Shown here: in pieces, positions 1-45,091 of the stretch
Layout of the letters: the number at the start of each line of letters is the position of its first letter
Numbering within the stretch: position 1 is the stretch's first letter
From: Pseudomonadota bacterium
Lineage (GTDB): Bacteria; Pseudomonadota; Gammaproteobacteria; Burkholderiales; Thiobacillaceae
DNA length: 45,091 nucleotides
Assembly (NCBI GenBank): GCA_021802945.1
Contig: JAJZRE010000018.1
Coordinates: 1-45,091, forward strand
Direction: 5' to 3'
The notes under the pieces: generated by a model
Seen by the model: only the letters and a program-made list of their open reading frames with translations
Database searches by the model: none
What the model was told of the DNA's origin: nothing
Made by a program: the position numbers and the translations under genes

Positions 1-1005
1 AAGGTCGCGCGCGAGCGGCTTTCCACCGTCTATTACCCCGGCGACAAGATCACCATGCTGCCGGAGGCGCTGATCCACCACTACACCCTGGGCGAAACCC
101 ACGACTGCCCGGCGCTGTCGCTGTATGTCGACGTGGCGTCCGACCTGCGCGTGCTCGGCACCGAGACCAAGCTCGAAATGGTGCACATCGCCGACAACCT
201 GCGCCACGAAACGCTGGAAGTGCTGTTCAACGACGACACCCTGAAGAACCCGGCGGTGCCCGACTACCCCTACCGCCACGAGCTGGAATGGCTGCGCGAC
301 TTTGCCGCCGTGCTGGAGGCGGGGCGCGGCAAGGCCGACACGGTCGATCGCGTCGACTACAACTTCAAGCTCGACAACGATCGCATCAGCATCGTGCCGC
401 GCAAGCGCGGCAGCCCGATCGACAAGGTGGTGTCCGAGCTGATGATCTTCGCCAACGCGCACTGGGGCGGCTGGCTGGCGGAGAAGCGCGTTCCCGGCAT
501 CTACCGCGCGCAGGCCAACGGCAAGACGCGCATGACGACTTCGCCCGATCCGCACCAGGGCCTCGGCGTCGACCAGTATGCATGGTCGTCGTCGCCCTTG
601 CGCCGCTACGTCGACCTGGTCAACCAGCGTCAGCTGATCAGCATCGTTCAAGGGACCGATCCGGTGTACCCGCCGCGCAGCGAAGCGCTGTTCTCGGTGG
701 TGCGCGACTTCGAGCTGGCGTACGACGCCTACAACGAATTCCAGCGGCGGCTGGAGCGCTACTGGATGCTGCGCTGGCTGATCCAGGAAAACGTTCACGA
801 AGTCACCGCGAGCGTGATCCGCGAAGACCTGGTGCGCTTCGACAGCCTGCCGCTGGTGACGCGCGCGCCCTCGGTGATGGGCGTTGCGGCCGGATCGAAA
901 GTGCTGCTCGCGATTTCCGACATCGACCTGCTCGACATCAGCTTTCATGCCGAGTATCGGGAGACCGTGGAAACACCGCCTGACAGCAGCCCCGCCGTCT
1001 CGTAG
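1..1005 (+). CDS. RNB-family exoribonuclease (RNase II/R type), 3' part
   Basis: The open frame runs in from base 1 (first residues KVARERLSTVYYPGD), so the gene begins before the window; about 334 residues are visible. It contains the C-terminal half of the RNB catalytic domain: after a DYNFKLD segment, the block YAWSSSPLRRYVDLVNQR corresponds to the conserved SPIRRYVDL region of RNase II-type 3'-5' exoribonucleases. These enzymes degrade RNA processively in the cytoplasm. The tail after the RNB domain is short and resembles a degenerate S1-like end. The N-terminal cold-shock and catalytic Asp motifs are outside the window, so activity cannot be judged. The tonB-family gene follows 29 bp later on the same strand. 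Confidence 0.85.
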   Translation, partial: KVARERLSTVYYPGDKITMLPEALIHHYTLGETHDCPALSLYVDVASDLRVLGTETKLEMVHIADNLRHETLEVLFNDDTLKNPAVPDYPYRHELEWLRDFAAVLEAGRGKADTVDRVDYNFKLDNDRISIVPRKRGSPIDKVVSELMIFANAHWGGWLAEKRVPGIYRAQANGKTRMTTSPDPHQGLGVDQYAWSSSPLRRYVDLVNQRQLISIVQGTDPVYPPRSEALFSVVRDFELAYDAYNEFQRRLERYWMLRWLIQENVHEVTASVIREDLVRFDSLPLVTRAPSVMGVAAGSKVLLAISDIDLLDISFHAEYRETVETPPDSSPAVS

Positions 1006-1034
1006 AATCGGGTTTCCCCTCACTTCCGGTCCGC

Positions 1035-1925
1035 ATGGTGTCTGCCCCGCCCCCCCATCTCGCCGCACCCTCCAGGCAGGGCACGCGCATGGCGCTGGCC
1101 CTGCTGGCGTCGGCGGCCGTGCACGGCATGGTGCTGTCGACCCAGTTCGTGCATGTCAACCCGCACCTGTTCGAGGATCCCAACCTGCCGATGGAGGTGG
1201 TGCTGGTCAACGCCAAGACCGCGGAATCGCCGCTCAATCCCGATGCGCTCGCACAGGTGAATCTGGCCGGCGGCGGCAACACCGATGAAGATCGCCGGCT
1301 GAAAAGCCCGCTGCCCGCCAGCCCGAAGAGCCAGACCGGCAGCGAGGAGGCCGCCCTGCAGGCCAAGGTGGCCACGCTCGAGCGGCAGGCCAAGACCCTG
1401 TTGACCCAGCTGAAAACCGACGGCCAGTTGCAGAACCCGCCGCCGGCGACGCCGGCGCCACCCCGGCCCACACCCGATGCCAGCCAGCTCGACGCGCAGG
1501 CACGCGAGATGGCGCAACTGCAGGCGCGCATCTCGCAGCAATGGGACGAATACCAGAAACGCCCCAAGCGCGCGTTCGTCGGCGCCAACGTCAAGGAATA
1601 CGCGTTTGCGCGCTACGTGGAAGACTGGGTCGCCAAGGTCGAGCGTATCGGCAACGTCAACTATCCCGAAGCCGCGCGCCGCCAGGGCATCTACGGCAGC
1701 CTGAGGCTGACCGTATCGATCTATTCCGACGGCCGCATCGAATCGATCGACGTGGATCGCTCGTCCGGCTCCAAGATCCTCGACACGGCAGCGATCAAGA
1801 TCGTCGAGCTCTCCGCGCCCTTTGCCCCCTTCCCCGCCGAAATGCGGAAGAAGGTCGACATTCTGGGAATCACCCGCACCTGGACGTTCACCCGCTCCGA
1901 CCAGCTCGTTGGCGGTACGGACTGA
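1035..1925 (+). CDS. TonB-family energy-transducer protein
   Basis: The 296-residue protein has one N-terminal membrane segment (about residues 18-38, preceded by Arg residues). A long Pro/Gln/Ala-rich and partly coiled periplasmic linker follows (about 60-180), then a C-terminal TonB fold (about 200-290). Typical signals are NYPEAARRQGIYGSLRLTV and the repeat-end motif with DGRIESIDV. TonB proteins carry proton-motive energy from ExbBD to outer-membrane receptors. No exbB or exbD gene is in the window, so the partner is unknown. The start at 1035 has no clear ribosome site; an in-frame ATG at 1089 is preceded by a purine-rich AGGCAGGG and is a real alternative, although it would leave few residues before the membrane segment. 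Confidence 0.8.
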   Translation: MVSAPPPHLAAPSRQGTRMALALLASAAVHGMVLSTQFVHVNPHLFEDPNLPMEVVLVNAKTAESPLNPDALAQVNLAGGGNTDEDRRLKSPLPASPKSQTGSEEAALQAKVATLERQAKTLLTQLKTDGQLQNPPPATPAPPRPTPDASQLDAQAREMAQLQARISQQWDEYQKRPKRAFVGANVKEYAFARYVEDWVAKVERIGNVNYPEAARRQGIYGSLRLTVSIYSDGRIESIDVDRSSGSKILDTAAIKIVELSAPFAPFPAEMRKKVDILGITRTWTFTRSDQLVGGTD

Positions 1926-2010
1926 CGTCCTTCGATCCGGCCGGCCGCAGCCACCCGGCCCCGTACCCCCAGTAGGGTTTTTACCCCCCACGAGGCCTGC
2001 CCGCGAGCCG

Positions 2011-2076
2011 TCAAAGGCTATTTGACGCCTTTATCACGTGATAAAATATTTGATTGTTCTAATATTTTCATTTAAT
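2011..2076 (+). promoter_or_regulatory. fbp upstream region with two LysR-type dyads and a promoter
   Basis: Two inverted repeats lie upstream of fbp: TCAAA-GGCTA-TTTGA (2011-2025) and a perfect 16-bp palindrome TTTATCACGTGATAAA (2030-2045). Their centres are about two helical turns apart. The second contains the T-N11-A pattern of LysR-type regulators. A possible promoter follows (TTGATT at 2050, TTTAAT at 2071, spacing 15). In autotrophs fbp is often controlled by the LysR regulator CbbR, so a CbbR site is a reasonable inference, but no cbbR gene is in the window. Confidence 0.45.
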
Positions 2077-2095
2077 TCCGTTCCTGGAGACCGTC

Positions 2096-3109
2096 ATGCA
2101 CACCGGCACCACCCTTACCCAGTTCATCATCGAAGAACAGCGCCGCACCGCCGGCGCCACCGGCGATTTCACCTCGCTGCTCAACGACGTCGTCACCGCC
2201 TGCAAGGCCATCTCCAACGCCGTCAACAAGGGCGCGCTGCTGGGCGTGATGGGCTCGCTCGACTCCGAGAACGTGCAGGGCGAGACGCAGAAGAAGCTCG
2301 ACGTCATCACCAACGAGATCATGATCCGCTCCAACGAGTGGGCCGGCCACCTCGCCGGCATGGCCTCGGAAGAGATGGACGAGGTGTACGCCATTCCCGG
2401 CCAGTACCCGCTCGGCAAGTACCTGCTGGTGTTCGATCCGCTCGACGGCTCGTCCAACGTCGACGTCAACATCTCGGTCGGCACCATCTTCTCGATCCTC
2501 AAGGCCCCGGTCGCCGGCCGCGCCGCCAAGATGGAAGACTTCCTGCAGACCGGCACCCAGCAGGTCTGCGCCGGCTACGCGATCTACGGCTCCTCGACCA
2601 TGCTGGTGCTGACCTTCGGCCACGGCACCAACGGCTTCACGCTCGACCGCGACGTCGGTGAGTTCGTGCTGACCCATCCCAACATGAAGATCCCCACCGA
2701 AACCAAGGAATTCGCGATCAACGCCTCCAACATGCGTTTCTGGGAAAAGCCGGTGCAGCGCTACGTCGACGAGTGCCTGGCCGGCAAGACCGGCCCGCGC
2801 GGCAAGGACTTCAACATGCGCTGGGTCGCCTCGATGGTCGCCGAAGTGCACCGCATCCTCACCCGCGGCGGCATCTTCATGTATCCCAAGGACACCAAGG
2901 ATCCGTCCAAGGCCGGCAAGCTGCGCCTGCTGTACGAAGCCAACCCGATGGCCTTCATCGTCGAGCAGGCCGGCGGCGCCGCCACCACCGGCTACCAGCG
3001 CATCCTCGATCTGGCGCCCGAAGGCCTGCACCAGCGCGTGCCGGTGATCCTCGGCTCCAGGACCGAGGTGGACACCGTGACCGGCTACCATCACGAAAAG
3101 GCGGCCTGA
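2096..3109 (+). CDS. fbp: Fructose-1,6-bisphosphatase, class I
   Basis: The 337-residue enzyme hydrolyses fructose 1,6-bisphosphate to fructose 6-phosphate, a step of gluconeogenesis and of the Calvin cycle. The class I metal/phosphate motif DPLDGSS lies at residues 114-120, with the acidic pair at 92-93 (SEEMDEVY) and the C-terminal substrate region RGGIFMYP and [17 protein letters not shown]. Length matches bacterial class I enzymes. CTGGAGA about 7 bases before the ATG is the ribosome site. The gene stands alone behind an AT-rich leader with two dyads and ends at a strong terminator. With RuBisCO at the other end of the window, a Calvin-cycle role is likely. Confidence 0.96.
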
Positions 3110-3179
3110 GCGCAATTGTTCACATGGGCGATTCCACGCGGGCTTCAGCCCATCGTGGACCGGCCCTGGCGCAGGCATG

Positions 3180-3206
3180 AAAAAGCCGGGCATTGCCCGG
3201 CTTTTT
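3180..3206. terminator. Bidirectional terminator between fbp and the GGDEF-EAL gene
   Basis: Perfect 12-bp inverted repeat AAAAAGCCGGGC / GCCCGGCTTTTT with loop ATT. It has a T-run on either strand, so it can end both fbp (+) and the convergent gene ending at 3225 (-). Confidence 0.9.
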
Positions 3207-3224
3207 CATGGGCGAGGCCGCACG

Positions 3225-5342
3225 CTACGCAGCCGCGCGACGCCGGCCGGGCTGTTGCATCAACCGGATGCATTCGTCGGGCGGCATAGGCCGGCTGAAC
3301 AGATAGCCCTGGACCTGGTCGCAATGGTTGGCACGGAGATAGGCCAGTTGCGCGTCGGTCTCGACGCCTTCCGCCACCACGGTCAGGCCGAGGCTGCTCG
3401 CCAGGGCGATGATCGTGCGCACGATGGCGGTGTCGTTGTCGTCGCCCGGAATGTCGCGGATGAAGGAACGATCGATCTTCAGGCAATGGATGGGGAAGGT
3501 CTTCAGGTAGCTCAACGACGAGTAGCCGGTACCGAAGTCGTCCACCGCAATGCGGATGCCCTGCCGTTGCAGTTCGCCCAGGACGGTCGAGGCGGATGAC
3601 AGGTTGTCCATGATCGACGATTCGGTGATTTCCAGTTCGAGGTCGCCCGGCGCCAGCCCCGCGTCCGCGAGGATGGAACCGATTTCCTCGGCCAGGTCCT
3701 TTTGCCGGAACTGCCGCGTCGACAGATTGACCGCCATGGTGCCGGCCGCGAGGCCCTGCTCCTGCCAGATACGCAGCTGACGGCAGGCCTCGCGCAACAC
3801 CCAGTCGCCGATCGGCAGGATCAGCCCGCTTTGTTCGGCAACCGGTATGAATTCTTCCGGGCTGACTGCGCCGAGTTCGAATGATTGCCAGCGCAACAAC
3901 GCCTCCCAGCCCATCAGGCGGCCTGACAGGATTTCCAGTTTGGGCTGGTAGTGCAGCCGAAACTCGTTGCGCGCCAGCGCGTGCTTCAGCCGCCCCTCCA
4001 GCAGCACGCGACGCTGGATTTCCTCGGACAGGTCGCGGCTGAACGTCACCAGACAGTTGCGCCCGGCCAGTTTTGCGCGATGCAGGGCAAGGTCGGCATA
4101 GCGCATCAGGATGCTGGCCGATTCGCCATCCGTCGGACAGGTGACGATGCCGATACTGGCGCTGATTTCCAGGCGGTCGCTCCCGACGTCGAATTCGCTG
4201 GCCATGGCCCGCAGCAGTGACTCGCCCACCTGCCTGGCCTCGTCGGCCGACGCGTTTTCCAGCAGGATCACGAACTCGTCGCCGCTGAAGCGGGCCAGGA
4301 AAGCAGCCGTCGGCAGGCTCGCGCGTATGCGCTGGGCGACAGCCATCAGCAACAAATCGCCCTGCTCGTGGCCCAGTGTGTCGTTCACATTCTGGAAGTG
4401 GTCCAGATCCAGCAGCAGAACGGCGCTGGGCGCATCCTGGCGGCTGCGTGCCATCGCCAGTTTGAGTTCGTCGTTGAATGCGGTGCGGTTGGGCAGGCCG
4501 GTCAGGTCGTCATGGCCGAGCATGTGGCGCATCTGCCGGAACGGCCGGCTCACGGCCTCGGCATAGATCGCGCGGTAAAGGAAATAATAGGCAAACACCT
4601 TGTAGGTGTGGCCGAGCAGATTGGCCGTACTGCTCACGTGCACATACACGGTGAAAAACAGTTCGCCCACCGCCATCAGCAGCAGGGCCAGCATCAGGCT
4701 CTCGAAATCACAATGGGTGATCCGCGGGCGGCGCACGAACAACAACGCGGCGACGGCAAGGTAAAAGCCGAACACGCCCCATTCGAGCGCCACCTTGAGC
4801 CCCGTCAACCCCTCGCCGATCACATACATCGCCGGAACGACTTGCGGCGACGCCAGCAACCAGACGGAAAGCGCCACCAGCACCAGCAGCAGCACGGCCC
4901 AGCCATAGCGATTGGCCTGGAAACGCGTGGCGGGTGATTCCGGAAGCAGCACATAGGCCAGAAGGCCGATGCCGGCTGCGAAGCGGCCGCACAGCCAGAA
5001 CACGATGGCTTTGTGGGGGGAATTCGGGCTGATCAGATCCGGCATCCCCGCATAGGACAGGAAATGCAGGGTGTCGAACAGGGCCACCGCCAGAAATGCG
5101 TAGCCCAGCGCCATGGCGCGGATCGAGCGCTCCGTTTCCTGCACGCCGTGACCGGTAAAGAACACCAGCGCCGCCACGATGATGGCAAAGACTTCCATCA
5201 TCGAATGGGCCGCCAGGAAAGTCGGGGACGAGATCACCAGCTGATTGGCTGGAACGGCCTGCCACAGCAACAGCGGAATGCTCGCAGCCAGTAGCAGCGT
5301 GCCGGCGCGGCGGTGTGTAGCGTATCCTGGCGGTAGCATCAA
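3225..5342 (-). CDS. MASE3-GGDEF-EAL c-di-GMP signalling protein
   Basis: The 705-residue membrane protein has an N-terminal block of about seven hydrophobic helices (residues 12-260) with HSMMEVFAIIVA and DTLHFLSYAGMPD motifs, typical of the MASE3 sensor. A GGDEF domain follows (about 272-430) and then an EAL domain (about 445-695). The GGDEF signature is SGDEF (353-357), one change from consensus, so cyclase activity is uncertain. The EAL domain keeps EALLR (480-484), ELEITES, DDFGTGYSSLSYL, KIDRSF and VVAEGVET, which suggests an active c-di-GMP phosphodiesterase. The ligand of the sensor is unknown. The gene is convergent with fbp across a shared terminator. Confidence 0.92.
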   Translation of the reverse strand: MMLPPGYATHRRAGTLLLAASIPLLLWQAVPANQLVISSPTFLAAHSMMEVFAIIVAALVFFTGHGVQETERSIRAMALGYAFLAVALFDTLHFLSYAGMPDLISPNSPHKAIVFWLCGRFAAGIGLLAYVLLPESPATRFQANRYGWAVLLLVLVALSVWLLASPQVVPAMYVIGEGLTGLKVALEWGVFGFYLAVAALLFVRRPRITHCDFESLMLALLLMAVGELFFTVYVHVSSTANLLGHTYKVFAYYFLYRAIYAEAVSRPFRQMRHMLGHDDLTGLPNRTAFNDELKLAMARSRQDAPSAVLLLDLDHFQNVNDTLGHEQGDLLLMAVAQRIRASLPTAAFLARFSGDEFVILLENASADEARQVGESLLRAMASEFDVGSDRLEISASIGIVTCPTDGESASILMRYADLALHRAKLAGRNCLVTFSRDLSEEIQRRVLLEGRLKHALARNEFRLHYQPKLEILSGRLMGWEALLRWQSFELGAVSPEEFIPVAEQSGLILPIGDWVLREACRQLRIWQEQGLAAGTMAVNLSTRQFRQKDLAEEIGSILADAGLAPGDLELEITESSIMDNLSSASTVLGELQRQGIRIAVDDFGTGYSSLSYLKTFPIHCLKIDRSFIRDIPGDDNDTAIVRTIIALASSLGLTVVAEGVETDAQLAYLRANHCDQVQGYLFSRPMPPDECIRLMQQPGRRRAAA

Positions 5343-5506
5343 GATTCGTTCTGTATGGGCGGAGATCCGTCAATTAACCATACTGGGTTACGGAGTATTA
5401 TCGGTGTGCCGGCGCAGGTCAACACGTCCGCGCGCCTCGCCCGAATCCGGACGCGCGCCGAGGCCTCCTCCAAGCTCGAGGCCCCGGGCGTGTCCTGTCT
5501 TTCTGA

Positions 5507-6936
5507 TTACGAAACATAGGCGGCTTGCTTGAACAAGTCCAGCGCCCGCACCCGCTGCGCGGCATGATCCACGATCGGCGCGGGATAAGAGAGTCCGATC
5601 ATGCAGCCGGTTCGCTGCTGCTCGGCGGCCGGCATCGTCCACGGTGCGTGGATGAACTTGTCTTGAACATCCGCCAGTTCCGGCAGGTAGCGGCGGATGA
5701 ATCGTCCTTGCGCATCGAACCGTTCGGACTGCGTCACCGGATTGAAGATGCGGAACCAGGGCTGGGCGTCGCACCCCACCGAGGCCGCCCACTGCCAGCC
5801 GCCGCTGTTGGCGGCAAGGTCGAAGTCGATCAATTTGTCGGCGAAGTATTTTTCACCCAGCCGCCAGTCGACCAGAAGGTCCTTGGCCAGGAACGACGCA
5901 GCCACCATGCGCAGACGGTTGTGCATGTAGCCGGTCTGGTCCAACTGCCGCATCGCGGCGTCGACCAGCGGATAGCCGGTGCGTCCCGCGCACCACGCCT
6001 CGAAATGACCGGGCGGATTCGGCCACGGCAGCGCGTCATATTGCGGCTTGAAGGCGTGGCCGCCGGCGATGTCGGGGCGATGCCACAGTATCTGATGGTG
6101 GAAATCGCGCCAGATCAGTTCCGACAGCCAGGCCTGCGCCCCGCGTCCGCCCTGCTGCCAGGCCGCGGCGGCCAGCTGGCGGACGGACACCGTGCCGAAG
6201 CGCAGGTGCACCGACAGATACGACGGCCCCTTCTGCGCGGGAAAATCACGCATTTCGTGATAACGGTCGATCCGGCGCAGGAAATCCTCGAAGAACTGCG
6301 CGCCACCCGACATGCCGGGCGCCACCTTCAGTTCGCGCAGGTGGGTGGGCACAAACCCAGTTCCTGCAGGCCCGGGATAGCGGTCGACCGCGCCACCAGC
6401 CGGTCGGCATACGGATCGACCGGATAGGCTTGCAGGTCATGCGGCGTCAGCCTTTTCAGCCAGGCATTCTTGTAGGGCGTAAAGACGCTGAAAGGCGTTC
6501 CGGCAGCTGTAAGCACTTCCTCACGTTCGAAGATGACCGCGTCCTTGTGGTGATGGACGGCGATCCCGCGGCGCTGCAGCGCGGCTTCGACGGCGGCGTC
6601 GCGCGCCAGGGCGGCGGGGTCGTCGTCGTGATTGAAGAACACGGCACCGACCCCGAGTTCAACTGCCAGCTGCACGATTTCGTCGCGCGCGACGCCGTGG
6701 CGGACGACGAGGCCGCCGCCCCGCGTCCGCAGGGCGCGCTGCAATTCGCCGACGCTGGCGTGGATGAATTCGACGCGACGATCGGCCCGCCCGGGAAGCG
6801 TATCCAGAATTTCCCGGTCGAAGACAAAGACGCAGACCACCTGCCGGGCGCCTTTCAGCGCATGGTAAAGCGCGGCGTGGTCGTAATCGCGCAAATCGCG
6901 GCGAAACCAGACCAGGACACGGGCATATTCAGGCAT
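5507..6936 (-). pseudogene. phrB: Class I deoxyribodipyrimidine photolyase, split by one frameshift
   Basis: Two overlapping minus-strand frames together make a full photolyase of about 476 residues. The first (6936 to 6328) holds the antenna-binding Rossmann half (VLVWFRRDLRDYDHAAL at the start). The second (6352 to 5507) holds the FAD-binding half, with YMHNRLRMVAASFLAKDLLVDWRLGE, the ANSGGWQWAASVGCDAQP active-site region and FNPVTQSERFD. The break is at about 6353-6355: minus strand CTGGGTTTGTGCCCACC would read LGFVPTHLRE if the T-run had one more T. The protein would repair cyclobutane pyrimidine dimers using light. A single missing T in a short run could be a true recent mutation or a base-calling error, since the rest is undamaged. 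Confidence 0.85.
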
Positions 6937-7023
6937 GGGGCATTCTGGCCGCTATATTGAAAGGAGGCGTGTCGAAAAAGGGTGTTTGCTTGTTTTGAGG
7001 CAGATTACAATGGGAACGCAATC

Positions 7024-7581
7024 ATGGATACCGTCAACCTCACCCACAATTTCCTGATCGCCATGCCCGGCATGGTCGACCCCAATTTCAACGGCACGCT
7101 GACCTACATCTGCGACCACAGCAAGCAGGGCGCGCTGGGCGTGGTGGTCAACCGGCCGATCGACCTCGACCTGTCGACGCTGTTCGAGCAGATCGGGCTG
7201 TCGCTGCCGGAGCGCCTGCAGAAAAAGACGGTGTATTTCGGCGGCCCGGTGCAGACCGAACGCGGCTTCGTGCTGCACACGCCGCCGCAGACCTTCAGTT
7301 CGACGCTGACCGTCAACAATGAAGTCAGCCTCACCACCTCGAAGGACGTGCTGGAAGCGGTAAGCCAGGGGGCCGGGCCGGAAAAATTCATGGTGTCGCT
7401 GGGCTACGCGGGCTGGTCGGCCGGCCAGCTCGAAGACGAAATCAAGCAGAATGCCTGGCTGTCGGTGGCGGCCGACCCGCAGGTGATTTTCGACCTGGCG
7501 CCCGAAGCGCGCCTGCCTGCCGCGATGAAGCTCCTGGGCATCGACTTCGCCAGCCTGTCCGAAGAAGCCGGGCACGCTTGA
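7024..7581 (+). CDS. yqgE: YqgE/AlgH family protein (UPF0301)
   Basis: The protein has 185 residues from the ATG at 7024. It has the family pattern [13 protein letters not shown] followed by [22 protein letters not shown] and, later, [14 protein letters not shown]. The molecular role is not settled; the gene is widely found directly before ruvX (yqgF), as here, where the two overlap by four bases. A GTG at 6982 would add 14 residues outside the family core, and the AAGGAGG at 6961 is too far from it, so 7024 is preferred. TACAAT at 7006-7011 could be a -10 element, which would give a very short leader. Confidence 0.9.
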
Positions 7582-8015
7582 AGCCGGGAGAGACTCACGG
7601 CACGGTGCTGGCTCTCGACCTGGGCCTCAAGCGCACCGGCGTGGCCTCGGGCGAGCTGTCGATCGGCATCGCACATCCGCTCACCGTCATCCAGGCCGGT
7701 TCCAACGATGAACGGATCGCCGCCATCGCCCGGCTCGTGGCCGAATGGCAGCCGGTGCTGCTGGTGCTGGGCCTGCCCACCCACGCCGACGGCAGCGAGC
7801 ACGAGATGACGCGGGTGGCCAAAAACTTCGCGCGCAAATTAGAATCGCGCTTCGATCTCCCGGTTTTTCTGGTGGACGAGCGCCACACCAGCACGGCAGC
7901 CGAATCCGAGCTCCATGCACGCGGCATCCACGGCAAGAAGAACAAGGCGCTGGCGGACGCCGTCGCCGCCCAACTCATACTGCAGGGGTTTTTCGATGCA
8001 CGCCTCACTGCCTGA
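7578..8015 (+). CDS. ruvX: Putative pre-16S rRNA nuclease / Holliday junction resolvase-like YqgF (RuvX)
   Basis: This 145-residue RNase H-fold protein has [17 protein letters not shown] near the start (first catalytic Asp), [13 protein letters not shown] in the middle and the C-terminal block [14 protein letters not shown]. YqgF processes the 5' end of pre-16S rRNA in bacteria and was earlier proposed as a Holliday junction resolvase. The start is TTG at 7578, overlapping the yqgE stop as TTGA, which implies translational coupling. The gene end overlaps the start of pyrR by 20 bases. Confidence 0.92.
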
Positions 8016-8490
8016 CGCCAACACGCTGATCGCGCGGCTCGCCGACGCCATCGCGCCCACGCTCACGCCCGACACGCTGATCGTCGGCATCCACACCGGC
8101 GGCGTATGGGTGGCCGAGCGCCTGCATGCGCTGCTGCAATGCACCAAGCCGCTCGGCACGCTCGACATTTCGTTCTATCGCGACGATTTCTCGCGCATCG
8201 GCCTGCACCCGCAGGTGAAGCCGTCCAATCTGCCCTTCGATCTGGAAGGCCGCGCCATCCTCCTGGTCGACGACGTGCTGCACACCGGGCGCACGGTGCG
8301 CGCGGCGATGAACGAGCTGTTCGACTACGGCCGCCCCGCTTCGATCCGGCTCGCCGTGCTGGTCGATCGCGGCGGCCACGAACTGCCGATCCGCCCCGAT
8401 TTCGCCGGCCTGACGATCGCCGTGCCCGATCACCAGAACATCAATCTTTCCCGCCTCGACGATGGCCATCTGACCCTGACCCTTGCATGA
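7996..8490 (+). CDS. pyrR: PyrR bifunctional regulator / uracil phosphoribosyltransferase
   Basis: The 164-residue phosphoribosyltransferase-fold protein has the PRPP-binding signature [14 protein letters not shown] (residues 87-100) and the YRDDF segment typical of PyrR. PyrR binds PRPP and UMP and in some bacteria acts as an RNA-binding attenuator; in proteobacteria its regulatory role is less certain. The ATG at 7996 with a GGGG-containing site upstream was chosen because the family starts here; an upstream in-frame Met (7915) lies inside ruvX. The stop overlaps the pyrB start (ATGA). Confidence 0.92.
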
Positions 8491-9440
8491 ACCTACAACT
8501 CGCTGAAGACGGCAGGCTGCGGCACCTGCTCACCCTCGACGGCCTGCCGCGCGCCATCATCACGCAAATCCTCGATACCGCCGAATCCTTCATGGACGTT
8601 GGCGAACGCGAGGTGAAGAAGGTCCCCCTGCTGCGCGGGAAAAGCATCTTCAACCTGTTCTTCGAACCCTCGACGCGCACCCGCACCACCTTCGAGATCG
8701 CCGCCAAGCGCCTGTCCGCCGACGTGGTCAATCTCAACATCGCCACCTCCAGCCAGACCAAGGGCGAGGCAATCCTCGACACCGTCGACAACCTCGCCGC
8801 CATGCACGCCGACATGTTCATCGTGCGCCACGCGCAGTCGGGCGCGGCGCATTTCATCGCGCGCCACGTGGCGCCGCACATCTCGGTGGTGAATGCGGGC
8901 GACGGCCGCCACGCGCACCCCACCCAGGGGCTGCTCGACATGTTCACCATCCGCCGCTACAAGGGCGAGTTCCACAACCTGACCGTGGCCATCGTCGGCG
9001 ACGTGCTGCATTCGCGCGTGGCACGCTCGCAGATCCACGCGCTGACCACGCTGGGGGTACCGGAAGTCCGCGTGATCGGGCCGAAAACCCTGCTCCCCGC
9101 CGGGGTCGAGCAGATGGGCGTCAGGGCTTTCCACGACATGGAAGCCGGTCTCGCCGGCTGCGACGTGGTCATCATGCTGCGCCTGCAGAACGAGCGCATG
9201 AAGGGCGCGAGGCTTCCCAGCGCGCAGGAATACTTCAAGTTCTTCGGCCTGACGCCGGAAAAACTCGCGCTCGCCAAGCCGGATGCCATCGTGATGCATC
9301 CCGGCCCGATGAACCGCGGCGTCGAAATCGCGTCCGAAGTCGCCGACGGCCCGCAGTCGGTGATCCTGCCGCAGGTCACCTACGGCATTGCGGTGCGCAT
9401 GGCGGTCATGGCGATGCTGGCGGGAGGGGCAACAGCATGA
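8487..9440 (+). CDS. pyrB: Aspartate carbamoyltransferase catalytic subunit
   Basis: The 317-residue enzyme condenses carbamoyl phosphate with aspartate in de novo pyrimidine synthesis. It has the carbamoyl-phosphate motif [39 protein letters not shown] and the aspartate-domain [11 protein letters not shown]. The start is the ATG overlapping the pyrR stop. A separate regulatory chain (pyrI) is absent; in its place a non-catalytic dihydroorotase homologue lies just downstream, as in Pseudomonas, where the two proteins form one dodecameric complex. Confidence 0.97.
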
Positions 9441-9550
9441 GCCACCTGACGAGGGCCCCGCGCAGCGGGATCGGCGGCACGGCGAATGCTGTCAGACGCC
9501 GGCGCAATGAAGCCCGCACCCGTGAACACCTGACCGAGGCGTCCGCATGA
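9437..9550 (+). CDS. 37-codon ORF bridging pyrB and pyrC'
   Basis: A short frame begins at ATG 9437, overlapping the pyrB stop (ATGA), and ends with TGA at 9548-9550, overlapping the pyrC' ATG in the same way. GGGAGGGG lies 8-15 bases upstream. The 37-residue product is Arg-rich with no recognised domain. It fills the entire gap between the two genes, so ribosomes could pass through it from pyrB to pyrC'. It may be a coupling device, a remnant of an N-terminal extension or chance; no function is claimed. Confidence 0.35.
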
Positions 9551-10827
9551 AGATCCATATCAAGAACGGGCGGGTGATCGACCCGATGAACGCGCGCGAC
9601 GAGATCGCCGATATCTACATTGCCGCCGGCAGGATCGTCGGCAACGGCCACGCGCCCGCCGATTTCCACGCCAACCGCACGATCGACGCCAGCGGCCTGA
9701 TCGTCTGTCCCGGCCTGGTCGACCTGTCGGTGCGGCTGCGCGAACCCGGCTTCGAATACAAGGCCACGCTCGAATCGGAAATGCTGGCCGCCGCCGCGGG
9801 CGGGATCACCTCGCTCGCCTGTCCGCCCGACACCGACCCGCCGCTCGACGAGCCGGGGCTGGTGGAGATGCTGAAATTCCGCGCCAGGAATCTGCCGGGG
9901 CCGCGCGTCTACCCGATCGGCGCACTCACGCAAAAGCTCGAAGGCCAAATGCTGACCGAAATGGCCGAACTCACCGAAGCCGGCTGTCGCGCCTTTACCC
10001 AGGCCGATGCGCCGCTCACCGACACCCTGGTTTTGCTGCGTGCGATGGAATATGCCGCCACCTTCGGCTTCAGCCTGTGGCTGCGGCCGCAGGATGTCTC
10101 GCTGGCCCGCGGCGGTGTCGCGCATGACGGTGCCGTTGCCACGCGGCTCGGCCTGCCCGGCATTCCGGCGCTGGCCGAAACGGTGGCGCTGGCGACCATC
10201 CTGCAACTGGCGCGCGAAACCGGCGCCCGCATCCACCTTGCCCGCCTGTCGACGCGCGAGGGCATTGCGATGGTGCGCGCAGCCAAGACCCAGGGGCTCG
10301 CCGTGACCTGCGACGTGGCCTGCACCCACGTGCACCTGTCGGAAAACGACCTCGTCGGCTTCGACGCGCACATGCACCTGATGCCGCCGCTCAGGAGCCT
10401 GCGCGACCGCGATGCCATCCGCGAGGCGTTGCGCGACGGTTCCATCGACGCACTGTGCTCCGACCACACGCCGGTCGACGAGGACGAGAAGCAGCTCCCC
10501 TTCGGCGAATCGTCGCCGGGCGCATCGGGCGTCGAACTGCTGCTGCCGCTGACGCTGAAGTGGGCGCGCGAGATGGGGGTGCCGCTGATGCGGGCGATCG
10601 ACCTGATTTCCTGGAAGCCGGCGCAGATCCTGGGCGTGCCGGGCGGTCACCTGTCGGTCGGCGGCTGCGCCGATCTCTGCGTGTTCGACGAGAACGCCGA
10701 GTGGGTCGTGAGCCCCAGGACCCTGGCCAGCCAGGGCGACAACACGCCCTTTCTCAACCATCCGATGCAGGGCCGGGTACGCTACACGCTGATCGACGGC
10801 CATATCGATTTTGAAGCGTCCCACTGA
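9547..10827 (+). CDS. pyrC': Dihydroorotase-like protein without metal ligands (PyrC')
   Basis: The 426-residue amidohydrolase-fold protein belongs to the multifunctional-complex type dihydroorotase family. The usual DxHxHLREPG metal motif reads DLSVRLREPG (59-68), so both His of HxH are lost. The later His positions also differ (WLRPQDV instead of a HAED-type block, HLARLST instead of HICHVST). Only the SDHTP Asp region is kept. It should be inactive as a dihydroorotase. In Pseudomonas, pyrB is followed by such a pyrC' whose product is structural and required for ATCase assembly; the position here suggests the same. An active pyrC must lie elsewhere in the genome. Confidence 0.93.
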   Translation: MKIHIKNGRVIDPMNARDEIADIYIAAGRIVGNGHAPADFHANRTIDASGLIVCPGLVDLSVRLREPGFEYKATLESEMLAAAAGGITSLACPPDTDPPLDEPGLVEMLKFRARNLPGPRVYPIGALTQKLEGQMLTEMAELTEAGCRAFTQADAPLTDTLVLLRAMEYAATFGFSLWLRPQDVSLARGGVAHDGAVATRLGLPGIPALAETVALATILQLARETGARIHLARLSTREGIAMVRAAKTQGLAVTCDVACTHVHLSENDLVGFDAHMHLMPPLRSLRDRDAIREALRDGSIDALCSDHTPVDEDEKQLPFGESSPGASGVELLLPLTLKWAREMGVPLMRAIDLISWKPAQILGVPGGHLSVGGCADLCVFDENAEWVVSPRTLASQGDNTPFLNHPMQGRVRYTLIDGHIDFEASH

Positions 10828-10841
10828 GCGAGGCGACCTGC

Positions 10842-12425
10842 ATGGCGGATAAGCTCTCCGCCCTGCTCCGCGTGTCCGTCCCGTCGCTGCTTCTCAGCCT
10901 GCTTGCCGGGGCTGCGGCTGTCGCCGGCTTCGCGCCGTTCGAACTCTGGCCCCTGCCCGTGCTGAGCCTGGCCGTGCTGTTCGGGCAACTGTCGCGCACG
11001 GCCTCCGTGCGGGCCGGGTTTCTGACCGGCCTCGCCTGGGGACTGGGATTTTTCCTCACCGGGGTGAGCTGGGTATTCGTCAGCCTGTGGGCCTACGGCG
11101 GCATGCCCGCGTGGCTGGCCGCGCTTGCCACCTTCCTGTTCTGCGCCTTCCTGGCACTGTTCCCGGCAACGGTGGGTGCGCTGCAGGCGTACCCTAACAA
11201 ACACATCGCACCCGCGCTGCGAATTCTGCTGCTGATCCCGCTCGCCTGGAGCGTGACGGAATGGGGTCGCGGCTGGATTTTCACCGGTTTCCCCTGGCTG
11301 GTCGTGGGGTATTCGCAGGTGCCCGACGGCCCGCTGGCCGGCTATGCGCCGTTGGTCGGCGTATACGGCATCTCGTTCCTGCTGGCGCTGATCGCTGGCC
11401 TGCTGGCGTGGGGGGGGACGACGCGTGGTCCGCTGGCGCCGCGCGTCTGGGCAGCGGCGGCGATCGTGGCGCTGGGCGTCGGCGGTCAGGCCCTGCATGG
11501 CATCGCGTGGACCGCGCCGGACGGCAAACCGACTTCGGTGGCGCTGCTGCAGGGCAACATCCCGCAGGACATGAAATGGCGGCCGGAAAAAACCCGCGCC
11601 ACACTGGAAACCTACGCGCGCATGGCGGCCGTCTCGTCCGCGCAATTGATCGTGCTGCCGGAAACAGCGCTGCCGCTGTTCGAATCCGAGCTGCCCGGCG
11701 CCTATCGCGACGGCCTGACCGCACTCGGCCGCAAAAACGGCGGCGACGTGCTGGCCGGGCTGCCGACCGGCTCGCTGGAGGGCGCCTACTACAACAGCGT
11801 CGTCAGTTTCGGCAACGCGCCTGGCCAGCGTTACAGCAAGGTGCACCTGGTGCCGTTCGGCGAATACATCCCCCTGAAGACGGTGTGGGGCTGGGTGGTC
11901 GAGGTACTGCACATTCCGCTGTCGGATTTCGCACGCGGCGCCGTCGACCAGCGCCCGCTCGCCATCGGCGGCCAGCGGGTAGCGGCCGACATCTGCTACG
12001 AGGACGCCTTTGGCGAGGAAATCATCCGCCAGTTGCCTGAGGCGAGCGTGCTGGTCAACGTCAGCAATCTGGCCTGGTTCGGCGATTCGCTGGCACCCTG
12101 GCAGCACGCGCAGATGTCGCAGATGCGCGCGCTGGAAACCGGGCGCATGATGCTGCGCGCGACCAACACCGGCCTCACCGCGATCATCGACGCGAAAGGC
12201 CATGTACTGGCCGGCCTGCCGCTTTTCACCGCCGGCAGCCTGTCCGGCGAAATCCAGGGCTATTCCGGCAGCACGCCGTACGTGCGCTGGGGCAATGCGC
12301 CGGTGCTGATGCTGTGGGGAGGCTTGGGACTCGTCCTGCTGGTGACCGCGCTCTACCCGCGAGGGGCAGGCCGTGGCTGTATAGCCGCTAAAGCGGCAAC
12401 AGCCACGCTCAGGCGGCGGCCCTGA
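10842..12425 (+). CDS. lnt: Apolipoprotein N-acyltransferase
   Basis: The 527-residue inner-membrane enzyme has about six hydrophobic helices (residues 12-215), then a nitrilase domain (230-490) and a last helix (about 500-515). The catalytic triad can be placed at E274 (LPETALPLF), K333 (YSKVHLVPFGEY) and C385 (ADICYEDAF). It adds the third acyl chain to lipoproteins at the periplasmic face. The C-terminal tail after the last helix is Ala/Arg-rich and is encoded by a hairpin-forming stretch (12373-12406). The last 17 bases overlap the end of the convergent diguanylate cyclase gene. Confidence 0.95.
   Translation: MADKLSALLRVSVPSLLLSLLAGAAAVAGFAPFELWPLPVLSLAVLFGQLSRTASVRAGFLTGLAWGLGFFLTGVSWVFVSLWAYGGMPAWLAALATFLFCAFLALFPATVGALQAYPNKHIAPALRILLLIPLAWSVTEWGRGWIFTGFPWLVVGYSQVPDGPLAGYAPLVGVYGISFLLALIAGLLAWGGTTRGPLAPRVWAAAAIVALGVGGQALHGIAWTAPDGKPTSVALLQGNIPQDMKWRPEKTRATLETYARMAAVSSAQLIVLPETALPLFESELPGAYRDGLTALGRKNGGDVLAGLPTGSLEGAYYNSVVSFGNAPGQRYSKVHLVPFGEYIPLKTVWGWVVEVLHIPLSDFARGAVDQRPLAIGGQRVAADICYEDAFGEEIIRQLPEASVLVNVSNLAWFGDSLAPWQHAQMSQMRALETGRMMLRATNTGLTAIIDAKGHVLAGLPLFTAGSLSGEIQGYSGSTPYVRWGNAPVLMLWGGLGLVLLVTALYPRGAGRGCIAAKAATATLRRRP
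12373..12406. terminator. Hairpin at the convergent ends of lnt and the diguanylate cyclase gene
   Basis: GTGGCTGT (12373-12380) pairs with ACAGCCAC (12399-12406), and inside it GCCGC pairs with GCGGC around loop TAAA. There is no T-run. It lies within the last codons of lnt and just past the stop of the opposite gene. It may help termination or block 3' decay on either strand. Confidence 0.4.
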
Positions 12426-13854
12426 CCCGCGTGGCGTTGCGGCCGCCGCGCTTGGCTTCCAGCAGCGCGGCGTCGGCACGCGCCAGCGCTTCGTTTTCTT
12501 CCTTGTCCTCGCGGCTGTATTCGGACAGGCCGCCGCTCCATGACAGCTTCTGCGTCACGCCGGGGATAAGCTCCACGCTTTCGGGCATCTTGGCACGCAG
12601 GCGTTCGGCCAGTTCCTGCGCGCGATCCAGCGGGGTGAACGGGAACAGTACGCAGAACTCGTCGCCGCCCAGACGCGCGATGAAATCGCTGTTGCGCAGG
12701 CAGGATTTCAGCGCATTGCCGAACTTGATGATGAGCTGGTCGCCCGCCTCATGGCCGAAGGTGTCGTTGACCTGCTTGAAGTTGTCGATGTCGAGAATCA
12801 GCAGGCTATGCGTCCAGCCGTCCTTCATGGAGGCGAACAGCTCCTTCTGCTTTTCGTCGAAAGCACGCCGGTTGTTGACCTGCGACAGATGATCGAGCCG
12901 CGCCTGCGACGACACTTCCTTCTGGCGCCCCAGCATGACCTTGCCGAGCTTCAGCATGGTCTCGAGCGGCGCCTGGAACTCCGCCAGGCTGACCGGGTAA
13001 TCGGTCCGCAGACGCTGCTGACGCAGATCGTTGGTGAGCTTCACCAGCGTGCGCAGGTTGTCGGTCACGCGGTTGCGCACCGCCAGAATGGTGGCCGCCA
13101 CCAGAATGGCGATGATCAGGCTCGCCACCAGCCAGCTCAGCACATAGGGCGCCACGCTCTCGACCATCGGCGTCACCGGACGCCATACGGCAATCTGCCA
13201 GGGCGTGCCGGCCAGCGCAATGAGGGTGGGACGGGCGTTGCGCTTGATCGCCTGGTTGCCGCGCCGCATCAGCACCATCGCCGTGTCACCTTGCTGGCTT
13301 TGCTGCAACTCGGCGTAGGCGGCCGCGTCCGGCAACGGCAAGGTGTCGAACAGCGCCTGCAATTGCGGCACGCTCTGCTCGACGATGACATAGCCGAGCC
13401 GCTTGCCGTCGGCGCCCGTCACCGGGTGAGACAGGGACAGGTTGAAGGTGGCGGTGGCCGTCGCCCCGCTACCGCGCCCGGCGTTGGCCAGCAGCTGGCG
13501 CGTGTCGCCCGGCAGAAAACCGGGCAGCAGCTGGCGCTGCCCCTCGGTGATGAACAGCACGGTCGCGTCCTGATTCAGCGCCTGCAGGTTGGCCGCCTGG
13601 GCCTGGCACACGTCCGGTGCGCCGCTGGCAAAGCACGCCAGGGTCTGCGGGTGCGCGGCAATCCGCGCGGCGCTGCGCTTCATGGCATCGGCGAGGAACT
13701 CGATCTGCGCCGCCATCACGGGTTTCCCCAGTTCTTCCGGAACCGGCTGCGCCTGGGGCCGCACCAGATAAATCGCGGACGTGACGAGTCCTGCCAGCAG
13801 CACCAGGGCTGCGGTCAGGGTCAGGCCAAATCGCGCTATGGACGTATGGGGCAT
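12409..13854 (-). CDS. Membrane diguanylate cyclase (GGDEF)
   Basis: The 481-residue protein has an N-terminal helix (about 8-30), a periplasmic sensor region of about 200 residues and a second helix (about 230-255, VLSWLVASLIIAILVAATILAV). A linker and a GGDEF domain (about 310-475) follow. The catalytic signature is intact (ARLGGDEFCVLF), and an inhibitory I-site RxxD (RNSD) lies five residues before it, so it should make c-di-GMP with product inhibition. The sensor resembles Cache-type periplasmic domains in layout, but this is not certain. It is the second c-di-GMP gene in the window. Confidence 0.9.
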   Translation of the reverse strand: MPHTSIARFGLTLTAALVLLAGLVTSAIYLVRPQAQPVPEELGKPVMAAQIEFLADAMKRSAARIAAHPQTLACFASGAPDVCQAQAANLQALNQDATVLFITEGQRQLLPGFLPGDTRQLLANAGRGSGATATATFNLSLSHPVTGADGKRLGYVIVEQSVPQLQALFDTLPLPDAAAYAELQQSQQGDTAMVLMRRGNQAIKRNARPTLIALAGTPWQIAVWRPVTPMVESVAPYVLSWLVASLIIAILVAATILAVRNRVTDNLRTLVKLTNDLRQQRLRTDYPVSLAEFQAPLETMLKLGKVMLGRQKEVSSQARLDHLSQVNNRRAFDEKQKELFASMKDGWTHSLLILDIDNFKQVNDTFGHEAGDQLIIKFGNALKSCLRNSDFIARLGGDEFCVLFPFTPLDRAQELAERLRAKMPESVELIPGVTQKLSWSGGLSEYSREDKEENEALARADAALLEAKRGGRNATRVRAAA

Positions 13855-13975
13855 GACTGCGCCAGCCGGCTCTCCAACTTCTTATATTTGTTTCTCCGCA
13901 ATGACAGGCGCCCCAGTTTCAGGCAACCCGCCGACATGGTGCCAATTGGAGCAAATTCCATGCCCTGACGTGCGC

Positions 13976-14003
13976 GCACCCGGCAGACTGCGCTGCCGGG
14001 TGC
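13976..14003 (-). terminator. Strong stem-loop after dut
   Basis: GCACCCGGCAG / CTGCCGGGTGC forms a perfect 11-bp stem with a 6-base loop. It starts about 31 bases beyond the dut stop. No T-run follows, so it may be an end-protecting structure or a weak terminator. Confidence 0.45.
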
Positions 14004-14034
14004 GGTGATCACTTAACTGTAAGAAATTCCGACA

Positions 14035-14481
14035 CTATTGCCTGCCCGTGCTGCCGAACCCGCCTTCGCCGCGCTGACTGCTGGCAAATTCCTCCACGAC
14101 ATTGAGTTCGGCCTGCACGACCGGCACGATGACAAGCTGCGCCAGCCGCTCCATCGGCACCAGCTCGAACGCCTGCTGGCCACGGTTCCAGGCGGATACC
14201 ATGAGCTGGCCCTGGTAATCCGAGTCGATCAGCCCCACCAGGTTGCCCAGCACGATGCCGTGCTTGTGGCCGAGCCCGGAGCGCGGCAGGATCATGGCCG
14301 CGTAGCCCGGATCGGCCAGATGGATGGCCATGCCGGTGGGGATCAGTTGCGTTTCGCCCGGCGCCAGTACGATCGGACCATCGATACAGGCCCGCAGATC
14401 GAGCCCGGCGGCGCCCGGCGTGGCGTAATGCGGCAGCTGATCGCGCAGGCGGGCGTCGAGAATCTTCACATCCATCTTCAT
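14035..14481 (-). CDS. dut: dUTP pyrophosphatase
   Basis: The trimeric dUTPase of about 148 residues converts dUTP to dUMP and pyrophosphate, keeping uracil out of DNA. All five motifs are visible: [38 protein letters not shown] and the C-terminal GEGGFGSTG. The start was taken at [12 protein letters not shown] (14481), 16 bases after the coaBC stop; a Met at 14517 would put 12 extra residues inside coaBC. The coaBC-dut order is common in proteobacteria. Confidence 0.95.
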
Positions 14482-14497
14482 ATTCGTCGGGATTTCG

Positions 14498-15676
14498 TCA
14501 GTTGAGCAGGGTTGCAAGGTGGGTTATCAGATGGCGTGCCTGGGCGAGTTTGTCGGCCCGCGGCAGGGGGTGCCGCCCCTGCTCGTCGAACAGCACCAGT
14601 TCGGCGCTGTCCTGTCCCAGCGTGTCCTGCGCCAGGTTGCCGACCAGCAGCGGCAGTTTCTTCTTCAGGCGCTTGGCTTCGGCATGCTCGGCCAGGCGCT
14701 CGGTTTCGGCGGCGAAACCGACGCAGAACGGCGCGTCGGGCCGGGCGGCGACCTCGGCGAGGATGTCGGGGTTGGGCACCAGGCTCAGGGTCAGGCCGGC
14801 AGCGCTTTTCTTGATCTTCCGCGATGCCGCAGCCTCCACCCGATAATCGGCCACCGCCGCCACCGCAATGAATATGTCGCTCGGCAGTTCGCGCAGCACC
14901 GCGTCGCGCATCTCGGCCGCGCTATGCACGTCGATGCGGCGCACGCCTGCCGGCGTGGCGAGGCAGGTCGGCCCCGACACCAGGCACACGTCGGCGCCGG
15001 CCTCGGCCGCCGCCTGCGCGACGGCATAGCCCATCTTGCCGGAACTCCGGTTGGTCAGCCCGCGCACCGGATCGATCGCCTCGAAGGTGGGGCCGGCGGT
15101 GACCAGGACCCGCTTGCCGGCGAGCGGCCCCCTGCCCAGCAGGCCTGGCAGGGCGGCCAGCACGTCGGCCGGCTCCAGCATCCGGCCGAGGCCGGTTTCG
15201 CCGCAGGCCTGCTCGCCCGCAGCCGGGCCCAGCACGCTCACGCCGTCCGCCTGCAGTTGTTCGAGATTGCGCCGGGTCGGCGCCGCCGCCCACATTTCGC
15301 GGTTCATCGCCGGCGCGACGGCCAATCCGCAGGCGCGCGCGAGACACAGGGCCGTCAGCAGGTCGTCGGCGCGGCCGTGCGCGAGCTTCGCCAGGAAGTC
15401 GGCCGAGGCCGGCGCCACCAGAATCAGGTCGGCGTCGCGCGACAGGTGGATGTGTTCCATGCCGTCGCCGCTGGCGGCCTCCCACAGGGACGTCAGCACC
15501 GGTTTGCCGGACAGGGCCTGACAGGTCAGCGGCGTGACGAACTGCTGCGCGGCAGCGGTCATCGCCACCCGCACGTCGGCGCCGGCCTTGACCAGCAGAC
15601 GGCACAATTCGGCCGCCTTGTAGGCGGCGATCCCGCCGGTCACCCCCAGAATGATTTTTTTGCCTGCCAGCGACAC
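14498..15676 (-). CDS. coaBC: Bifunctional phosphopantothenoylcysteine decarboxylase/synthetase
   Basis: The protein has 392 residues from a GTG at 15676, with AGGGA about 9 bases upstream. The N-terminal CoaC flavoprotein half has [16 protein letters not shown], the His motif [11 protein letters not shown] (H75), PAMNREMW (122-129) and the catalytic Cys in [10 protein letters not shown] (C158). The C-terminal CoaB half (about 180-392) has [25 protein letters not shown] and AAVADYR with KIKK. It carries out two steps of coenzyme A synthesis from 4'-phosphopantothenate. A second in-frame GTG at 15694 is possible. It is divergent from radC and upstream of dut. Confidence 0.95.
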
Positions 15677-15736
15677 GGTCTCGATTCCCTGCACGCTTTC
15701 CGTGAAAATGGCACATTCTACGGGAGGGGAAGGATC

Positions 15737-16411
15737 ATGGCGATTCGGGACTGGCCGGAAGACGCGCGTCCGCGCGAGAAACTGCTGAAGCAGGGGGCCG
15801 CCGCGCTGACCGACGCCGAACTGGTCGCGGTTTTCCTGCGCACCGGCGTGGTCGGCAAGAGCGCGGTCGATCTCGGGCGCGAGCTGATCGAGCGCTTCGG
15901 CGGCCTGGGCGGCCTGTGCCGCGCCAGCAGGAAAGCCGCCTGCGAAGCGCCCGGCGTCGGCGAAGCCAAATATGCCTTGCTGCAGGCGGTGATGGAAATG
16001 GCGCGCCGCACCCTGGCCGAGGACATGCGGGCGGGCGACGCGCTGACCTCGCCCACCGCCGTGCGCGACTATCTGCGCCTGATCCTGCGCGGCAAGGAAT
16101 ACGAAGTGTTCTGCTGCGTCTTTCTCGACGCACAGAACCGGGTGATCGCGGTGGAAGAGCTGTTCCGCGGCACACTCACGCAAACCAGCGTCTATCCGCG
16201 CGAAATCATCAAGCGCGCGCTGACGCACAATGCCGCCGCGCTGATCCTGGCCCACAACCACCCCAGCGGGGTGGCCGAACCCAGCCAGGCCGACCGGTCG
16301 CTCACCCGGCAACTGGCGGATGCGCTGGCGCTGGTCGACATTCGCGTGCTCGACCATTTCATCGTGGCGGGCGCGTCCTCGCTGTCGTTCATGGAGTCCG
16401 GCCACCTCTGA
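15737..16411 (+). CDS. radC: RadC family JAMM-domain protein
   Basis: The 224-residue protein has an N-terminal helix-hairpin-helix-like region (about 20-90) and a C-terminal MPN/JAMM metalloprotease fold (about 105-224). The metal motif is complete: HNHPSG (H173, H175) and D186. The name comes from an early DNA-repair claim; the real role is unclear. GGGAGGGGAAGG immediately upstream is a strong ribosome site and fixes the ATG at 15737. Confidence 0.95.
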
Positions 16412-16424
16412 CGGGTGGCCGGAC

Positions 16425-16454
16425 TTGCCTCGCGCTTGCAAGCTGTGGTATAAA
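16425..16454 (+). promoter_or_regulatory. Likely rpmBG promoter
   Basis: TTGCCT (16425-16430) and TATAAA (16449-16454) are separated by 18 bases in the gap between radC and rpmB. This predicts a start of transcription at about 16461 and a leader of about 60 bases that contains the three GTTAACCC repeats. Confidence 0.55.
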
Positions 16455-16467
16455 TCGCGGTTCTCGG

Positions 16468-16501
16468 GTTAACCCCTTTCGTTAACCCCACTGGTTAACC
16501 C
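16468..16501 (+). repeat. Three 13-bp-spaced GTTAACCC direct repeats in the rpmB leader
   Basis: GTTAACCC occurs at 16468, 16481 and 16494, with an exact 13-base period. Each copy holds the palindrome GTTAAC. They lie between the predicted -10 element and the rpmB ribosome site, so they could act as a DNA operator or as an RNA element in the leader. No known family was recognised. Confidence 0.8.
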
Positions 16502-16520
16502 TTAATTTTGGAGCAGCATC

Positions 16521-16757
16521 ATGGCTCGCGTATGTGTCGTGACGGGCAAGAAGCCCATGGTCGGGAACAACGTTTCCCACGCCAACAATAAAACCAAGCG
16601 TCGTTTCCTGCCCAACCTGCAATACCGCCGGTTCTGGGTCGAGAGCGAGAACCGCTGGGTGCGTATGCGTTTGTCCAACGCGGCGCTGCGCACCATCGAC
16701 AAAAACGGCATCGATGCCGTTCTGGCCGACCTGCGCGCCCGCGGCGAAGCGATCTAA
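16521..16757 (+). CDS. rpmB: 50S ribosomal protein L28
   Basis: The 78-residue protein has the L28 hallmarks [33 protein letters not shown] and a C-terminal [12 protein letters not shown]. It is a component of the large ribosomal subunit. GGAG lies 7-10 bases upstream of the ATG. rpmG follows after 11 bases, the usual pair. The start is invariant in the family. Confidence 0.98.
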
Positions 16758-16768
16758 GGAGTTGAATC

Positions 16769-16936
16769 ATGGCTAAAGGCGGACGCGAAAAAATCAAGCT
16801 GGAGTCCACTGCGGGCACCGGCCACTTCTACACCACCACCAAGAACAAGAAGACCATGCCCGAGAAAATGGAGATCAGCAAGTTCGATCCCAAGGCTCGC
16901 AAGCATGTGATGTACAAGGAAACCAAGCTGAAGTAA
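16769..16936 (+). CDS. rpmG: 50S ribosomal protein L33
   Basis: The 55-residue protein starts [14 protein letters not shown] and ends YKETKLK, with the FYTTTKNK and [10 protein letters not shown] segments of L33. It lacks the CxxC pairs of zinc-binding L33 forms, so it is the zinc-free type. AAGGAG sits 8-13 bases before the ATG. It ends 17 bases before a strong terminator. Confidence 0.98.
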
Positions 16937-16953
16937 TCGAGGCTTGCTCCAAC

Positions 16954-16981
16954 AAAAAACCCGCCAACCGGCGGGTTTTTT
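16954..16981 (+). terminator. Rho-independent terminator after rpmG
   Basis: CCCGCC / GGCGGG stem with loop AACC, flanked by an A-run and followed by six to seven T. The A-run also gives a T-run on the minus strand, so it may also end the convergent desaturase gene region. Confidence 0.93.
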
Positions 16982-17027
16982 GTTGCCTGGGTGGGCCAGC
17001 AGGCCACGCCCCATGTCGAGCGCGTTG

Positions 17028-18200
17028 TCAGGCGTAGCTGCGCAGGCGCACCGAGAACTGCTGCAGCGACTGGATGCCGCTTTCCTCGGCGCGCTTGCAC
17101 CAGGCCTGCAGCTGGTCGAGCAATTGCTCGCGGCTGGCGGTGGAACGGCCCCAGATGGCCGCGAGCTCCTGCCGCATGCGGTAGACCGTTTGCAGACGCT
17201 CGCTCTTGCCCAGCAGCGTGTCGAGTTCGGCCCTGTCGGACGCAGCCAGTTCGGCGGGTTCCTTGTGCAGCCAGCGGCGGAAGCTGTCGAAGTTCCAGTT
17301 CGGCGGCAGGTTCGCGCCCGCCTTCAGCTTGGCGATCTCGGCCTTGCTGTCCGCGCGCACGCTCTTCACGAAGCGCGTCATCACGTCGTAGCGATGGGTG
17401 ATGACGGCCTGCAGGGTATCCAGGTCGCACAGCGGCTTGGCCGGCAGCCATCTCACCGTCGGCGCCACCTTGCGGATGCTGGCCAGCCCGACGTAGGACA
17501 TCAGCTTGATGTAGAGCCAGCCGATGTCGAACTCGTACCACCTGTTCGACAGCCGCGCCGACGTGCCGTAGGCGTGATGGTTGTTGTGCAGCTCCTCGCC
17601 GCCGATCAGGATGCCCCACGGCACGATGTTGGTGCTGGCGTCCTCGCTGGCGAAGTTGCGGTAGCCCCAGTAGTGGCCGATGCCGTTGATGATGCCGGCG
17701 GCGGTGACCGGAATCCACGCCATCTGCACGGCCCAGATGGTCAGGCCGAGGGGGCCGAACAGGGCGAGGTTGATCGCCATCATCAGCATGATGCCCTTGG
17801 CCGAATGCCGGCTGTAGAGATTGCGCTCGATCCAGTCGTCAGGGGTGCCGTGGCCGTACTTCTCGAGGGTCTCCTTGTTCTTGGCTTCCTCGCGATACAG
17901 CTCGGAACCCTCCCAGAACACCTTCTTGATTCCGCGCGTCTGCGGGCTGTGCGGGTCTTCAGGGGTCTCGCACTTGGCGTGGTGCTTGCGGTGGATCGAA
18001 ACCCATTCCTTGGTGACCATGCCGGTGGTGAGCCACAGCCAGAAACGGAAGAAGTGGCTGACGACGGGGTGCAGGTCGACGGCGCGGTGCGCCTGCGAAC
18101 GGTGCAGGAAAATGGTGACGGCGGCGATGGTGATGTGCGTCAGGCCGAGCGCGGCCACCACGTACCCCCACCAGGGTAAATCCAACAAGCCTAATTGCAT
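17028..18200 (-). CDS. Fatty acid desaturase, delta-9 acyl-CoA/OLE1 type
   Basis: The integral membrane di-iron enzyme has about 390 residues. The three His boxes are HRSQAH (33-38), HRKHH (70-74) and HNNHH (205-209), in the spacing of the stearoyl-CoA delta-9 desaturase family. Hydrophobic helices surround them (about 10-32, 48-64, 135-180). It would introduce a double bond into saturated acyl chains and adjust membrane fluidity. The start at 18200 has AGGA about 14 bases upstream; a Met at 18266 would add 22 residues without family support. The C-terminal 130 residues are a charged cytoplasmic extension. A short dyad (TCCG-N8-CGGA) lies 30 bases upstream, possibly regulatory. Confidence 0.9.
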   Translation of the reverse strand: MQLGLLDLPWWGYVVAALGLTHITIAAVTIFLHRSQAHRAVDLHPVVSHFFRFWLWLTTGMVTKEWVSIHRKHHAKCETPEDPHSPQTRGIKKVFWEGSELYREEAKNKETLEKYGHGTPDDWIERNLYSRHSAKGIMLMMAINLALFGPLGLTIWAVQMAWIPVTAAGIINGIGHYWGYRNFASEDASTNIVPWGILIGGEELHNNHHAYGTSARLSNRWYEFDIGWLYIKLMSYVGLASIRKVAPTVRWLPAKPLCDLDTLQAVITHRYDVMTRFVKSVRADSKAEIAKLKAGANLPPNWNFDSFRRWLHKEPAELAASDRAELDTLLGKSERLQTVYRMRQELAAIWGRSTASREQLLDQLQAWCKRAEESGIQSLQQFSVRLRSYA

Positions 18201-18262
18201 GGTTTCCGATTCCTGAAAAAGGATAATTACGTCCGCTAATATACGGATAAATCCCAACAAAA

Positions 18263-19558
18263 TCAAGGATTATTCGTCGTCGCGCCTGCCGGAGCCCGGG
18301 TCAGGCGTACCACGCGCTGCGGGAAGGGAATCTCGATTCCGGCAGCCTTGAAACGCCGCCAGATTGCCCAGTTGATATCGGAACGCAGATTACTCTGCCC
18401 CTCACTGGGATCGCGGATCCATACGGCCAGTTCCAGCAAGATGCCATTATCGGCGAACTCCTTCAAGTATACCCGGGGTGGATTGTCCAACTCATCATGG
18501 ACCACCCGGACATGACTGTTCGCGGCCTCCAGCATCAGGGCCTCGGCCTGCTCCAGATCCGTATCGTAGGACACTTGAACCGGCAACGCGATCCGCACGT
18601 TGGGCTTCGACAGCGAGTGGTTGACCACCGTCTGGGTGATCAGGGTCTCGTTGGGAACGATGCTTTCGGTGCCGTCCAGCGATCTCAACAGGGTATAGCG
18701 GGTGTTGATCTGGCTGACCTCGCCGTACTTGTTGTCGACCGTGACCAGGTCGCCGATGCGCACCGAGCGGTCGAGCAGGATGATGAAGCCGGAAATGTAG
18801 TTGCTCGCGACCTTCTGCAGGCCGAAACCGATCCCCACCCCGAGCGCGCCGCCGAACACCGACAGCACCGTGAGATCGATCCCCACCGCCGGCAAGGCCA
18901 CCAGCACGGCCAGGACCAGCAGCACGGTGCGGGCGGCTTTCGACAAGGCCAGGCGCAGCGACAGATTCATCCGCGTGATGCCCATCAGGCGATTTTCGAC
19001 GAGACGCGCCAGCGCCAGCGCACCAACGAGCGCCACCACGATCACCACCGCCGCCTGGAACAGCAGCCACAACGAAAAGCGATGATCGCCCGACTGGAAC
19101 GAGAGCGCTTCCATTGCCGCATGGATGCGCGGCAGCAGACCCGTGATGTGCAGCGCGAACGCGCCCCAGATCAACCAGGCGGCCGTGCGCTCCCACAATT
19201 TGAGCGATTCGCGCGGCTTGAGCGCGTAGCGCAACGCATACACCGCCAGCCGCACACCTGCCAGGGCCAGCAGGAGCGGCACGGCCAGATCCAAAAGATG
19301 CGTGCCAATCAACCAGACATGGGCGAGGTCACGCCCGAACAGCAGCGCCAGCAGCATAATGAGTGGAAACCCCACCCTGCGTACGCCGGCGTGCCACACG
19401 GTATCCGTCTTCTTGAGCATGGGCTTGAGCAGGTGCATCGCACCCCAGGCAACGAGCGCGCAGGCCACCAGTACGCCCACCTGCCACACCAGATCGACAT
19501 TCCTGCTGTCGTCGATGAGGCGCGTCAGCAGGTTGTCGAAGGGGATCGGTTGGGTCAT
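18263..19558 (-). CDS. MscS-type mechanosensitive ion channel
   Basis: The 431-residue membrane protein has about five to six helices in the first 250 residues. The pore helix segment GGALGVGIGFGLQKVASNYISGFIILLDRSVRIGDLV is followed by the MscS beta domain with NTRYTLLRSLDGTESIVPNETLI and a C-terminal alpha/beta part. Channels of this family release solutes under osmotic down-shock. The ATG at 19558 has GAGG five bases before it; a GTG at 19564 is an alternative. It starts 8 bases after the fadL-like gene and is probably co-transcribed with it. Confidence 0.93.
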   Translation of the reverse strand: MTQPIPFDNLLTRLIDDSRNVDLVWQVGVLVACALVAWGAMHLLKPMLKKTDTVWHAGVRRVGFPLIMLLALLFGRDLAHVWLIGTHLLDLAVPLLLALAGVRLAVYALRYALKPRESLKLWERTAAWLIWGAFALHITGLLPRIHAAMEALSFQSGDHRFSLWLLFQAAVVIVVALVGALALARLVENRLMGITRMNLSLRLALSKAARTVLLVLAVLVALPAVGIDLTVLSVFGGALGVGIGFGLQKVASNYISGFIILLDRSVRIGDLVTVDNKYGEVSQINTRYTLLRSLDGTESIVPNETLITQTVVNHSLSKPNVRIALPVQVSYDTDLEQAEALMLEAANSHVRVVHDELDNPPRVYLKEFADNGILLELAVWIRDPSEGQSNLRSDINWAIWRRFKAAGIEIPFPQRVVRLTRAPAGATTNNP

Positions 19559-19565
19559 GGCCACC

Positions 19566-20792
19566 TCAGAAGCTATGCGTGTATTGCACGCTCAGGATAT
19601 CGACCTGGCTGTCATATTGGCCATTGAGCGTGGTGCCATTATCCGTGCTCTGCAATTCGGGGGAATTCACAAAAAGATGCGCATAGCCAAAGTCCAGCGC
19701 TCCCCGCCCGGACAATCGATACTGCCCGCCCAGGGCCACCCAGGTACGGGCGCCGTCGGGAATGCGGGGCGTGCGGTAGCGGTCCGACACCGGCGCTTCG
19801 TCATACGCGAGGCCGCCGCGCAGGCTCAGCTTGTCGCTCATGTGCCAGGTGGCCCCCAGCGAATATCGCAGAATGTCCTGCCAGTTCTCGGGAGTGGTTT
19901 TATTGACCGTGCCCTGGATGGGCAGCCTGTCGAAAGAACTCCAGCCGGTCCAGGTCACATCCGCCAACAGATCCCATTGGGACGACAGCGTGTGGAAAAG
20001 GCTCAACGACGCACTGGCCGGCAGGGTGATATCGGCAGTGACCGGGCCATTAAGGGATGTGACCGAGGGGTTGGAGGTACTGGAGGTGCCCTCGAGCGTA
20101 TAGGCAACCTCGGAACGGTAGGACAAGCCGATCCGTGTAGCCGGGGTGGCCTGCCACAAGGCGCCCAGGTTGTATCCCCAGCCGTAATCGTCCCCCTTGA
20201 TCGTGACGAGCGGGGTGGGTGCGGGCGGGGCGCCGAGGGGTTGCAGGCTCGTCAGCACCGCCTCGATCCGCTGGATGTTGAGTCCCGCGCCAAGCGACAG
20301 GGTATCGCTGAGTTTGTAGGCGATGGACGGATTCAGGTTGACGGTCTTCACTTCGGATTTGATGGCCTGATAGCGCCCCATCCAGCCGGGGCCGTATTCG
20401 GTCTTGAGCCCGAAGGGGCTGTTGAGGCCGACCCCCAGATGGATCTTGGGCGTCAGGCGATAGGCGAAATAGCCATTGGGCACGAAAGACCAGCTACCCG
20501 CATCGCCGCCCGTGCCCCCGCCGATGGCTGGACTGACCGTTCCCGAAAACTCCGCCTGGGGTTTGATCAGGTGGCCTACCACCACGATTTGCCTGCCAGG
20601 CAACCGCGTCATGCCCGCGGGATTGAAGAAAATCGTGCTGGCATCTTCAGCGACTGCTGCTGCCCCCGCATAGGCATTGCCCAGGCCGCTGGCGTTCTGC
20701 TCGATCAACGCAAAGCCGGCGGCCTGTGCCAGGTCGGCGAATCCCGCAAGGGCCAGACCGAACATCAGATGCTTACGACGAAAAACAAACAT
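19566..20792 (-). CDS. fadL: FadL-family outer-membrane transporter (OmpP1/FadL/TodX)
   Basis: The 408-residue beta-barrel protein has a signal peptide with a likely cut after LAQA (residue 24). The mature start is AGFALIEQNASGLGNAYAGAAA, followed by NPAGMTRL, both typical of FadL. The C-terminus ends in Phe (YTHSF), the outer-membrane assembly signal. FadL proteins let long-chain fatty acids or other hydrophobic compounds cross the outer membrane. GGGAGG precedes the ATG. The acyl-CoA synthetase gene lies 28 bases upstream, so import and activation of acyl chains are linked here. Confidence 0.92.
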   Translation of the reverse strand: MFVFRRKHLMFGLALAGFADLAQAAGFALIEQNASGLGNAYAGAAAVAEDASTIFFNPAGMTRLPGRQIVVVGHLIKPQAEFSGTVSPAIGGGTGGDAGSWSFVPNGYFAYRLTPKIHLGVGLNSPFGLKTEYGPGWMGRYQAIKSEVKTVNLNPSIAYKLSDTLSLGAGLNIQRIEAVLTSLQPLGAPPAPTPLVTIKGDDYGWGYNLGALWQATPATRIGLSYRSEVAYTLEGTSSTSNPSVTSLNGPVTADITLPASASLSLFHTLSSQWDLLADVTWTGWSSFDRLPIQGTVNKTTPENWQDILRYSLGATWHMSDKLSLRGGLAYDEAPVSDRYRTPRIPDGARTWVALGGQYRLSGRGALDFGYAHLFVNSPELQSTDNGTTLNGQYDSQVDILSVQYTHSF

Positions 20793-20820
20793 GGGTGACC
20801 TCCCTGGTCAGTTTTGGTAA

Positions 20821-22635
20821 TCAGCGTGCGAAATCCGCATACATGGCCTCGACCGCCGCGCGGTACCGCTCGTGTACCTGGCTGCGCTTGACCTTGAGGG
20901 TGGGGGTCAGGAGACCGTCGTCCACCGTCCATGGCTTGAGTTCGGGATGCAGCCGGCGAATCTGGGCGTAGCCCGGGAAATGCCTGAGATGATGCGCCAC
21001 GCGCTGGGTCAGCGCCTTCAGCACCCTGGGATCGCGCAATGCCCCGTGATGGCCGGAATCGACGTGGAGATGGGCGGCAAACTCCTGCCAGTGCGCTTCG
21101 TTGAGCACGGTCAGCGCGGCGAGATACGGCCTGCCCTCGCCGACGACCATCACCTGCTCGAACAGCGGATCGAGCAGGATGGCGGACTCCATGTCGGTGG
21201 GCGGCACCTTCTCGCCATTGCTCAGCACAATGATGTCCTTGATGCGTCCGGTGATGTGGTAATGGCCCCAGGCGTCGACCGTGGCCTGATCCCCGCTGTG
21301 CAGCCAGCCCTCGCTGTCGATCATGGCGCGGGTGGCGGCCTCGTCCTGCCAGTAGCCGCGCATGACGCAGCGGCTGCGCGTGAGCAGTTCGTCGTTGTCG
21401 CCGATCTTCACCTCGATGCCCAGCAGCGGCGGGCCGATGCTGGACGGGATGTTCGATTCCGGACGGTTGACGCACACCACCGGACTGGTCTCGGTCAATC
21501 CGTAGCCCTGGATGATCGGCACACCGAGGCCAACGAACGTGCGCGCGATCTCGGGCGAGAGCGCGGCGCCCCCCGAAATCGCCAGCCTCAGCCTGCCGCC
21601 CAGTTTTTCCGTGACATTGCGAGCCACCCGTTTGTCGAGCCAGGGCCACAGCAACAGTTCCGGGCTCCATCGCGCCCGCCCCTGGCTGCGTTCGAAGCGG
21701 CGCCAGCCGACCCGCACCGCCAGCCTGAACACCAGCGTGGCGAGCCGCCCCTTCTTCTCCAGGCTGTCCTGGATGCGGCTGTACACCCGCTCGTAGATGC
21801 GCGGCACCGAAATCAGGATGGTCGGGCGAGTGGCCTGCAGATCCTGCGCCAGCTGGGCGATCGAACGCGCGTAGACGACTTCCGCACCGATCAGCATCGG
21901 CAGGTAATAGCCGCCGGTGCGCTCCAGCGTATGCGACATGGGGAGGAAGGACAGGAACACCTCGTGCGGCTCGAAATCGGCGCATTGCGAGGCATAGAAC
22001 GCGTTCCACAGCAGGTTTTCGTGCGTCAGCATCACGCCCTTGGGCCGCCCGGTGGTGCCCGATGTGTAGACGATGCTGGCCAGCAGATCGGCGGCAAGGT
22101 GGCGCTCGGGCACCGGCGTGTCCGCCGCGGCTTCGAGCCAGTCGGCCGCCACCACGAAGCGCGTGCTCCAGTTCACCAGGCCGTTTTCCGGCGCGACCAG
22201 GCTGACGATGTGTTGCAGCGTATTGGCCGACCCGGCAATTTCGGCCAGCTTCTTGTGCTGGAACCTGCCTTCGACCAGCAGCAGCCTGGCGCCGGAATGA
22301 TTGAGGATATAGGCCGCGCTCTCCGGGCGGTCGTCCAGATACAAGGGCACCGTGACCAGCCCCAGCGCCAGCGCAGCCTGGTCGAAAATCACCCACTCGA
22401 CGCTGTTTTTCAGCATCACCGCCACGCGGTCGCCGGGAACCAGGCCTTCCTTCACCAGCGCAGCCTGCCAGCGCGCCACCTCGGCCGCCACCTGCGCCCA
22501 GGTAAAGCTCACCCAGGCATCGCGCGCCTCGTCGAACTGGCGGTAGGCCACCTGATCCGGCGTCGCCGCGACGCGCGCGCGGAACAGACCGCACAAGGTG
22601 CCGAGCGTATCGGGATGAAAGGATGCAACTGCCAT
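20821..22635 (-). CDS. Long-chain acyl-CoA synthetase (AMP-forming)
   Basis: The 604-residue enzyme of the adenylate-forming superfamily activates fatty acids to acyl-CoA via acyl-AMP. The AMP-binding P-loop is YTSGTTGRPKG (190-200). Later motifs are QGYGLTETSPVV, the hinge-region WLHSGDQATVDAWGHYHITGRIKDIIVLSNGEKVPP and a C-terminal Lys motif near TPTLKVKRS. It resembles the FadD15/LACS group more than E. coli FadD. It is followed by fadL, and a desaturase is three genes on, forming a lipid-handling group. Confidence 0.92.
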   Translation of the reverse strand: MAVASFHPDTLGTLCGLFRARVAATPDQVAYRQFDEARDAWVSFTWAQVAAEVARWQAALVKEGLVPGDRVAVMLKNSVEWVIFDQAALALGLVTVPLYLDDRPESAAYILNHSGARLLLVEGRFQHKKLAEIAGSANTLQHIVSLVAPENGLVNWSTRFVVAADWLEAAADTPVPERHLAADLLASIVYTSGTTGRPKGVMLTHENLLWNAFYASQCADFEPHEVFLSFLPMSHTLERTGGYYLPMLIGAEVVYARSIAQLAQDLQATRPTILISVPRIYERVYSRIQDSLEKKGRLATLVFRLAVRVGWRRFERSQGRARWSPELLLWPWLDKRVARNVTEKLGGRLRLAISGGAALSPEIARTFVGLGVPIIQGYGLTETSPVVCVNRPESNIPSSIGPPLLGIEVKIGDNDELLTRSRCVMRGYWQDEAATRAMIDSEGWLHSGDQATVDAWGHYHITGRIKDIIVLSNGEKVPPTDMESAILLDPLFEQVMVVGEGRPYLAALTVLNEAHWQEFAAHLHVDSGHHGALRDPRVLKALTQRVAHHLRHFPGYAQIRRLHPELKPWTVDDGLLTPTLKVKRSQVHERYRAAVEAMYADFAR

Positions 22636-22695
22636 GTCAGCTTATTCGAGCGGCCGAAGGGAACGCCGCATTGATAGACGCAAAGCCCCAGCGGG

Positions 22696-23943
22696 TCAAG
22701 CGGCTGCCTTGACCAGGACGGCCGCGAAAAAGCCATCCGTTCCGTGCGCGGCGGGCGACAGCTTCAGCATGGCGCCGGTATCGAGATCGACCTTGTTCTG
22801 CGCCAGCAGCCCGTTGACCGGGAGCAGGGTGAACCCGCCGTCTGCCAGCAGCGCCTCGACGATGGCCTCGTTCTCTTCCGGCAACAGGCTGCAGGTGGCG
22901 TAAACGAGCCGGCCGCCCGGTTTCAGCAGCTTCGCCGCCGCGCGCAGGATGGATGCCTGCTTCCGGGTCAGCTCCGCCACGCTTTCGGGCGACTGGCGGA
23001 ATTTCAGGTCCGGGTTGCGGCGCAGGGTGCCGAGGCCGGAGCACGGCGCATCGACCAGCACGCGGTCGAGCTTGCCCGCCAGCCGTTTCACCCGGGTGTC
23101 GTTTTCCGACGCAATCAGTTGCGGCATCACGTTGGACAGGCCCGAGCGCGCCAGCCGCGGCTTCAGGTTGGCGAGCCGCTTCTCCGCCACGTCGAACGCA
23201 TACAGGCGGCCGCTCGACGCCATCATCGCGCCGATGGCGAGCGTCTTGCCGCCCGCGCCGGCGCAGAAGTCGCACACCATTTCGCCCCGCCGCGCGCCGA
23301 GCAGCAGGGCGAGCAACTGGCTGCCCTCGTCCTGCACTTCCAGGCTGCCGTCGAGGAACAGCGGATGGCGGTTGATCGCCGGATGGTCCTTGAAACGGAT
23401 GCCCCATGGCGAATACGGCGTCGCCTCGACCGCAAAGCCTTCCGCCTGCAGCTGCGCCAGCACGGTGTCACGGCCGGCCTTGTGCGCGTTCACCCGCACG
23501 TCGAGCGGCGCCGGCTGCTGCAGGGCCCGGCCGAGCGCGAGGATGTCGGCATCGCCCATCGACCGCTGCAGTTTCCCGACCACCCAGTCGGGCAGTTCGG
23601 CGGCGACCGCAAGCGGCGGGTCGTCCGTCCTGGCATTGCGAATGTGGTCGATCAGTTCGGGCTTGGCGAATTTCTCCAGCGTCGCCCCGCTCATGCCGCG
23701 CACCTTGATCAGCCAGGCGATGATCAGCGTGCGCGGGTTGGCCGCCGGCACCACGACCGACAGATAGCGGTAGCGCCGCAACACGCCGAACACGGCCTCC
23801 GCCACGAAGGCCCGGTCATGCGAACCAAGTTTCTTGTGGTCGCGGAAAAACGCCGACAGCACGGCATCGGCCGGACGGGTGAAGTCCAGCACCAGGTCGA
23901 GCGCCTGGGTGGCAAGTTGCAACAGCGGCGGGGTGAGTTCCAT
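22696..23943 (-). CDS. RsmB-like RNA (cytosine-5-)-methyltransferase
   Basis: The 415-residue protein has an N-terminal NusB-like helical region (about 1-130) and a SAM-dependent Rossmann domain (about 145-415). Motif I is VCDFCAGAGGKT (223-234). The two catalytic cysteines of m5C methyltransferases are present: DAPCSG (C301) and ATCSLL (C351). Motif IV/VI context (LDRVLVDAP, GGRLVYATCS) fits the Sun/RsmB/NOP2 family, which methylates rRNA (C967 of 16S in RsmB). It may be RsmB itself or a paralogue; the usual fmt neighbour is absent, so the symbol is withheld. Confidence 0.9.
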   Translation of the reverse strand: MELTPPLLQLATQALDLVLDFTRPADAVLSAFFRDHKKLGSHDRAFVAEAVFGVLRRYRYLSVVVPAANPRTLIIAWLIKVRGMSGATLEKFAKPELIDHIRNARTDDPPLAVAAELPDWVVGKLQRSMGDADILALGRALQQPAPLDVRVNAHKAGRDTVLAQLQAEGFAVEATPYSPWGIRFKDHPAINRHPLFLDGSLEVQDEGSQLLALLLGARRGEMVCDFCAGAGGKTLAIGAMMASSGRLYAFDVAEKRLANLKPRLARSGLSNVMPQLIASENDTRVKRLAGKLDRVLVDAPCSGLGTLRRNPDLKFRQSPESVAELTRKQASILRAAAKLLKPGGRLVYATCSLLPEENEAIVEALLADGGFTLLPVNGLLAQNKVDLDTGAMLKLSPAAHGTDGFFAAVLVKAAA

Positions 23944-23993
23944 CGGGGCGGGCAGGTTGGCTGGCTGGCGGCAAGGGCGTCCCTGCCGGTGAT

Positions 23994-24296
23994 TTACTCG
24001 TCGTCGCCGAGTTCGGGATCCCAGCCCATTTCGCGCGCACGCTCCGTGGCCATCTTGTACAGGGTTTCGTGGCGCTCGCGCAATTCGGTCGGCAGGCGGC
24101 TGGGCAGGTTACCGTATTTGTCCCACTCGGCCTCGATTTTCTCCGTCAGGGCCTGCATTTGTCCCAGCTGCCAGCCGGCGCAATCCTCGGTTTCGGGGAT
24201 GAGGCCGAACAGCCAGCCGTCGAGCACGACGCGCGCCAGCATGGTAACGCCGTGCTTGTCGTTGTAGAACCCGGCATAGGTCATTTTGGTGTTCAT
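23994..24296 (-). CDS. Conserved-looking hypothetical protein, 100 aa
   Basis: A soluble protein starting MNTKMTYAGFYNDKHG and ending in an acidic tail (ELGDDE). It has several Trp, a central acidic amphipathic helix (about 48-62) and no membrane segment or known domain that could be recognised. The start overlaps the stop of psiE (ATGA at 24293-24296), so it is translationally coupled to it. Stop-free coding with GC-rich third positions supports a real gene. Function unknown. Confidence 0.75.
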   Translation of the reverse strand: MNTKMTYAGFYNDKHGVTMLARVVLDGWLFGLIPETEDCAGWQLGQMQALTEKIEAEWDKYGNLPSRLPTELRERHETLYKMATERAREMGWDPELGDDE

Positions 24297-24721
24297 GGTT
24301 GCGGATCTCTGTCCTTCGGATTTTCGTCGTACGGGAAGCGGGTATGGCCATAGCGGATCACCAGCACGGCAAGAGCCAGCAGCAGCATCGCCGCAGTCAC
24401 GCCCAACATGCGCCAGGCATCGAGGCTTTTCATGTCGAGCACCAGATAGCGCGCCAGCGCCACGATGGCGATGTAGATGGGGAAACGCACCGGCAACTGC
24501 CCGGAACGGAAGTACACCCCCACCATGGCGAAGACTTCCAGATACAGAAACAGCAGCAGCAGGTCGCCCAGCGCCACCGTTCTGGCCGCGACCATGGCAT
24601 TGACTTCGAACACGCCGGCAACCAGTGTTGCAAGCGTGATGACGAGGAGGCCGATGGCCTCGAAGACGCCCAGCACATTGAGTGCCAGACGCGCGAACAG
24701 TCGGTCTTTGGCGGGGTTCAT
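24293..24721 (-). CDS. psiE: PsiE-family phosphate-starvation-inducible membrane protein
   Basis: The 142-residue inner-membrane protein has four hydrophobic helices (about 14-40, 50-70, 83-95, 103-124). The PsiE signature is visible in the segments VFAMVGVYFRSGQLPVRFPIY and AIVALARYLVLDMK. Its role is unknown; in E. coli it is induced by phosphate starvation and controlled by PhoB and CRP. No pho box was recognised upstream. It overlaps the following unknown gene by four bases. Confidence 0.85.
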   Translation of the reverse strand: MNPAKDRLFARLALNVLGVFEAIGLLVITLATLVAGVFEVNAMVAARTVALGDLLLLFLYLEVFAMVGVYFRSGQLPVRFPIYIAIVALARYLVLDMKSLDAWRMLGVTAAMLLLALAVLVIRYGHTRFPYDENPKDRDPQP

Positions 24722-24760
24722 GGGCGTTGCCTTCGAATGAAGGGCAAGGATACCTCAATC

Positions 24761-25810
24761 CTAACGCGCGTGCCCCAGCCATTCGCGCCAGATGGCCACC
24801 GACACCGCGAGCAGCACGGGACCCAGAAACAGCCCGATCAGGCCGAAGGCATGGAGGCCGCCCAGCACGCCCAGAAACACCAGCAGGAACGGAATCCGCG
24901 TCGGCCCGCTGATGACGAGCGGGCGGATCAGGTTGTCGACCCAGCTCACCACCAGCGCGCCCCACAGGAACAGTCCGAGCGCAGCCCCGGTCTCGCCGTT
25001 TGCCAACAGGGTCAGGGACAGCCCGATCCACACCACCGGGCCGACGAAGGGAATCAGCGACACCAGGGCCGTGATCACGCCCCATAGCGCAGGCGCTTCG
25101 AGTCCCGCCACCCAGTAGCCAAGCCCCGCGAGGATGCCCTGCGCCAGCGCGGTGAGCACGATGCCGAACACCACGGCGCGCACCGTCACGCCGACCGCCC
25201 GGATGTAGCCGCGCGCCGGCTCGCCCAGCCAGCGTGTGGCGACGCCGCGAACCTGCGCCAATACGCTGACGCCGTGGCGATAGAGGAAGAACAGCGCGAA
25301 CACCGCGAGGCCGAATTTTGCCGCATTGCGGCCGACGCCGCCCACCACCGCTTTCAGATTGGCGATATCGACCAGGCCGAGCGCGGCAATCTGTTCGCGC
25401 ACCCATGCCGGATCGGCCTGCACGCGCTGGTATTGCGCGGCGATCCATTCGCCATGCGGCCAGGCCCGCACACCGGCAGGCAAGGGGGGCAGCCCATGGG
25501 TCGCGAGTTGCTTGAAAGTCATCGACGCCACCGCCACATCCCCCGCCACGGTAAGCATCACCCACAGCAATGGCAGCAACAGGGTGGCGGCCACGCCCAG
25601 CGTCATCACCAGCGCGGCAAGGCTGTCGCGGCCCGGCAGGCGGCGACATAGCCGCTGGTGGAGCGGCCAGGTGACATAGGCAAGTATTCCCGCCCAGGCC
25701 AGCGAAGCGAGGAACGGCGACAACACCCAGAAGGTCAGCCCGAAAATTGCGAACAGAAACGCAATCGCCACGACGCGGCGAGCGATCGGAGAGTCGATGT
25801 TGATCGGCAT
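24761..25810 (-). CDS. AI-2E family (PerM/YdiK-type) transporter
   Basis: The 349-residue membrane protein has about eight helices: two at the N-terminus (15-50), one at 60-90, a polar loop, and a C-terminal bundle (165-345). The family core is ALVSLIPFVGPVVWIGLSL and WVDNLIRPLVISGPTRIPFLLVFLGVLGGLHAFGLIGLFLGP (split here by description only). Members export small molecules or act as Na+/H+ antiporters; the substrate cannot be told from sequence. Confidence 0.9.
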   Translation of the reverse strand: MPINIDSPIARRVVAIAFLFAIFGLTFWVLSPFLASLAWAGILAYVTWPLHQRLCRRLPGRDSLAALVMTLGVAATLLLPLLWVMLTVAGDVAVASMTFKQLATHGLPPLPAGVRAWPHGEWIAAQYQRVQADPAWVREQIAALGLVDIANLKAVVGGVGRNAAKFGLAVFALFFLYRHGVSVLAQVRGVATRWLGEPARGYIRAVGVTVRAVVFGIVLTALAQGILAGLGYWVAGLEAPALWGVITALVSLIPFVGPVVWIGLSLTLLANGETGAALGLFLWGALVVSWVDNLIRPLVISGPTRIPFLLVFLGVLGGLHAFGLIGLFLGPVLLAVSVAIWREWLGHAR

Positions 25811-25879
25811 GGGTGCTCCGGGTTGGGTTCAATGTCCGGCAACAGCCGGGCATGCGCTGAACCGGCGTGCCGCCCCGTT

Positions 25880-26848
25880 TCAGAGCGGCGCGGACTTGTT
25901 ACGCGTCACCCACAAACTGGCGAACATGAAAATGGCGATGATGAGGCCGACGATGCCGAGCGACAAGCCCACCGGGATCTTGTAGAAATCGGCGACCAGC
26001 ATCTTGGCGCCCACGAACACCAGCACCATCGCCAGTCCGTATTTAAGCAGATGGAAGCGGTCGGCCATGCCGGCCAGCATGAAATACATCGCCCTAAGGC
26101 CGAGGATGGCGAAGATGTTGGAGGTGAACACGATGAAGGGATCGGTGGTGATCGCGAAGATCGCCGGGATCGAATCGACCGCGAAGATCAGATCGGACAG
26201 CTCGATCATGATCAGCACCAGGAAAAGCGGCGTGAACATGCGCATGCCGTTCTCCCGCACCCAGAATCTTTCGCCGCGGTAGTCCGGCGTCAGCCGCATG
26301 CGGCGCTTGACCCAGTTGAGCAGCGGATTGCTCGCCAGATCCGGTTCGGCCTCGGCGAACATCAGCATCTTGACGCCGGTGACGACGAGGAAGGCGCCGA
26401 ACACGTAGAGGATCCAGTGGAATTCCCGCACCAGCCAGGCGCCCGCCAGGATCATCACCGCACGCATCACGATCGCGCCGATCACGCCATAGATCAGCAC
26501 GCGCCGCTGGTACTCCGCCGGCACGGCGAAGAAGCCGAAGATCATCAGGAAGACGAAGATGTTGTCGACCGCGAGCGCCTTCTCGATCAGGTAGCCGGTC
26601 AGGAACTCCATCGCCTTGGCGTCGGCCACCGCGCCGCCGTATGCCCCCTTGAGATACCACCACAGCCCGAGGTTGAACAGCATGGCGAGCGACACCCACA
26701 CGACCGACCACGCCGCCGCCTCCCTGAAGCCGACCCTGTGCGCCTTGTTGCCGCCGACCAGGAACAGGTCGACGGCCAGCATCGCCAGCACGAAGCCGAC
26801 GAACGCGGCCCACATCCAGGGTTCGCCGATATGCACGACCGCGTCCAT
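25880..26848 (-). CDS. TerC/Alx family membrane protein
   Basis: The 322-residue protein has about nine helices and the acidic intramembrane motifs of the family: LTGYLIEKALAVDNIFVFL and IMIELSDLIFAVDSIPAIFAI. E. coli Alx of this type lowers cytoplasmic manganese and responds to alkaline pH through a riboswitch. Here the gap to the upstream htpX gene is only 25 bases, so no yybP-ykoY riboswitch is present and regulation must differ. Metal export, probably Mn2+, is an inference from the family. Confidence 0.9.
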   Translation of the reverse strand: MDAVVHIGEPWMWAAFVGFVLAMLAVDLFLVGGNKAHRVGFREAAAWSVVWVSLAMLFNLGLWWYLKGAYGGAVADAKAMEFLTGYLIEKALAVDNIFVFLMIFGFFAVPAEYQRRVLIYGVIGAIVMRAVMILAGAWLVREFHWILYVFGAFLVVTGVKMLMFAEAEPDLASNPLLNWVKRRMRLTPDYRGERFWVRENGMRMFTPLFLVLIMIELSDLIFAVDSIPAIFAITTDPFIVFTSNIFAILGLRAMYFMLAGMADRFHLLKYGLAMVLVFVGAKMLVADFYKIPVGLSLGIVGLIIAIFMFASLWVTRNKSAPL

Positions 26849-26873
26849 GTTCTTCCTCGCGCCGGGTCAGGCT

Positions 26874-27749
26874 TTACCGCACCGCGCGCAGGGCGGCGAT
26901 CCGCTCTTCCAGCGGCGGGTGGGTCATGAACAGGCGCTTGATGCCGCCGCCCCCGCCGCCGGCGATGCCGAACGCCGCCATCCTGTCGGGCAGCGGATGC
27001 GGGTGCAGGCTGGCCAGACGCTCCAGCGCGGAAATCATCGGCTGCTTGCCGGCGAGCGACGCGCCGCCGCGGTCGGCGCGGAATTCGCGCTGGCGCGAGA
27101 ACCACATGACGATGATCGAGGCGAGGATGCCAAGCACCAGCTCGGCCACGATCATGGTGACGAAGAACGCCGGGCCGTGGCCCTCCTCGTTCTTGAACAC
27201 CACGCGGTCGACGGTGTGGCCGATCACGCGCGACAGGAACATCACGAAGGTGTTCACCACACCCTGGATCAGCGCCAGCGTCACCATGTCGCCGTTGGCG
27301 ACGTGGGCGATTTCGTGGCCGATCACGGCCTCGGCCTCCTGCCGCGTCATGACATTCAGGAGGCCCGACGACACCGCGACCAGCGCGTTGTTCTTGTTCA
27401 TGCCGGTGGCGAAGGCGTTGGCCTCGGGCGAGTCGAAAATGCCGACTTCCGGCATGCCGATGCCGGCGTCCGCCGCGTATTTCTTCACGGTGTCGACCAG
27501 CCAGAATTCGGTCGAGTTCGACGGCGTGTCGATGACGCGGACACCCATCGATTTCTTCGCCATCCACTTGGAAATCGCCAGCGAAATCAGCGAGCCGCCG
27601 AAGCCCATGACCGCGGCGAAGATCAGCAGCGAACTCAGGTTCAGGCCGTTCGCGGTGAGGTAGGGCTCGACGCCCAGGATGCGCATGGTGAACGACAGCA
27701 CCAGCACGATCGCCAGGTTGGTGGCGAGGAACAAAACGATACGCTTCAT
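26874..27749 (-). CDS. htpX: Membrane zinc metalloprotease HtpX
   Basis: The 291-residue inner-membrane protease has two N-terminal helices (4-24, 36-58), the zinc motif HEIAH (145-149), two further helices (about 155-180, 195-215) and the third ligand in the FRADRGGA block. It degrades misfolded membrane proteins together with FtsH. AAAGGAGA seven bases before the ATG at 27749 decides the start. The gene is divergent from a LysR-type regulator across a 142-bp AT-rich gap and heads a minus-strand run with the TerC-type and PerM-type genes. Confidence 0.96.
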
Positions 27750-27831
27750 GGTGTTCTCCTTTAACGCCCGGGTCGGGTCGGGGGCCGACCGCCCTTTTCG
27801 CGGGCACACAACAGAATATAGATGGGAAACA

Positions 27832-27873
27832 AACAATAAAATTCGATTTTTATACTGCTATTGTTCGATTTTA
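27832..27873. promoter_or_regulatory. Dyad and direct repeats between htpX and the LysR gene
   Basis: AACAATA (27832-27838) and TATTGTT (27859-27865) form an inverted repeat. TTCGATTTT occurs twice (27842 and 27864), 22 bases apart, two helical turns. TATACT at 27851 could be a -10 for the plus-strand gene. The position in a divergent gap suits autoregulation by the LysR protein and control of htpX; this is inference. Confidence 0.45.
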
Positions 27874-27891
27874 CCGATCCGATTCCGCATC

Positions 27892-28797
27892 ATGCTCAAT
27901 TACAAGCACCTGCATTACTTCCGCACCGTCGCCAAGGCCGGCGCCATCAACCGCGCCGCCGAGAAGCTGCATCTGGCGCCGCAGACGCTGTCCGGCCAGA
28001 TCAGCGCCTTCGAGGCACGCCTGGGGGTGGCGCTGTTCCGCCGCAGCGGCCGCCGGCTCGAGCTGACCGACGCGGGGCGCTCCGCGCTGACCTACGCCGA
28101 TGAAATCTTCGACGTCGGCGCCGAGCTCGAGGAGGCCCTGCAGAACCGCCTCGCCGCCCGCGTCCATCCGTTCCGGGTCGGCATCGCCGACGTCGTGCCG
28201 AAGGCGATCGCCTACCAGCTGCTGGCGCCCGCGCTCACGCTGGCCGAGCCGGTCAGGCTGGTGTGCCGGGAAGACCGGCTGGAACAGTTGGCCGCCGAAC
28301 TGTCGATCCACCGGCTCGACATGGTGCTGGCCGACCGGCCGCTGCCCTCCAATATGGACATCAAGGGCTACAGCCACCCGCTGGGCGAATGCGGCATCGC
28401 CTTTCTGGCCGCGCGCGCGATCGCCGACACGCTGGAAACGGACTTCCCCGCCAAGCTGCATGGCGTTCCGCTGCTGATCCCGGGGGAGGACAGTGCACTG
28501 CGCGTGCCGCTGTTGCGCTGGCTCGAACGCAAGGACATCCAGCCCACGGTGGTCGGCGAATTCGACGACAGTGCGCTGATGAGCGCCTTCGGCCAGGCGG
28601 GAGCGGGCGTGTTCCCGGTGCCATTGACGACCGTGCAGGACGTCATGCGGCAACACGACGTGGTCGAGCTGGGACGGACGCTGGAGATACGCGAACGCTT
28701 CTTCGCCATTTCGGTGGAGCGGCGGCTGAGCCATCCGGCCGTGCTGGCGGTGAGCGAGGCGGCGCGGCGCCGGTTTCAGCCGCAGGACGCGGGCTGA
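27892..28797 (+). CDS. LysR-family regulator, NhaR-like
   Basis: The 301-residue protein has an N-terminal winged helix-turn-helix (about 1-62: NYKHLHYFRTVAKAGAINRAAEKLHLAPQTLSGQI region, described in part) and a periplasmic-binding-type effector domain (about 90-295). The NHLHYF/NYKHLHYF start and SGQISAFEARLG block are those of NhaR, which activates a Na+/H+ antiporter in E. coli in response to sodium. No nhaA gene is next to it; htpX and a TerC-type gene are the divergent neighbours. ATG 27892 is chosen because the HTH begins there; the frame is open for 71 codons upstream without support. Confidence 0.88.
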   Translation: MLNYKHLHYFRTVAKAGAINRAAEKLHLAPQTLSGQISAFEARLGVALFRRSGRRLELTDAGRSALTYADEIFDVGAELEEALQNRLAARVHPFRVGIADVVPKAIAYQLLAPALTLAEPVRLVCREDRLEQLAAELSIHRLDMVLADRPLPSNMDIKGYSHPLGECGIAFLAARAIADTLETDFPAKLHGVPLLIPGEDSALRVPLLRWLERKDIQPTVVGEFDDSALMSAFGQAGAGVFPVPLTTVQDVMRQHDVVELGRTLEIRERFFAISVERRLSHPAVLAVSEAARRRFQPQDAG

Positions 28798-28802
28798 CGC
28801 GC

Positions 28803-29234
28803 TCAGGCCGGCATGGCGGCCAGCCAGCGCACCGCTTCGGCCGGGGTCATGATGCGGAAAAACGGCGCGCAGCGGCGGCGCAGCCTGAGCACCGCGCGAT
28901 CCTTGCTGACCAGGCCCTGCGCATGGCTGGCGGCGGCCAATTCGATGAACTTCTGGTCGTCGGGGTCGCCGCAGCGCGGCAAACCAGCGTCCACTTCGAC
29001 CGTCCCGGCCATTTCCGACAGCGCCTGATAACGCTCGACCAGCACCGCCTGTTGCTTTGGCCCCAATGCAAACTCGGGATATGCCAGCACACGACGCCAT
29101 TCGTCGAGCGTGGCGTCCGAAACCACGCAGCGCATGCGCCCGGCTTCCAGCGCATGCCGCAGGGGTCGGGCTGTCGCATCGTCAAAATGCAGCAGGTCGA
29201 GCACCACGTTGGTGTCGAGCACCCATTTAGTCAA
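28803..29234 (-). CDS. PIN-domain protein (putative toxin-antitoxin toxin, COG1569 type)
   Basis: The 143-residue protein has the acidic PIN nuclease residues: D7 in VLDTNVVLD, D44/E45 in ATLDEW, and D90-D93 plus D112 in GDPDDQKFIELA and VSKDRAVL. PIN toxins cleave RNA. The start is a TTG at 29234, overlapping the thioredoxin stop by 8 bases, so it is coupled to that gene rather than to an antitoxin; no antitoxin gene is adjacent. It may be a housekeeping RNase or an orphan toxin. Confidence 0.8.
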   Translation of the reverse strand: MTKWVLDTNVVLDLLHFDDATARPLRHALEAGRMRCVVSDATLDEWRRVLAYPEFALGPKQQAVLVERYQALSEMAGTVEVDAGLPRCGDPDDQKFIELAAASHAQGLVSKDRAVLRLRRRCAPFFRIMTPAEAVRWLAAMPA

Positions 29235-29598
29235 TGTCGGTGTGCTCGGCGATGAACGCCTTCACCCAGTGCTCGGGCCTGGCGCTGGAGAACCGCCCGA
29301 CAATCTCGCCCTTGACGAACAGCAGCACGGTCGGAAACCCACGCAGGCCGTAGCGCCCCGCAAGCTTCATGTTGGCGCCTTCGTCGACCTCGACCTTGGC
29401 CATGTGGATCCGGCCGGCGTGATGCGCGACGACGCGCTCGAGCACCGGCGTCAGCGCGCGGCAGGGCGGACACCAGTCGGCCCAGAAATCGACCAGGATC
29501 GGCAACGCGTGCGAAGCCTCGATCACGTCGCGATCGAAGCGTTCCAGGTGGGTGTCGAAAATCAGGCCCGGTACACGGGCGGCGTCGATGTCATTCAT
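29227..29598 (-). CDS. Thioredoxin-family protein with WCPPC active site
   Basis: The protein has about 123 residues from ATG 29598 and a thioredoxin fold. The active site is DFWADWCPPC (C43, C46), instead of the standard WCGPC, and the cis-Pro loop is GLRGFPTVLLF. There is no signal peptide, so it should be cytoplasmic. CPPC changes redox potential and is seen in some thioredoxin-like reductases, so the partner may not be the usual one. A Met at 29610 is a second possible start. The stop overlaps the PIN gene start. Confidence 0.9.
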   Translation of the reverse strand: MNDIDAARVPGLIFDTHLERFDRDVIEASHALPILVDFWADWCPPCRALTPVLERVVAHHAGRIHMAKVEVDEGANMKLAGRYGLRGFPTVLLFVKGEIVGRFSSARPEHWVKAFIAEHTDID

Positions 29599-29717
29599 GG
29601 CCGGCTGCAACTCAAAGTCACGGCCGCCTATTTTGCCTCAGCCACATGCGCTCCAGGTTTGCCGCCGGCATGAAAAAATGCTTACCAAAACCGACTCGGG
29701 GCTGCTACCGTTACGCC

Positions 29718-30146
29718 ATGGAAGAACGTTTCTACCGTGAACAGGAAATCGCGCGGTTGCCGGCCTTTCTTCCCGCCGCCACCTACAATCTTGCGCACAC
29801 CCTGCTGGCGCGTGCCGGGACATGTCTGTTCGTGCCGATCCGCAGCCTGCAATACATGGCCGTGCTCGATGCGGAAGAGTTCATCTTCGTCGACAGCCAG
29901 AACAAGGCATGGATCGAGCTTGCATGGCAGCACTTCCGCCCGCAGGCGCGCGCGTCGCTCGACGAGCGCGTCCCGTTCGAGGTGGTGCATTACCTGGCGC
30001 AGGCGGCCGAAACGATGATGCGCCTGCCGACGGAATTCCACAGGGCGCTGCTGCTGCTCGCCGAGCGGCAAAAGCCTGGCGCCCCGGCCACCGTGCTCAC
30101 GCTGCACGCCGGGTCCAAGCCGAATCCGGACGACCCGCCTCACTAG
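29718..30146 (+). CDS. Hypothetical protein, 142 aa
   Basis: A soluble protein with no recognised domain. It contains the hydrophobic strand-rich segment RAGTCLFVPIRSLQYMAVLDAEEFIFVDSQ (given in outline) and a helical C-terminal half with a cluster HRALLLLAERQ. The start MEERFYREQ at 29718 is favoured over Met at 29670 because the upstream residues look non-coding. It is divergent from the thioredoxin gene. Coding use resembles neighbours. Function unknown. Confidence 0.65.
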   Translation: MEERFYREQEIARLPAFLPAATYNLAHTLLARAGTCLFVPIRSLQYMAVLDAEEFIFVDSQNKAWIELAWQHFRPQARASLDERVPFEVVHYLAQAAETMMRLPTEFHRALLLLAERQKPGAPATVLTLHAGSKPNPDDPPH

Positions 30147-30234
30147 ACGCGCGTGCCGGGGCCCCGACCCCCTCGCACTCCTTGAGCTTCGCCGGTGCCG
30201 CCGAAACCGGCCAGGCAGCCCCTGTTCCAGGTGG

Positions 30235-30650
30235 CCTTTCGGTGGGCTCCTTGCCGTCCAGCAGCGCGCGGATCTTATGCGCGGTCGCGGCCACCATCGG
30301 CTCGATCATGTAGCCGGCCCTGGGCATGCCGGTCGGCACCGGCGTGGGCCCGGCCGGCGGGATGTCGACGCAGACGCCGACCGGGAAGATGTTCTTGAAC
30401 GCGGGGATGCGCTGGCACGGATCGATCAGATGAAGCCGCGCGGATTGGCCAGCCCCTCGATGCCGAACACCGCGTCTCCGCCCTTGAAGGCGGGCAGCAG
30501 CATCGAATACCTGAACGGCGGCTCGTAACGCTTCTTCTTGCTGCCGTCGCTGTTCACCTCGGTGATGAACGTTCGGCACGTTCGAGATGACCGTGATCCG
30601 GTCGTCCGGCCGCGATGTTCGCGCATCCCGAACGCCATCGGCCCCGCCAA
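30235..30650 (-). pseudogene. Remnant of a sulfide:quinone oxidoreductase
   Basis: Fragments of one flavoprotein lie in two alternating minus-strand frames. About 30645-30566 reads DDRITVISNVP. About 30569-30429 reads ITEVNSDGSKKKRYEPPFRY, SMLLPAFKGGDAVFGIEG and LANPRGFI. About 30432-30235 reads LIDPCQRIPAFKNIFPVGV, then IPPAGPTPVPTGMPRAGYMIE. These match the middle and C-terminal FAD region of SQR. The FAD-binding N-terminus (about 190 residues) and the C-terminal part are missing, about 40 residues are deleted at the first junction, and a one-base shift follows RGFI. SQR oxidises sulfide and reduces quinone; this copy cannot work. Confidence 0.8.
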
Positions 30651-30752
30651 ATCGCAACGCCGGACAGCCCCGTCCCGCCCACGCGGCCAGTGGTATGATC
30701 ACGCAGCCGGCAGCCCGGCTGACCGTTTATCGATGTTGACAGAGACACCCTC

Positions 30753-31313
30753 ATGATTCGCAGAAACCCCTCCGGACATTTGCCCGTCGTGCATGAAACC
30801 GCCTTTGTCGATCCCACCGCCATCCTGTGCGGCAGGATCATCGTCGAGGAAAACGTGTTCATCGGCCCCTATGCGGTGATCCGCGCCGACGAGGTGGACG
30901 AAAAAGGCGACATGGAGCCCATCGTCATCGGCGCCCATTCCAACATCCAGGACGGCGTGGTCATCCACTGCAAGGCGGGCGGCGGCGTCACCATCGGCCG
31001 GAGTTCTTCCATCGCCCACCGCTCGATCGTGCATGGCCCCTGCACCGTGGGCAACAACGTATTCGTCGGCTTCAACTCGGTTCTGTTCAACTGCACCGTG
31101 GGCGAAGGCTCGGTCATCCGGCACAATTCGGTGGTGGAGGGCTGCACCGTTCCGCCGGGTTTCTATATCCCGTCCACCGCGAACATCCACTCCGATGCCG
31201 ACCTGGCGACGATCGAACGCGTATCGCCCCAGGCCGCCGACTTCTCCGAAAGCGTGGCCCAGGCCAACCATGAACTGGTCAAGGGCTACAAGCGCATCCG
31301 CAACGAGTTCTGA
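30753..31313 (+). CDS. Gamma-class carbonic anhydrase-like left-handed beta-helix protein
   Basis: The 186-residue protein has hexapeptide repeats (about residues 17-150) forming a left-handed beta-helix, then a C-terminal helix (about 155-185). The three zinc ligands of gamma carbonic anhydrase are in place: H72 (VIHCKAG), H89 (SIAHRS) and H94 (IVHGP), together with the R44/D46 pair (VIRADE) and Q66-D67. It may hydrate CO2 and so supply the RuBisCO pathway, or be an acyltransferase-like relative; a CcmM-like carboxysome role is unlikely because no RuBisCO small-subunit-like repeats or shell genes are present. Confidence 0.85.
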   Translation: MIRRNPSGHLPVVHETAFVDPTAILCGRIIVEENVFIGPYAVIRADEVDEKGDMEPIVIGAHSNIQDGVVIHCKAGGGVTIGRSSSIAHRSIVHGPCTVGNNVFVGFNSVLFNCTVGEGSVIRHNSVVEGCTVPPGFYIPSTANIHSDADLATIERVSPQAADFSESVAQANHELVKGYKRIRNEF

Positions 31314-31346
31314 TCACACGGCCACAGCAGGCCGGCGTACCTCGTT

Positions 31347-31544
31347 TCACTTCTCGCCGCGCAATGTCGCGGCGGTCAGCCACGCGGGCAACTCACGGTC
31401 GCCCGCATTTTCCATGATGTATTGACGAATCAAGCGCCGCATCACCTGTGAGGGCGTGAGGTCCTGCTGTGCGCAGATTTCCTCGAACAGCTGCTTTTTT
31501 CTGGGATCGATCAGGACTGTGAGCCGGGCAGTACGGTTTTCCAT
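31347..31544 (-). CDS. Ribbon-helix-helix DNA-binding protein (copy 1)
   Basis: The 65-residue protein has a CopG/MetJ-type fold: strand MENRTARLTVLID (1-13) and two helices (about 14-28 and 31-46, with PSQVMRRLIRQYI). It is very close to the gene at 40131-40337: 43 of the first 56 residues are identical by eye. It is divergent from hyfB, and a perfect palindrome lies 19-37 bases upstream of its start, overlapping a possible -10 (TACAAT). This is the layout of an autoregulated repressor that could also control hyfB. No toxin partner is adjacent. Confidence 0.85.
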   Translation of the reverse strand: MENRTARLTVLIDPRKKQLFEEICAQQDLTPSQVMRRLIRQYIMENAGDRELPAWLTAATLRGEK

Positions 31545-31562
31545 GGCGACATGGTTAATCGG

Positions 31563-31581
31563 ATGTTAATGGAATTAACAT
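31563..31581. promoter_or_regulatory. Palindromic operator between copy-1 RHH gene and hyfB
   Basis: ATGTTAAT-GGA-ATTAACAT is a perfect 8-bp-arm dyad. On the minus strand TACAAT (31580-31585) overlaps its edge. The central TAAT-N3-ATTA is shared with the dyad at 40078-40100. Another half-site-like GGTTAATC lies at 31552-31560. Confidence 0.6.
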
Positions 31582-31653
31582 TGTAGTTGACTTATTTTGT
31601 TATTAAAATCAAATTCAATTTAATTCTGTCCGCGTGTCTGCCCACGCGCGCCT

Positions 31654-33669
31654 ATGTCCGTTTTAGCAGACCTTGATGCGCATATCCTGGACCTGGCCTG
31701 GGCCGGGGTGCTTTACTGGCTGGTGCTGGGTTTTTCGGCGCCGCTGCTGCAACGCTGGCGAGGCGTGCTGGTTCACCTGGTCTTTCCGCTGAGCGCGCTG
31801 GGTGCGCTGTTTATCGCGGCCGTCGGCGTGGCCGGCCTGGCTCTGCCACCCTCGGCCATGGTGCTGCCCATCGGGCTGCCCGACCTGCCGTTTCATCTGC
31901 GGCTGGATGCATTGTCGGCCTTTTTCCTGGCCCTCCTGGGCAGTGCGGCGTTCGGGATCACGGTGTATGCCGCGGGTTACTTCCGTAGCATGCAGGCGGG
32001 CCCGCTCGCATTGGTTGGCTTGTGGTATCACCTGTTCCTGGCAGGGATGGCGACGGTGATGCTGGCCGACGACGCCTATGCCTTCATGGTGGCCTGGGAA
32101 GTGATGGCGTTGTCCTCGTACTTCCTGGTGACGACCGATCACGATGTCCCGGAAATCCGCCGCGCCGGTTTTCTCTATCTCCTGATCGCCCACGTCGGCG
32201 CCGTATCGCTGTTGCTCACCTTCGGGGTGCTCCAGGGCGGACACGGTGCCTATACCTTCGACTACATGCGCCACAGCGAAATCACGCCGTTCTGGGCTTC
32301 GGCTGCGTACCTGCTGGCCCTGTTCGGCTTCGGGGCCAAGGCGGGACTCGTGCCCTTGCACGTCTGGCTGCCCGAGGCGCACCCTGCCGCGCCCTCACCC
32401 GTATCTGCGCTGATGTCCGGGGTGATGTTGAAAACCGCGGTCTACGGCCTGCTGCGCGTCACCTTCGATCTGCTCGACCTGAGGATCGGCTGGTGGGGGA
32501 CGCTGACGCTGGCGCTGGGTCTCGTCACCGCGCTTTACGGCGTGATCTTCGCCGCCGTGCAGTCGGACATGAAACGGCTTCTGGCCTGGTCGTCGATCGA
32601 AAACATCGGCATTCTGATCGCGGCCTTCGGCCTTACGCTGATCTTCTACACCGAAGGCAAGGGCGCGCTGGCGGCGCTTAGCCTGACGGCCATGCTGTAC
32701 CATGCGATCAATCACGCCTTCTTCAAGAGCCTGCTGTTCATCGGTACCGGCTCGGTGCTGCACGCCACGGGAGAGCGGCGCATGGGCAGACTCGGCGGCC
32801 TGATCCGCTTCATGCCATGGACAGCCTGGCTGACGCTCATCGGCGCCCTGGCGATAGCCGGGTTGCCGCCGCTCAACGGCTTCGTCTCGGAATGGCTGCT
32901 GCTGCAGGCCTTCCTGCTCACGCCGGGGTTGACCCAGCCTTATCTCAACATGGTGATCCCGGTGGCTGCAGCATCGGTGGCGCTGGCGGCGGCGCTGGCG
33001 GCGTATGTCATGGTGAAGTATTTCGGCGTGATCTTTCTGGGACGGCCGCGCGACCCGGCGCTCGAGCATGCGCACGAGGCAAACTGGCCGGAACGCCTGG
33101 GCATGCTCTGGCTGGCCGCAGGCTGCGTGGCGCTGGGCCTGTTTCCCGCCCAGGTCATCGCCCGGATTGCGCCGGTCGTGCGGCACCTCACGGGACAGGC
33201 GCTGGCCAACGACGGCAACTGGCTGTTGCTCGCGCCGCTGGCAGCCGAGCGCGCCAGCTACGCGCCGCTGATTTTCCTGGCGGTGATACTGGTTGTTTTG
33301 CTGTTTACCTTCATCTGGGTACGCCGCGTCTATCACGGCCGCGTGCGCCACGCCGATCCCTGGGATTGCGGCTATCCTGAACAGAACCCCCGCACCCAGG
33401 ACAGCGCCGAAGGCTTCGGGCAGCCGATTCGCCATATCTTCGTTTCCTTCATGCGGGTCGAACGGGAAACGCCCGACCCCTTCGATCGCCACCCGCACTA
33501 CCGCGGCGACAGCCGCGACAAGCTCTGGCTGCTCCTCTACAAGCCCATCGCCGACCTGGTCGGATGGCTGTCGGCACAGGCCGGGCGCCTGCAACACGGC
33601 CGCATCCAGTGGTACCTGACCTACAGCTTCGTCACCCTGATCGTTCTGCTCGTCTTCGTATCGCGCTGA
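31654..33669 (+). CDS. hyfB: Hydrogenase-4-type antiporter subunit HyfB (NuoL/M/N family)
   Basis: The 671-residue membrane protein has about 16 helices. It has the HyfB pattern FHLRLDALSAFFLALLG near the start. Proton-path residues typical of Mrp/complex I pumps are kept: E149 (VAWEVMALSS), K229 (FGAKAGLVPLH) and K260 (SGVMLKTAVYGLL). The C-terminus has the HyfB-type extension with WDCGYPEQNPRTQ and FMRVERETPDPFD. It should translocate H+ or Na+ in the membrane arm of the complex encoded by the next five genes. No clear ribosome site precedes the ATG. Stop and hyfC start are four bases apart. Confidence 0.92.
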   Translation: MSVLADLDAHILDLAWAGVLYWLVLGFSAPLLQRWRGVLVHLVFPLSALGALFIAAVGVAGLALPPSAMVLPIGLPDLPFHLRLDALSAFFLALLGSAAFGITVYAAGYFRSMQAGPLALVGLWYHLFLAGMATVMLADDAYAFMVAWEVMALSSYFLVTTDHDVPEIRRAGFLYLLIAHVGAVSLLLTFGVLQGGHGAYTFDYMRHSEITPFWASAAYLLALFGFGAKAGLVPLHVWLPEAHPAAPSPVSALMSGVMLKTAVYGLLRVTFDLLDLRIGWWGTLTLALGLVTALYGVIFAAVQSDMKRLLAWSSIENIGILIAAFGLTLIFYTEGKGALAALSLTAMLYHAINHAFFKSLLFIGTGSVLHATGERRMGRLGGLIRFMPWTAWLTLIGALAIAGLPPLNGFVSEWLLLQAFLLTPGLTQPYLNMVIPVAAASVALAAALAAYVMVKYFGVIFLGRPRDPALEHAHEANWPERLGMLWLAAGCVALGLFPAQVIARIAPVVRHLTGQALANDGNWLLLAPLAAERASYAPLIFLAVILVVLLFTFIWVRRVYHGRVRHADPWDCGYPEQNPRTQDSAEGFGQPIRHIFVSFMRVERETPDPFDRHPHYRGDSRDKLWLLLYKPIADLVGWLSAQAGRLQHGRIQWYLTYSFVTLIVLLVFVSR

Positions 33670-33673
33670 AACC

Positions 33674-34618
33674 ATGATCACCGGAATCCTTCTGCAAATT
33701 GCCCAGACCCTGATCGCCATCCTGCTGGCACCGCTGCTGATGGGCTGGGTCAACCAGTGCCGTGCCTGGCTGCAGGGCCGCACCGCGCCGCCCCTCACCC
33801 AACCCTACCGCACGCTGCGCAAGCTGTTCCACAAGGATGCGGTGATCGCCAGCAACGCCAGCCCGCTGTTCCGGTTCGCGCCTTATTTGATCTTTTCCTG
33901 CATGGTGCTGGCGGCCGGCCTGGTACCGACCATCGCCAACGATCTGCCGTTCTCGCCGGCAGCGGATGTCATCGCCCTGGTGGGCATCCTTGCGCTGGCG
34001 CGGGTGTTCCTGGCGCTGGCCGCCATGGACATCGGCACGTCCTTCGGTACGCTCGGGGCGCGCAGGGAAATGCTGGTGTCCTTCCTGGCCGAGCCTGCTC
34101 TGCTCATGGTGTTTTTCACCGCCAGCCTGATCTCGCAGTCCACCGAACTGCCGCACATCGTCGAGACCCTGGCACAAAAGAAGTTCGCCATCTACCCCAG
34201 TCTGGCATTCGCGGCAGTCGCATTCTGGATGATCTCGGTGGCAGAAAACGCCCGTATCCCGGTGGACAACCCGACCACGCATCTGGAACTGACCATGATC
34301 CACGAAGCCATGGTCCTTGAGTATTCCGCGCGGCATCTGGCACTGATCGAATGGGCGGTGGCCTTGAAACTATTCACCTATTCCGTGCTGGGCATCGCCT
34401 TGTTCCTGCCTTGGGGCATCGCGCCCCGGGGCGATGTCGCGGCCCTTCCCCTGGCACTTGCCGCCATGGTGGCCAAGCTGGCGGCGGGCGGTGCTGCGCT
34501 GTCGTTCATGGAAGCCATCTCCGCCAAGGTGCGCCTGTTCCGCGCGCCGGAGTTTCTCGGCACCGCCTTCCTGCTGGCAGTGCTCGGCATGCTGACCCAC
34601 TTCCTGCTGGAGGTCTGA
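33674..34618 (+). CDS. hyfC: Hydrogenase-4-type membrane anchor HyfC (NuoH/HycD family)
   Basis: The 314-residue protein has about eight helices. It starts with a helix and then GRTAPPLTQPYRTLRKLF, the conserved first cytoplasmic loop of HycD/NuoH proteins. It includes the acidic loop ENARIPVDNPTTHLELTMIHEAM region (given in outline), which forms the link between the peripheral arm and the pump in complex I. It holds the peripheral subunits HyfG and HyfI to the membrane. hyfE begins one base after its stop. Confidence 0.93.
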   Translation: MITGILLQIAQTLIAILLAPLLMGWVNQCRAWLQGRTAPPLTQPYRTLRKLFHKDAVIASNASPLFRFAPYLIFSCMVLAAGLVPTIANDLPFSPAADVIALVGILALARVFLALAAMDIGTSFGTLGARREMLVSFLAEPALLMVFFTASLISQSTELPHIVETLAQKKFAIYPSLAFAAVAFWMISVAENARIPVDNPTTHLELTMIHEAMVLEYSARHLALIEWAVALKLFTYSVLGIALFLPWGIAPRGDVAALPLALAAMVAKLAAGGAALSFMEAISAKVRLFRAPEFLGTAFLLAVLGMLTHFLLEV

Positions 34619-34619
34619 C

Positions 34620-35282
34620 ATGGCGCTGAACTACCACCTGCAGATCGTCAACCTGCTCGCGGCGCTGCTGCTGCTGATCTCTTTCGCCATGCTCTCACAA
34701 CGCCGCGTCGCCAGCCTGGTGACGCTGTTCGCCTGGCAGGGCGCGGCCCTGGCCTTGTCCACGGCCATCGTCGCCTGGTCCACCGGCCAGCACCACCTGT
34801 ATTACTCGGCTGCCCTGACCCTGGGGCTCAAGGTCATTGCCATGCCCTGGTACTTCTATCGACTGATAAGAAAGCTGAACGTGAACCGGGTCGTGGAGCC
34901 GATGATCAACATCCCCACCACCATGCTGATCGGCATCGTTCTGGTGATCTTCGCCTTCAATCTGGCGCTGCCCATCTCGCAGATGTCAGGCACGGTGATG
35001 CGCTCGACCCTTGGCATCGCCCTTGCATGTGTGCTGCTCGCCTTCCTCATGATGATCACGCGCACCAAGGCCATCCCCCAGGTGATCGGCTTTCTGGCCA
35101 TGGAAAACGGCCTGTTCTTCGCCGCCACCAGCGCCACCTACGGCATGCCCCTGGTGGTGGAACTGGGGGTAGCCCTGGATGTGCTGGTCGGCGTCTTCGT
35201 GCTCGGCATCTTCATCTTCCAGATCCGCGAGACCTTCGATTCGCTGGATCTGAAACACATGGAAAAGCTCAAGGAAAAATAA
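34620..35282 (+). CDS. hyfE: Hydrogenase-4-type subunit HyfE (NuoK-like)
   Basis: The 220-residue membrane protein has about seven helices. The first half matches the HyfE-specific region and the second half resembles NuoK, with IGFLAMENGLFFAA carrying the conserved intramembrane Glu. It is part of the membrane arm. It lies between hyfC and hyfF; a separate hyfD is absent, so the pump has two NuoL/M/N-type chains (HyfB, HyfF) instead of the three of E. coli Hyf. Confidence 0.9.
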   Translation: MALNYHLQIVNLLAALLLLISFAMLSQRRVASLVTLFAWQGAALALSTAIVAWSTGQHHLYYSAALTLGLKVIAMPWYFYRLIRKLNVNRVVEPMINIPTTMLIGIVLVIFAFNLALPISQMSGTVMRSTLGIALACVLLAFLMMITRTKAIPQVIGFLAMENGLFFAATSATYGMPLVVELGVALDVLVGVFVLGIFIFQIRETFDSLDLKHMEKLKEK

Positions 35283-35285
35283 GGC

Positions 35286-36737
35286 GTGGAAATTTACTGG
35301 CTACTCGGCATTCCGCTGTCAGGCGGCATTTTCATGGCGCTGTGGGGCTTCCGGCGCAATGCGCCGGAGATCAACGCACTGTTCAGCCTGCTCACCCTGG
35401 CCGTGGCAGCGCTGCTGACCGCGCGCATCGTCGAGGAAGGGCCGATGACGGTGGGCAACGGCTGGTTCTTCATCGATTCCTTCAACGTCTTCCTGGTCAC
35501 GCTGACCGCCTTCGTCGCCTTCACCACCGCGCTGTTTTCGCGTCCCTACATGCGCATCGAAGAAGAACACGGCCGTCTGAGCGCCGCCCGCCTGCGGCTC
35601 TACCACAGCAGCTACCAGATTTTCATCGGCATGATGATCCTGGCGCTGACCACCAACAACATGGGCATCCTGTGGGTGTCGATGGAAGGCGCAACGCTCG
35701 CCACCGTGCTGCTGGTCTCGCTGTACCGCACGCCGGCGTCGCTGGAAGCGGCCTGGAAGTACTTCATCCTGTGCGGCGTCGGCATCGCACTGGCGCTGTT
35801 CGGCACGATCCTGCTCTACTTCGCTGCGGAAAAGGTGCTGGGATCGGGCGGCACCGCGCTGCTGTGGACGCAATTGAACGGGGTGAAGACCCAACTGGAA
35901 CCCACGGTGCTCCAGTTGGCTTTCGTCTTCCTGCTGGTCGGCTACGGGACGAAAGTGGGACTGGTTCCCCTGCACAGTTGGCTCCCGGACGCCCATGCCG
36001 AAGGCCCCACGCCGGTATCCGCCGTACTCTCAGGCCTGCTGCTCAACGTCGCGCTCTATGCGGTGATGCGCTCCAAGGTGCTGGTCGACGGCGCGCTCGG
36101 CAACGACATGGCCGGCAACCTGATGATGGGGTTCGGCCTCCTGTCGGTCGTGGTCGCCGCTTTCCTGATCAATCGCCAGACCGACGTGAAACGCATGTTC
36201 GCCTATTCCTCCATCGAGCACATGGGCCTCATCACCTTCGCCTTCGGCATGGGCGGTGCCGTGGCGAGCTTCGCGGGGCTCCTGCATATGACCATGCATT
36301 CGCTCACCAAATCCGCCATTTTCTTCACCGTCGGACATGCCACGCAAAAGGCCGGCACGCAATTGATGAGCGACATTCGCGGCCTGATCAAGACCAACCC
36401 CACCATCGGCTGGGGGTTGATGCTGGGCACCATCGCCATCCTCGGCGTGCCGCCGTTCGGCGTGTTCGCCAGCGAGTTCCTGATCATCACCACCGCCATG
36501 CACGAGCACCCCTGGGCGACGCCCTTCCTGCTCATTGCGCTGGGCGTGGCGTTTGCCTCCATCTTCGGCAAGGTGCAGCCGATGGTGTTCGGTGAGACCG
36601 GACTGCCGCGGCTGCCGCACATGCCCGCGCTCACCCCCGTCTTCGTCCACCTCGGCCTGGTGCTGATGCTGGGCCTGTTCATCCCGCCTTATCTCGCGAC
36701 CTGGTATCGCCAGGCCGCGCAATTGCTGGGAGGCTGA
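35286..36737 (+). CDS. hyfF: Hydrogenase-4-type antiporter subunit HyfF (NuoL/M/N family)
   Basis: The 483-residue protein has about 14 helices and a GTG start at 35286, three bases after the hyfE stop, with AAGG upstream. Pump residues are kept: E134 (LWVSMEGATLA) and K223 (GYGTKVGLVPLHSWLPDAHAEGP, in part). QTDVKRMFAYSSIEHMGL and HSLTKSAIFFTVGH are typical of HyfF. It is the second ion-translocating chain of this complex. Confidence 0.93.
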   Translation: MEIYWLLGIPLSGGIFMALWGFRRNAPEINALFSLLTLAVAALLTARIVEEGPMTVGNGWFFIDSFNVFLVTLTAFVAFTTALFSRPYMRIEEEHGRLSAARLRLYHSSYQIFIGMMILALTTNNMGILWVSMEGATLATVLLVSLYRTPASLEAAWKYFILCGVGIALALFGTILLYFAAEKVLGSGGTALLWTQLNGVKTQLEPTVLQLAFVFLLVGYGTKVGLVPLHSWLPDAHAEGPTPVSAVLSGLLLNVALYAVMRSKVLVDGALGNDMAGNLMMGFGLLSVVVAAFLINRQTDVKRMFAYSSIEHMGLITFAFGMGGAVASFAGLLHMTMHSLTKSAIFFTVGHATQKAGTQLMSDIRGLIKTNPTIGWGLMLGTIAILGVPPFGVFASEFLIITTAMHEHPWATPFLLIALGVAFASIFGKVQPMVFGETGLPRLPHMPALTPVFVHLGLVLMLGLFIPPYLATWYRQAAQLLGG

Positions 36738-36738
36738 G

Positions 36739-38295
36739 ATGCCAAAATACCTTGACGACATCGCTCTCACCCCGCAGACGGAGGGCGGCTCCGTCTGGCG
36801 TTGCCGGCTCGAACCCGGGCGCCTGCCCGCGTTTGCCCGCACCATCCAGGACGAAGGCGGCCAGCTGCTCGCCCTGTGGGGCTCGGACGACCGCCACCTG
36901 GGACGCAATTTCACCGTTCACGTCGCCTTCCTGTCCAGCGTCGGCCTGATCTGGACGACCAGCGAACTCGACTGCGAACAACCCGCCTATCCGGACCTCG
37001 CCCATATTTTCCCGCAGGCCGATCGCATGCAGCGCGCGGCCTTCGACCTGCTCGGGATTCGTGCCCTGGACGCAGTGGACGGCCGTGCATGGCTGCGCCA
37101 CGCTGCCTGGGCCGAAGATGCGTTCCCCCTGCGCAAGGATTTCCCGGCACACGCCGCCCGCCGTTCGCCACACCCGCAAGTCGTCCCCTATCCCTTTATC
37201 CGCGTCGAAGGCGAGGGCGTGCACGAAATTGCAGTCGGCCCCATCCACGCCGCCACCATCGAGCCGGGGCACTTCCGTTTCTCCGTCATCGGCGATCGCA
37301 TCCTCAGGCTGGAGGAGCGACTGGGATACACGCACAAGGGAACGGAAAAACGCTTCGAAGGCCTGGACCTGGATACCGGCGTGAAACTCGCCGGCCGCGT
37401 CTCCGGCGATTCGCATACGGCATTCGCCTGGGCCTATTGCATGGCGGTGGAAACGGCCACCGCCTGCAGCGTGCCGGATCGCGCCATCGGGCTGCGTGCG
37501 CTGTTTCTTGAAATGGAACGCGTGGCAAATCATCTGGGCGACCTCGGCTTTCTTGGCAACGATGTCGCGCTGACGTTCGGCTTCGTGCAGTTCTGGCGGC
37601 TGAAGGAAGACTGGATGCGCATGTCGGCCAGGCTGTTCGGGCATCGCTACCTGTTCGACATGATCCTTCCCGGCGGGGTCGCGACGGACATCGATGCGCG
37701 CGGCCAGGCCGAGCTGGATGCCCTGTGCGAGCGCATCGCGGGGGAGGTGCAGACCCTCAGGCACATTTACGACGAGCACACCGCCCTGCAGGATCGCTTC
37801 GCCAACACCGGCATCGTTGCACCGGACATGGCCGCGCGCCTGGGCCTCACCGGACTGGCCGGGCGCGCCAGCAGTCAGGCGTGGGATGCGCGCGTGCAGT
37901 TCCCTTGCGCACCGTATGACCGGCTCGACGTGAACATGGCGCTGCAGAAATCGGGCGATGTCCTGGCGCGCGCCGAGGTGCGCTTCACCGAGGTATTCGA
38001 GTCGCTGCGGCTGATCCGCCAGTTGCTCGAACAGCTTCCCGCCGGCGCGCTTCGTGCACCCTGCACGCAAGCGGCGGGAGTTTGCGAAGGCCTGGGCTGG
38101 GTGGAAGGATGGCGTGGCCCGGTGATCGTGGCGGTACGCATCGGCACCGATGGCAGACTCGACCGCGTGCATCCGCACGATCCTTCGTGGCAGAACTGGC
38201 CGCTGGTGGAGGTGGGCGTGCTCGGCAACATCGTTCCCGATTTTCCGCTCATCAACAAATCGTTCAACCTCTCCTACAGCGGACCGGATTTGTAA
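36739..38295 (+). CDS. HyfG-like large subunit lacking NiFe-site cysteines (Ehr type)
   Basis: The 518-residue protein fuses a NuoC-like N-terminal domain (about 1-145) to a NuoD/[NiFe]-hydrogenase large-subunit domain (about 150-518, with RVEGEGVHEIAVGPIHA). The first ligand motif, RVCGIC in HycE, reads RVSGDS (220-225). The last motif, PCYSC, reads LSYSG (511-515), at the very C-terminus. All four Cys are thus replaced and no NiFe centre can form. There is no C-terminal extension for cleavage by a maturation protease. This fits Ehr (energy-converting hydrogenase related) complexes. The substrate is unknown; quinone or an unidentified donor are possible. Confidence 0.88.
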   Translation: MPKYLDDIALTPQTEGGSVWRCRLEPGRLPAFARTIQDEGGQLLALWGSDDRHLGRNFTVHVAFLSSVGLIWTTSELDCEQPAYPDLAHIFPQADRMQRAAFDLLGIRALDAVDGRAWLRHAAWAEDAFPLRKDFPAHAARRSPHPQVVPYPFIRVEGEGVHEIAVGPIHAATIEPGHFRFSVIGDRILRLEERLGYTHKGTEKRFEGLDLDTGVKLAGRVSGDSHTAFAWAYCMAVETATACSVPDRAIGLRALFLEMERVANHLGDLGFLGNDVALTFGFVQFWRLKEDWMRMSARLFGHRYLFDMILPGGVATDIDARGQAELDALCERIAGEVQTLRHIYDEHTALQDRFANTGIVAPDMAARLGLTGLAGRASSQAWDARVQFPCAPYDRLDVNMALQKSGDVLARAEVRFTEVFESLRLIRQLLEQLPAGALRAPCTQAAGVCEGLGWVEGWRGPVIVAVRIGTDGRLDRVHPHDPSWQNWPLVEVGVLGNIVPDFPLINKSFNLSYSGPDL

Positions 38296-38296
38296 G

Positions 38297-38830
38297 ATGG
38301 CGACGTTCCTGATCCTCCAGCAGATTCTCAAGACCGGCATCGTCTCCGAGCCGGCGCCCGAGGCGGATCCCGCGCTGCGCACACGCGAGCAGGCGCTGCA
38401 CGCGGACATCCTCAAGGTCTTCGGCCAGGCCGTGGCGATCCGCCACGTCGACGCCGGCTCCTGCAACGGCTGCGAACTGGAAATCCACGCCCTCAACGGG
38501 CCGCACTACAACATCGAGGGCATGGGCGTGAAATTCGTGGCCAGCCCCCGCCATGCCGACCTGCTGCTGGTTACCGGGCCGGTGACGCGAAATATGGAAA
38601 TCGCGCTGAAACGCGCGTTCGAGGCCGTCCCGGAACCCAAGTGGGTGGTGGCCATGGGCGACTGCGGATGCACTGGCGGGATGTTCGGAGAAAATTACGC
38701 CACGTGCGGAAAAGTCTCCAGCGTCATCCCGGTCGATGTCGAGGTGCCGGGCTGCCCGCCCACCCCGATCGCCCTGTTGCAGGGCATCCTCGCCGCCGTC
38801 AGCGGGGGCAGGCAGGATGCGGTGGGCTAG
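38297..38830 (+). CDS. hyfI: HyfI-like Fe-S small subunit (NuoB family)
   Basis: The 177-residue protein contains ligands for one [4Fe-4S] cluster: C56 and C59 (GSCNGCE), C123 (GDCGCTGG) and C153 (PGCPPTP). This corresponds to the N2 cluster of complex I and the proximal cluster of hydrogenases. The electron-transfer part is therefore intact although the neighbouring large subunit has no NiFe site. No separate ferredoxin-like subunit (HyfH/NuoI) is in the cluster. The start is one base after the large-subunit stop. Its stop shares CTAG with the stop of the convergent small gene. Confidence 0.92.
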   Translation: MATFLILQQILKTGIVSEPAPEADPALRTREQALHADILKVFGQAVAIRHVDAGSCNGCELEIHALNGPHYNIEGMGVKFVASPRHADLLLVTGPVTRNMEIALKRAFEAVPEPKWVVAMGDCGCTGGMFGENYATCGKVSSVIPVDVEVPGCPPTPIALLQGILAAVSGGRQDAVG

Positions 38831-39072
38831 GACGTGGCCTTGGGTTTCCTGCCGGGGCTGGCGGCCGGGATATATCCCGACACCCGGGCCAACACGCCTT
38901 CGATTTTCCTGCCGTTGATGAATCGCGTCGAGTGGCACGCGATGATGTCGCCCCGCTTCGACATCTCGGACAGATAGACGCGCACGTCTTCCAGCGGGAT
39001 GCGGGTCGCCGCGGCGATCTCGGAGTCGAGCTGCTCACCCCGGGTTTTCAGGTAGGTGTGGATTTTCTGCAT
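38827..39072 (-). CDS. Hypothetical small protein, possible winged-helix
   Basis: The 81-residue protein begins MQKIHTYLKTRGEQLDSEIA and contains TRIPLEDVRVYLSEMSKRGDII, which looks like a winged-helix or helix-turn-helix core (about 15-45). A beta-like stretch and a basic tail (PGRKPKATS) follow. It could be a small DNA-binding protein, but no family was recognised. The start overlaps the end of the upstream spermidine-synthase-like gene by 25 bases, and its stop overlaps the hyfI stop by four, so it is packed against both neighbours. Confidence 0.65.
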   Translation of the reverse strand: MQKIHTYLKTRGEQLDSEIAAATRIPLEDVRVYLSEMSKRGDIIACHSTRFINGRKIEGVLARVSGYIPAASPGRKPKATS

Positions 39073-40079
39073 GGATGGGACTCCTTGGTTTTGAGATTTG
39101 GCAAGGCTTTAGCCGAGGCAGTCTTCGCCCAGCGCAATTCGGCGCCCTCGCGCAGGCTGTCCAGAATGGCCGTGAAATCAAGCGGGAATTGCTCGGCGAG
39201 CCGCCCCGCCCGTTCTTCCAGCCGTTCCCAATCGAGGGAACAGCCGGCTTCGACAAAAGCAAAAGCAATATGGTTATCGCCCCCGGGAACCGTCCCCACC
39301 TGGATGCGTCCCGCGAAGGCGTCGTTCAGCAGGGCCAGGTGCCTGGACCAGTATTTTCTTGGCCCGGCGAAGTTGGCGACGAGCAGGCCGCCCGCCCTGA
39401 GCCGGTTGCGCGCCGCCCGGTAGAAGCCGCGATCGAGAAAAGTCGGGGCGATGCCCTTGTCGTCGAAGCCGTCCAGCAGCAGAACGTCGGTATCGCCTTC
39501 CGCGGCGGGCAGATACGCGGCCGCATCGGCCTGGATGATCGCCAGGCGTTTGTCGTCGGGGACGCCGAACGCCTCACGCAGCGCGATGACATCGGGATTC
39601 ACCTCGACGACGGTCAGGCGTGCGCGCGGCAGATGACGGTGGCAGAACTTGGCCAGCGAACCGCCCCCCAGCCCGACCATCAACACATGATCCGGGTCAG
39701 GCACGAACAGCAGAAAGGCCATCATCTTGCGGGTGTAGGCAATATCGAGGGCGAAGGGATCGTCGATGCGCATGGAACTCTGGATGAAATCCAGACTGAA
39801 CAACAATTGCCGCGTCTCGCCGTCGTCGATGATGAAAGGCCGGGCGTAGCGGCCGGTCAGGATCTGCTCATAGAGCGCCACAGGGTCGCTCTGCGCCGGT
39901 TCGAGCACGCGCACCTTGACCGGCTCGCCCGACACTTTGCCGGGCAGCTCCAGCAGCGGGGGGCTGCACAGGGGGTCAAGATTTGCGGAATGGGGCACGT
40001 GCTGGAAGAGCCTATAAAATCTGCCAGTTACCCATGGCAAAGATGTCGATTGAGCAAAACCGTATTGAATGACATTCAT
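39048..40079 (-). CDS. Spermidine synthase-like methyltransferase-fold protein
   Basis: The protein has about 343 residues with a polyamine synthase-type Rossmann domain: VLMVGLGGGSLAKFC (binding loop) followed by LTVVEVNPDVIALR and DVLLLDGFDDKG, where spermidine synthases have the DxxD-like acceptor region. FSLDFIQSSMRIDDP is the family's substrate-gate region. Several such proteins in bacteria do not make polyamines, so the substrate is open. The start is uncertain: ATG 40079 lies inside a palindrome; GTG 39998 would give about 316 residues and fits the family better. It is divergent from the copy-2 RHH gene. Confidence 0.78.
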   Translation of the reverse strand: MNVIQYGFAQSTSLPWVTGRFYRLFQHVPHSANLDPLCSPPLLELPGKVSGEPVKVRVLEPAQSDPVALYEQILTGRYARPFIIDDGETRQLLFSLDFIQSSMRIDDPFALDIAYTRKMMAFLLFVPDPDHVLMVGLGGGSLAKFCHRHLPRARLTVVEVNPDVIALREAFGVPDDKRLAIIQADAAAYLPAAEGDTDVLLLDGFDDKGIAPTFLDRGFYRAARNRLRAGGLLVANFAGPRKYWSRHLALLNDAFAGRIQVGTVPGGDNHIAFAFVEAGCSLDWERLEERAGRLAEQFPLDFTAILDSLREGAELRWAKTASAKALPNLKTKESHPCRKSTPT

Positions 40080-40100
40080 ATGATAATACAATTATCATAT
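40078..40100. promoter_or_regulatory. Palindromic operator upstream of copy-2 RHH gene
   Basis: ATATGATAAT-ACA-ATTATCATAT is a perfect dyad with 10-bp arms, 31 bases before the RHH start at 40131 and in the divergent gap with the spermidine-synthase-like gene. It shares the core TAAT-N3-ATTA with the dyad at 31563-31581. It could form the binding site for one or both RHH proteins. Confidence 0.65.
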
Positions 40101-40130
40101 AGTTCGCATTTCTCACACTCAAGGCGTTCC

Positions 40131-40337
40131 ATGGAAAACCGTACCGCCAGGATGACGATCCTGATCGACCCCCTCAAAAAACAAATTTTCGAGGACATCT
40201 GCGCCCAGCAAGACCTCACTTCATCGCAGGTGATTCGCAAGCTGATGCGCCAGTACATCCTCGACAATGCGGGGTCGCGTGAACTGCCCAAATGGCTAAG
40301 CGGGCATGCCGCCAAGGCTGCAAGTCCATCGCAGTGA
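40131..40337 (+). CDS. Ribbon-helix-helix DNA-binding protein (copy 2)
   Basis: The 68-residue CopG-type protein has strand ENRTARMTILID and helices with KKQIFEDICAQQDL and SQVIRKLMRQYIL. It is a paralogue of the protein at 31347-31544, with changes mostly conservative (L/M, V/I, E/D, R/K). It ends with a short Lys/Ala/Ser tail. A perfect palindrome lies upstream, and the next gene starts inside its stop codon (GTGA), so the two are translationally coupled. It probably represses its own unit and possibly the hyf cluster. Confidence 0.88.
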   Translation: MENRTARMTILIDPLKKQIFEDICAQQDLTSSQVIRKLMRQYILDNAGSRELPKWLSGHAAKAASPSQ

Positions 40338-40636
40338 GCAGGCAGCCATTTTTCCACTGGGAAGGCGAGACGCTGGTACTCGATGTCCTGGGCAAGCCCA
40401 GTGCAAAACAGGATGCCATCGGCAAGCCCAAGGGCCACCAACTCAAGATCAGCGTTACCGCCGCCCCGCGCGCGGGCCGGGCAACGGATCACATGGTGCG
40501 CTTTCTGGCCTGGGAATTCGGCGTGGCGCCCGGCGACATCGAAGTCGTCTTCGGCCGCATGAACGTGAACAAGCAGCTGCGCATCAAGTCGCCCAAGCGG
40601 CTGCCGGCGGTCTTTGCGCAGCAGGAATTGATCTGA
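40334..40636 (+). CDS. YggU/DUF167 family protein
   Basis: The protein has 100 residues from a GTG at 40334 that overlaps the stop of the RHH gene. The family core is GHQLKISVTAAPRAGRATDHMVRFLA, then VVFGRMNVNKQLRI (in part), giving an alpha/beta fold of unknown function. An upstream Met at 40292 would lie within the RHH gene. It is a common small bacterial protein, often next to YggT; that neighbour is absent here. Confidence 0.88.
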   Translation: MSRQPFFHWEGETLVLDVLGKPSAKQDAIGKPKGHQLKISVTAAPRAGRATDHMVRFLAWEFGVAPGDIEVVFGRMNVNKQLRIKSPKRLPAVFAQQELI

Positions 40637-40670
40637 CGGCCGCTTTGGCGGCTCAAGCCTGCATACAGCA

Positions 40671-40692
40671 GCGGGAAGCTTTTAGCTCCCGC
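40671..40692. terminator. Stem-loop between DUF167 gene and cbbO
   Basis: GCGGG-A-AGC / GCT-CCCGC with loop TTTTA forms a small hairpin in the 118-bp convergent gap. A second hairpin (GCCGC-TTTG-GCGGC) lies at about 40639-40652. Neither has a T-run; a terminator role is possible only. Confidence 0.3.
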
Positions 40693-40754
40693 CACCGCTC
40701 CGCGGCTTAACTTGCCGAAACAAGCCAGCCCGCACTGAAAACTGCTGCCAACCC

Positions 40755-43112
40755 TTAGCGCGTCAGGCCGGCGTAGAGCATTGGCAGTTTTTCCGGCAGC
40801 CGCTGCACGTGGTCGACCACCATGTAGTTCTTCTGCCCGAAGATGCGGCTGACGTAGTTGTCGGCGCGCGGGTCGAGGCTCATGCAGTAGGTCGTCACGC
40901 CGTTGCGGGCGATTTCTTCCACCGCCTTCTTGGTGTCGTAGCGCAGGTACTGCGGATCGCGCACGTCGATGTCGGCCGGTTCGCCGTCGGTGATGACGAT
41001 CAAGAGCTTCTTCGCCGAGCGCTGCAGCTTCAGATGATGGCCGGCGTGGCGGATCGCCGCGCCCATGCGGGTCGACAGCTGGCCGGTCATGCCGGCGAGC
41101 TTGGCCTTGGGCACCTCGTCCCAGTGCTGGTCGAAGTCCTTGAAGCGGTAGTACTCGACGTCGTGGCGGCCGTCCGAGCAGAAGCCGTGGATCGCGAAGG
41201 GATCGCCCACCTTGTTGATCGCATCGGCCAGCAGCACGCAGGCCTGCTGCGTGAGTTCGCGCACCGAGTATTCCTGGTCCTGCACCTTCTCGTTGGTCGA
41301 TTCGGAAAGGTCGAGCAGCACCAGGATCGAGAAGTCGCGCGTCTTCCTGACCGAGCGCATCATGATGCGCGGGTCGGGCTGGTTGCCGAGCCGGATGTCG
41401 ATGAAGCTCGCGATCGCCGCGTTGATGTCGATCTCGTCGCCGTCCTCCAGCTTGCGGATGCGCTGCACGCCTTGCGGCTGCATCGCGTCGAGCAGGAATT
41501 TCATGCGGTGGATCTCGCGCTTGTACTGGGCGGTGATGTCGTCGATCACCTGAAGATCGCCCGACTTGGCGCGCTTTTCCAGCACCGTGGCCCAGGCCGG
41601 ACGCTCCAGCTGGATCTGGTAATCCCACTCGGAGTAGTGGAAGGGCTCGGACACCGGCTCCTTGCCTTCCATCTCGTTGAAGGACTTGCCGTTGCTCTCG
41701 TCGCCGATATTCTCGTAGGGGAACAGCTCGGTGCTCAGCACCCAGATTTCCTCGGCGTCGTCGCCGGCCGTCTCGACGTCGATCTCGTTGATCATCTCCA
41801 TCACGCTGACGTTCTTGCGGACCTGCTTGACGCGCTCGTAGCCGGCGCCGGCCGCCTTGTCGAAATCGAACTCCTCGAATTCCCAGAAGTAGCGGTTGTC
41901 GTCGCGATACGGCGCGCTCAGCACATCGGTGCGCGCGTTGAACGGGATCTTCTTCTGGCTCAGGCTGTGCGCCAGCTGCACGCCGATCTCCCACGACGTG
42001 CCGTTGGCGTCGAGCCTGTCCTGCGCGGCGGCGAACAGCATGCGGCCCTCGTTGACCCAGGCATCGTCGTCCCGGTAGGTTTCGTCCAGCAGCGCGCGCG
42101 CCAGCCGGTTCAGGTAATCGCCGACGCTGGCGCCCATCTCGGGCGTGGCGCTGTGCAGCTTGCTCCAGAGCTGCTTCAGACCCGGGAAGCGGCGGATCGA
42201 CAGGGCTTCGACGCGGGCATCCTCGATCACCGAGATCACGGCCATCTGCATCGGGTTGAGCGCTTCCGCGGAAATCGGCTGCTTCGTTTCCACCACGTGC
42301 GCGGCGCAGTGCGCGGCTGCGGCGCGATAGAGCTCAAGCCCCGACACCGGCTCCCGGCCCTCGACGGTCCAGTCGTCGTAGGCGTCGGGCAGGTGCAGCA
42401 GGTAATCCTCGATGTAGGGGCGATAGCCTTCGCGGACCTCGAAGTCGCCGGAGGTCGGGCGCATGAAGAAGTCGCGTCCCCACAGCGCGCGCAGGTACAT
42501 GTTGATGCGGCGCTGCACGTCCACCAGCAGGGTCCCCTTGCGCTCCTTCTGCAGCATCGCGAGCGATTCCTTCGACTCCAGGCCGAAATAGCGGATCTGC
42601 TCTTCGTAGTTCGTGCGATGCGCATGCGCGCCCCACAGCGCCCAGCGCCGCAGGCCGCCGAGCGTCAGGTGCTGGAACAGCACCTCGAGCTTGTCGAGCA
42701 TCGCCCGCACGCCGCGCGGCGCCTGCGCGATCAGGGTGTTGATGAACTGCAGGTACTTGAGAAACAGTTCCGCATCGCCCAGCCGGTTGGCCGCGGTCGG
42801 CGCGGTGGCGAGCAGCAGCTCGATCACCGCCCCCGAGGTTTTCGAGGCCAGCATCAGCGAGGCGGTGGCGAGATCGGCCACCACGTCCTCGCCCACTTCC
42901 TTGGCGACCTGCGGCGCTTTCTCGATCCAGGTTTCCACCAGCGAATCGCCACGCCCCAGACCCCGTATGGCCGACACCCCTTTCAGGTAGTTATCCAGGC
43001 CGCGCGGGCTGAACACCTTGGTTGCGTCGTGCCACGTCGCGTTCAACGCGCTGCGGGTGTGCTCGGACAGGTCTTCCAGCAGTTCAGCGTAGTCTTCGAG
43101 TTTGATCGACAT
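40755..43112 (-). CDS. cbbO: RuBisCO activase subunit CbbO (von Willebrand factor A domain)
   Basis: The 785-residue protein has a long helical N-terminal part (1-590) and a C-terminal VWA domain with the MIDAS motif DLSES (D601, S603, S605). It works with the AAA+ ring CbbQ: CbbO binds inhibited RuBisCO and the ring remodels it so that tight-binding sugar phosphates leave the active site. Met at 43112 is chosen because the upstream frame is spacer repeats. It is the last gene of the cbbL-S-Q-O unit. A 137-bp spacer with a long CTAG-rich stem-loop separates it from cbbQ. Confidence 0.95.
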   Translation of the reverse strand: MSIKLEDYAELLEDLSEHTRSALNATWHDATKVFSPRGLDNYLKGVSAIRGLGRGDSLVETWIEKAPQVAKEVGEDVVADLATASLMLASKTSGAVIELLLATAPTAANRLGDAELFLKYLQFINTLIAQAPRGVRAMLDKLEVLFQHLTLGGLRRWALWGAHAHRTNYEEQIRYFGLESKESLAMLQKERKGTLLVDVQRRINMYLRALWGRDFFMRPTSGDFEVREGYRPYIEDYLLHLPDAYDDWTVEGREPVSGLELYRAAAAHCAAHVVETKQPISAEALNPMQMAVISVIEDARVEALSIRRFPGLKQLWSKLHSATPEMGASVGDYLNRLARALLDETYRDDDAWVNEGRMLFAAAQDRLDANGTSWEIGVQLAHSLSQKKIPFNARTDVLSAPYRDDNRYFWEFEEFDFDKAAGAGYERVKQVRKNVSVMEMINEIDVETAGDDAEEIWVLSTELFPYENIGDESNGKSFNEMEGKEPVSEPFHYSEWDYQIQLERPAWATVLEKRAKSGDLQVIDDITAQYKREIHRMKFLLDAMQPQGVQRIRKLEDGDEIDINAAIASFIDIRLGNQPDPRIMMRSVRKTRDFSILVLLDLSESTNEKVQDQEYSVRELTQQACVLLADAINKVGDPFAIHGFCSDGRHDVEYYRFKDFDQHWDEVPKAKLAGMTGQLSTRMGAAIRHAGHHLKLQRSAKKLLIVITDGEPADIDVRDPQYLRYDTKKAVEEIARNGVTTYCMSLDPRADNYVSRIFGQKNYMVVDHVQRLPEKLPMLYAGLTR

Positions 43113-43119
43113 AAGGCGA

Positions 43120-43247
43120 GAGGGGCTAGGAGTTAGGGGCTGGGGGGCTAGGGGTAGAGCGGCCTTCGACCGCGCTTGATCTGGATTCAGGGGCGCGGGC
43201 TGTGCCCGCACATTCCCTAGCCCCTAAATCCCAGATCCTAGCCCCTC
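43120..43247 (-). repeat. CTAG-rich inverted repeats between cbbQ and cbbO
   Basis: GAGGGGCTAGGA (43120-43131) is the exact complement of TCCTAGCCCCTC (43236-43247). TTAGGGGCT (43133-43141) pairs with AGCCCCTAA (43219-43227) and CTAGGG with CCCTAG. The whole spacer can fold into one long stem. CTAG occurs four times in it. The same GGGGCTAGG element is present between cbbS and cbbL. Confidence 0.8.
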
Positions 43248-43249
43248 AC

Positions 43250-44053
43250 TCAAAAGAACGTCGACACCGCCGCGTCCAGCGCGTCGCGCATGTCGGGATC
43301 GTCGGTGATCGGGCGCACCAGCGCGACGCGGCAGGCGGCCTGCGGATTCACGCCCTTGGCGATCAGCGAACCTGCGTAGATCAGCATGCGGGTCGACAGG
43401 CCCTCGTCGAGGCCATGGCCCTTGAGGTTGCGGCTGCGCTCGGCGATCGACACCAGCTTGCCGGCGATGTCGGCATTGACGCCGGACTCGTGCGCGACGA
43501 TCTCGGTTTCGATGGCGTGCTCGGGATAGGTGAAGTCCAGCCCGCCGAAACGCTGCTTGGTCGACTGCTTCAGATCCTTCATCAGGCTCTGGTAGCCGGG
43601 GTTGTACGAAATCACAATCTGGAAATCGGGGTGGGCGTGCACCAGCTCGCCCTTCTTTTCCAGCGGCAGCACGCGGCGGTTGTCGGTCAGCGGGTGGATC
43701 ACCACGGTGGTGTCCTGGCGCGCTTCCACCACTTCGTCCAGATAGCAGATCGCGCCGTGGCGTGCGGCGATCGCGAGCGGCCCGTCCTGCCACTCGGTGC
43801 CGGACGCGGACAGCAGGAAGCGGCCGACCAGGTCGGACGCGGTCATGTCCTCGTTGCACGCCACCGTGATCAGCGGCTTGCCGAGCTTGTACGCCATGTA
43901 TTCGACGAAGCGCGTCTTGCCGCAGCCGGTCGGCCCCTTGAGCATCATCGGCATGCGCACCGAATAGGCGGCTTCGTACAGCTCGACCTCGTCGGCGACG
44001 GGACGGTAGTAAGGTTCTGTGGTGACGCGATATTGATCGACGATGTTGCTCAT
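43250..44053 (-). CDS. cbbQ: RuBisCO activase AAA+ ATPase CbbQ
   Basis: The 267-residue MoxR-type AAA+ protein has Walker A GPTGCGKT (40-47), Walker B AICYLDEV (101-108) and a C-terminal [12 protein letters not shown] block with the sensor-2 Arg. It forms a hexamer that, with CbbO, reactivates RuBisCO using ATP. AGGAG six bases before the ATG is a good ribosome site. A terminator separates it from cbbS. A weak promoter (TTGCCG-N18-GATAAA on the minus strand, about 44075-44105) may give separate expression. Confidence 0.96.
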
Positions 44054-44130
44054 GGGGGCTCCTAGAATGTGGGGCTTATTTATCCGCGAATGACGCGTTT
44101 TCCGGCAAACACGGCATTCGCGGGCAAACA

Positions 44131-44163
44131 AAAAGCCCCCGCGCCCTGCGGGCGACGGGGGCT
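44131..44163 (-). terminator. Terminator/attenuator between cbbS and cbbQ
   Basis: On the minus strand AGCCCCCG-T-CGCCC-GCA-GGGCG-CGGGGGCT is followed by TTTT, a strong Rho-independent terminator 22 bases after the cbbS stop. It would end most RuBisCO transcripts and let only part of them reach cbbQ and cbbO. Confidence 0.88.
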
Positions 44164-44184
44164 GTTACGGTCTCCCGTCGCGGC

Positions 44185-44541
44185 TTAAACAGTCTTGCCG
44201 CGGTAGATCACCATCGATGCGCCCTGGCTCTGCGAGAAGTTGTCGTAGCCAATCAGACGGACGTGGTTGTTCGGGTTGGCCTTGTGGCAGGCGTCGGCTT
44301 CGGCCAGCACGCGGTCCACATCGGTTTCGCCGAACATCGGCAGCTTCCACATGTACCAGTAGGAATCCATCATGTGCTCGGGCTCGATATGCTCGATCGC
44401 CGGGTTCCAGCCTTTCTTCACCAGGTACTCGACCTGCTTCTTGATGCTGTCCTTGTCCATGGCGGGCAGGTAGGAGAAGGTCTCGAACTTGCGGCTGGCG
44501 GGATCGCTCAGGCGGCTTTTGTAATCCATCACTTCAGACAT
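44185..44541 (-). CDS. cbbS: RuBisCO small subunit, form I
   Basis: The 118-residue protein has the small-subunit pattern [36 protein letters not shown] and [17 protein letters not shown] (in part). It caps the octamer of large subunits. Length and the start region fit form IA. AAAGGAA lies 7-13 bases before the ATG. It is transcribed after cbbL across a 95-bp spacer with a long stem-loop. Confidence 0.97.
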
Positions 44542-44553
44542 TTGGGTTCCTTT

Positions 44554-44626
44554 CTAGGATCTAGGATTTAGGATCCAGGGGCTAGGGTGGGCAGGTTTTC
44601 CCTAGCCCCTAATTCCTAGCTCCTAG
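44554..44626 (-). repeat. Long CTAG-rich stem-loop between cbbL and cbbS
   Basis: AGGGGCTAGGG (44577-44587) and CCCTAGCCCCT (44600-44610) form a perfect 11-bp stem with a 12-base loop. Outside it CTAGGATCTAGGATTTAGG pairs with CCTAATTCCTAGCTCCTAG with two mismatches and a short bulge, giving nearly 30 paired positions. There is no T-run. Six CTAG tetramers occur within about 75 bases. Confidence 0.8.
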
Positions 44627-44636
44627 CCCCTATCAA

Positions 44637-45091
44637 TTACTTGTGCGCGACGTCCAGCTTGTCGACGGTGTCGAACTCGAACTTGATCTCTTTCCACGTT
44701 TCCATGGCGATCTTCAGTTCCGGCGAGTTCTTGGCCGCTTCGGTCAGGATGGCCTTGCCTTCCTTCTCGACCTGGACGCCCTTGTTGCGGGCTTCCACAC
44801 AGGCTTCCAGCGCGACGCGGTTGGCGGCGGCGCCGGCGGCGTTGCCCCAGGGGTGGCCGAGCGTGCCGCCACCGAACTGCAGCACGGAATCGTCGCCGAA
44901 GATGGTGACCAGCGCGGGCATGTGCCACACGTGGATGCCACCCGAGGCGACCGGCATCACGCCGGGCATGGAGCCGAAGTCCTGGTCGAAGAAGATGCCG
45001 CGGCTGCGGTCTTCCTTGATGAAGCTGTCGCGCATGATGTCGATCCAGCCCAGGGTCGCTTCGCGGTCGCCTTCCAGCTTGCCGACGACGG
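44637..45091 (-). CDS. cbbL: RuBisCO large subunit, form I, C-terminal part
   Basis: The frame runs out of the window at 45091, so only the last 151 residues are seen. These include the end of the TIM barrel with [42 protein letters not shown] and the C-terminal [25 protein letters not shown] (all in part). The enzyme fixes CO2 on ribulose 1,5-bisphosphate. Association with cbbS, cbbQ and cbbO instead of carboxysome genes points to the form IAq type. The tail ends KLDVAHK. Confidence 0.97.

Follow-up and report, generated by a model that had tools for sequence, protein, structure and literature searches.

A six-subunit Ehr-type complex, akin to complex I and the group-4 hydrogenases, encoded near carbonic anhydrase and RuBisCO genes, with a possible role in inorganic-carbon acquisition

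Introduction

What does a hydrogenase-like complex do once the cysteines that would hold its NiFe centre are gone? This question is raised by a six-gene operon of a Thiobacillaceae bacterium (Burkholderiales, Pseudomonadota). The operon lies in the 45,091-nucleotide stretch of DNA analyzed here as a whole (the window), which is contig C16 in a draft genome 2.55 Mb in size and 87.6% complete.

Energy-converting hydrogenase-related complexes (Ehr) were reportedly treated by Coppi in 2005 and Marreiros in 2013, works known to us as cited elsewhere. In the accessible parts of three later papers, Ehr complexes carry a HycE/NuoD-like large subunit devoid of CxxC pairs, encoded with syntenic membrane genes (PMC4378227, PMC10284858, PMC6349859). 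The family name also appears in the accessible part of PMC7894505, and the available portions of PMC10284858 and PMC4378227 give the function of Ehr as not known. For Acidithiobacillus, the motifs SGD[TS][TS][AV][GA]Y and NLSYSGHDL were printed in 2018 (PMC6002666, available in part).

Results

A large subunit with an altered NiFe site

The operon is a compact array of genes in the order B-C-E-F-G-I, running from 31654 to 38830 with intergenic gaps of 1 to 4 bases. Its subunits, and the two altered motifs of the large subunit, are as follows.

31654..33669, + strand: subunit B, HyfB-like antiporter-type membrane subunit (Proton_antipo_M; NCBIfam hydrogenase 4 subunit B at 892.7 bits, above the cut-off of 667)
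33674..34618, + strand: subunit C, HyfC/NuoH-like membrane subunit (NADHdh, 2.6e-33)
34620..35282, + strand: subunit E, HyfE-like membrane subunit (NCBIfam hydrogenase 4 membrane subunit, 88.4 bits, under the cut-off of 136; no match in Pfam)
35286..36737, + strand: subunit F, HyfF-like antiporter-type membrane subunit (NCBIfam hydrogenase 4 subunit F at 861.1 bits, above the cut-off of 543)
36739..38295, + strand: subunit G, Cys-less NuoC-NuoD/HycE-like large subunit of 518 aa (profile, phmmer and alignment)
37396..37413, + strand: first former ligand motif of G, RVSGDS (residues 220-225), opposite RVCGIC (alignment)
38269..38283, + strand: second former ligand motif of G, LSYSG (residues 511-515), opposite PCYSC, with the protein ending three residues on (alignment)
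38297..38830, + strand: subunit I, NuoB/HyfI-like small subunit (four conserved Cys; start codon placed by reading)

Subunit G matches both Complex1_30kDa and Complex1_49kDa in Pfam, as a NuoC-NuoD fusion, and its residues 39-516 align to E. coli HycE (7z0s_E) with an E value of 2.1e-59 in phmmer. We aligned the window protein with MAFFT to the best 80 of at least 585 relatives, together with HycE, HyfG, and NuoCD. The cysteine columns of HycE and HyfG are occupied in the window protein by S222, S225, S512, and G515. Among the 81 rows formed by the window protein and these best 80 of at least 585 relatives, S222, S512, and G515 are each invariant (81/81), position 225 is serine in 68, threonine in 9, and alanine in 4, and cysteine occurs at none of the four ligand columns in any row. 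The original prediction that both cysteine pairs are replaced (RVCGIC by RVSGDS, PCYSC by LSYSG) is thereby confirmed by phmmer and alignment alike, and the contrary case, other cysteines at the ligand positions, is found in none of the 81 rows. R220, G223, D224, and D517 are likewise invariant in these rows.

A conserved polar motif now stands at the altered site, which shows no sign of decay. Residues 503-518, which include the second motif, have a mean conservation of 0.962 versus 0.731 for the whole of G, and only 8 of 503 segments of equal width are as conserved or more so; for residues 217-225 the corresponding count is 28 of 510. G itself is the least conserved subunit, with a mean identity to the window protein of 63.6%, as against 70.3 to 82.2% for the others. 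A second motif so well conserved in a fast-evolving subunit indicates that the site has been kept and remodeled and is not a ruin. In addition, all 80 relatives (the best 80 of at least 585) end exactly three residues past the SYSG-type motif and carry no maturation tail; we take this endpoint to be the cleavage point of mature HycE.

The NuoCD tyrosine and histidine columns that we take to be those of the complex I quinone site correspond to G223 and I174 in G, so neither residue is kept. Among the matches listed, the closest named relative is in a Hydrogenophilales MAG (94%), and Thiobacillus MAGs come next.

Structural models of G agree with its sequence-based placement. A first model, for which 26 rows were used, was of low quality (mean pLDDT 68.4). 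A second, computed from 76 rows, reached a mean pLDDT of 78.8, with residues 141-200 and 495-518, the latter including the second motif, below 50; it superimposes on HycE 7z0s_E with a TM score of 0.83 in Foldseek. Given the low pLDDT around the second motif, the model lends support to the overall fold but none to any particular arrangement of the altered site. A chain of the archaeal MBS complex, 6u8y_L, appears among both the sequence and the Foldseek matches of G.

The remaining subunits

The Fe-S cysteines of subunit I (C59, C62, C126, and C156) are present in 77/77 rows. Together with the Complex1_30kDa and Complex1_49kDa matches of G, this bears out the earlier claim that the NuoC-NuoD fold and the Fe-S small subunit are intact. 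Charged residues of membrane subunits B, C, and F are conserved in relatives, and an antiporter-type membrane arm of this predicted composition fits a role in ion movement. Complex I relatives move ions by means of antiporter-type subunits, of which there are two here, and a NuoH-like one. Ion flow and the uphill feeding of electrons were both guesses of the original prediction. HyfA, HyfD, HyfH, and HyfJ have no counterpart among the six operon genes, nor has the NADH module NuoEFG.

Relation to [NiFe] hydrogenases

One alternative is a group-4 [NiFe] hydrogenase that either still works by means of unusual ligands or has decayed. NCBIfam assigns B and F to hydrogenase 4 above the model cut-offs, as the original prediction had expected of standard annotation; the expectation failed for G, whose best NCBIfam hits are Nuo and Fpo models only, all below cut-off. 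The HycE fold of G and the presence of HypD in the window's own genome point the same way as the names of B and F. We nevertheless regard this reading as barely credible. It is opposed by the Cys-free ligand columns and absent tail described above, by a motif that is conserved and not decaying, and by the surroundings of the operon in 157 loci, none of which contains a HypA-, HypB-, HycH-, or HycI-like ORF.

Genome sampling adds to this. We searched 200 genomes of the window's order, 60 of which have a G match at an E value of 1e-60 or better, and counted as Ehr carriers the 56 with a match of 1e-120 or better; a phylum-wide sample of 299 genomes contains 57 carriers. Weaker matches, with E values of 1e-69 to 1e-87, were left uncounted in 4 order and 5 phylum genomes, along with one partial match (G339). 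Eight of the weak matches were fetched. Five are Cys-bearing hydrogenases that keep (R)(V/I)CGIC, DPC(Y/F)SC, and a tail, and the other three form a second Cys-less group.

HypD was not found in 23 of the 56 order carriers, 17 of which are at least 90% complete. HypD is nonetheless commoner in Ehr genomes (33/56) than in the others of the order (31/144; p 1e-6), an excess that cuts against the argument from HypD absence. It probably arises from Ehr and HypD both following RuBisCO genomes, RuBisCO being present in 45 of the 64 HypD genomes of the order.

In a 45-row tree whose sampling excludes the Ehr sequences already published from Geobacter, Nitrospira, or Sulfobacillus, 34 Ehr rows form a single clade (100/100). 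The Cys-less rows, 37 in all, group together (99/95) apart from HycE, HyfG, and the five Cys-bearing enzymes; the tree comes with a warning of long branches. The alignment, the missing tail, the HypD absences, and the separate Cys-less clade support an Ehr-type complex that cannot be an ordinary [NiFe] hydrogenase, in line with the Ehr assignment first made from the sequence. We describe it as a six-subunit Ehr-type complex, related to complex I and to the group-4 hydrogenases but lacking a NiFe site.

Several loci depart from the single-copy arrangement. The second Cys-less, HycE-like group (L166, L167, and L168) has RVSG as its first motif and an AG.DR-type end in two of its three members, and joins the Ehr clade by long branches; genomes G045 and G010 bear both kinds. 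L055 has a second B-C-E-F set, of 46-56% identity, downstream of the operon, and L103 has two whole Ehr gene sets in tandem.

Genes around the operon in the window

The operon is flanked by genes of inorganic-carbon metabolism.

30753..31313, + strand: gamma-carbonic anhydrase (gamma-CA) of the Cam/CcmM-N type, 186 aa (best NCBIfam match CcmM, 8.7e-37, below cut-off; carbonic anhydrase matches in the PDB)
31347..31544, - strand: small ribbon-helix-helix (RHH) gene between the gamma-CA gene and the operon (PF19839 RHH_9, 9e-39)
40755..45091, - strand: RuBisCO cluster of cbbL (truncated where the window stops), cbbS, cbbQ, and cbbO, converging on the operon (synteny in relatives)

The gamma-CA gene lies on the same strand as the operon, 340 bp upstream, with the opposite-strand RHH gene in between. 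Its H72, H89, and H94, presumably the zinc ligands, align with the histidines of Cam, and these three residues together with R44, D46, Q66, and D67 are invariant in 9/9 rows; the algal CAG1 (9f5x_u) is among the matches of this protein. In the RuBisCO cluster, cbbL is the sole profile match (PF00016 at C16:44694-45086, 3.0e-45), and we take cbbS, cbbQ, and cbbO to be correctly named from sequence and gene order. A similar second RHH frame, read by similarity, lies at about 40140-40337 (+) before the RuBisCO cluster; the two frames flanking the operon possibly denote a shared regulator. Between Ehr and the RuBisCO cluster stands a spermidine-synthase-like gene (39048-40091, -), and ORFs of its cluster (c15) occur in 13 loci.

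The window contains no SulP gene. In L004, the nearest locus among the matches listed, a Pyr_redox_2 oxidoreductase and a SulP lie between a 142-aa ORF and the gamma-CA gene. The corresponding stretch of the window, 30140-30740, comprises about 600 bp without SulP, and its reverse strand resembles a remnant of the L004 oxidoreductase; the missing stretch may reflect either a deletion or an assembly fault. One SulP match lies elsewhere in the window's genome (C12). A DabA match at C46:19-903 (6.7e-55), cut by the contig end, suggests from its sequence that this genome probably also holds a DAB system.

Neighborhoods in relatives

We clustered the ORFs of 137 loci and identified neighbors in clusters that span four or more loci; 80 of the loci are in set A and 57 in set B, the latter representing 55 of the 56 order Ehr genomes with the window's own left out. 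The sets were kept separate since some contigs occur in both. Among loci with at least 2.5 kb of upstream sequence, a same-strand SulP and/or gamma-CA gene lies upstream within 4.5 kb in 35 of 59 set A loci and 15 of 47 set B loci, leaving 32 of the 47 in set B with neither. Where the neighbor is directly adjacent in set A, the gap is under 100 bp in 19 of 31 cases. Gaps can be as little as 3 to 36 bp. PF00916 (SulP) was found in 3/3 upstream transporters scanned; the SulP proteins scanned score below the BicA cut-off. A few loci (L029, L107) have a TauE-type exporter where SulP would otherwise stand.

Other carbon-related genes recur less often. In L020, a DabB-like gene and then DabA (PF10070, 3.6e-246) follow directly downstream of subunit I; DabA is within reach in this one of 80 set A loci and in 0 of 57 set B loci, and occurs anywhere in the genome in 10 of the 56 order Ehr genomes. 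A protein weakly similar to CsoSCA, the carboxysomal carbonic anhydrase, is encoded in the stretch in 11 loci, some contigs being counted twice; the one scanned scores 1.6e-5 in Pfam and below cut-off in NCBIfam. Labeled cbb genes are found nearby mainly in Thiobacillus-like loci and in L074. Genes for a sigma-54-type kinase and regulator often diverge from the upstream SulP and gamma-CA genes, in 22 loci each over both sets together.

A formate-linked complex, either an FDH-Ehr as in Margulisbacteria or a formate hydrogenlyase as in Acidithiobacillus and Sideroxydans, has been proposed in print (PMC6349859, PMC7894505, PMC2621215, and PMC5178258, each available in part). An FdhF-like ORF, however, is encoded near the operon in one of the 157 loci (L057), the search having covered the operon surroundings; on this count we dismissed a link to formate as a neighbor effect, and as an account of the complex we judge it very improbable.

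The carbon setting is strong in the window's order and hardly seen in 20 loci drawn from across the phylum, where a SulP-like neighbor occurs only in L158 (27% identity) and nothing matches the gamma-CA or cbb queries. Other recurrent neighbors (clusters c29, c35, c38, c43, c44, c48, and c53) accompany the operon in L089, L090, L091, and L094, which are RuBisCO-negative; such neighbors could be a clue to a role of Ehr outside autotrophy.

Proximity and co-occurrence

Of the 56 order carriers, 15, spread over six families, have a SulP gene no more than 15 kb from Ehr, whereas random placement of SulP clusters would give 0.78 (P at most 5e-6 by simulation). Fifteen of the 56 Ehr genomes have a gamma-CA of this type, and in 9 of these 15 (8 of 14 if the window is excluded) it is found within 15 kb of Ehr, against 0.17 expected. 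This null model takes no account of contig ends, of the grouping of genes in operons, or of common descent, and related genomes are non-independent events. The P values therefore exaggerate how many independent events there are, and the fact that six families are involved is a better guide. All 15 genomes with SulP near Ehr have RuBisCO, and in 14 Ehr genomes without RuBisCO, SulP is present but away from Ehr.

Ehr carriers are enriched in RuBisCO, which was counted in 37/56 versus 37/144 other genomes in the order (p 2e-7) and in 36/57 versus 51/242 in the phylum (p 2e-9). Family f76 supplies 30 of the 57 phylum carriers; without its listed members the contrast is 13/27 versus 18/208 (p 2e-6). 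RuBisCO-like matches with E values of about 1e-59 to 1e-73, form IV-like by score alone, were left uncounted (13 order and 3 phylum genomes). No RuBisCO was counted in 19 of the 56 order carriers and 21 of the 57 phylum carriers, so what Ehr does in general cannot be bound to RuBisCO. We rejected RuBisCO as its only partner on account of the order carriers without it and of the adjacency of SulP and gamma-CA in loci that have no labeled cbb gene nearby.

Discussion

The strongest clue to function, one that the original prediction left out, is the company that the operon keeps: a gamma-CA upstream in the window, and SulP, carbonic anhydrase, and in one case DAB genes in relatives. We lean, with guarded confidence, towards the view that Ehr in this autotroph lineage serves inorganic-carbon acquisition as a putative ion-translocating partner. 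As the operon encodes neither a ferredoxin nor an NADH subunit, an outside soluble donor would have to dock on subunit I and deliver reductant to its Fe-S cluster, or else membrane potential alone would drive the complex. The membrane arm would then move H+ or Na+. Its movement may carry off, one way, the proton released by CO2 hydration and so render the gamma-CA unidirectional, or it may supply the ion gradient for bicarbonate import by SulP; either route would enlarge the bicarbonate pool available to RuBisCO. More generally, Ehr would be an ion-moving module recruited to carbon uptake in these autotrophs.

Several observations weigh against a carbon role. The window has no SulP, and its gamma-CA stands 340 bp off behind an opposing RHH gene, so any co-transcription with the operon is putative. 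Two-thirds of the set B loci with sufficient upstream sequence (32/47) have neither neighbor, the 20 phylum loci hardly show the link, and carriers with no counted RuBisCO make up 19/56 of the order and 21/57 of the phylum. The SulP proteins scanned fall below the BicA cut-off, members of the SulP family also carry sulfate, and in L029 and L107 a TauE-type exporter replaces SulP.

These transporters invite another explanation, a system for sulfur anions or sulfane sulfur resembling the archaeal MBS, in which the altered site would act on sulfur compounds while SulP or TauE carried sulfate or sulfite. Both transporter families include sulfur-anion carriers; an MBS chain matches G by sequence and by fold; and several G carriers among the matches listed are titled Thiobacillus or Sulfuricella. 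Many others are titled Gallionella or Gallionellaceae, however, which are iron oxidizers, and a sulfur role sits poorly with a gamma-CA that lies by the operon in 9 of the 15 genomes having it, its histidines intact in 9/9 rows, and with the DabA of one locus. We consider this explanation unlikely.

A purely energetic role deserves somewhat more weight, though it too remains doubtful: Ehr would spend proton motive force on pushing electrons uphill, for example to ferredoxin, and carbon-uptake genes would adjoin it as autotrophy genes cluster. The invariant Fe-S cysteines of subunit I, the antiporter-type arm with its conserved charges, and the enrichment of Ehr in RuBisCO genomes speak for such a role. 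Against it, HyfA- or HyfH-like ORFs occur in only 2 of the 157 loci, same-strand SulP and gamma-CA genes persist where no labeled cbb gene is near, and glycine and isoleucine occupy the two quinone-site columns.

Within the preferred assignment to carbon acquisition, a bolder and only tentative version would cast Ehr as a vectorial carbonic anhydrase or a bicarbonate pump, powered by redox chemistry or by membrane potential, in autotrophs other than cyanobacteria, the gamma-CA being docked on the arm as in plant mitochondria and the former NiFe pocket (S222-G-D224 and S512-Y-S-G515) handling protons or bicarbonate.

Comparison with known systems places the complex among relatives of diverse function. 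Like Ehr elsewhere, it combines a ligand-less HycE/NuoD-like large subunit with Fe-S, NuoH-like, and antiporter-like subunits in one operon; unlike Ehr in the literature found here, it is arrayed in many members of the window's order with SulP and gamma-CA, near RuBisCO. It shares with E. coli hydrogenases 3 and 4 a near full-length alignment, the fold, and the gene order B-C-E-F-G-I, but it lacks the NiFe cysteines, the tail, and the HyfA, HyfD, HyfH, and HyfJ genes. In plant and algal mitochondrial complex I, a gamma-CA likewise accompanies a complex I-like machine, whereas the link to Ehr is known here from gene adjacency. The cyanobacterial NDH-1MS has Cup proteins and a quinone site; in contrast, the gamma-CA beside Ehr has a gene of its own, and G keeps neither of two quinone-site residues. 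NDH-1MS and NDH-1MS' are complex I relatives that couple ferredoxin oxidation to CO2 hydration, and DAB/DAC (DabA-DabB) hydrates CO2 at the expense of proton motive force, DAB2 being proposed to run on membrane potential alone (PMC13144422, available in part). DAB and Ehr have in common an antiporter-type membrane subunit tied to inorganic-carbon capture, and in L020 a DabB-like gene and DabA lie directly downstream of Ehr. Ehr, however, contains Fe-S and NuoD-like subunits and comes without its own DabA, and any CO2 activity of the complex is putative.

Ehr and its ligand-less motif were already known; the SulP and gamma-CA setting was not found in print within the accessible parts of the literature. 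Our search returned no paper that ties Ehr to SulP, gamma-CA, or bicarbonate uptake, which is weak evidence of absence given that sources were partly accessible and subscription journals lay mostly outside its coverage. A 2024 minireview of inorganic-carbon toolkits lists SulP, SbtA, DAC, and carbonic anhydrases, and its main text is free of the terms 'hydrogenase', 'hyf', and 'complex I' (PMC10880623).

Ehr is widespread (56/200 order and 57/299 phylum genomes) and is annotated as hydrogenase-4 or formate hydrogenlyase; if our assignment is correct, a false prediction of H2 metabolism would be removed from many genome papers. The link to a bicarbonate transporter and a carbonic anhydrase makes the role of Ehr concretely testable. 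If that role is true, chemolithoautotrophs without carboxysomes beside their form I RuBisCO would possess an added system for inorganic-carbon uptake, and if the vectorial reading also holds, parts of complex I would have furnished a further route to CO2 concentration, beside NDH-1MS and DAB.
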